The notes under the pieces: generated by a model
What the model was told of the DNA's origin: nothing
What the model saw: only the letters and a program-made list of their open reading frames with translations
Databases searched by the model: none
Translations under genes and position numbers: made by a program
Shown: positions 1 to 33,193 of the stretch, piece after piece
How positions within the stretch are numbered: position 1 is the first letter of the stretch
Layout: every line of letters starts with the position of its first letter
NCBI GenBank assembly: GCA_913061285.1
Contig: CAJXVR010000040.1
Span: 1 to 33,193 of the forward strand
Direction: 5' to 3'
Origin: an uncultured Verrucomicrobiota bacterium
GTDB taxonomy: Bacteria > Verrucomicrobiota > Verrucomicrobiia > Limisphaerales > AAA164-E04
Length of the DNA stretch: 33,193 bases

Positions 1-7
1 TAGAGAG

Positions 8-41
8 GTCTCGTGGGCTCGGAGATTTGTATAAGAGACAG
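8..41 (+). other. Nextera adapter remnant at contig start
   Basis: Matches the Nextera read-2 transposase adapter including the 19-bp mosaic end, with one mismatch at position 27 (T where the adapter has G). It is library-construction sequence, not genome. It creates a false N-terminus (MYKRQ) for the first reading frame, so genomic sequence begins at 42. Confidence 0.97.
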
Positions 42-1121
42 ATTCACGGCCATTCCAATGCCGACCAGTTCTTGACGGGGGCAGACACGGGCGGGAGGGG
101 TGATTATCAGAATGCGATCTCGCTCGATCAGGTCTATGCGGCTCATGTGGGAGAACATACGCGCTTCTCATCGCTTGTCCTATCGACCGATGGAGGCGCG
201 GGAACGCCGCGCGGCACCCACACGATGTCGTTCGGTCGAAACGGGCGTGCGATTCCTGCGGAGAACAAGCCAAAACGCATCTTCGATGAGCTGTTTGTGA
301 AAATCGATGGTAACGCTGCCCAACGATTGTCGCTCAGCCAGAGCGCGCTTGACGAACTCATGGACGATGCGCGGTCACTGCGGAGAGAGCTGTCTCGGCA
401 GGATCAGAATACACTCGACGAATTTCTCGATTCCGTGCGAGGGACAGAGCGCAAAGTCGCGAAGGCGGCGACCTGGCTCGATATTCCGCTTCCTACAGTC
501 GATGTCGATCATCTGAATCTCGACATCACCCCAGATAATCCGCGGGAGTATATTCAGACGATATACGAGTTGATTTACCTAGCCTTCAAAACCGATTCCA
601 CACGTGCGGCGACCTATATGATCGGTAAAGAACTCGGCGCTGGCATCAGTGACTATCTCGCGCGGGCGGTTGACTTACCTCTGACGCACAAATTGTCCCA
701 CGAGACCAAGAATCCCGGCGGGTGGAAGAATTTCGGCACCTACTGCCGTTTTCAATCCGAAGAATTCGCTCGCTTTGCGACTAAATTGAAATCGACTCTG
801 GAACCTGCCGGTGAAGGGAGCATGCTCGACAATACGTTGCTTCTGTTCGGCTCCGCTTCTAGTGCCTTTCACCTTTCCCGCAACTATCCGTTGTTACTCG
901 TTGGCGGCAAGAAGATGGGCTTTAAACATGGGCAGTATCTCAACTTTGCCGGCGCGGGAGCCTATCGCGGCGGCTGGGCTCCGGGAGACACTGAGCCGTG
1001 GAGAATGGAGGCCAGTCAAGAGGATCTTCCGCTATCGAATCTCTATGTGGCAATGTTGCAGAAGCTCGGTGTTGAAACAGAGGCATTCGGTGGCAACACC
1101 GGAATGCTGAGTGAGGTTTGA
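42..1121 (+). CDS. DUF1552 domain protein, 5'-truncated by contig end
   Basis: The last 359 residues of a DUF1552-family protein, a secreted or periplasmic family of unknown activity common in Planctomycetota, Verrucomicrobiota and Myxococcota. Recognisable stretches are LVLSTDGG near the start, the MSFGRNGRAIP segment, the central region with DITPDNPREYI and the C-terminal FGSASSAFHLSRNYPLLLVGG. The frame stays open through the adapter, so the real start lies outside the contig. Family members run to roughly 430-470 residues, so about 80-110 N-terminal residues are missing. In PVC genomes this family is usually paired with a DUF1592/DUF1588-type cytochrome-like protein, which would be expected just upstream but cannot be seen. 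The stop lies 64 bp before the likely start of the next sulfatase, suggesting co-transcription. Confidence 0.88.
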   Translation: MHGHSNADQFLTGADTGGRGDYQNAISLDQVYAAHVGEHTRFSSLVLSTDGGAGTPRGTHTMSFGRNGRAIPAENKPKRIFDELFVKIDGNAAQRLSLSQSALDELMDDARSLRRELSRQDQNTLDEFLDSVRGTERKVAKAATWLDIPLPTVDVDHLNLDITPDNPREYIQTIYELIYLAFKTDSTRAATYMIGKELGAGISDYLARAVDLPLTHKLSHETKNPGGWKNFGTYCRFQSEEFARFATKLKSTLEPAGEGSMLDNTLLLFGSASSAFHLSRNYPLLLVGGKKMGFKHGQYLNFAGAGAYRGGWAPGDTEPWRMEASQEDLPLSNLYVAMLQKLGVETEAFGGNTGMLSEV

Positions 1122-1185
1122 GGGTGGCAATTTCAGTTCGTCGACCAATCTTGATGTCTTGGCAGCGCGCAAATCTCAATTGCTA

Positions 1186-2670
1186 ATGGGGATTCGATCG
1201 CTTCATTTTGCTCTGGCGCTCATCGTGTCTCTGATGACTGCCTCGAGGGCCGACGACAAGGCAATTGAAGGCAGCCTTCCGAATGTCATTTTTGTTCTCA
1301 CTGATGATCTGGGGTATTCGGACATTGGCTGCTACGGTGCGACCAAGGTATCGACTCCCCACATTGATCAAATGGCTGCCGAAGGGATTCGCTTCACTGA
1401 ATTCCACACAGCGGCGTCGATTTGTTCGCCTTCCCGAGCGGCCTTTCTCACAGGGGCCTACCCGCAACGTGCGGGCCTCTATATGGGCATCAATCCGATC
1501 CGGACGGCTCACTGGTTTCTCGGACTCCACCCTGACGAGATTACCCTCGCTGAGCTGTTGAAACAGCAGGGGTATGCGACTCACATGGTCGGCAAATGGC
1601 ACCTTGGCACCGAGCCTGAATTCCTGCCGCAGAGGCAGGGCTTCGATTCTTACTATGGCATGCCGTGCAACTTCAGCCACTCGCCTAAGTTTTTCGATGG
1701 CGACGACGAGGTATTCGCTAAGGCGCCCTTGAATCGCTTGACCGAACTCTACACCGAACGGGTCACCAGGATCATTCGTGAGAACGTGGGCGAGCCGTTT
1801 TTCCTCTACTACGCGCATAACTATCCGCATACGCCGTATCGAGCCGGCGAGAATTTTAGGGGCAGTTCCCAGGATGGTGTACGCGGTGACGTGATGCAGG
1901 AACTTGACTGGGGTGTCGGCGAGATGATGAAGGCATTGAAACAGGTCGGCATCGAGGACAACACCATCGTTATTTTTGCCTCCGACAACGGCCCCACGAA
2001 GAACACCTATGCTCAACCCTATCGCGGCACCAAGTACGTCACGTTTGAAGGAGGGCACCGCGTGCCGTTTATCATTCACTGGCCTGACAGGATTCGGAAT
2101 GGCGCCGTTTCCAACGTCAGTGCAAATGCGATGGATCTCTTCCCTACTTTGTCGCAGATCATCGGAGTCAAGTTACCGAATGATCGCGTTTACGATGGCG
2201 TGAGTCTTGTGCCTCTCTTGGAAGGGAAGTTCCTCGATCGCAAGAGCGATGCTCCCTTCTATTACTATAACTGTGAGAATCTGCAGGCCGTGCGTCGGGG
2301 CGATTGGAAACTCCACCTTCCTCGCGAAAAGAAACAACTGCCGTTCTGGGATAAAAACAAGGCGTTTGCTGGGCTTAAACAACCCGTTCTCTACAATCTG
2401 CGGACGGATCGGGCCGAGAAAAGCGATGTCGCCTCCGCGAATCCAAAGATCGTGAAACAGATGTTGAAGCTAGCGGCATCCGCGCGTGACGACCTCGGAG
2501 AATTCATGCAGCGCGGCAGAGGCCAACGTCCCACAGGTTCTATTTTTCCGGGCGTTCCCGTGATCAGCCATGAGAAGGACTGGGGAGCGATCCCTATGAC
2601 TACAGCTCAAGCCTTTGAGATAGAAAGAAAAACCCGCCATCCCGATTGGAAAGACGGAGAGGCAAAATGA
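1186..2670 (+). CDS. Secreted formylglycine-type sulfatase (S1 family)
   Basis: A 494-residue arylsulfatase-like hydrolase that would remove sulfate esters from a sulfated glycan or other substrate after export. The start is taken at ATG 1186 because it begins a signal peptide (MGIRSLHFALALIVSLMTASRA). The frame is also open back to GTG 1111, overlapping the DUF1552 stop, but that extension looks non-secretory. Visible motifs are the N-terminal metal-binding Asp pair in VLTDDLGYSDIGCYG (D40/D41), the formylglycine site C-S-P-S-R at C80 followed by AAFLTG, the GKWHLG box, and ASDNGPT with the second metal site. Activity requires a formylglycine-generating enzyme encoded elsewhere. The substrate cannot be read from the sequence. 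The next sulfatase follows after 26 bp, so the two are probably in one operon. Confidence 0.93.
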   Translation: MGIRSLHFALALIVSLMTASRADDKAIEGSLPNVIFVLTDDLGYSDIGCYGATKVSTPHIDQMAAEGIRFTEFHTAASICSPSRAAFLTGAYPQRAGLYMGINPIRTAHWFLGLHPDEITLAELLKQQGYATHMVGKWHLGTEPEFLPQRQGFDSYYGMPCNFSHSPKFFDGDDEVFAKAPLNRLTELYTERVTRIIRENVGEPFFLYYAHNYPHTPYRAGENFRGSSQDGVRGDVMQELDWGVGEMMKALKQVGIEDNTIVIFASDNGPTKNTYAQPYRGTKYVTFEGGHRVPFIIHWPDRIRNGAVSNVSANAMDLFPTLSQIIGVKLPNDRVYDGVSLVPLLEGKFLDRKSDAPFYYYNCENLQAVRRGDWKLHLPREKKQLPFWDKNKAFAGLKQPVLYNLRTDRAEKSDVASANPKIVKQMLKLAASARDDLGEFMQRGRGQRPTGSIFPGVPVISHEKDWGAIPMTTAQAFEIERKTRHPDWKDGEAK

Positions 2671-2696
2671 ATTTCCGAATCGATTAACAATTTTTT

Positions 2697-4595
2697 ATGA
2701 AACGATACGTTCTAAAACACTCCGTTGGCCAGTGCACTCGCCTACTCGCGATTGCTGCGTTTAGCCTGATCGCTACCGCATTCACGTTTGGGCAAGTTGC
2801 CAAGGCACAGCCTGCATCCAAGCCGAATATCGTCCTGGTTATTACCGACGACCAGGGCTACGGCGATCTCGGGTTTACCGGTAATCCGGTTATCAAGACC
2901 CCTCATATCGACCACCTCGCCACGGAATCGTCTCAACTAACGGACTACCATGTTGCACCAACCTGCTCGCCGACGCGTTCCGCACTACTCACCGGTCATT
3001 GGACAGACCGCACCGGAGTGTGGCACACGGTTAACGGTCGATCGATGCTGCGCGAGAACGAAGTCACGATCGGCCAGTTGCTGAAGGACCATGGTTATGC
3101 GACGGGAATGTTTGGGAAATGGCACCTTGGTGACAACTATCCTTATCGACCGGAAGACCGAGGTTTCACTGAAGTGTATCGTCACGGTGGTGGCGGCGTG
3201 GGCCAGACTCCGGATCTTTGGGACAACGCGTATTTCGACGGGAGCTATTTTCACAATGGGGAGGTCGTTCCTGCCAAGGGCTTCTGTACGGACGTATTTT
3301 TTGGGCAAGCCCAGCGATTCATTCGTGAACAAGCTGCCGCGAAGAAACCTTTCTTCGCCTACATTGCGCTGAACGCGCCTCATGGTCCCTTGCATGCGCC
3401 TCAGAAATACCTGGATCTTTATGCTGATCAGACGCCTGCGATCGCATCGTTCTTTGGAATGATCACCAATATCGACGACAATGTCGGCGCGACTCGTGCG
3501 CTCTTGGGTGAACTCGGCATCGCTGAAAACACGCTCTTCATCTTTACCACCGACAACGGTACGGCTAGCGGTGCAAACGTCTTCAATGCCGGGATGCGAG
3601 GTAAGAAGGGGAGCGAATACGAAGGAGGCCATCGCGTGCCGCTCCTGGCTCATTGGCCCGCCGCGGGTTGGACCAAGCCGCATGTCAGTGACACGCTCAC
3701 TCACGCTGTGGACATTGTTCCTACCTTCCTCGACATCGCCGGTGCATCGACTCCCGCTGGATTAAAGTTTGACGGCCGGTCGATCCGTCCACTTCTAGAC
3801 CCCGCTGCTGACGCCTCGAGTTGGCCGCACGAGCGCATGCTCGTCACCGATTCCCAGCGTGTGCGGGATCCTATTAAGTGGAAGCAAACGGCCGTCATGT
3901 CCGGTGCCTGGCGCCTCGTCAATGGCAAGGAACTCTACAACATCAAGACCGACCCAGGGCAGCAGCAGAACACCATTGCCGATCATCCTGAGCGAGCCGC
4001 TAAAATGCGGGCCTTCTACGACGCCTGGTGGGCTGAGCTAGAGCCGACCTTCGCTCAGACCACGGAGATCTACCTTGGCCATCCGGATCATCCCGTCGTG
4101 AGTCTCACTGGACATGATTGGATCCAAAAGGCATTGCCGCCATGGAATCAACAACACATCCGCGTGGGCTACGGCTACGGGCCAGCGCGCGCCGGTCGGG
4201 GGCGAGGCAATCGGGCTCGGAGAGACGCTGGCAAATCCGTTCACGCAGGTCATTGGGCTGTGAAAGTGCTCACTGCCGGCCGGTACGAGATCAGTGTACG
4301 TCGCTGGCCGCTAGAGGCGAACCATCCAATCACGGCATCATTGCCACCTGGAACGAATGTTCCTGGTGCCAGCGTCGCTTTCCGGGCCCGCCCCGGTGTC
4401 ACCATTCCTGCGAGTGCTGCAACGCTTCGCATTGATGGCAAAGACATTGCCTCCAAGCCTGTTGGCGCCACCGACTCCGCGATCGCATTCACCACGACCC
4501 TGGCAACGGGTTCTCATGAACTCGCTCCGGTTTTTGTCACCGAGGACGGTCATGAAGTGGGTGCCTATTACGCAATCGTTAAGAAGCTTCCATGA
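2697..4595 (+). CDS. Secreted sulfatase with C-terminal extension
   Basis: A 632-residue S1-family sulfatase. The signal peptide ends near residue 37 (VAKA-QP). The metal-binding Asp pair lies in LVITDDQGYGDLGFTGN (D51/D52). The activation motif is C-S-P-T-R at C90, the Thr variant of CxPSR, followed by SALLTG. GKWHLGDNYPYRPEDRGF and FTTDNGTASG are also present. Beyond the catalytic domain there are about 130 residues containing a Gly/Arg-rich turn and then beta-strand-like segments (WAVKVLTAGRYEISVRRWPLE), resembling the accessory beta domain found on many PVC sulfatases. It is encoded 26 bp after the preceding sulfatase and before a beta-helix protein, a context typical of sulfated-polysaccharide breakdown. 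Confidence 0.93.
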   Translation: MKRYVLKHSVGQCTRLLAIAAFSLIATAFTFGQVAKAQPASKPNIVLVITDDQGYGDLGFTGNPVIKTPHIDHLATESSQLTDYHVAPTCSPTRSALLTGHWTDRTGVWHTVNGRSMLRENEVTIGQLLKDHGYATGMFGKWHLGDNYPYRPEDRGFTEVYRHGGGGVGQTPDLWDNAYFDGSYFHNGEVVPAKGFCTDVFFGQAQRFIREQAAAKKPFFAYIALNAPHGPLHAPQKYLDLYADQTPAIASFFGMITNIDDNVGATRALLGELGIAENTLFIFTTDNGTASGANVFNAGMRGKKGSEYEGGHRVPLLAHWPAAGWTKPHVSDTLTHAVDIVPTFLDIAGASTPAGLKFDGRSIRPLLDPAADASSWPHERMLVTDSQRVRDPIKWKQTAVMSGAWRLVNGKELYNIKTDPGQQQNTIADHPERAAKMRAFYDAWWAELEPTFAQTTEIYLGHPDHPVVSLTGHDWIQKALPPWNQQHIRVGYGYGPARAGRGRGNRARRDAGKSVHAGHWAVKVLTAGRYEISVRRWPLEANHPITASLPPGTNVPGASVAFRARPGVTIPASAATLRIDGKDIASKPVGATDSAIAFTTTLATGSHELAPVFVTEDGHEVGAYYAIVKKLP

Positions 4596-4668
4596 GGGGC
4601 TGGCGAAGGTTTCCTGCTTACCGGACGAGAGGAAGGTATGATTCGAATCGAATGCTTGTGACCCAAGG

Positions 4669-4715
4669 TGGCTGCAAGCAGCCCACACTCCATTGAGTGC
4701 GAGAGCCTGCTCTCG
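4669..4715. repeat. Two adjacent hairpins between sulfatase and beta-helix genes
   Basis: GGCTGC-AA-GCAGCC at 4670-4683 is followed by GCGAGAG-CCTG-CTCTCGC at 4698-4715. Both stems are perfect. There is no T-tract, so this is not a classic intrinsic terminator. It looks more like an intergenic REP-type element. A reading frame across it (4568-4762, - strand) appears to be a by-product of the repeat. Confidence 0.45.
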
Positions 4716-4792
4716 CGCCTTAGTCCAATGCGATCTACCCTATGAACGGTGCCCTTTTTCAATCACGCTCGGGGCGAACCTGGACGAAACAA

Positions 4793-6961
4793 ATGAAGCA
4801 ACTTTTTACCCTAGTTTGGGTGCTCGCTGCCGGGGGGCTTTGCCGGGGGGCGGATTCGAAGGCTGATTTCTATGTTTCGCCACAGGGATCGGATACGTGG
4901 TCCGGAGGGCAATCGGATCCCAACGCCCAAGGAACCGATGGTCCCTTTGCCACGCTGGAACGGGCCCGGAATGCGGTTCGGGAGCTGAAAGCGAATAAGG
5001 CGGGTGACATTGTAGTCTTCGTTCGTGGGGGGACTTATCGTTTGAACCAGACCTTAAGATTTGGATTGGAGGATTCGGGCGAGGGCAATCACACCGTAAC
5101 CTATGCGGCTTATCCAAACGAGACGCCAGTTTTCAGTGCTGGTAGAGAACTTGGTGGTTGGTCCAGAGTGACGGATGAACTTCCCGGCTTGCCTTCGGAA
5201 GCCCGAGGGAAGGTTCTGGTGGCTGATGTTTCGGATCGATTCTTCACTCTCTATGATGGGGAGGGTATGTTGCCTCGGGCAAGTTCTGATGGATTTATTC
5301 CCCTCGCAGGGGGCAGCCGCACCCGCGTGCATTTTCCAAAGGGCAAGTTGAAGGATTGGTCGAACGTGGAGGATGTGGAGATCGTTGTCCGGCCCCATCA
5401 CGCCTGGATTAGCAATGTGTTGCCACTGAAGTCTGTTGCGGTGGAAAGGCAGATGGCAGTCACGTCGATTGCTGCCACTTATGCGATGAACCGGCTTCAT
5501 TTCTTGAAGACTACGGAATCGTGTTGGGTTGAGAATGTGCTTGAGGAACTCGATGAGCCAGGTGAATGGGTGCTCAATACCAAAGAGGGCAAGGTGTTTC
5601 TGTGGCCGCGGCAAGAGTCTCCGATCGTGGTTCCTCAATTAATCGAGTTGATTCGAATCGAGGGCGAGATTGATCAGCAAGGTTTCCTAGATGTACCGGT
5701 GCGAAATCTTCATTTTAGAGGCCTGACGTTCATGCATGGGGATCGCTATTCCTTGGCGGAGGGCGATGCCGGCTTGCAGCATGATTGGGATTTTTTTGAC
5801 AAACCAAATGCTCTGGTCCGCTTTCGCGGTACGGAGCATTGCTCGATTGAGTCCTGTCACTTTACCCACAGCGGTAGCGGCGCGATTCGTATCGATCTGC
5901 ATGGGCAGCACAACCGAATCGCTGGAAATCATATCGAGCAGATGGGCGGTGCCGGCATTCTCCTCTGTGGCTACGGACCGGGAACCAAGGATGTAAACCG
6001 GAATAATTTGGTTTACAATAACCACCTTCATCATTTGGGGCAAATTTATCTCCATTCACCCGGGATCATGATTTGGCAGAGTGGTGAGAATCGAGTGGCG
6101 AACAACTTGATTCATCACATGCCGTATAGCGGGATGATTGTCTCGGGCTGTATGACTCATTTTTTCAACCGAAACGGGCGGGAGCTGAGTCGCACGATTA
6201 GGCGTCATGAAATCGGCGATCTGCCGAGAACGCCAACGCTGGAAGATGTTCGTCCTTTTTTGCATACCCACGACAACCTCATTGAATACAACGAGATTCA
6301 TCACGTGATGGAAAGGATGGGGGACGGTAACGGGATTTACGTTCGTGGGGCTGGGGCCGGGAATGTGATCCGGCGCAACTACGTTCATCACTTGGTCACG
6401 CCGATGCTCATGCAGGCGGCGATCCGAACCGATGGGGGCCAGCGCGACACACTGATCGCTGAGAACCTAATATTTAAATGCATGGCCCAAGGAATTATCC
6501 TGAAGCTAAATAATCGTGCTGAAAATAACATCGTTGCGGACGTGTTGGCGCCACCGCGTGGTTACCATTTGTCGCTAAGGGAGGGGCCATTGACGGAGGC
6601 AGTTATCAAGAGAAATATCTTCTATTCCATGGGGAAGGATACGGTCTTTATTGACGAGTTGCCCCCTGGTAAAGGCCGGGAAACGGAGGACCGTAGGGGG
6701 CGAGCGTTAGCCAGAGCCAAGGATGCGGAAATGGACTACAATATCTATTTCAGCGCAGGCGATCCTATGCTGGGCGAATCAATGCTCAAGAAACAACAGC
6801 AGGATGGGGTTGATAGGCACAGTCTCGCAGTTGATCCACTGTTTGTCGCTCCCGAAAATGGTGACTTTGGTCTAAAGAAAAACTCACCCGCATTGAAACT
6901 GGGATTCGTTCCCTTCGATCGCTCGAAGGTGGGACTACGCGCTAGAGCGAAAAAGGATTGA
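4793..6961 (+). CDS. Secreted right-handed parallel beta-helix protein
   Basis: A 722-residue exported protein with a pectate-lyase-like right-handed beta-helix fold, used by polysaccharide lyases and some glycoside hydrolases. The start is set at ATG 4793, which begins a signal peptide (MKQLFTLVWVLAAGGLCRGA); the frame is open to ATG 4742, but those 17 residues are polar. After the signal comes the classic opening FYVSPQGSDTWSGG, then PFATLERARNAVRELKA and VVFVRGGTYRLNQTL. Many short N/H/G-rich helix rungs follow in the second half (HNRIAGNHIEQMGGAGILLCG, NNLVYNNHLHHLG, HDNLIEYNEIHHV). Relatives include the GH141 type and uncharacterised PVC proteins; catalytic residues cannot be assigned from sequence alone. 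It sits between sulfatases, so it probably cuts the glycan that they desulfate. Confidence 0.85.
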   Translation: MKQLFTLVWVLAAGGLCRGADSKADFYVSPQGSDTWSGGQSDPNAQGTDGPFATLERARNAVRELKANKAGDIVVFVRGGTYRLNQTLRFGLEDSGEGNHTVTYAAYPNETPVFSAGRELGGWSRVTDELPGLPSEARGKVLVADVSDRFFTLYDGEGMLPRASSDGFIPLAGGSRTRVHFPKGKLKDWSNVEDVEIVVRPHHAWISNVLPLKSVAVERQMAVTSIAATYAMNRLHFLKTTESCWVENVLEELDEPGEWVLNTKEGKVFLWPRQESPIVVPQLIELIRIEGEIDQQGFLDVPVRNLHFRGLTFMHGDRYSLAEGDAGLQHDWDFFDKPNALVRFRGTEHCSIESCHFTHSGSGAIRIDLHGQHNRIAGNHIEQMGGAGILLCGYGPGTKDVNRNNLVYNNHLHHLGQIYLHSPGIMIWQSGENRVANNLIHHMPYSGMIVSGCMTHFFNRNGRELSRTIRRHEIGDLPRTPTLEDVRPFLHTHDNLIEYNEIHHVMERMGDGNGIYVRGAGAGNVIRRNYVHHLVTPMLMQAAIRTDGGQRDTLIAENLIFKCMAQGIILKLNNRAENNIVADVLAPPRGYHLSLREGPLTEAVIKRNIFYSMGKDTVFIDELPPGKGRETEDRRGRALARAKDAEMDYNIYFSAGDPMLGESMLKKQQQDGVDRHSLAVDPLFVAPENGDFGLKKNSPALKLGFVPFDRSKVGLRARAKKD

Positions 6962-7029
6962 AGGCGTTCTTTGACCGTTGCCAGGATTTTTGAAAGGGCT
7001 CCAGAAGGCACTCCAGGTATGCTTGGGAG

Positions 7030-8496
7030 TTAGGGTTGATACCAGCTGGGGGTGCCGAACCAATCGTGCATTTCTTTCTCGAAGGGAGCGACGATCTCGT
7101 CAGGCTCCGGGAAGACGCCTTGATCTTGCGTTTCTACGATCCAGACCGAGAGTGCTGTTCTCATTTGTATGAGTAAGTCTCGATAGCTGGGATCCGCAGC
7201 AAGGTTGTTGATCTCATGCGGATCATTGACGGTGTCAAAAAGTTGCTCTTCCGGAACACGCGGAGACATGAGCGCCGCGGGTGGTCCGGTGAGTTTCCCC
7301 TCAGCCATCAATTGACGCATGAGGGGTTTGATAGGGAAACATTTCTCTTTGTATCGGTTGAGCGAGGTGAAGTGCCGGTCAGGATAGTAGTTGCGGAGGT
7401 AATGAAACCGTTTGCCTCGAACGCTACGAATCCGGTTCACGGTTTCGTCAATTCGATCCCGTGCGGAGAAGGCAAACTGGCGTTGCGGGCCCAGCTTGTT
7501 TCCGAGGAAGATTCGCCCGTCCATACCTAAGGGGCGCTTGATGCCGGCGATGTTGAGTGTGGTTGGGGTGAGATCGATGAGGCTGATGAGTTCGTCGCTG
7601 ACGCTTCCTGCTTTGTAGTTTGCGGGAGCTGGGAAATTCTTTGGCCAGTGAATGATCATGGGAACATGGAGTCCGGTGTCATAGCACCAGTGTATGCCTC
7701 TCGGTTCGATTCGGCCATTGTCCCCAAAGAAAATGATGACCGTATTGTCCGCCAGTCCATCTGCTTTCAATTGAGCAAGAATGCGTCCTACGGTTTTGTC
7801 CATGCCTGAGATCGAATTCAGATAGCGTGCCCATTCCTTTTTCACGAGGGGATGATCCGGATAGTATGGCGGCGGAGTCACGTTGTCTTCGGTGGCGATT
7901 CGGTCGTGTTGTTTTTCGCCCTTCCACTCGACGCGAGGTTGGCGCCAGGTTTGCCGGTCATAGATATCGTACTCAGCCTCCAAGGTGTTGATCTGGGCAA
8001 AGAATGGTTCGTGGTCTTTAAGGGTTTCCCACTGGTTGCTATCATAAAGTTTCCCTTCGTTAACGAAATTGAGATCTAGTTTCCCTGAGCCGACCTGCTC
8101 TTGTTCTATGGTCGTGATGTTGGCGGTATAATAGCCGACATCTTTTAGGCGGTGAGTGATGGGACGAACGCCTTCTGGAAGACGGTAGTCGTCCTCTCTG
8201 TGGGAGCGCATGTTGTGGGTGTCGCTAGTCGTTTGATACATGCCCACGAAGAATGCGCTGCGGCTCGGTGCGCATACGGGTGAGGTTGAGAAGACGTGGG
8301 TATAGCGAATTCCACGAGCGGCGAGATCATCGAGGTAGGGAGTCTTGACCTGTTTCGCTCCGTAGCATCCAAGATCGAGCTTTAGATTCTCTGCAACAAT
8401 CCAGAGTATGTTGGGCCGTTTGGGAGGCCCGACCGCCACAGCTGAAGGGATTACAATCGTGATCGAGAGAAGTAGAAGAGTGATTGTTCGTTTCAT
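7030..8496 (-). CDS. Secreted sulfatase, heparan-N-sulfatase-like, with altered metal motif
   Basis: A 488-residue S1-family sulfatase with signal peptide MKRTITLLLLSITIVIPSAVA. The formylglycine motif C-A-P-S-R is at C75 (TSPVCAPSRSAFFVG), and FFGDNG and HVPMIIHWP are present. The overall layout (PNILWIV, then LGCYG, YLDDLAARG, PEGVRPITHRLKDVGYYT) resembles sulfamidase-like sulfatases. The first metal-binding position, normally an Asp-Asp or Glu-Asp pair, reads Glu-Asn here (WIVAENLKLDLGCYG, E36/N37), which may weaken Ca2+ binding or reflect a subfamily variant. The gene faces the beta-helix gene with only 68 bp between the stops, and I see no clear terminator there. It is transcribed away from the large surface-protein genes. 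Confidence 0.92.
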   Translation of the reverse strand: MKRTITLLLLSITIVIPSAVAVGPPKRPNILWIVAENLKLDLGCYGAKQVKTPYLDDLAARGIRYTHVFSTSPVCAPSRSAFFVGMYQTTSDTHNMRSHREDDYRLPEGVRPITHRLKDVGYYTANITTIEQEQVGSGKLDLNFVNEGKLYDSNQWETLKDHEPFFAQINTLEAEYDIYDRQTWRQPRVEWKGEKQHDRIATEDNVTPPPYYPDHPLVKKEWARYLNSISGMDKTVGRILAQLKADGLADNTVIIFFGDNGRIEPRGIHWCYDTGLHVPMIIHWPKNFPAPANYKAGSVSDELISLIDLTPTTLNIAGIKRPLGMDGRIFLGNKLGPQRQFAFSARDRIDETVNRIRSVRGKRFHYLRNYYPDRHFTSLNRYKEKCFPIKPLMRQLMAEGKLTGPPAALMSPRVPEEQLFDTVNDPHEINNLAADPSYRDLLIQMRTALSVWIVETQDQGVFPEPDEIVAPFEKEMHDWFGTPSWYQP

Positions 8497-8624
8497 TAAT
8501 CTCTTGGTTCAGCGCGGTGTGGTCGTCTGGTATGGGGCGTGTGGACGAAGAATCTTATCTGTCTGAAGCCGTAGAGGCAAGCGCTGGGCTTGGAGACTGA
8601 GCGCTTTATTGAAGGAGGCGACGT

Positions 8625-8676
8625 GCCGAAAACGCAAAGGGCTCAGCGGCGATCGAATGCGATCACCACTGAGCCC
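8625..8676 (-). terminator. Intrinsic terminator after the large surface-protein gene
   Basis: On the minus strand, GGGCTCAG pairs with CTGAGCCC (plus-strand 8639-8646 and 8669-8676). An inner GATCG/CGATC stem lies in the loop. A T-rich run (TTTGCGTTTT) follows. It starts 22 bp after the stop of the 8699-12358 gene. Confidence 0.8.
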
Positions 8677-8698
8677 TGGAGGATTTTAGTCTGTCCGT

Positions 8699-11600
8699 CT
8701 ATCTGGCGATGTAGAACTTGGCAGAAGCTTCAGCGCTGGTTGAGAACGGTGAGGTCGCTCCAGTTACCGGTGAGAAGTCACCTGTTACGCTGTCAGAAGA
8801 CATCAGCGTTCCGGTGTAACTGATAACGATTGTTCCTCCGTTGTTCTCGATTCCAGAGATTGCCCCAGACCCGCCACCAGGGACGGGAGGTAAAACCACT
8901 GGAGGGAGAACGACGGGTGGTTCAACCGGGGTGATCGAATCGGCATCGTTGAAGTCCCAATGGGCCAGCAGTCCCTTGCTCGAAGGGAGATCAGAAGGCG
9001 AGGTGCCGCCTGCGATCGACTTCAAGTCGGATTCGCTAAGAGCCGTTGAGAAAATTGCGAAATCATCGAAGATCGAGAGATCGTTATTCCCTAGGACCCC
9101 GTCCGAACCGATGAACAAGCCGGTCACATCGGACGTGAGAGGATCGGCATCAAATATGTCCAGGAATAGCTCGCCGTCAATTCGGATCTCCTTGAAGTCT
9201 TCCTTCTTGGAGAAGGAGAACAAGTGCCAGCTATCTGTCCAGAAGGTATCGTCCGTATAAGCAGGGAACTCAGTGATTGAGCCATTGAGTCGCTGCGTTG
9301 GCACGGTACAACATCCTTGGGTGTCGAGGAAGATCTGGTTGTTCCCCCAGGGGACATGGGCTTGGAAACCACGATTGCCGTTGTTCGCCGAGGCGCTGGT
9401 AATCCAGAAGGCTGAACTATTGGAAATTGTGTGCTTCTTGCCCCAGAAGGCCACTGTCAATTCGTCATTGGCAAATGCTTCCTCGAGGTATTCGAATTGA
9501 GTCACGATGATGGACCCACCCTGATTGGTGAAATCCATACCGTAGTCACCCGTCTCGCCCGAGACGCCGCCGCCGTCTTCTGTGTAAGTGGCATTACCTG
9601 TGATCAAGCCTGGATAGGAACCGACTCGATCAAGGGTCGGCCCAGCGTATTCGCGTACCGTGAAAGACCAGGTTCGGGTGATTCCATTGTAGCTTAGGCT
9701 GGCGGTCTGAGTGGAACCACCAGGTAAGAAACCATCGGGTTGGAAGCTGACGGTTGTGACTCCGCCGGACTTATTCGTAGATGCGTCCACCGTGGCACCG
9801 TTCACGCTCAGCGAGACGCTTGCGGCATCGACAGGATCCGAGCCGTCGGTCAGCTGGACTTCGATGGCTGAATCTGGGCTGACGCCGGTTGCTCCAGGGC
9901 TAGGGACAACCTTGCTGGCGTAGGTAGGGGCACCACCGGTCCGTTCGCGGTAGGCTTTGCTGGCGTTGGCGTTGGATGTATCGTTGATCAAGATCTTCTC
10001 TCCATCCACTACAGAGAACCACTCGACATTGGCTCCTCCACGACCTTCATACCAAAGAAGCCGCATCGGATAAACACCATCTTCTTCGACCACAAAGTTG
10101 AAGAGAGTGTCAGCGGCCCCGCGACCACCTTCGAAGATCCCGAGTTGGGTTCCAAACTGGTCCAATGCTGATGGGCCTGAGGTTACCTTGAAACCATCAT
10201 CACTGTTGACGCCGAAGGTGTTGAGGCCGCTCTTTAATTCAACATGGGTGAGAAACTCGCCTACGATCCCGTCTGTGCTGTCATTGAATCCCGGAATGCC
10301 GGGGATGAGCGCATCGGGGAATCCGGTGCCATCATTGAAGTTGCCTTGAGCCGCTTCTGCTTGATCGAAGTTGACTAGGTCGACGTTGACAGGGGTGACT
10401 TCATAGCTTGTCGCATTGAAATCACCGGCTTCGTTGAGGTAGGGTTCTTCGGTCAATGGATCGATGAATTCACCGCGAAGTTGGCGTTCGGCATCGGCAC
10501 TCACGTTGTTGTGAAGTGTGGCGTTGGTGATTTCGATCTGGATGTCACTGACTTGAGAGATGTTGGCCACAAAGCCCGGCTTGCTGGTATCCACGTCGTC
10601 GACTTTGAAGTCCGTGGAGAGGAACCCAAAGTTTGCCGGGACGGTTAAATCAAACGACTGGGAGTGCGCTCCGGCAGGTGACGCGGTGTCGTTGTAGGAA
10701 AGTTCGACACTGAATACTTGACCTGGCCGTGGGAAGAAATCGAACTCGTAATTGATTTCGACTTTTGTTCCGTTGCGTACGGTGGATGGCGAAATGGTCG
10801 CTCCATCAAGCGTGGCCGTTATTGACCCCTCGTCGATGCCGAGTCCGATCTCTTCCAACGCGGCCGCGAATCCGGAAAAACTTCCGCTGAACGAGGCGAG
10901 CCTTGGGGCGAGTCCATTACTGGGATCAGGGACGAACGAAGGCTTTTTGATCAGTGCGAGGAGCGCGGGATCGAATTCAGCCAAGACTTCGCCTGCTGAT
11001 GCTTCTCGGACAGTGCTGACCGTGATGCTGTCGTTGGCGCGTAATCCATCCAAAAGAATAACGATAGACGCACTGGCCGAATTGTGGCCGTTGGAATTCC
11101 GAATGTAATGCGTGCTTGCGGTTGCACCGGGGACGGGGCTGCCGTTGACCTCAACCGAAATGGTTGGGTTTGCTCGAGCGACTGTTGACTCAAGGGCATC
11201 GTTGTAGACAAGAAGGTAGTTACCGGCTTCCTTGACTGTGACGGTTCCGTTGCCCGTATTGCTGCTGTAAAGGGCGCTGTCATTAACTGAAGGATTGCCC
11301 CAAGCAATAGGCGTGGCGGTTTCGGGGTTGAAGCTAATGTCATCGATCGTCTCAAGCGCAGTTGCGGAGAATACACCGGAGTTGCCGAGTTTTTCGATAA
11401 AGAGTGAGGCTTGTTTGCCGGCTGTGAGAGTAATGATGCCAGCTTGGCCCTTCTTCCAAGTTTCGATGCGTAGTCGCTGATTGCCCGTGACTTCGATGAC
11501 GCCTGAAAAATGAATTGAGGCCTCGGTGTGTCCGTCGGCGTTTCGAATGTACCCTTGCTCGGCTCGGCCGCCGGGAACTTGCTCCCCGTTGAGAGTCACT

Positions 11601-12358
11601 AACATTCCTGGTGCCGCCCGAGCAATCGCGCCGGAGAGAGGAATGTTTGCGGTCACGAGATAGGTGCCGGAACCGAGGGTGATTTCTTCGCCGCCATCAC
11701 TATGGGTGAATCCTGAGTCTTTTCGATTCGAGGCCCAGGTCAAGAGTGCAGGGTCTTCTACGTCGAAATCTCGATTCAAATTGTCATCCCCATCATCGGG
11801 TCCGTCCGAGAGAGCCGAGAAGACCGTCCGAGAGCTGTCGACCAATTCAACATACAGAGAGGCAGTATTGATGGTCGTTGGATCCGAGACTTTCGTTGTT
11901 TTTGAGAGTTTGAGCTCGATCACATCTCCAGCGTTCAAGCCTGGAACCAGTTGCGCGATGTGATCGGATGATTCGTCGTGACTATTTGAGTTTCGCATGT
12001 AGGACGATTCACTGCGAGAACCAGGCACGGGTTCTCCGTTCACGTAGAGTTCTGCTGCGATGGTCGCTCGAGCGGAGCTATCTGTGAAAGGGATCGTTGC
12101 GGCGATAAAGTAATCACCTGGATTTTTGACGATTAGTTTGGTGGCATCCGACAAGCTAAAATCAAAAGCCGTGGGATCCGTTGCTGCCCCTTGGTTCCAA
12201 AAAACGGAAGTTGGTGTGTCTGTGGCTAGTGTCGGAGATGCGTTTCCAACAAGGTTACCTTGAAGGAAGGCCCCGTTGGCGGGAGTGGCTTTGAGCGGCT
12301 GGATGGCGAACAACAATCCAATCGCTATAGCCAAGGTAGTTCGTATCAGGTTTTTCAT
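8699..12358 (-). CDS. Giant secreted multidomain beta protein (3 jelly-roll-like repeats, PA14-like, LamG-like)
   Basis: A 1219-residue exported protein starting at ATG 12358 (MKNLIRTTLAIAIGLLFAIQPLKA signal peptide); the frame extends 17 codons further upstream without a signal. Residues about 30-475 hold three homologous blocks of roughly 150 residues. Each has a segment of the type PVPGxRxxxxYxRNxxGHxxxS and resembles a C1q/TNF-like jelly roll. Residues about 700-810 look PA14-like (SDDGFKV, VYPMRLLWYEGRGGANVEWFS). Residues about 823-900 resemble an Ig-like domain (GATGVSPDSAIEVQL), and about 920-1130 a LamG/concanavalin-like domain ending LLAHWDFNDA. A Pro/Val linker (PPVVLPPVVLPPVPGGG) and a short terminal segment ending KFYIAR follow; such a tail is common on verrucomicrobial secreted proteins. 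The likely role is cell-surface or extracellular glycan binding or adhesion. No catalytic motif is seen. Confidence 0.85.
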   Translation of the reverse strand: MKNLIRTTLAIAIGLLFAIQPLKATPANGAFLQGNLVGNASPTLATDTPTSVFWNQGAATDPTAFDFSLSDATKLIVKNPGDYFIAATIPFTDSSARATIAAELYVNGEPVPGSRSESSYMRNSNSHDESSDHIAQLVPGLNAGDVIELKLSKTTKVSDPTTINTASLYVELVDSSRTVFSALSDGPDDGDDNLNRDFDVEDPALLTWASNRKDSGFTHSDGGEEITLGSGTYLVTANIPLSGAIARAAPGMLVTLNGEQVPGGRAEQGYIRNADGHTEASIHFSGVIEVTGNQRLRIETWKKGQAGIITLTAGKQASLFIEKLGNSGVFSATALETIDDISFNPETATPIAWGNPSVNDSALYSSNTGNGTVTVKEAGNYLLVYNDALESTVARANPTISVEVNGSPVPGATASTHYIRNSNGHNSASASIVILLDGLRANDSITVSTVREASAGEVLAEFDPALLALIKKPSFVPDPSNGLAPRLASFSGSFSGFAAALEEIGLGIDEGSITATLDGATISPSTVRNGTKVEINYEFDFFPRPGQVFSVELSYNDTASPAGAHSQSFDLTVPANFGFLSTDFKVDDVDTSKPGFVANISQVSDIQIEITNATLHNNVSADAERQLRGEFIDPLTEEPYLNEAGDFNATSYEVTPVNVDLVNFDQAEAAQGNFNDGTGFPDALIPGIPGFNDSTDGIVGEFLTHVELKSGLNTFGVNSDDGFKVTSGPSALDQFGTQLGIFEGGRGAADTLFNFVVEEDGVYPMRLLWYEGRGGANVEWFSVVDGEKILINDTSNANASKAYRERTGGAPTYASKVVPSPGATGVSPDSAIEVQLTDGSDPVDAASVSLSVNGATVDASTNKSGGVTTVSFQPDGFLPGGSTQTASLSYNGITRTWSFTVREYAGPTLDRVGSYPGLITGNATYTEDGGGVSGETGDYGMDFTNQGGSIIVTQFEYLEEAFANDELTVAFWGKKHTISNSSAFWITSASANNGNRGFQAHVPWGNNQIFLDTQGCCTVPTQRLNGSITEFPAYTDDTFWTDSWHLFSFSKKEDFKEIRIDGELFLDIFDADPLTSDVTGLFIGSDGVLGNNDLSIFDDFAIFSTALSESDLKSIAGGTSPSDLPSSKGLLAHWDFNDADSITPVEPPVVLPPVVLPPVPGGGSGAISGIENNGGTIVISYTGTLMSSDSVTGDFSPVTGATSPFSTSAEASAKFYIAR

Positions 12359-12423
12359 AATGACAAGAATAGACGGTACTGAGACCTCGGTGGATCGAGA
12401 CAATTCCAATTGGGATGGATGGT

Positions 12424-12453
12424 ATTATTCTTTGGTTTGTGGTGGAAATTCAA
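12424..12453 (-). promoter_or_regulatory. Possible sigma70-like promoter for the surface-protein gene
   Basis: The minus strand reads TTGAAT, an 18-bp spacer and AATAAT, about 66 bp upstream of ATG 12358. The boxes match the housekeeping consensus at 4/6 and 5/6 positions. The remainder of the 12359-12725 stretch shows nothing else I can name. Confidence 0.25.
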
Positions 12454-12725
12454 GGATTATTAACAATGGAGTTGTCGGACTGAGCAATAAATGATTGGTA
12501 TGAGGGGTTTTACGTATAATTGCCGGATGGTGTAAGCTGCTAAGAATGTGGGTTTTCTGGATGGGCTCTGAGCAGGATGGAATCAATCCTCTCATCTGTT
12601 TTGCCCAATCGGGCCTCGCAGTGAATTTCTCGGCTTGGGGCGTGAATGTGCAAGGACACTTTAGAGCCTGGAGCCAACCGTCCTGCTTTCATTATTAGGG
12701 GATTCAATCGGATGCAGGATCTGAT

Positions 12726-12775
12726 TAAAAAAAAGAACTCGCTTTCAGAGCTACCGTTAGCCCTGAAAGCGAGTT
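12726..12775 (-). terminator. Strong intrinsic terminator after tandem NlpC/P60-like gene
   Basis: A perfect 13-bp stem, AACTCGCTTTCAG with CTGAAAGCGAGTT (12736-12748 and 12763-12775), with an inner GCTA/TAGC pair in the loop. On the minus strand it runs almost directly into eight T residues. It lies 25 bp beyond the stop of the 12800-14638 gene. Confidence 0.92.
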
Positions 12776-12799
12776 GTAAGGAGCGCTGATATCGATGGA

Positions 12800-14638
12800 C
12801 TATGGCTGAGCGGGCAATCGTCCGATGACCATTTCTCGCTCCGTCTGGCGCTTAAGTCTTCCATGCAGACTGTTCAGCCAACTATTGGGTTTGGTGATCG
12901 GGTTTGAACTTGGAAGGCTCCAAGTGTGCCCGACGACTTCGTAGTTGGAGTTTAGTAGGAAACCCATCGTCCCAATTCCGGCTCCGTTCGATTCTTCTTC
13001 CACGCCGTCGATAAGATAGTCTCTGGTATCAAATGAATGCCCCCCGCTAGACACATCAATGACTTTTACCGGATAGTATGTGGTGCCAAAGAGGGTCGGA
13101 TCTGAGGCTGCAAGCGTCTCTGGATAGTTGATTCCTCCGTTCCAGTCGATAGAAAGGAACATCATCGTGTGTCCCGTGTCTTCTCCGATATCGTGTGCGG
13201 CCATAATATCACCTGCTTGAACGAGGTCGAGTGTCGTGATGTGCTGTTCGAATCCGACCAACTGCTTGATAAGCGCGGCATAGCGATAAGAGTGTGGGCT
13301 AGATTTACTCACAACTTCTTGAAGAAGTGGGTCGAAAAAGTCATAGTCTTTCCAGTTCCATGCATAGGCGGTTTTCAGCAGCAGGGTAACGAAGGAAGAG
13401 CATTTAGCGTGGACCTCCGGTAAAATCCCGAGTGCTGGATCTTCGAACTGGAGATAACTGGGGTTCGTCGAACTATTCCAGCTACCGCCATAGCGGTTGA
13501 TTCGAATCCCGTCAGCGTTGAAGAGGACATCATTGTCCTGGTGGTTAAGGATTCCATTCACCAGATTCATTCCCAAGGCGAGATGTAGTGGGCCGGAGAC
13601 GTTGCTAGGCCAGTTGACGATTTCGATATCAGGCGTTGGCTCAGGATCAGGCGTTGGCTCAGGATCAGGCGTTGGCTCAGGATCGGGCGTTGGCTCAGGA
13701 TCGGGCGTTGGCTCAGGATCGGGCGTTGGTAGCGTTGGGGTCCCTGCGAGTCTTCCAATGGTGATCTCACGTTCGGATTGCCAGGTCATTCGACTATGGA
13801 CAGATTTCACCCAACTATTCGGCTTCGTGACGTAATTCGAGGTGGGCAGGCTCCAGGTATAGCCGAGAATCTCGTTGTTGGCGTTTGCCAGGATCCCGAT
13901 TGTGCCAACGCCGATGCCTGCGGTCTCGAATTCTTGACCATTGTAGTCAAACGTTCGTGTGTCGAAGGAATGATCGTTGGAAGTGCAATCAAGGAAGCGC
14001 ATTGGATAGAGCGTGGTTCCCGCGAGGGCGGGATCGGAGTCTTCCTGATCCGTGTGGTAAGGCATCCCGTCCGATAGCGTGAGGCCCGCGACAATTCCGA
14101 TATGACCGCCGTCATCTCCAACATCGATCATCGTCATAATATCTCCCTTCTGGATTGCGTCGATTCGGATGATTGAGGCGTCAAATCCAACGAGCTGCTG
14201 AATGAGAGCCGCATAGCGGTAGGCGCTTGGGCTCGCTTTCGATACGACTTCGTCATCGATTGGATCGTAGAATGAGTATTGGCTCCAGTCCCACTGATAT
14301 GCGGATTTCAATAGAAGACTGACAAAGGTCGAGCCCTTGGCGTAGGCGCTAGGGAGCACGCCCTGTGCGTTGTCCGCAAACTGAAGATAGACCGGATTCG
14401 AAGAGCTGCTCCAGCTTCCGCCTCTGCGGTTTAGATCAACCCCGTTCGCATCGGTAAAGACCCCGCTCATCTGTTGAGTTTGGATTTGCTCGATTAATTC
14501 GAGGCCGAGGTCGACGTGGAGGGGAGTAGCCTGTGAAATGGGAATGCTACCGAGCAAGAAACATCCAATGGCCATGCCCGCGATGAAGCGGGATGGTCCA
14601 GTACGTTTTGCGGGGCTTTTTCTAGTGTTTTCGTTCAT
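12800..14638 (-). CDS. Secreted tandem NlpC/P60-like protein, first copy lacking the catalytic Cys
   Basis: A 612-residue protein with a long signal sequence (hydrophobic core about residues 18-38) and two homologous blocks of about 250 residues (roughly 42-305 and 350-610), joined by a Pro-Asp-Pro-Glu-Pro-Thr repeat linker. Each block has a segment like AKCSSFVTLLLKTAY followed by GDIMxxxDIGxDxGHxxxF, the order of Cys and His elements in NlpC/P60-type cysteine peptidases that cut peptidoglycan or related amides. Block 2 keeps the Cys (C413). At the equivalent position block 1 has Gly (G102; GGC against TGC), so block 1 is probably an inactive, perhaps substrate-binding, copy. A ribosome-binding sequence AGGAAAGAGA lies at 14641-14650. 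The family assignment rests on motif order and is moderate; a distantly related unknown fold is possible. Confidence 0.7.
   Translation of the reverse strand: MNENTRKSPAKRTGPSRFIAGMAIGCFLLGSIPISQATPLHVDLGLELIEQIQTQQMSGVFTDANGVDLNRRGGSWSSSSNPVYLQFADNAQGVLPSAYAKGSTFVSLLLKSAYQWDWSQYSFYDPIDDEVVSKASPSAYRYAALIQQLVGFDASIIRIDAIQKGDIMTMIDVGDDGGHIGIVAGLTLSDGMPYHTDQEDSDPALAGTTLYPMRFLDCTSNDHSFDTRTFDYNGQEFETAGIGVGTIGILANANNEILGYTWSLPTSNYVTKPNSWVKSVHSRMTWQSEREITIGRLAGTPTLPTPDPEPTPDPEPTPDPEPTPDPEPTPDPEPTPDIEIVNWPSNVSGPLHLALGMNLVNGILNHQDNDVLFNADGIRINRYGGSWNSSTNPSYLQFEDPALGILPEVHAKCSSFVTLLLKTAYAWNWKDYDFFDPLLQEVVSKSSPHSYRYAALIKQLVGFEQHITTLDLVQAGDIMAAHDIGEDTGHTMMFLSIDWNGGINYPETLAASDPTLFGTTYYPVKVIDVSSGGHSFDTRDYLIDGVEEESNGAGIGTMGFLLNSNYEVVGHTWSLPSSNPITKPNSWLNSLHGRLKRQTEREMVIGRLPAQP
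13628..13729. repeat. 18-bp tandem repeat encoding PDPEPT linker
   Basis: Six copies of an 18-bp unit, ATCRGGCGTTGGCTCAGG, the last truncated. Copies 1-3 carry A and copies 4-6 carry G at the fourth base. They encode the flexible Pro/Asp/Glu/Thr linker between the two peptidase-like blocks. The near-identity of units points to recent expansion and possible length variation among strains. Confidence 0.93.
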
Positions 14639-14914
14639 TGTCTCTTTCCTAAATCTTTTTTTAGAGTTTATTTCGTGCCGTCATTGGATCAGTGCGAAAT
14701 AGGGAATCGATTTAGGCCAAATAAAATCAGAAATGTTTTTCATTGGGCTCCTGGGGGTAGATTTCTCTTGAGACAAGTGTCCCTCGGGTGGGAATAACCA
14801 ATCGCTTTTAAGGACAATAGATGATGTTGCGGAACCTATGCGCCTTGTACGAGCCGAGCGGCTGGAACAGTAACGTGCCTTCCTCTGGCCTAGGAATGAG
14901 AAGCGATCTGCCGA

Positions 14915-17884
14915 CTAGCTCGGGTTAGGGCCAAGGAGAAGGTTTCCATCCAGAGCTTGCAGCGTCAACGATGCCATAAGGTTGGTATAAACCTGCACTC
15001 GTGAGCGGTGTCCTTCATCCACAAAGGGCAAGCCATTGCCGCTCTTGAGGTGATTCGGATCCAACATTCGCTCTAGTGATCCATTGAGGGCTCGAAGCGT
15101 TGTTCTCTGACTGGAGTTCTTCTTGCTTAGCAAGCTTGCTGCCGTTGCCGCGTATGGAATCGTCGCAAAATAGTAGTAGTTAGAAATCTGATAATGCGCC
15201 GAGTGCGGCCATGTTTGCCCGCGGGTAACTTTTTCAAGATACGGCAGCATGTCGGTGAACTGTTCGAGCGCCTTTTTTAGATTTGATATTTTGTCACTGT
15301 CCATGGGATCGCTGAGCCAACGAGCAAAATGGACCGTGGTCGCTCGGGCAACACTCCCTTTCTCAGAGTATGTGCCCGTGCTCGAAGTCGTGTAACGAAC
15401 CGCCAAGGGCGTTTCGCTGTGAAAAGATTGTTCGAGAAGCTTGAGAGCACGTTTGATGGTTCGAGACTTAGCACCGCTTGAGATTAAAGCAGCAGTCACA
15501 ACCCCTAGTTCGTGACTAAGGTATCCTCTATGTCCTTTTGACCCCTTATAGACGACCGGGGCGCCAAGGGAGACTGCCTCGTGAAGTTGTTCCTGACAGT
15601 CGCTAAGCCATTGGTCGACATTGCTCTGTTCCGCTGCTGTGAGTTCGTTCCAATACACTGTCTTTTTAACCCTAGGGATGAGGTGCAAGGAAAAGGCCTG
15701 TAAGTAGGTGCGAAAGGCGAGGCCGCTGATGATCGGGCCCGGACTTCGCCTGCCCAGGAACTTGAGAATCGCAATGAAGGTCTCTTTGGCATTGGCTGTC
15801 ATGAGTCTGGGGTAGTGCTCATGGATTCCGAGGAAATGAAGTCCGCCGAGTATTTTAACGGTGCGGTCGCCGTGAGTAATTTCTTTGGAATCGGGGGACG
15901 ACGAGAGTGTTCCGAAATTGATTCGCGGTGAATAGGTGTATCGACTGAGTTCGTGAGACTGCGGGAGTTCGGCCGTGATTTTCTCGAGCCACTTCACAAG
16001 CGTCGAATGGGCTATCCTTGGTGACTTGCGTCCCACGGGATCGAGGATAGCATACAATCTTGCGATGCTTGCCTTACAAAGTTCGACCTCGCCTAGTCCG
16101 AGAGCTGAGATGTCGCGAGGCATCTTGGCATAGGCTTCGTTGCCAGTTTTTTGGAATTGATCGATGAGATCAATAGCTTGATATCCCTGGAGAACTCGGA
16201 ATGTTTCGGATGCCAGCCGGTTACGGTACTTCTCTTCATGACTTGCGATGGTGTTTCCGAGTGTTCGGAGGATGTTAGTCAGGTTGAAGAGGCGAGATTG
16301 TTTGATTTCGGCAGTCGTTGCATTCTGGAGCTCATCAATGAGCGTGCTGAGGATTTCCAATAGGGATTCCATGATGTCATCAACGTGTTCGGCCGGTAGT
16401 GGGCGTTGGTCGATGAATCTGCTTGCTTTGGTCATCTTGGCGAAGCTTTTGGTTTCGGCACAGCGCTTCAAAAAGTTGCTCATTCCAGAATAAAAAACAG
16501 GGCGCGCCTCGGAATCATTGAAATCCTTTCTCAATATCCACTCAATGCGCTTATACACCTTGAACTCAAGCGGAGGGGGGAATTCCTTACCAAGACTTCC
16601 GAGAATTGTTTGGAGATGTTGTTTGAGTCCCTGGAGCTGATTGCTGCGAATGTGTCGAAGAATATCTAGATAGTCGTCGCTTTCCAACAGTGGTTTCTTG
16701 TCTTTGCCCGTGGTCGGGATCAACCTTGCGAGATCGAGGTCGAATTCGTGTATCTTGTAGGTGTCGAGCTGGTTGAGGGTTGAGCGGAGGCTCGACTCAT
16801 TTAATCCGAGTGCTTGCCATTCTCTGATAGCATATCCCCAGACCAGACCGAGTGTTTTTCTTACTTTCCTGAGATCGCGACGAGTTTCGAATCGTCTTGG
16901 CTTAAAGCCCTGAAGCCAACCGCGCAGGGCCTGATCAATGACAAGTTCCTGAATAGCCTTTTTTCGGTCTGCCGCAATGGTGGAATCGTTAAGAGTCTCG
17001 CCGAATGCTTCAAATAGTTCACTCCAGAATCGCGGTGTGAATTGAGTTGGTTTCAGCCCGTTGTGTTGATCAAGGACGGCCTTAACTCTGCTGATGGCGT
17101 CGGCCAGGTGTTGAGGATCTCCGCTCGTGAGCAATTTGAGCGTTTTCGTCGCCCAATAGAGTCGTGTGCAGTGCAATGGGGAGACGAAGACTTTGGCGAG
17201 TAGGCTGGCAGAATTCTCCGTCTTACAGTCGCCTCGATGTCGCCAGTAGTAAGGGGTTTGAGTGGTGCGAGGGAAAGGGCGTTCACTGATGAAAAAGGCT
17301 TCGTTGTGGGTGACCGGAAGTCTGCCGTAACGTCTGTTGTAGTCGTAGTGATGCATCTTTGAACAATCCCGCCAGGTCTTGTGGTCCCATCGAATAGCGA
17401 TGGCTTTTCCCCGATCAAGGAGGTCATGGAGTGTCCTTGAGAATGTATCCATACTCTCCTTATTTGTCAGCGGGGTTCCGATTTTCGATTCGCTAAGGCA
17501 TATCGAGAACCAGGTCTTTCTCCCGATCCACGAGATGTCACTGAGGTCGAGGAACGTTGCTGCACTTGAAATGCGCGAGGGGAATTTTCTATCAAGGCCC
17601 TGAGCTGTGATCGAGGGATGCAGGGTGAATGCCAGTTTGTAGGTATGGGGACGACCACTGCCGGTTGAAGCGAGGAGCTCATAGCCGGCAACGAGCGTGG
17701 ACTTTACCTTGAAATGGCTATCGGCCCACCCAAGGAATGCTGACTGATTGCTTTTGGCCTTTTTTTCAAATTTATCAGTTGCTTCAAGCGGTACGTGAGC
17801 GATGACGTATAGCCATTTGAAGTTGCTTAGCTGGGACTCTTCCTTGCCCGATGCTTGAATGTGAAAATAGTCAGTCCTGTTCAT
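14915..17884 (-). CDS. 989-residue protein of unknown function, possible alpha-toroid C-terminus
   Basis: I do not recognise a named family. There is no signal peptide or membrane segment, so it is probably cytoplasmic. Residues about 1-280 are mixed alpha/beta and include a conspicuous aromatic, basic and Cys-bearing patch (WDHKTWRDCSKMHHYDYNRRYGR). Residues about 280-640 are strongly helical and charged. The last third has helix repeats with conserved-looking aromatic, Gly and Asp positions (GSKGHRGYLSHELGVV, ARATTVHFARWL, HYQISNYYYFATIPYAATAASLL, YTNLMASLTLQAL), which recall alpha/alpha-toroid enzymes. That resemblance is impressionistic. It lies 78 bp downstream of the 69-residue gene on the same strand, probably as one transcript driven by the reb-type promoter element at 18305-18334. 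This links it to the R-body island; an effector, processing or assembly role is possible but unproven. Confidence 0.8.
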   Translation of the reverse strand: MNRTDYFHIQASGKEESQLSNFKWLYVIAHVPLEATDKFEKKAKSNQSAFLGWADSHFKVKSTLVAGYELLASTGSGRPHTYKLAFTLHPSITAQGLDRKFPSRISSAATFLDLSDISWIGRKTWFSICLSESKIGTPLTNKESMDTFSRTLHDLLDRGKAIAIRWDHKTWRDCSKMHHYDYNRRYGRLPVTHNEAFFISERPFPRTTQTPYYWRHRGDCKTENSASLLAKVFVSPLHCTRLYWATKTLKLLTSGDPQHLADAISRVKAVLDQHNGLKPTQFTPRFWSELFEAFGETLNDSTIAADRKKAIQELVIDQALRGWLQGFKPRRFETRRDLRKVRKTLGLVWGYAIREWQALGLNESSLRSTLNQLDTYKIHEFDLDLARLIPTTGKDKKPLLESDDYLDILRHIRSNQLQGLKQHLQTILGSLGKEFPPPLEFKVYKRIEWILRKDFNDSEARPVFYSGMSNFLKRCAETKSFAKMTKASRFIDQRPLPAEHVDDIMESLLEILSTLIDELQNATTAEIKQSRLFNLTNILRTLGNTIASHEEKYRNRLASETFRVLQGYQAIDLIDQFQKTGNEAYAKMPRDISALGLGEVELCKASIARLYAILDPVGRKSPRIAHSTLVKWLEKITAELPQSHELSRYTYSPRINFGTLSSSPDSKEITHGDRTVKILGGLHFLGIHEHYPRLMTANAKETFIAILKFLGRRSPGPIISGLAFRTYLQAFSLHLIPRVKKTVYWNELTAAEQSNVDQWLSDCQEQLHEAVSLGAPVVYKGSKGHRGYLSHELGVVTAALISSGAKSRTIKRALKLLEQSFHSETPLAVRYTTSSTGTYSEKGSVARATTVHFARWLSDPMDSDKISNLKKALEQFTDMLPYLEKVTRGQTWPHSAHYQISNYYYFATIPYAATAASLLSKKNSSQRTTLRALNGSLERMLDPNHLKSGNGLPFVDEGHRSRVQVYTNLMASLTLQALDGNLLLGPNPS

Positions 17885-17962
17885 TGTTCGAGTTTGATTG
17901 AGATTCTGTTTGAGGGGGCCGTGGCTGCCGAGTCGTGCTACCTGAGACGAGGGTCCTTGATT

Positions 17963-18172
17963 CTAGTCGGAATCTCCCTCGTCCCATGCGCCCTCTTCTA
18001 AGTTCCGGTCCAGATCCGTCCGTTCCTTTGGGAGCCAAATGAGGTGGTCAACATAGTCGCGGGGTTGGTCTAGCTCGACGTCTCGGATTTCGGCATGAAT
18101 GGCTGCCTCGGCTGTTTTTTCATCGATTGGGAGGTTTGGTTCGAGTTCAGTGAGGTCATTCTTCATAGTCAT
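17963..18172 (-). CDS. Small acidic protein, unknown, leader of the 989-residue gene
   Basis: A 69-residue, strongly acidic protein (MTMKNDLTELEPNLPIDEKTAEA..., ending EEGAWDEGDSD) with no signal or membrane segment and no family I recognise. A second in-frame ATG two codons in (18166) is an equally possible start; no clear ribosome-binding site is visible. Support comes from its position: it is the first frame downstream of the two-block promoter element at 18305-18334, and it precedes the 989-residue gene by 78 bp on the same strand. It could be a small partner or chaperone of that protein. A non-coding leader is the alternative. Confidence 0.55.
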   Translation of the reverse strand: MTMKNDLTELEPNLPIDEKTAEAAIHAEIRDVELDQPRDYVDHLIWLPKERTDLDRNLEEGAWDEGDSD

Positions 18173-18304
18173 TGCGGTTCGTGTGGGTGGGCTCCGTTGC
18201 AGCCCCGCGAGATCGGTGTGTGCCTGCTATTCTTAATCAGTAATAGTGTGGGTCTCGTCATGATCCTTCTGCTTCGGCTCGCGAGGGGCTTGATTCCCCG
18301 ACTT

Positions 18305-18334
18305 TACCTGCGAAGAAAATCGGGAGAGGGGTCA
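18305..18334 (-). promoter_or_regulatory. reb-type two-block promoter element, copy 3
   Basis: The minus strand reads TGACCCC, N15, CGCAGGTA: the element found upstream of rebB-1 and rebB-4, with one C missing from the second block. It lies about 133 bp upstream of the 69-residue gene. A GGGG/CCCC hairpin follows closely downstream on the presumed transcript. The rest of 18173-18474 shows no other feature I can name. Confidence 0.7.
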
Positions 18335-18474
18335 GTAAATTGAGCGTTTTCTGCTAGGGGGAGCATCGCTTCAGAATTGATCCTTCGTCAGGATTGCCCC
18401 TGTACTTGTTGATGCTCGCCGTTGGGAGGGCTTCCCGGTATCCTTCGGGCGATCCGAACAAACGAAGAAAGAGA

Positions 18475-18873
18475 ATGGACCCGAGACTAGAAGAGGCGTT
18501 TGTAGCAAGTTTGTACCCGTTGGCCGACGGGTTGCCGGCGCCGCCGATCGATTCCAACCAAGTGCAATCCCGGACAAAACTGGAATTTCTCAAAGCCTTC
18601 TATCGAACGAATCTGGCTCTTGAGAAATTATTGAAGGCTCGCAAGAAGCATGGTCCGGAGGGAGAAAAGGCGTGTCGCGAGTACGTTGCTGATCTGAAGG
18701 AGGCGCTCTTAAATCGGGATAATCTCGAGGAAGAGTATCGATCTCAGGGAATTTGGGTTGAACCCGAACATGAAGGAGATTTCGTATCTAATCTGCGATT
18801 CTTCTTCCCTCCAGGTTCTGTTGGACGAGGCAAGTACGTGTTCACGACCGAAATTGAGTTGCCTCAGTCCTAG
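18475..18873 (+). CDS. Hypothetical protein, helical, in R-body island
   Basis: A 132-residue soluble protein starting at ATG 18475, preceded by a weak AAAGAGA Shine-Dalgarno; the frame runs 27 codons further upstream to 18394. Residues about 32-100 are predicted helical and rich in Lys, Glu and Arg (TKLEFLKAFYRTNLALEKLLKARKKHGPEGEKACREYVADLKEALLNRDNLEEEYRSQ). The C-terminus is more beta-like with FFFPPGSVGRGKYVFTTEIEL. No family is recognised. It lies alone on the plus strand among minus-strand genes, and its stop is 10 bp from that of the convergent 18884 gene. No copy of the reb promoter element precedes it, although a poor partial match (TTGCCCC, N16, CGCC) lies at about 18394-18420. Confidence 0.62.
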   Translation: MDPRLEEAFVASLYPLADGLPAPPIDSNQVQSRTKLEFLKAFYRTNLALEKLLKARKKHGPEGEKACREYVADLKEALLNRDNLEEEYRSQGIWVEPEHEGDFVSNLRFFFPPGSVGRGKYVFTTEIELPQS

Positions 18874-18883
18874 TTCGAAAATG

Positions 18884-19357
18884 CTAGTCAGATTCAGTCT
18901 TCGAGTCAGGTTTTGGTTGTGCCTGCGCGGGAGCTCCACGTCCAAGCATCGATGAGAGTGTCGCGAAGAGACCTTTGATATCTTCTGCCCCCTCTTCGGC
19001 AAGCTTTTCGGCCGCCTGTGGTTGGGATGAAAGGATGGAAACCAAAGACCTATATTGTTCTTGGGACTGAACGAAGCTCTTGGTCGCAGAATGGAAGAAC
19101 GTATTCAGCTTGGCATCGATTCTAGGACCTCTCATAGGTGGTGTATTTTTCAAATTGTTCTCCGACTTATTAACGTTTGACTGTCTCTTCAAGGCCTCTT
19201 CCATTCGCTTATCGGCATTGAGCTTGACGCCCTCGGCAGCTTGATTGATTGAGCGCTGCGAACGATTCGTATTTCGTCGCAGATCTCGACCAATGCGCGC
19301 CACGGTTCTCCGGAGTTTTCGGTGAATCGCGGGGGTGTTAGAACGAGGCTTACTCAC
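18884..19357 (-). CDS. Hypothetical basic/helical protein overlapping rebB-3
   Basis: A 157-residue protein if translation starts at GTG 19357, which overlaps the rebB-3 stop as GTGAGTAA and implies translational coupling. A GTG at 19303 with a CCGGAG sequence upstream would give 139 residues. The longer open frame back to 19477 lies inside rebB-3 and is not credible. The N-terminal half is Arg/Asn/Lys-rich and helical (RKLRRTVARIGRDLRRNTNRSQRSINQAAEG). The middle contains AKLNTFFHSATKSFVQSQEQYRSLVSILSSQPQAAEKLAEEG, and the tail is Pro/Ala then acidic. There is no signal peptide and no known family. As the last gene of the reb transcript it is a candidate accessory factor for R-body assembly. 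Confidence 0.65.
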   Translation of the reverse strand: MSKPRSNTPAIHRKLRRTVARIGRDLRRNTNRSQRSINQAAEGVKLNADKRMEEALKRQSNVNKSENNLKNTPPMRGPRIDAKLNTFFHSATKSFVQSQEQYRSLVSILSSQPQAAEKLAEEGAEDIKGLFATLSSMLGRGAPAQAQPKPDSKTESD

Positions 19358-19703
19358 CAGTAGGGAAGTTCTTGAGTATGTCCCCAGAGTAGGTGCCGAT
19401 GGTCTTAAAGGTCTCCGCTGCGTTCTCAATCGTCTGTTGGGCCTGCTGAATGACGGCCGCCATTTTTGGGTCGCCATCGGAGATGAGTTTTGCGGTTGCG
19501 ACGCCCATTGCTGTGGTCGAAAGGGTGTTGATGTTTCTTAAAAGGCTGGACGCATCTTGGACGGTCATAGCCATGGTTTGAGACACGGCTTGGTAGGCGC
19601 TGCCTGATCCATGAATTCTCGTTGTTTTGGGATCGATTACCATTCTGTTAGTGTTTTCGACGGTTTCGAGGACTGTAGGAGTAATGACTTCAGTTTTTGG
19701 CAT
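19350..19703 (-). CDS. Divergent RebB-family R-body protein (rebB-3)
   Basis: A 117-residue protein starting MPKTEVITPTVLETVENTNRMV; an ATG three codons earlier (19712) is also possible. It keeps the RebB layout: ITPTVLETVENTN in place of NPQITDAVTQTN, then GSAYQAVSQTMAMTVQDASSLLRNINTLSTTAMGVATAKLI in place of the MGxxYQ...NAxxAQQQ...TTMGV core. It then continues with an extra helical C-terminal segment (AAVIQQAQQTIENAAETFKTIGTYSGDILKNF). RebB-type proteins polymerise into R-body ribbons. This is the most divergent of the four copies and might be a capping or minor ribbon component. It lies 57 bp after rebB-2 and overlaps the next gene by 8 bp. Confidence 0.8.
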   Translation of the reverse strand: MPKTEVITPTVLETVENTNRMVIDPKTTRIHGSGSAYQAVSQTMAMTVQDASSLLRNINTLSTTAMGVATAKLISDGDPKMAAVIQQAQQTIENAAETFKTIGTYSGDILKNFPTGE

Positions 19704-19760
19704 AACGATCAAGTTGGTAGGTTTGGATTAATCTTGGCACGAGCGAAGCGATTCGAGTTC

Positions 19761-20060
19761 TTATGGGCTCGTTTCTTGGGGAACGTTTGATCCCGAGTTG
19801 CCTGCTTGCGTGTCGCTGCTCTCGGGGCTCATTCCTCCCGCCTCGATGATCTTGGCGCAAACGGTGCCGACCACTGAGGTGCCAATTTGTTGCATTGAGC
19901 TTTGGGCAATGACAGCGTTCTGCATGGAGATTCCGAGCGCATGGGCGAGATTCTGATAGACGACGCCCATCGATTGTGCCGGGGCCGCTGCGACGACACT
20001 GACGTTGGTCTGTGTGACGGCGTCAGTGATCTGCGGGTTGACTTTTTCTGAGTCAGACAT
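19761..20060 (-). CDS. rebB: RebB-family R-body structural protein (rebB-2)
   Basis: A 99-residue protein starting at ATG 20060 (MSDSEKVNPQITDAVTQTNVSVV); the frame extends further upstream but the family begins here. The RebB core is clear: VNPQITDAVTQTN, then AAPAQSMGVVYQNLAHALGISMQNAVIAQSSMQQIGTSVVGTVCAKII. A polar Ser/Gly/Asn tail of about 25 residues follows. Family knowledge: small RebA/RebB/RebD-type proteins form the insoluble coiled ribbon of R-bodies in Caedibacter. It is transcribed in the same direction as rebB-1 but separated from it by 482 bp. No copy of the shared promoter element lies immediately upstream, so it may be read through from rebB-1 or use another promoter. Confidence 0.92.
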   Translation of the reverse strand: MSDSEKVNPQITDAVTQTNVSVVAAAPAQSMGVVYQNLAHALGISMQNAVIAQSSMQQIGTSVVGTVCAKIIEAGGMSPESSDTQAGNSGSNVPQETSP

Positions 20061-20542
20061 GGCTTTCTTGGGTGTCGAATTGGTGCTGCTACGCTTGGGG
20101 TCGATACGTATCCGCATCGACCTCAATCCTTCTCCTCGGTGCGTTTTCTCCGCTTGGCTCTGGAACGACCGCTGGCAAGGGGAAGGCTAGCATCCTAGCA
20201 CGATCCTTCGTTTTGAATTCATTCGGTCAATCGTGCTTTTATAGGGGAGACTCACGCTCACGCCAAAGACTGCCGTATCCAACATATTCTCAATTTGCCG
20301 GTTAAATATGGAGTATTGAATGAGAAGAGCGAGCGAATGGGGGTGGCGAAGGGCGCCAAAGCTCTCAGCTCGCGCTGAGATATTCGGAACCCTCGTTACC
20401 CGAGAGAGGGACGAAGCCCGATTCGTAGCATCGTCCTCTTGAGTGTTTCGTTTCGTTCTTACCATTGAAACGGGCAAGTTAGATCGCTGCGGGAGTCTCC
20501 CTCCTAATCAGTTTCGAACGTATTGGTTCTAACGATGAGGTC
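20061..20542. other. 482-bp intergenic gap between rebB-1 and rebB-2
   Basis: No convincing gene is seen; the 96-codon frame at 20187-20477 (-) has no family resemblance and no usable start signal. The stretch contains a perfect hairpin, TCTCAGC-TCGC-GCTGAGA, at 20363-20380, next to a palindromic GGCGCC (about 20352-20357). It could be a long untranslated linker with RNA structure, a processing site, or a dispersed intergenic repeat. Confidence 0.5.
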
Positions 20543-20815
20543 TTACTTTCCGTCGTCACCATCCGCGTTATCAGCGGCCTGGCCGCCTGCGGCCGATCCG
20601 AGGGTATACAGTAGGGTGACACCCATGGTCGTCGCCGCCTGATGAATGACGTTCGTCTGTTGTTGGGCCGTGACTGCGTTTCCGGCTGCAAGTCCGGTGG
20701 CATGAGAAATACTTTGGTAAAGATTTCCCATTGCTGTTGCTGGGGCTTCGGCAACGACTTTAACATTGGTTGAAGCGACCGCGTCTTTGATTTGTGGATC
20801 CACTGAATCAGCCAT
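20543..20815 (-). CDS. rebB: RebB-family R-body structural protein (rebB-1)
   Basis: A 90-residue protein (MADSVDPQIKDAVASTNVKVVAEAPATAMGNLYQSISHATGLAAGNAVTAQQQTNVIHQAATTMGV...) with a full RebB core, followed by a Gly/Ala-rich segment and an acidic tail (AADNADGDDGK). Upstream is AGAAGAAAAAAG, a weak Shine-Dalgarno. It is the closest paralogue of rebB-4 (29372-29638): both share the NxYQSxxHxxGLAAGNAVxxQQQxNVIHQAxTTxG core. The two-block promoter element at 20895-20925 lies 79 bp upstream, and the ECF sigma factor gene is divergent from it. This is probably the major ribbon subunit. Confidence 0.94.
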   Translation of the reverse strand: MADSVDPQIKDAVASTNVKVVAEAPATAMGNLYQSISHATGLAAGNAVTAQQQTNVIHQAATTMGVTLLYTLGSAAGGQAADNADGDDGK

Positions 20816-20894
20816 AACTTTTTTCTTCTAGTTTGTTGTTATTTTAGTGATGTTTTCGTTCTGAGGAGTCAATCGATGACTTTCTCGTCATTAT

Positions 20895-20925
20895 TACCTG
20901 GCGATGAGTCGTGATTAAGGGGTCA
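20895..20925 (-). promoter_or_regulatory. reb-type two-block promoter element, copy 1
   Basis: The minus strand reads TGACCCC, N15, CGCCAGGTA, followed by ATAAT. It matches copy 2 upstream of rebB-4 at all 16 block positions with identical spacing. It lies in the 136-bp region between rebB-1 and the divergent ECF sigma factor gene and points toward rebB-1. The block distance is compatible with -35 and -10 elements of an ECF promoter. Confidence 0.8.
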
Positions 20926-20951
20926 GTTTTCTTAGATTTTTTAACCTTGGT

Positions 20952-21506
20952 ATGAGCGAAGAGATACAGATCGAAGATGTGGGCGCCTATATGGGGGAAC
21001 TCCGATTGGTGGCTCAACGCCTATTACGTTGCGAGGCAGATGCCGATTCGGTCAGGCCAACGGCTCTTGTGATTAGTGCCCTGCGTCGCAACAAAGGGAG
21101 AGAGCAGGAATGGGATGAGGTGTCGTGGAAGGATCGCCGGTACTTTTTTGGCGCGATGCATCAAGCGATGAGGCGGTCGTTGATTGATAGGGCAAAGAAG
21201 AAAAAGGCGAAGAAGCGTCCCCCATTGAAATTCGTCGAACCTGAAGATCTTAACTTCTATGATCTGGCGGATACCTTAGAAAGTGCTCCGGATCAGATTG
21301 ATGCTCTCACCAGTGCCCTTGGATGGCTTGAGGGAGAGGAACCAGGGCTTGCTCAAATCGTGGAGTATCGTTTTTTTAGTGGGCTCACAGTGGAACAGAC
21401 GGCGAAAGTACTCGAAGTGAGTGAAAAGACCATCAAGCGGCGTTGGAGCCAGGCAAAGCTTCTGCTCTACGATCGTATTTTGGGAATTCTCAATGAGGCA
21501 GCCTGA
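20952..21506 (+). CDS. ECF-family RNA polymerase sigma factor
   Basis: A 184-residue sigma factor of the ECF type (sigma70_ECF group, common in Planctomycetota and Verrucomicrobiota). The N-terminal region 2 includes WKDRRYFFGAMHQAMRRSLIDRAKKKKAKKR, the -10-binding helix and basic stretch. The C-terminal region 4 is helix-turn-helix (EYRFFSGLTVEQTAKVLEVSEKTIKRRWSQAKLLLYDRI). It is divergent from rebB-1 and followed after 83 bp by a giant Ser/Thr kinase on the same strand. Sigma/kinase pairs of this kind are known in PVC bacteria, where phosphorylation can switch the sigma factor. It is the obvious candidate to read the two-block element found four times in this island. That link is inference. 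Confidence 0.93.
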   Translation: MSEEIQIEDVGAYMGELRLVAQRLLRCEADADSVRPTALVISALRRNKGREQEWDEVSWKDRRYFFGAMHQAMRRSLIDRAKKKKAKKRPPLKFVEPEDLNFYDLADTLESAPDQIDALTSALGWLEGEEPGLAQIVEYRFFSGLTVEQTAKVLEVSEKTIKRRWSQAKLLLYDRILGILNEAA

Positions 21507-21589
21507 GCAAGTCGATGAGTGCTTTATTTACTGTCGTAATTTAGCTCTTCATCTTTGTTTCGATTGAGTTGCGAGGCTAGGGTTTGAGC

Positions 21590-24500
21590 ATGGATTCACT
21601 TGTTGATTGGAGTCAGGTGTGTCGCCTGGTGGAAGAATTCGAACAAGTGCCTATTGATCGCTTGCCCGAACGACTCGCGGCTTTGGAGTCAGAGGCAGGG
21701 CTCGACCCGAGGGTTCTCCATTTCGTGCGACTCAACTTCCGAATCGCTCATATTCCTTTTGAGATCACCCGCGGAACAATTCTTAAAGAAAAGTATCGGG
21801 TCGAGGAGAAGTTGGGGCAAGGTGGTATGGGAGTGGTTTACCGAGCCACGCACTTAGGAACGGGCCGCGATGTTGCCCTGAAGTTTATCCACCCCTCATT
21901 GACGAATTGTGGGAGTGAAGGGCGCTTTCAACAGGAAATTCTCACCTTAGGAAGGCTGGAGCACCGGGGCATCGTTCAAGTGTACGATGCTGATCAGGCC
22001 CCTCTCGGGCAGAACCAGTCTCCGGTAGTCTTCTTCGCAATGGAATATATTCGAGGGCGATCTCTTCTCCACTATGTCCGAGAGGCGGAGTTGCCCCCTC
22101 GTGAATCGATTGAATTGTTCGCGGAGATCTGTGAAGCGCTTCGGTATGCGCATGATCGGAGGATCATCCATTGTGATTTGAAGCCCTCAAATATTTTATG
22201 TCGTTCCGATGGATCGGTCGTGATCTTGGATTTTGGGCTCGCTTCCGTTGGGAATAGCTTTCTGAACACGGTCGTCGGAGATCGCTCAGGGGGTGTTGAT
22301 TGCTCCGGGACCCCGGCCTACATGAGTCCGCAGCGGCTCTTGTACGGTGGGGGGAAACATCCAAGCGTCGAGGATGATGTCTATTCTCTAGGCGTGGTGC
22401 TCTTTGAAATGTTAGCCGGAGAGTTTCCTTTTGAGCTTGAACGACCCCATACCTTCGAGACGATCCGGCAAGCCGTGAGCTCGCAGCAGCCAAGACTGCT
22501 GGGGGACCTTGATCACCGATTTAAGGGGCCAATCGAAAACCTAGTTCAAAAGGCGATGCATCCAGATCCCACGGAGCGCTATTCCAGTGCGACTGCCTTG
22601 AGCAAGGCCATCGGGAGATTGAAGTGGGGGGCAGACACCGCTGGAGCTGTATCTGGGACCGCTTCAATGGGAGCCGTGAATGAGTCTTGGATGCCAGAAG
22701 CAGGGAAGAAGATACCGTCCACAAGTTGGATCTTGAAATCCCATCTCGGGAACGGGGCTGTAGGGCAGGTGTGGAAGGCTGATCATGAGACCCTAAAATT
22801 AAGTCGAGCGTTTAAATTTTGTTTCGATCCGCAGAAGGTCCGAATGCTGAAACGCGAGATGACCGTGTTTCGACTGCTTCAACAGAGGGCGCTTCCAGCA
22901 ATTGTACGCTTTCATGAAGTCTCTTTTGATGATCCGCCTTTCTATCTGATGATGGACTATGTTCCTGGGGCCGATCTCGAAAGGTGGCACGAAACAGCGC
23001 AACCGACGCTGGACTGTTTGACCCTGTTGATTGCTTCTGTGGCAGAAGGATTGCAGCGGGTGCATGACATCGGAATCATTCATCGTGATATCAAACCTTC
23101 AAACATTCTGATTGAAGAACGGAGCGGTGAGAAGGAGCCGCTGAGTTTCTTAGCAGATTTTGGGGTTGGGAAAGTGGAATCCGATCCTGAGCTGGATCGG
23201 GTTACCCGGTGGGGATTTACCGAAACCCTCATCGGCTCTGAAAATCAAACCCTGGTCGGAACTCAAATGTATATGGCTCCCGAATTGTTTCGCGGAGAGG
23301 ACGCTTCCTGCCGAAGCGATATCTATTCATTGGGGGTGGTGCTATTTCAATGCCTTGTTGGTGATTTTAGTCGTCCAATTACGGCCGACTGGGCGGAATC
23401 CATTGAAGACCCATTGCTACGGGATGATTTGTCTCGATGTTTGGCGACCTCTCCTGAGAACCGGTTTGCTGGCGCGGCTCAATTGGCGGAACATTTGAGA
23501 GGTCTGGCTCATCGCCGGCAAGTGCTTGCGGATTCCCTCCTCGAACAACAAAGAAGTGAAAATGCTGCCTATCGATCCGGAGCCCTTCGGGTGGGAGGGC
23601 TTGCTACGCTCGCGACATTCTTTGTCTTGGGCTTGCTCTACGTCGCTTATTTCAATCATAGCAAGGCGAGCTTAGCGAGCGCTCGACTCATGCGCCAATC
23701 TGAGAAAGAAGGCCAGCGGATCGCTAGCTTGAAGATCTTGGAGGAGGCGACTCGATGGATTTCTCCGGGACCTGCCTTTGTGTCCGAGGCCGCAAGCGCG
23801 CTCGCTGTTCTAGATCTTGAACTGCTTCCTACAAGGGATCTCCCTGATAAGGAATGGCATGATGTGGTGTATGCGTTATCCCGCGATGTCTTCGTGAGTC
23901 AGAGGAGTGATAAGACGATCGCGGTCCATGGGCTGTCTCCCGATGAGATTGTCTTTCAAAGTGATTTAGATCCTCTCACTCGGTCGATTTTTCTCTCAAG
24001 GAGGGGAGAACTTCTTGCGGTTTCTGGCAAGAACGCAGACGGAGCAAATTTCCTAGAATTGTTTCGAACGGAGAATCCTAATGACAAGATGGCGTTCCCT
24101 TTAGAACGAGAGGCTTTGTTTGTCGCATATGATTCTCAAGTTTCCCAGGTCCACGTTTCTCTCGCTGGTGGGGTGCTCACTACGTTCCAAGTGCCGGATG
24201 GAAAAGTGCTCTGGTCAATCGCGACCGAAGAACCAACGCGTATTGTAAACTACTCCAAACTTGCCGTTTCTCGTTCCGGTGCTCTAGTTGCCGCAGGAAG
24301 TGTTGATTCACACGAAACCCGAGTTTTTGAGACGAGTACGGGACGATTGGTTGCCAAGCTCTATCACCGAGGGCCCGTTAATGATCTCGCTTGGTTGCCT
24401 GATCGGTCTGAGCTACTCGTCGCTTGTGAGGACGGTAGCGTCTATCATTGGGACCCAGCTAACCCAAGGGAGCCAATATCACGACGAGAGCTTCACCGAG

Positions 24501-26437
24501 GTTCCGTTCTGCTAGTCGCATGCCATCCAACGCTTTCGTTGGTTTCTTCTCTCGGAACTGATGGGGAATTGTTGCTGTGGGAATTGGGGGGGGATCGGAA
24601 AGTTTCTGTTGATCTTTCCTCCTCGATAGCATTGGGGGGAAAGCAACTGCTCTTTAGCCCTGATGGTAACGTTCTCCGTTTTGTCGGTGCTGATGGTTTC
24701 TATGAAGAACGTCTGGTTCACTCCAACGAGTATTTTAGAAGTTGGAACGAATCTCAGGATATTCTTGGTTGCGGGTCGATCCCTCATACGACGGTAGGAT
24801 ATGTGTATGGGAACGAAGCGATTCGATTCTTTGATCTACGATCGGGAGAAATTCTGGGCCAGATTGCGGCCCCAGGATTGCGGTCTTTGATCCTAAGAAA
24901 CTCTTCAAGGATCAGTCTTATCGGATCTCTTGCCAGTGGTGTTTTTAGCTGGTCCTTGTCTCTAGATTTAGAGAAGCGGAAGATCTCTGTCGGTGCTCCG
25001 TCTCCGCTTCCTATTCCTCAGGACACCTGGGGGATGGTCTTATCGAATGACCAATCGACTCTGTACGTCACGCATCGAGATCATATCCACGTCAAAGATA
25101 TCGAAGCGCATGGTCTCATGGGATTGACGCAACAGCTGATTCCATTCAACGACGGTAATCCTGACATCGTCTACCTTGATCTTGCCCATCGCTCGCTCGT
25201 TGCTTCGAGTGTCGCTGGCAGGTTTTGGCATCAGGATCTTGATGAGGAATTTTCGAGTCGGGAATGGAGAGAGCTCGATCGACTTGAATTCATCCTTGGA
25301 GTGACGGGTGATGATCGTGTTCCGTTTCGAAATGCGACGAGTGTTCTGGAGGGGACGGTAGCGTTCCAGCAGAAGGACAAAAAAATTCGCTGGCATGCAA
25401 TTCCTTCGGTGTCAAAGGCTGGTTTCGTGTTTCGTGGGGATGGAGATACCGTCCGAGTATCGCCTGAAGGCTCTGAAGCTGAGGCGATGAACTTTGTCAG
25501 TCCACTCGGAGGAGAGGTGCTTGCTGTCGAGGTTGATGATTCGTGTCGCTGGTTGGTTATTGGCACGGCTCGAAATGATGTGAGTATTTGGAACCTGGGT
25601 GCGCTGCAGGATCGACTTGAGTCCATGGGATGGCCTATTACTAACTCGTCCAATCAGTTCGAACCCGATAGTGGGAATGTTTGGTCGCTAGTGATTGAGG
25701 CAGGTGAATTCGAGCATGGAGAGAATTCAGTGCTTGAACGAATCGAATCTCTAAGTCGTCAGATTGTCGCTGGCGAGGATCGAATAAAATCGCACTTCAT
25801 CCGGGGCTTCGCCTATCAATCGCTCCGCGGTGGCGCGGCCCACGGAGTGTCTGATTTTCAGACAGCTTGCGCCCTGCCTGCGAACAAGGTTGAGGAGTAT
25901 CACTATCGAGGAATGGCGGCTTTTTACTTAGATAATTATGTGGCTGCCGTAGCGGATCTCAAGGAGGGGAAAGCCATTCTCGAGAAGGGAAATCTCAGCT
26001 ATGCCAATCAGTTTCAATTGTATTTGATCCTGTCACGCACCTTATCGCTCCTATCAGCGGCTGATCGTGACGAATCGCTCGCCTTATCGTGCGCTCAAAC
26101 CCTGGTCTCCATGAGGCCACACTCGGCCCTCGCAAACGCCGTTTTGGCCTATGCCCTGTTGCGGATCGGAGATCCATCCGGTGCGAAGCGTCTTTTAGAG
26201 GAGTATCAAGAGGCGCAAGAGAGCAGGGACTCGCCAAGTTTTTGGTACTTCTCTGTCCTTGCAAGTCTCGGATTGAATCAGCCATTGCTTGCCCGTGAGG
26301 AATTCAAACGAGCCGAGGAGTTGTGGCAGATTTCAGGGAAAGTGACTCGGGGACGAAGCCTTGTCGCGCGCCTTCGGTCTGAAGCCGTTGTCGCATTAAA
26401 AGGGTCTAGTTTGGCAGGTGATACGGTGGGGGATTGA
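21590..26437 (+). CDS. Dual-domain Ser/Thr protein kinase with beta-propeller and TPR sensor
   Basis: A 1615-residue protein from ATG 21590. Kinase 1 covers about residues 69-345: GQGGMGVVY loop, VALK lysine, IIHCDLKPSN catalytic loop (Cys in place of the usual Arg of HRD) and DFG. Kinase 2 covers about 380-640: GNGAVGQVW, FKF lysine, IIHRDIKPSN, DFG and an APE-like APELF. Both retain the Lys, catalytic Asp and DFG, so both may be active. A transmembrane segment follows at about 668-690 (GGLATLATFFVLGLLYVAYF), then WD40-like blades over about 750-1345 (GSVDSHETRVFETSTGRLVAKL, GSVYHWDPANP, GELLLWEL), then TPR-like helices at about 1400-1580. Cytoplasmic kinases joined to an external propeller/TPR sensor suit a receptor that controls the upstream sigma factor. 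The 3' end overlaps the next gene. Confidence 0.95.
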   Translation: MDSLVDWSQVCRLVEEFEQVPIDRLPERLAALESEAGLDPRVLHFVRLNFRIAHIPFEITRGTILKEKYRVEEKLGQGGMGVVYRATHLGTGRDVALKFIHPSLTNCGSEGRFQQEILTLGRLEHRGIVQVYDADQAPLGQNQSPVVFFAMEYIRGRSLLHYVREAELPPRESIELFAEICEALRYAHDRRIIHCDLKPSNILCRSDGSVVILDFGLASVGNSFLNTVVGDRSGGVDCSGTPAYMSPQRLLYGGGKHPSVEDDVYSLGVVLFEMLAGEFPFELERPHTFETIRQAVSSQQPRLLGDLDHRFKGPIENLVQKAMHPDPTERYSSATALSKAIGRLKWGADTAGAVSGTASMGAVNESWMPEAGKKIPSTSWILKSHLGNGAVGQVWKADHETLKLSRAFKFCFDPQKVRMLKREMTVFRLLQQRALPAIVRFHEVSFDDPPFYLMMDYVPGADLERWHETAQPTLDCLTLLIASVAEGLQRVHDIGIIHRDIKPSNILIEERSGEKEPLSFLADFGVGKVESDPELDRVTRWGFTETLIGSENQTLVGTQMYMAPELFRGEDASCRSDIYSLGVVLFQCLVGDFSRPITADWAESIEDPLLRDDLSRCLATSPENRFAGAAQLAEHLRGLAHRRQVLADSLLEQQRSENAAYRSGALRVGGLATLATFFVLGLLYVAYFNHSKASLASARLMRQSEKEGQRIASLKILEEATRWISPGPAFVSEAASALAVLDLELLPTRDLPDKEWHDVVYALSRDVFVSQRSDKTIAVHGLSPDEIVFQSDLDPLTRSIFLSRRGELLAVSGKNADGANFLELFRTENPNDKMAFPLEREALFVAYDSQVSQVHVSLAGGVLTTFQVPDGKVLWSIATEEPTRIVNYSKLAVSRSGALVAAGSVDSHETRVFETSTGRLVAKLYHRGPVNDLAWLPDRSELLVACEDGSVYHWDPANPREPISRRELHRGSVLLVACHPTLSLVSSLGTDGELLLWELGGDRKVSVDLSSSIALGGKQLLFSPDGNVLRFVGADGFYEERLVHSNEYFRSWNESQDILGCGSIPHTTVGYVYGNEAIRFFDLRSGEILGQIAAPGLRSLILRNSSRISLIGSLASGVFSWSLSLDLEKRKISVGAPSPLPIPQDTWGMVLSNDQSTLYVTHRDHIHVKDIEAHGLMGLTQQLIPFNDGNPDIVYLDLAHRSLVASSVAGRFWHQDLDEEFSSREWRELDRLEFILGVTGDDRVPFRNATSVLEGTVAFQQKDKKIRWHAIPSVSKAGFVFRGDGDTVRVSPEGSEAEAMNFVSPLGGEVLAVEVDDSCRWLVIGTARNDVSIWNLGALQDRLESMGWPITNSSNQFEPDSGNVWSLVIEAGEFEHGENSVLERIESLSRQIVAGEDRIKSHFIRGFAYQSLRGGAAHGVSDFQTACALPANKVEEYHYRGMAAFYLDNYVAAVADLKEGKAILEKGNLSYANQFQLYLILSRTLSLLSAADRDESLALSCAQTLVSMRPHSALANAVLAYALLRIGDPSGAKRLLEEYQEAQESRDSPSFWYFSVLASLGLNQPLLAREEFKRAEELWQISGKVTRGRSLVARLRSEAVVALKGSSLAGDTVGD

Positions 26438-26945
26438 TTCAATAATTGACATTTTTTGTCCTGAGATTATACGTCCTTGCGTGAGCTCAAGATCATCAGG
26501 AAAAAGCAATCCCTCCCGCCCTCACATTCCAATCTCATCTGACGATCAATTCCGTTGGGTCGTCTGTGAGGCGATTGAACGTGTTGAAAAGATTAACTAC
26601 TACTTAAAAACTGCTTGCAACCATGAGCTCTATAATGAACGCCTTCGTAAGGGAGCAAAACAACTCTTGGAGACCTTGGTAAGGGATCTGGCGAGTTTTG
26701 CCCGGTCAAAACCTTTTGGGCTTCACCCGGTTGAAATTGAGTTCGTTTGTGTGAAGAATGGCATTGCTGCAGACAAGGTTTTATCAATGAAGAACTTTCT
26801 GAAGGCACTGTCTGGATCGCCCGAAAATCTGCCGAGTCTGATTCGAAGCCTCATTGTTAAGATTGGAGAATCTCAGTCGGGTAAAGACTCTAGTTCCTCT
26901 TCTTCATCGGTGGTCGTTGATCCTCTTCTTCCGGGAGCAAAGTAG
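26418..26945 (+). CDS. Hypothetical protein overlapping kinase end
   Basis: A 175-residue frame beginning at GTG 26418, 20 bp inside the kinase gene, suggesting translational coupling. A GTG at 26481 would give 154 residues; neither has a good ribosome-binding site. After a Ser/Pro-rich, probably disordered N-terminus comes a helical soluble domain (QFRWVVCEAIERVEKINYYLKTACNHELYNERLRKGAKQLLETLVRDLASFA), then a Ser-rich tail (GKDSSSSSSSVVVDP). No family is recognised. The 3' end overlaps the convergent 26890 gene by 56 bp. Co-transcription with the sigma factor and kinase hints at a regulatory role, such as an adaptor or anti-sigma-like partner, but nothing in the sequence proves it. Confidence 0.6.
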   Translation: MIRWGIDSIIDIFCPEIIRPCVSSRSSGKSNPSRPHIPISSDDQFRWVVCEAIERVEKINYYLKTACNHELYNERLRKGAKQLLETLVRDLASFARSKPFGLHPVEIEFVCVKNGIAADKVLSMKNFLKALSGSPENLPSLIRSLIVKIGESQSGKDSSSSSSSVVVDPLLPGAK

Positions 26946-27564
26946 CCAGGGGTTGAGTTAGGATGTTTGGAGGAGGGGGCTCCTTTTCCTTTTTTGCTGC
27001 AAAGAGGTGCTCAGGATCCAGTTCTTTGCTCGAAATCTGGGCTGAGTGGAGTTCTTCCCAATAAAGCCCGCTTTCGTAGATAATACCGGAGTGGGAAAGG
27101 TTGAGATGGACTCCATGGTTGGGGCATCTAACGATTGGGACGACGCTGCCAACGCGTTTGATTTGCGCGTCCTTATACTCAGCATAGGTGATCGGAGCGC
27201 CCTTCCAGATATCGCGCTCGAGGGCCCCAATGCAGCGTTCATAGCTATATGAGGTCTTGGGATCGGAGTAAACGGTTCGGAGGATACCATCGGCTTCTGG
27301 GCCTCTTATGCCGAGCGATCTTGCTCTTGGGCAAATGAGAGTTTTTGGGTTGGCCAGGAATTCAGGCACCAGATCTGATAACCAGTTGGGATAGCGCTGG
27401 TAGCGTTTATAGTGGGCCTGAATTGCTTCATATAGAAATGAGAGTTGACGTCGACAGTCTTGCTTTTCACGGTCGGGCTCTGCATGAAGTGACACGGTTG
27501 CTAGAGCGAGACCAATCACGAAGAATTGCAAGTGAAGAACGATTGGTTTTCTTCTTAGGCTCAT
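26890..27564 (-). CDS. Exported hypothetical protein, PVC pseudopilin-like core
   Basis: A 224-residue protein from ATG 27564 (MSLRRKPIVLHLQFFVIGLALATVSLHAEPD signal peptide); an ATG at 27582 adds six residues. After the signal comes CRRQLSFLYEAIQAHYKRYQRYPNWLSDLVPEFLANPKTLICPRA, a layout seen in PVC proteins related to the processed domains of type II pseudopilins (helix, YPxxLSxL, CP). Late in the protein is PIVRCPNHGVHLNLSHSGIIYESGLYWEE. The C-terminal 45 residues are Lys/Glu/Pro-rich and low in complexity. It converges on the 26418 gene with a 56-bp overlap and is divergent from the GT9 gene. Its function, and whether it belongs to the R-body island, are unknown. Confidence 0.75.
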   Translation of the reverse strand: MSLRRKPIVLHLQFFVIGLALATVSLHAEPDREKQDCRRQLSFLYEAIQAHYKRYQRYPNWLSDLVPEFLANPKTLICPRARSLGIRGPEADGILRTVYSDPKTSYSYERCIGALERDIWKGAPITYAEYKDAQIKRVGSVVPIVRCPNHGVHLNLSHSGIIYESGLYWEELHSAQISSKELDPEHLFAAKKEKEPPPPNILTQPLATLLPEEEDQRPPMKKRN

Positions 27565-27642
27565 GATCAATGATGCGTCCATTGTGAAGCGGCTACGGAA
27601 CGATACTTAACTAATGGCCTAGAGACCAGGCAAAGGTTATTC

Positions 27643-28680
27643 ATGAATACCCAAGAGTTGCTGTTACGAAATCATCAGTCGCCTGGTGATGTGCTCATGT
27701 TGACGGCTGCTGTTCGGGACTTGCACCGTTGCTATCCAGGACGATTCCGGGTCGCGGTTGATACCAGCTGTCCCTTTCTCTGGGAAAATAATCCCTATCT
27801 CGTGTCGCCATCTGAGGTGCCCAATGCTCGAGTGATTCAATGTCACTATCCAATGATATCACGATCCAATCAGGAACAGGTGCACTTCTTAGAGGGGTTC
27901 ATTGAGTATCTTAATCAACAGTTGAAATTGCAGGTCGAATTAACCGAGGTTTGTGGAGACATCCACTTAGGCGCCGAAGAACGTTCGTGGCCGAGTATGC
28001 TGCAGCCATTCTCAATGTCAGCTGTCCCTTATTGGATTATCGTCGCTGGGGGTAAGTATGATTTCACAATCAAATGGTGGCATACGGATCGTTTTCAGGC
28101 AGTGGTTGAGGCGCTGAAGGATGAAGTCGTCTTTGTTCAGGTTGGAGAGTGGAGACACTACCACCCTCGGCTGGAGGGTGTCTTAGATCTCAGAGGACGG
28201 ACGCAGGGACGAGAGATTGTCAAGTTGATGCACCACGCGACGGGTGTCTTATGTCCTGTCACTTTCATGATGCATCTAGCCGCCGCCGTCGAGCCTGTGG
28301 ATGTTGAACATGGACCTCGGTCTTGTATCGCCATTGCTGGCGGGCGTGAGCCCGTGTCCTGGGAAAAATACCCCAGCCATGTCTTCTTGGATACGATTGG
28401 GAAGTTGCCGTGTTGCGCTCACGGCGGCTGTTGGCGATCTCGGTTTGAGCCGCTCGGAGATGGGGACGAGAAGGATTCAGCTGATCGCTTGTGTGTGGAT
28501 GTTGTTGATCGGTTGCCTCATTGCATGGCGATGATCGAGCCCGAGGAAGTGGTGAAGGCTATTCGGAAAACTCTGATGAGAAGCGAAAATCGAATTGCTG
28601 AGAAAGATTTGTATCGTTTGTCTGAAAAGCGAAACCGGGATCCGGTCCGCGAAGCCCTGCGCCGTGCGACTTTGTCTTGA
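27643..28680 (+). CDS. Glycosyltransferase family 9 (heptosyltransferase-like) with Cys-rich C-terminus
   Basis: A 345-residue cytoplasmic protein. The N-terminal Rossmann-like domain starts LLLRNHQSPGDVLMLTAAVRDLHRCYPGRF, the GT9 signature region. The second domain has WWHTDRFQAVVEALKDEVVFVQVG, DLRGRTQGREIVKLMHHATGVLCPVTFMMHLAAAV and IAGGREPVSWEKYP, which form the donor-binding site. A Cys cluster follows (LPCCAHGGCWRSRFEP... LCVDVV... LPHCMAM), matching a GT9 subgroup. It is reminiscent of the metal-binding finger of autotransporter heptosyltransferases. It transfers an NDP- or ADP-linked sugar to LPS or to a protein; the acceptor cannot be read from sequence. It is divergent from the exported 26890 gene and lies between the kinase and rebB-4, so protein glycosylation within the island is possible. 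Confidence 0.88.
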   Translation: MNTQELLLRNHQSPGDVLMLTAAVRDLHRCYPGRFRVAVDTSCPFLWENNPYLVSPSEVPNARVIQCHYPMISRSNQEQVHFLEGFIEYLNQQLKLQVELTEVCGDIHLGAEERSWPSMLQPFSMSAVPYWIIVAGGKYDFTIKWWHTDRFQAVVEALKDEVVFVQVGEWRHYHPRLEGVLDLRGRTQGREIVKLMHHATGVLCPVTFMMHLAAAVEPVDVEHGPRSCIAIAGGREPVSWEKYPSHVFLDTIGKLPCCAHGGCWRSRFEPLGDGDEKDSADRLCVDVVDRLPHCMAMIEPEEVVKAIRKTLMRSENRIAEKDLYRLSEKRNRDPVREALRRATLS

Positions 28681-28684
28681 GTGA

Positions 28685-28719
28685 GGAGGGAATGGAGGGC
28701 GATGGCCTCGATTCCCTCC
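28685..28719. terminator. Hairpin between convergent genes, possible bidirectional terminator
   Basis: A perfect 9-bp stem, GGAGGGAAT with ATTCCCTCC (28685-28693 and 28711-28719), in the 50-bp gap between the GT9 stop and the stop of the convergent 98-residue gene. There is no T-tract in either direction, so function is uncertain. Confidence 0.5.
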
Positions 28720-28730
28720 CCGCGGGGCGT

Positions 28731-29027
28731 TTAGTCGACGGTGATACTTATCTGGTCGCTCTCGATTGAGCCGCTGACTTTTTGACTGATATTGATCTTG
28801 TCGTTCCGGCGGCAGCTGAATCCTTCTTGAAGGTCGATATCGGTGAATCTGAAACTACCGTCGATAGCAGCTGTTTTTTCGTCTTGTTTGCCATTCTTAT
28901 CTTCAACAGTGACCCTTGCTTCTCCCTTAACTGCCCCTGCTTTTCCTTGGATGACCGGGCCTCCGGTCGAGATGGTTCCTTGTTCGGCAAAAATTTTTGA
29001 TTCGATGGGCTTTGGACTTTGTTCCAT
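28731..29027 (-). CDS. 98-residue hypothetical protein, beta-rich, divergent from rebB-4
   Basis: A 98-residue protein with no signal peptide (MEQSPKPIESKIFAEQGTISTGGPVIQGKAG). From about residue 35 it reads like a small Ig-like or carboxypeptidase-regulatory-like beta domain: VKGEARVTVEDKNGKQDEKTAAIDGSFRFTDIDLQ...RRNDKINISQKVSGSIESDQISITVD, with the DGSFxFTDxDL strand-turn typical of such folds. Shine-Dalgarno-like GAAAGAAA precedes the ATG. The two-block reb promoter element (copy 4, 29167-29197) lies about 140 bp upstream, so it is probably expressed with the R-body genes. It could be a scaffold, adhesin-like or cargo component. No named family is recognised. Confidence 0.7.
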   Translation of the reverse strand: MEQSPKPIESKIFAEQGTISTGGPVIQGKAGAVKGEARVTVEDKNGKQDEKTAAIDGSFRFTDIDLQEGFSCRRNDKINISQKVSGSIESDQISITVD

Positions 29028-29166
29028 GGTTGGTTTCTTTCTTTTCAGTTTATTCGCTGTGATTGGGAGTCCCAGCGAGGCTTGTGTCTGCGAATCGGTC
29101 TTGGTGCTTTGATTCCCTCCGCCCTAGGTTGACTTTGCCGAAGGGAGATCGATTCGCTCCCATATC

Positions 29167-29197
29167 TACCTGGCGGACTATTTGCGGCGGGGGGACA
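29167..29197 (-). promoter_or_regulatory. reb-type two-block promoter element, copy 4
   Basis: The minus strand reads TGTCCCC, N15, CGCCAGGTA, then GATAT. It differs from copies 1 and 2 by one base in the first block, with identical spacing. It points toward the 98-residue gene (start 29027). It shares the 344-bp intergenic region with copy 2, which points the other way. Confidence 0.72.
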
Positions 29198-29276
29198 GCG
29201 CATGCAAAATAATCGTTCCGTTTCATCGATATGCCGGGATTCGGGCAATGGAACATCGGTGGGGTATCAATTGACG

Positions 29277-29307
29277 TGACCCCATAAGAATCATTCTGCG
29301 CCAGGTA
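29277..29307 (+). promoter_or_regulatory. reb-type two-block promoter element, copy 2
   Basis: TGACCCC (29277-29283), N15, CGCCAGGTA (29299-29307), followed by TCATT. It is identical to copy 1 in both blocks and in spacing while the N15 differs, which argues for functional conservation rather than simple duplication. It lies 64 bp upstream of rebB-4. Confidence 0.8.
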
Positions 29308-29371
29308 TCATTGGTCGGGCTTGTTTCTTGACCGCCGTCAGACTCGCGAATCAATCGAAAATAGAATCAAT

Positions 29372-29638
29372 ATGCCAAGTGAACCGAATAGCCAAATTAA
29401 GGATGCTGTTACAGCGACGAATGTTTCAATCTGCGCCAATACACCGGCCCAGGCCATGGGGAATCTCTATCAGAGTGTTGCCCATTCGGCGGGACTAGCC
29501 GCGGGAAATGCCGTCATCGGCCAACAGCAGGCGAATGTCATTCATCAGGCCTGTACCACGCTCGGAACGACGATGCTCTATTCCCTTGGGGCAGCGGCAG
29601 GGGGGATGGCAGCCAATAATGCTGGGGTTAAGAAATGA
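29372..29638 (+). CDS. rebB: RebB-family R-body structural protein (rebB-4)
   Basis: An 88-residue protein starting at ATG 29372 (MPSEPNSQIKDAVTATNVSICANTPAQAMGNLYQSVAHSAGLAAGNAVIGQQQANVIHQACTTLGTTMLYSLGAAAGGMAANNAGVKK). The frame is open to 29321, but family members start here. It has a full RebB core with a Gly/Ala-rich C-terminus and lacks the acidic tail of rebB-1. It lies 8.5 kb from the other reb genes, on the opposite strand, but carries the same promoter element as rebB-1. It is likely a second major ribbon subunit; two different subunits would fit Caedibacter, where RebA and RebB are both needed. Confidence 0.93.
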   Translation: MPSEPNSQIKDAVTATNVSICANTPAQAMGNLYQSVAHSAGLAAGNAVIGQQQANVIHQACTTLGTTMLYSLGAAAGGMAANNAGVKK

Positions 29639-29661
29639 TCATTTCCTGGGGGAAGTGACTG

Positions 29662-29681
29662 AGAGCCCGGTCTCCGGCTCT
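29662..29681 (+). terminator. Possible weak terminator after rebB-4
   Basis: Stem AGAGCC with GGCTCT around an 8-base loop (CGGTCTCC), followed by AGATTT. It is short and only mildly T-rich downstream. Confidence 0.3.
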
Positions 29682-29767
29682 AGATTTGCCTGATCGACCG
29701 GGAGGCGCTCCGTATCGTGCCCCTTCGTTTTGTTGTCATGGCTGTATTCGTTCGGTAGGGTGATCCT

Positions 29768-31066
29768 ATGAACCGGAGACATTTTATTGGAAGCCTTGCT
29801 TCAGCTGGGGCGGCGCCAGCCTTTGCTACAGCCGCCGAAAACGAGGGAAGTTCCGGATCGGAAAAGAACTCATTGAAGGTTCTCAGTCCTCCGGTGGTTC
29901 AGAACCCGACTGAATCGTCCTTTTCTGTCTCATGGATGGTGAGTGGGACGGCAAGCGGCTGGGTAGAATGGGGGACGAGTGAGGCGCTCGGTCAGGTATC
30001 ACGCCCTGCGCATCACGGTTTGATGGGCTTGAGTCAATATGCGCTCGCAGCTCGCGTCAGCGGTATTCCTAAGGATGCGGAGATCTTCTATCGTGTTGTT
30101 ACCGTGCCGATTCATTACAAGAGTGCGTATTCGATCGAACGCGGTGTGCCCCTTGTTGGTGAGATCCGGCGACTTCGGCTTCCGTGCGCGGATGCAGCTT
30201 CTTGCTCGATGGTCGTGGTGAATGACACCCACGACCGCAACGAGACCATCGCGGCTCTCTCCCAACGAGTGGCAGATCTCGATCCAGATGCCTTGCTCTG
30301 GAACGGTGATGCAGCGAATACCTTTGATGATCCAGTGCAAGTGGCTCGCATCTGCCTGACACCTGGCCAGGATCCGCAGCATGCAGCGGCGGGAGGCTGG
30401 GCCTCGACCCGACCACTTTTCTTCACCTTAGGAAATCATGATGCTCGCGGGCAAAGTGCGCGTATGCTACCAGAGGTTTTGACGCCCTGGCCCTTGACTG
30501 CGGGCGACCCCGATGGTTTGGCTCCAACGCCTCAGGGTGCAGGACGTTATTGTTTTACCAAGCGCATGGGCCCTCTGGCGATCGTCTGCTTGGATACAGG
30601 GGAGGATAAACCGGATTCTCGGGATGTCTGGGGAGGCATGGCCGCATATGAACCCTACCGGGAATCCCAGAAAGAATGGTTGATCAAGGCGCTTCAAGCA
30701 CCAGAGATCGCGAAGGCGCCTTATCTCCTCACATTTTGTCATATTCCTTTGAGGGGACGCCCCGGTGATAATGATGGGATGGGAGAGACCGGATATGCTG
30801 GGTTTTCCGGCTTTGGGCAACAGCTTTGGATGCAAACGCTCGTCGACGCCGGCTGTCAAATGATTCTAAGTGGACACACCCACCGGTCTCGAATCGATGA
30901 GCCCTCTGATGCGTTTCCGCTTTATCAGGTGGTTGGTGGCGGCCCTCAACTGGATCGTGCTCGCTTGATCCGGATTCATGCGGAACGACATGAATTACAG
31001 GTCATCATTGAGGATGTTCAAGGTCAAGAACGGGAGCGAGTGATGCTCTATCCTCGAACGGTCTAG
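29768..31066 (+). CDS. Tat-exported metallophosphoesterase (purple acid phosphatase-like)
   Basis: A 432-residue protein with a twin-arginine signal (MNRRHFIGSLASAGAAPAFATAAEN). Residues about 40-115 form a fibronectin-III-like domain (VVQNPTESSFSVSWMVSGTASGWVEWG ... IFYRVV), as in purple acid phosphatases. The calcineurin-like catalytic domain then shows the five metal motifs: NDTHD (about residue 152), WNGDAAN (about 179), LGNHDARG (about 221), FCHIP (about 323) and SGHTHRS (about 368). It should hydrolyse phosphomonoesters or diesters in the periplasm or outside the cell. It begins 129 bp after rebB-4 on the same strand, with a possible weak hairpin between. It looks like an ordinary phosphorus-scavenging or catabolic gene rather than part of the R-body system. 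Confidence 0.93.
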   Translation: MNRRHFIGSLASAGAAPAFATAAENEGSSGSEKNSLKVLSPPVVQNPTESSFSVSWMVSGTASGWVEWGTSEALGQVSRPAHHGLMGLSQYALAARVSGIPKDAEIFYRVVTVPIHYKSAYSIERGVPLVGEIRRLRLPCADAASCSMVVVNDTHDRNETIAALSQRVADLDPDALLWNGDAANTFDDPVQVARICLTPGQDPQHAAAGGWASTRPLFFTLGNHDARGQSARMLPEVLTPWPLTAGDPDGLAPTPQGAGRYCFTKRMGPLAIVCLDTGEDKPDSRDVWGGMAAYEPYRESQKEWLIKALQAPEIAKAPYLLTFCHIPLRGRPGDNDGMGETGYAGFSGFGQQLWMQTLVDAGCQMILSGHTHRSRIDEPSDAFPLYQVVGGGPQLDRARLIRIHAERHELQVIIEDVQGQERERVMLYPRTV

Positions 31067-31129
31067 TATTTCCGGTAATTGGCTCGAGGCTTCCCATGCG
31101 CGTGCCTTTTTTCGATGGGAGGCGATGCT

Positions 31130-31156
31130 GCGGCTCTGTCGGAGGATCAGAGCCGC
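31130..31156 (+). terminator. Intrinsic terminator after metallophosphoesterase gene
   Basis: A perfect 9-bp stem, GCGGCTCTG with CAGAGCCGC, around a 9-base loop, followed by GACTTTCGTTTG. It lies 64 bp past the stop. The rest of 31067-31365 shows no gene. Confidence 0.7.
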
Positions 31157-31365
31157 GACTTTCGTTTGTCATCGTCGGCTTCGAGCCTGCCTTCTCTGGC
31201 GAGGGTTTGTGATGATTCGCCTCTATTAGCCCTTCATTCTCGGATCGAGAATTCGATCTCATCGCTACTAAAGTAACTTTTTTTGGCAGAGTTTCTCACT
31301 CGTTTTCGCACTACCTATTGAACGCCGATTAAGACTCCGTTTTTTTGCAGGAGTCGGAGATCGGA

Positions 31366-32152
31366 ATGAACCATTCAATCGATAATAGAAAACGAATATC
31401 AATGAAACGGGACGACTTGAATCTAGGAAAAATTCTCATGCTAGCAGCCGCCGTGGCCTGTATCAGCGGACTGGCTGGGTTTGCTCTCAACGCGGGCGAT
31501 GTCCTTGAGGAATCTGCAAAGGAGGTGCGCTTGGATCTCGCTTTTGTCACCCACTTAGACATGAACCTGCATGAGCAGGATGTCTACATTGAACGACAGA
31601 TCAATTCCGGTGAAGTCTATCGGGTGACTGCCGGGGATCATGACATGAATGCTCCTCTCTACGCATCGGCGACGAAGGTGCCTCACGATCCATTTAATCC
31701 GGAATCGGTTGGCCCGTTTCCTAAGGGACGGTCCTTGAACCTGACTCTGGGGCAGTGGTTGCGTCAGACTGGACAGGGGAGCTTACACATACAAGGACGG
31801 AGTCGGCAGGTTAGCACTTAATTTCAGTGGCCTAGTACCGAACGGCGTCTACACAATGTGGCATGCCTTCATGCCGGCGACACCTCCGGTCCCGTTCACG
31901 GGGACGCTAGATCTGCCCTTGGGAGCCAGCGACGGTTCCGAAAGCCGCTTCACTGCAGATGAACACGGCCAGGCAAGTTTTGTTCACACCTTTCGTCCCG
32001 GATTAGAAATGTCGGATGTATGGACCGTCTCGATGTTGGCGATCAACTATCACAGTGACGGGAAAACCTACGGCGGGCATCCGGGGCTATTCGGATTACA
32101 TTCCCATATTCCACTCTTTGCCATGCTGCCACAGCGAGGAGGAATTGAATAG
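31366..32152 (+). pseudogene. Frameshifted membrane-anchored or exported hypothetical protein
   Basis: Two frames join to one 261-residue protein if a single base is removed near 31774-31784. ATG 31366 has GGAG six bases upstream. The first part has a hydrophobic segment (KILMLAAAVACISGLAGFALNA) and continues to LTLGQWLRQTGQG, where the frame goes wrong and stops at 31819-31821. The other frame continues the protein seamlessly (AYTYKDGVGRLALNFSGLVPNGVYTMWHAFM ... LHSHIPLFAMLP). The extra base may be a G in the GGGG run at 31776-31779 or a T at 31783-31784. It could be a true pseudogene or an assembly/sequencing error. The reconstructed product resembles an uncharacterised exported family with the TLGQW and LVPNGVYTMW motifs. 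It precedes the di-haem peroxidase gene by 65 bp. Confidence 0.82.
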
Positions 32153-32217
32153 AGAGTCGAAGGGAAATAATCGTCCTTCGCTGGACGATGCTTCTCTCAC
32201 TTCCATGGAGGAACGCT

Positions 32218-33173
32218 ATGCATGACATACGACTCACGATTCTTCTTGCCGTCGCAAGTTTGAGTTTGCTCACCCAGAGGCTCGCTTCCGAGCCAAATCA
32301 CAGGCTGCCAGATCCGGTATCGGATGCGGACTACCATGAGGGGGGGCAGCCACGGGAAGAGAAGGTGGAGCTTGGTCGCTTGCTATTCTTCGACAAACTT
32401 CTGAGTGGGAATCGGAATATTTCCTGCGCGACCTGCCATCATCCGGAGCACGGGACTTCAGACGGATTGGCGCTGCCTCTCGGTGAAGGTCCCAAGGGCT
32501 TGGGGCCGAATCGTGTCACAGGCAGCTCGAAGAAAACGGCCGTGCATTCCCGCATTCCGAGAAATTCTCCCGCCTTGTTCAATAAAGGCGCGAAAGAGTT
32601 TGTTCGAATGTTTCATGACGGAAGGGTTGAAGTGGATGTGAATGACTACTACGAAGGTGGTTTCATAACGCCCGCAAAATGGAAGCTGCCTCGTGGCCTC
32701 GACAATGCCCTGGCGGCACAGGCGATGTTTCCTGTGACGTCGCCTGATGAAATGGCGGGGCACAAAGGGGAGAACGAGATAGCTAATGCGGTCTCGCTGG
32801 CCAGAGCCGCAGGACCCAAGGGAGTTTGGGCGCTGCTTGCAGCCCGGCTAGCTGGTGTGCCTGAGTATGTTTCTTATTTTAAAGCGGCCTTTCCCGAAGA
32901 AATTAGGGGTGCCGATGATATCCGGTTCACTCATGCGGCAAATGCCATCGCAGCCTTTCAATCAACCGCATTCCGATCAGACAACAGTCCCTTCGATCGA
33001 TTTCTTCGAGGCCAAGAGGAGCTGCTTACGACGAATCAAAAAAAGGGGATGCAGCTCTTCTACGGCAGGGCGAACTGTGCGGATTGTCATTCTGGTAAGT
33101 TTCAAACGGATCAGAAATTCCATGCCATCGCGATGCCACAAATTGGACCAGGGAAGGGCGATGGCAATAATGG
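32218..33173 (+). CDS. Di-haem cytochrome c peroxidase (CCP/MauG family), 3'-truncated
   Basis: The first 318 residues of a periplasmic di-haem peroxidase, running off the contig. The ATG at 32218 has a strong GGAGGA Shine-Dalgarno at 32207-32212. A signal peptide is followed by LGRLLFFDKLLSGNRNISCATCHHPEHGTSDG, with the first haem site C70-x-x-C73-H74. A second CxxCH (CADCH) appears in GMQLFYGRANCADCHSGKF near residue 290. FRSDNSPFDRFLRG between them is also characteristic. The frame continues into adapter as GCLLYTS, which is not genomic. The enzyme reduces H2O2 using electrons from a small cytochrome or, in MauG-like members, oxidises a protein or other substrate. Roughly the last quarter is missing, to judge from family length. 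Confidence 0.93.
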
Positions 33174-33193
33174 CTGTCTCTTATACACATCTC
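33174..33193 (-). other. Nextera adapter remnant at contig end
   Basis: The reverse complement of the 19-bp Nextera mosaic end (33174-33192) plus one further adapter base. It is artificial sequence; the genome ends at 33173. Confidence 0.97.

What the first reader, a model, noticed from the sequence alone, without database searches (positions are those of the whole stretch)
18305..29307. A conserved two-block promoter-like element marks a dispersed R-body regulon
TGACCCC-N15-CGCCAGGTA occurs upstream of rebB-1 (20895-20925, -) and rebB-4 (29277-29307, +) with all 16 block bases and the spacing identical. Near-identical copies lie upstream of the 98-residue gene (29167-29197, -, one substitution) and the 69-residue/989-residue pair (18305-18334, -, one base missing). 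The N15 and flanks differ, so this is not simple duplication. The block spacing suits -35/-10 recognition by an ECF sigma factor, and one is encoded beside copy 1. I noticed no full copy in the sulfatase or surface-protein region. The element predicts which unknown genes belong to the R-body system.
Basis: partly seen in the sequence, partly recalled or inferred. Interest (0 to 1): 0.93.

Follow-up and report, generated by a model that had tools for sequence, protein, structure and literature searches.

The report
Likely kinase-gated R-body promoter element
In a Verrucomicrobiota bacterium, four genes within 11 kb, two of them for R-body (coiled protein ribbon) proteins, carry upstream a near-identical two-part DNA element that is almost absent from the rest of its assembled 8-Mb genome; it is likely a promoter read by the sigma factor encoded beside it, which a membrane kinase would switch on.

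Summary
TGACCCC-N15-CGCCAGGTA stands upstream of rebB-1 and rebB-4 exactly, upstream of the 98-residue gene with one substitution, and upstream of the 69/989-residue pair with one base missing. TGWCCCC-N13-17-CGCCAGGTA occurs only at the first three places in the 8.0-Mb assembly; one more one-mismatch site lies elsewhere. The other 319 genomes of the order hold 5 hits, never two in one genome, all inside long open frames. With block lengths and spacing free, no three-gene family appeared in 1285 shuffles of 24 upstream regions or in 20 other stretches of the genome. Over the whole window on both strands, 1 of 40 shuffles had one, so upstream placement carries the significance. The sigma factor has RPTA, not DAED, in region 2.2, as kinase-activated ECF43 sigmas do. 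Best reading: a kinase-gated ECF regulon driving an R-body locus. Conservation in close relatives could not be tested, and there are no transcription data. 'Dispersed' means about 11 kb.

The parts
20895..20925 (-). element copy 1, upstream of rebB-1 (exact)
29277..29307 (+). element copy 2, upstream of rebB-4 (exact)
29167..29197 (-). element copy 3, upstream of the 98-aa gene (one substitution)
18305..18334 (-). element copy 4, upstream of the 69-aa/989-aa pair (one base missing in block 2)
20543..20815 (-). rebB-1, 90 aa
   Evidence: PF11747 E 1.6e-26
19761..20060 (-). rebB-2 (ATG start at 20060; longer TTG frame starts at 20126)
   Evidence: PF11747 E 1.2e-20
19350..19703 (-). divergent Reb-like gene; no Pfam RebB match, but ORFs that match it best sit in 27 of 78 reb loci
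18884..19357 (-). unknown protein at the end of the rebB-1 gene run (start uncertain; longest frame 18884-19477)
   Evidence: no family match
29372..29638 (+). rebB-4, 88 aa
   Evidence: PF11747 E 6e-21; start as in P0008
28731..29027 (-). 98-aa gene; all-beta in one confident model; homologues found in 3 other clusters only, two of them on contigs whose lengths equal those carrying the closest sigma-factor relatives
17963..18172 (-). 69-aa acidic ORF, first gene after copy 4
   Evidence: no family match
14915..17884 (-). 989-aa protein without a Pfam, NCBIfam, PADLOC or solved-structure match, second gene after copy 4
20952..21506 (+). ECF sigma factor, 184 aa, RPTA in region 2.2; predicted reader of the element
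   Evidence: PF07638 E 4.9e-26
21590..26437 (+). Ser/Thr kinase: two kinase domains, one hydrophobic segment (about 664-690) predicted to span the membrane, WD40 and TPR regions; predicted activator of the sigma factor
26418..26945 (+). 175-aa ORF overlapping the end of the kinase gene, probably same operon
   Evidence: no family match

Best explanation
The element is likely a promoter (TGACCCC as -35, CGCCAGGTA as -10) that the ECF sigma factor encoded beside rebB-1 would recognise, and that sigma factor is predicted to stay inactive until the membrane Ser/Thr kinase encoded right after it phosphorylates it. Shown: four oriented intergenic copies, with three of the genome's four sites of at most one mismatch in this window; the adjacent sigma and kinase genes; the DAED motif of sigma region 2.2 replaced by RPTA; the kinase's two kinase domains and WD40/TPR regions, with a membrane segment predicted from hydropathy. 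Inferred: recognition of the element by this sigma factor, phosphorylation (candidate sites Thr37 and Thr108), and co-expression of the rebB-1 to rebB-2 to reb-like run, rebB-4, the 98-aa protein and the 69/989-aa pair as one R-body response. The signal is unknown; contact with a protist grazer is a guess by analogy with R-bodies and with the Xanthomonas EcfK/PknS system. The sigma-kinase operon carries no copy of the element, which fits control by activity rather than by autoregulation.
For: Element real and locus-specific. Correct orientation and 64-139 nt leaders. Block span of 31 bases, about -37 to -7 if transcription starts 6-7 bases downstream, fits ECF promoters (recalled, e.g. Bacillus SigW, E. 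coli RpoE). ECF gene divergent from rebB-1, kinase 83 nt downstream on the same strand. DAED replaced by RPTA with Thr at the ECF43 phosphosite position: with the ECF43 rule from PMC8999054 and PMC13147305 (passages). The 98-aa gene's homologues are 3 further clusters, two of them on contigs of 9,765,388 and 10,495,379 bases, the same lengths as the contigs that carry the 96% and 90% identical sigma factors. Precedent for an ECF sigma driving reb genes: FecI2 in P. aeruginosa PA14, PMC8322103 (passages).
Against: No transcription start, binding or mutant data. The genome holds 29 matches to PF07638, so another sigma factor could read the element. The sigma and kinase genes have no copy, nor do the upstream regions of rebB-2 and the reb-like gene (9 and 11 of 16, background); rebB-2 lies 482 nt after rebB-1, so its place in the same transcript is not shown. 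Copy 4 has altered spacing in block 2. Thr37 is Pro in one relative (P0053, 82% identical). The sigma factor scores 96.5 bits against a curated cut-off of 126.15 for TIGR02999, so it is a divergent member. Conservation of the element in the two near genomes could not be tested (their DNA is not on hand), and the RebB-1 search listed no hit on contigs of those lengths. 36 of 81 other reb loci also gave some 3-gene two-block family in the same scan; those I looked at are chiefly tandem reb genes or low-complexity sequence, so such a family is not by itself diagnostic outside this genome.
Confidence: 0.6

Rival explanations
1. The element is a promoter or bipartite operator read by a different regulator encoded elsewhere (another of the genome's sigma factors or an activator), and the adjacent sigma-kinase pair controls other genes.
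For: 29 PF07638 matches in the genome; the sigma-kinase operon carries no copy. Known reb regulators elsewhere include a repressor and an activator with their own sites, PraR and RebR in Azorhizobium, PMC5527310 (passages).
Against: The three TGWCCCC-N13-17-CGCCAGGTA sites of the assembly are confined to the one contig that carries this sigma gene, and copy 1 lies in its own upstream gap. The blocks are not palindromic and keep one orientation to the gene in all four copies. The two long contigs with homologues of the 98-aa gene have the lengths of those that carry this sigma factor.
Confidence: 0.22
2. The copies are leftovers of local duplication (rebB-1 and rebB-4 are paralogues) plus chance matches, without shared regulation.
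For: Coding DNA of rebB-1 and rebB-4 is 70% identical and their spacers match at 7 of 15; 40 of 500 shuffles reach the local alignment score of their leaders, a slight excess. 1 of 40 whole-window shuffles gave a 3-member family for the one shape.
Against: For rebB-1 and rebB-4 the blocks are 16 of 16 identical while the flanks are near random (7/40 upstream, 20/60 leader, ungapped); the unrelated 98-aa gene has 15 of 16 with spacers at 1 and 3 of 15; 0 of 1285 upstream-region shuffles and 0 of 20 other stretches of the genome.
Confidence: 0.1
3. The blocks act in RNA, as a shared leader element transcribed from promoters further upstream.
For: They lie 64-139 nt before start codons, where leader elements can sit.
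Against: No Rfam match in 17800-29800 at gathering scores; sigma-70-type sites in 17800-21600 and 26800-29800 are at background number (1 against 2.3, 3 against 2.4) and none lies just upstream of the blocks; the fixed 15-base gap with variable sequence is more typical of DNA recognition.
Confidence: 0.04

Closest known systems
EcfK/PknS (Xanthomonas citri) and EcfP/PknT (Vibrio parahaemolyticus), ECF43 sigma factors activated by Hanks-type kinases
   Same: ECF gene next to a Ser/Thr kinase gene; DAED altered in sigma region 2.2 with Thr at the phosphosite; EcfK controls a weapon against amoebae (a type VI secretion system) (PMC8999054, PMC13147305, passages).
   Different: Here the predicted targets are R-body genes; the sigma factor is divergent (RPTA rather than QTTA, TIGR02999 score below cut-off); the kinase has two kinase domains plus WD40 and TPR; phosphorylation untested.
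FecI2/RcgA-controlled reb cluster of Pseudomonas aeruginosa PA14
   Same: An ECF sigma factor encoded in the reb cluster is required for rebP1 expression (PMC8322103, passages).
   Different: FecI2 is reported together with a transcription factor (RcgA) rather than a kinase; I did not read or compare a shared promoter element for it.
Verrucomicrobial reb cluster of MAG OFTM167 (L007/L095)
   Same: Three rebB-1-like genes, one rebB-2-like and one reb-like gene in the same order, preceded by a sigma-like gene with a TPR tail.
   Different: Different sigma type, no match to this kinase on the contig, no copy of this element with up to 3 mismatches, at most 2 of them in block 1.

Membership tests
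ECF43-type (kinase-activated) ECF sigma factor | ECF sigma-70 protein with regions 2 and 4 | tested here: met
   PF07638 4.9e-26, region 4 models 1.5e-6 and 2e-6
ECF43-type (kinase-activated) ECF sigma factor | Hanks-type kinase gene next to it | tested here: met
   kinase at 21590-26437, 83 nt downstream, same strand
ECF43-type (kinase-activated) ECF sigma factor | acidic DAED lost in region 2.2, Thr at the phosphosite | tested here: met
   RPTA, Thr37; Thr in 9 of 10 aligned sequences, the window's included, Pro in P0053
ECF43-type (kinase-activated) ECF sigma factor | curated cut-off of the nearest NCBI model, TIGR02999 | tested here: not met
   96.5 bits against 126.15; TIGR02999 is not an ECF43 model as such
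ECF43-type (kinase-activated) ECF sigma factor | placement by the ECF group classification models | not testable with these tools
   those models are not on hand
R-body (reb) locus | RebB-family genes over the curated cut-off | tested here: met
   3 genes, 92.6, 73.7 and 74.7 bits against 24
R-body (reb) locus | formation of extendable ribbons | not testable with these tools
   needs microscopy
ECF promoter | two conserved blocks at fixed spacing, oriented to the gene, in intergenic DNA | tested here: met
   copy 4 deviates by one base
ECF promoter | transcription start just downstream, dependent on the sigma factor | not testable with these tools
   no RNA data

The most novel reading that the evidence does not exclude
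A surface-sensing, two-kinase-domain WD40/TPR receptor gates a private sigma factor whose whole regulon, three near-perfect promoters and one variant in 11 kb of an 8-Mb genome, is a self-contained R-body weapon: ribbon proteins plus a lineage-restricted beta-sandwich protein and an unmatched 989-residue protein as candidate ribbon partner and cargo. This would be the first kinase-switched R-body system that I could find, and would give a sequence rule for finding the long-sought non-Reb partners.
Probability: 0.3. Interest if true: 0.78.

Novelty: new variant of a known kind. Interest (0 to 1): 0.56.

Why it matters
What triggers R-bodies, and which non-Reb proteins carry their toxicity, are largely open questions (PMC3583457, passages). 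A private promoter element lets the cell itself name its R-body partners: here the 98-aa protein and the 69/989-aa pair. A kinase-gated sigma factor would turn the unknown trigger into a testable receptor, and would join two themes described separately so far: ECF-driven R-body genes and kinase-activated ECF sigma factors that control an anti-amoeba weapon.

Tried and rejected
Whole-window significance with both strands and one shape: weak on its own (1 of 40 shuffles); supplemented by upstream-region and real-sequence controls. A first upstream-region run gave only 16 shuffles (0 with a family) and was redone faster.

Element in other reb loci: searched in the 78 loci from genome contigs at up to 2 mismatches and spacing 13-18 (only two hits, in L027 and L030, both at spacing 18), and in the whole G415 contig, the first 20 kb of the 47-kb G537 contig and most of the G388 contig at up to 3. 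Two places in the G388 stretch (L155) matched: one with 2 mismatches at spacing 15, inside a 509-aa frame that I read as gatA, and one with 3 mismatches at spacing 17-18 that I did not follow. A scan for any two-block family in 81 reb loci was not informative, because tandem reb genes and low-complexity sequence give families too (36 of 81).

ECF plus kinase near RebB in Tahibacter (L034) and Lysobacteraceae (L064): in L034 a PEP-carboxylase gene lies between, so the neighbourhood may be chance; L064 was not followed further. The 45%-identical sigma factor in G004 lies in a genome without a RebB match, and its 8-kb contig shows no match to this kinase.

Defence-system models: no match for 8 unknown proteins. 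Rfam: none at gathering scores.

Not in print: searches for R-body with sigma factor and reb (4 papers), R-bodies with RebB (11), R-bodies with Verrucomicrobi (3), R-body with serine, kinase and sigma factor (1), EcfP with PknT (4) and ECF43 with kinase (4) listed no kinase-gated R-body system in titles or abstract starts. I read passages, found by term, of six papers (PMC8999054, PMC8322103, PMC13430693, PMC13147305, PMC3583457, PMC5527310) and none in full. The library holds only part of the literature.
Full report
1. The element. A pattern search with up to 3 mismatches finds the two exact copies, the one-substitution copy and one 3-mismatch site in a coding region of the window. The fourth copy, with one base missing in block 2, is the only TGACCCC-N14-17-CAGGTA in the assembly. 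In the own assembly (8,016,410 bases, 570 contigs, completeness 88.94) TGWCCCC-N13-17-CGCCAGGTA occurs three times, all in this window, and the backwards control gives none. Expected exact matches by base counting are 0.004 for the genome, and 0.18 at up to one mismatch. Observed at up to one mismatch: four, three of them here. The fourth (C3:61184) starts 47 bases past the end of a gene, near ORFs that I read as transposase-like. At up to 3 mismatches the real count (39) does not exceed the control (54), so only near-perfect copies mean anything.

2. Is it more than chance? The pattern was derived from these sites, so I let the shape vary. Over 189 two-block shapes of 16 bases, 24 hand-listed upstream regions of 200 nt contain one three-gene family at up to one mismatch (rebB-1, rebB-4, 98-aa gene), and 0 of 1285 dinucleotide shuffles contain any. 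With automatic gene calls, the window gives that one family, and 20 other 20-kb stretches of the same genome give none; those stretches are shorter than the window and hold 7-26 called genes each against 24. In 319 other genomes of the order the pattern (spacing 14-16) occurs five times, once each in five genomes, against two hits of the backwards control, and all five lie inside open frames of 750-3018 bases.

3. Position. All four copies are intergenic although only 10% of the window is, and all point at the next gene with 64-139 nt to the start codon (rebB-4 start taken as ATG 29372). Copies 2 and 3 stand back to back, before rebB-4 one way and the 98-aa gene the other. Copy 1 lies in the 136-base gap shared by rebB-1 and the sigma gene. 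The upstream regions of the other 20 listed genes have best matches of 8-11 of 16, as shuffles do. Copy 4 scores 13 of 16 without a gap, reached by 2 of 200 shuffles of its region.

4. The genes. RebB family: rebB-1, rebB-2, rebB-4, the only three Pfam RebB matches in the assembly. The neighbour 19350-19703 is missed by Pfam RebB, but ORFs matching it best sit in 27 of 78 reb loci from other organisms, so it is a real part of such clusters. In the order, 2 of 320 genomes carry RebB, this one included; in an even draw of the phylum, 4 of 387, this one included. The phylum is read from kinship: G415, 'same phylum', has a reb contig of 18,325 bases, the length of the OFTM167 contig titled Verrucomicrobia bacterium.

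5. Sigma factor and kinase. The sigma gene (PF07638) is followed 83 nt later by a kinase with two kinase domains, a hydrophobic segment near 664-690, WD40 and TPR regions. In region 2.2 the sigma factor has R-P-T-A where ordinary ECF sigma factors have D-A-E-D. PMC8999054 (passages) says ECF43 members lack DAED and are thought to be switched on by a neighbouring kinase. PMC13147305 (passages) gives QTTA as consensus, with a phosphorylated Thr, and describes a further site, Thr106, in the linker as crucial. Here Thr37 takes the first position, and Thr108 lies in the linker and is kept in the five closest sequences, the window's included. Against: Thr37 is Pro in P0053, and PMC13147305 reports that the Thr51-to-Ala form of EcfK still restores resistance to amoebae (although a figure title there calls T51 and T106 required), so Thr37 need not be decisive.

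6. Regulon. The 98-aa gene has only three further protein clusters in the search of 5.8 billion sequences: 88% on a 9,765,388-base contig, 76% on a 10,495,379-base contig and 67% on contigs of at most 1918 bases. The first two lengths are those of the contigs that carry the closest sigma factors, 96% and 90%. So this gene and this sigma factor appear to travel together, as a shared regulon predicts, though close relatedness alone could also explain it. The RebB-1 search listed no hit on contigs of those lengths; the window's own cluster has three member sequences whose sources are not shown, so whether those genomes carry RebB-1 is open. The 98-aa protein is all-beta in the one confident model of five, with weak matches, many to Ig/FN3-like or adhesin domains. 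The 989-aa protein has no Pfam, NCBIfam, PADLOC or solved-structure match.

7. Mechanism. Most likely: the kinase senses a signal, phosphorylates the sigma factor, and the sigma factor directs RNA polymerase to the four promoters. Steps shown: element, placement, gene content, RPTA. Steps inferred: recognition, phosphorylation, co-expression, signal. The absence of a copy before the sigma-kinase operon fits a factor that is made beforehand and controlled by activity.

8. Known or new? ECF control of reb genes is known (FecI2 in PA14; PMC8322103, passages), sigma genes beside reb clusters have been noted (PMC3583457 and PMC13430693, passages), and a kinase-activated ECF sigma factor controlling an anti-amoeba weapon is known. 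I found no report of the combination in the searches named under Tried and rejected. PMC13430693 counts a single Verrucomicrobiota taxon with three or more reb genes. I file it as a new variant of a known kind.

Noticed in passing
33174-33193: The window (and contig) ends in a 19-base Nextera-type transposon adapter sequence (adapter identity recalled; found at 33174), so the last bases are probably an artefact of sequencing.
   Followed up: partly
L007/L095 (G415:C255): A verrucomicrobial reb cluster preceded by a sigma-like gene with a TPR tail (L007 2745-5048) and followed by a subtilase with PatG-type domains (L007 11904-13709).
   Followed up: partly
L034 9932-16827 and L064 9572-20255: ECF sigma-kinase pairs with QPTA in region 2.2 lie about 3 and 6 kb from a RebB-domain gene in Tahibacter and a Lysobacteraceae MAG; in L034 a PEP-carboxylase gene lies between.
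   Followed up: partly
19350-19703: A Reb-cluster protein type that Pfam RebB misses; ORFs matching it best occur in 27 of 78 reb loci. A new family model could be built.
   Followed up: partly
G000 as a whole: The own genome is 8.0 Mb against 4.8-4.9 Mb for the three other genomes of its genus that were searched, which lack RebB; the locus may be a gained accessory region.
   Followed up: no
8699-12409: 1236-aa surface-like protein with a BclA C-terminal match and weak TNF-like and Ig-like matches, a few kb from the R-body region.
   Followed up: no
L153 (G537:C407) 3102-18585: A reb array with eight RebB matches in a genome of the same taxonomic order, without a match to this sigma factor or element. 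A kinase-like ORF (3102-4691, weak match to this kinase) and an ORF that I read as ECF-like (4861-5388) lie about 8-10 kb upstream.
   Followed up: no
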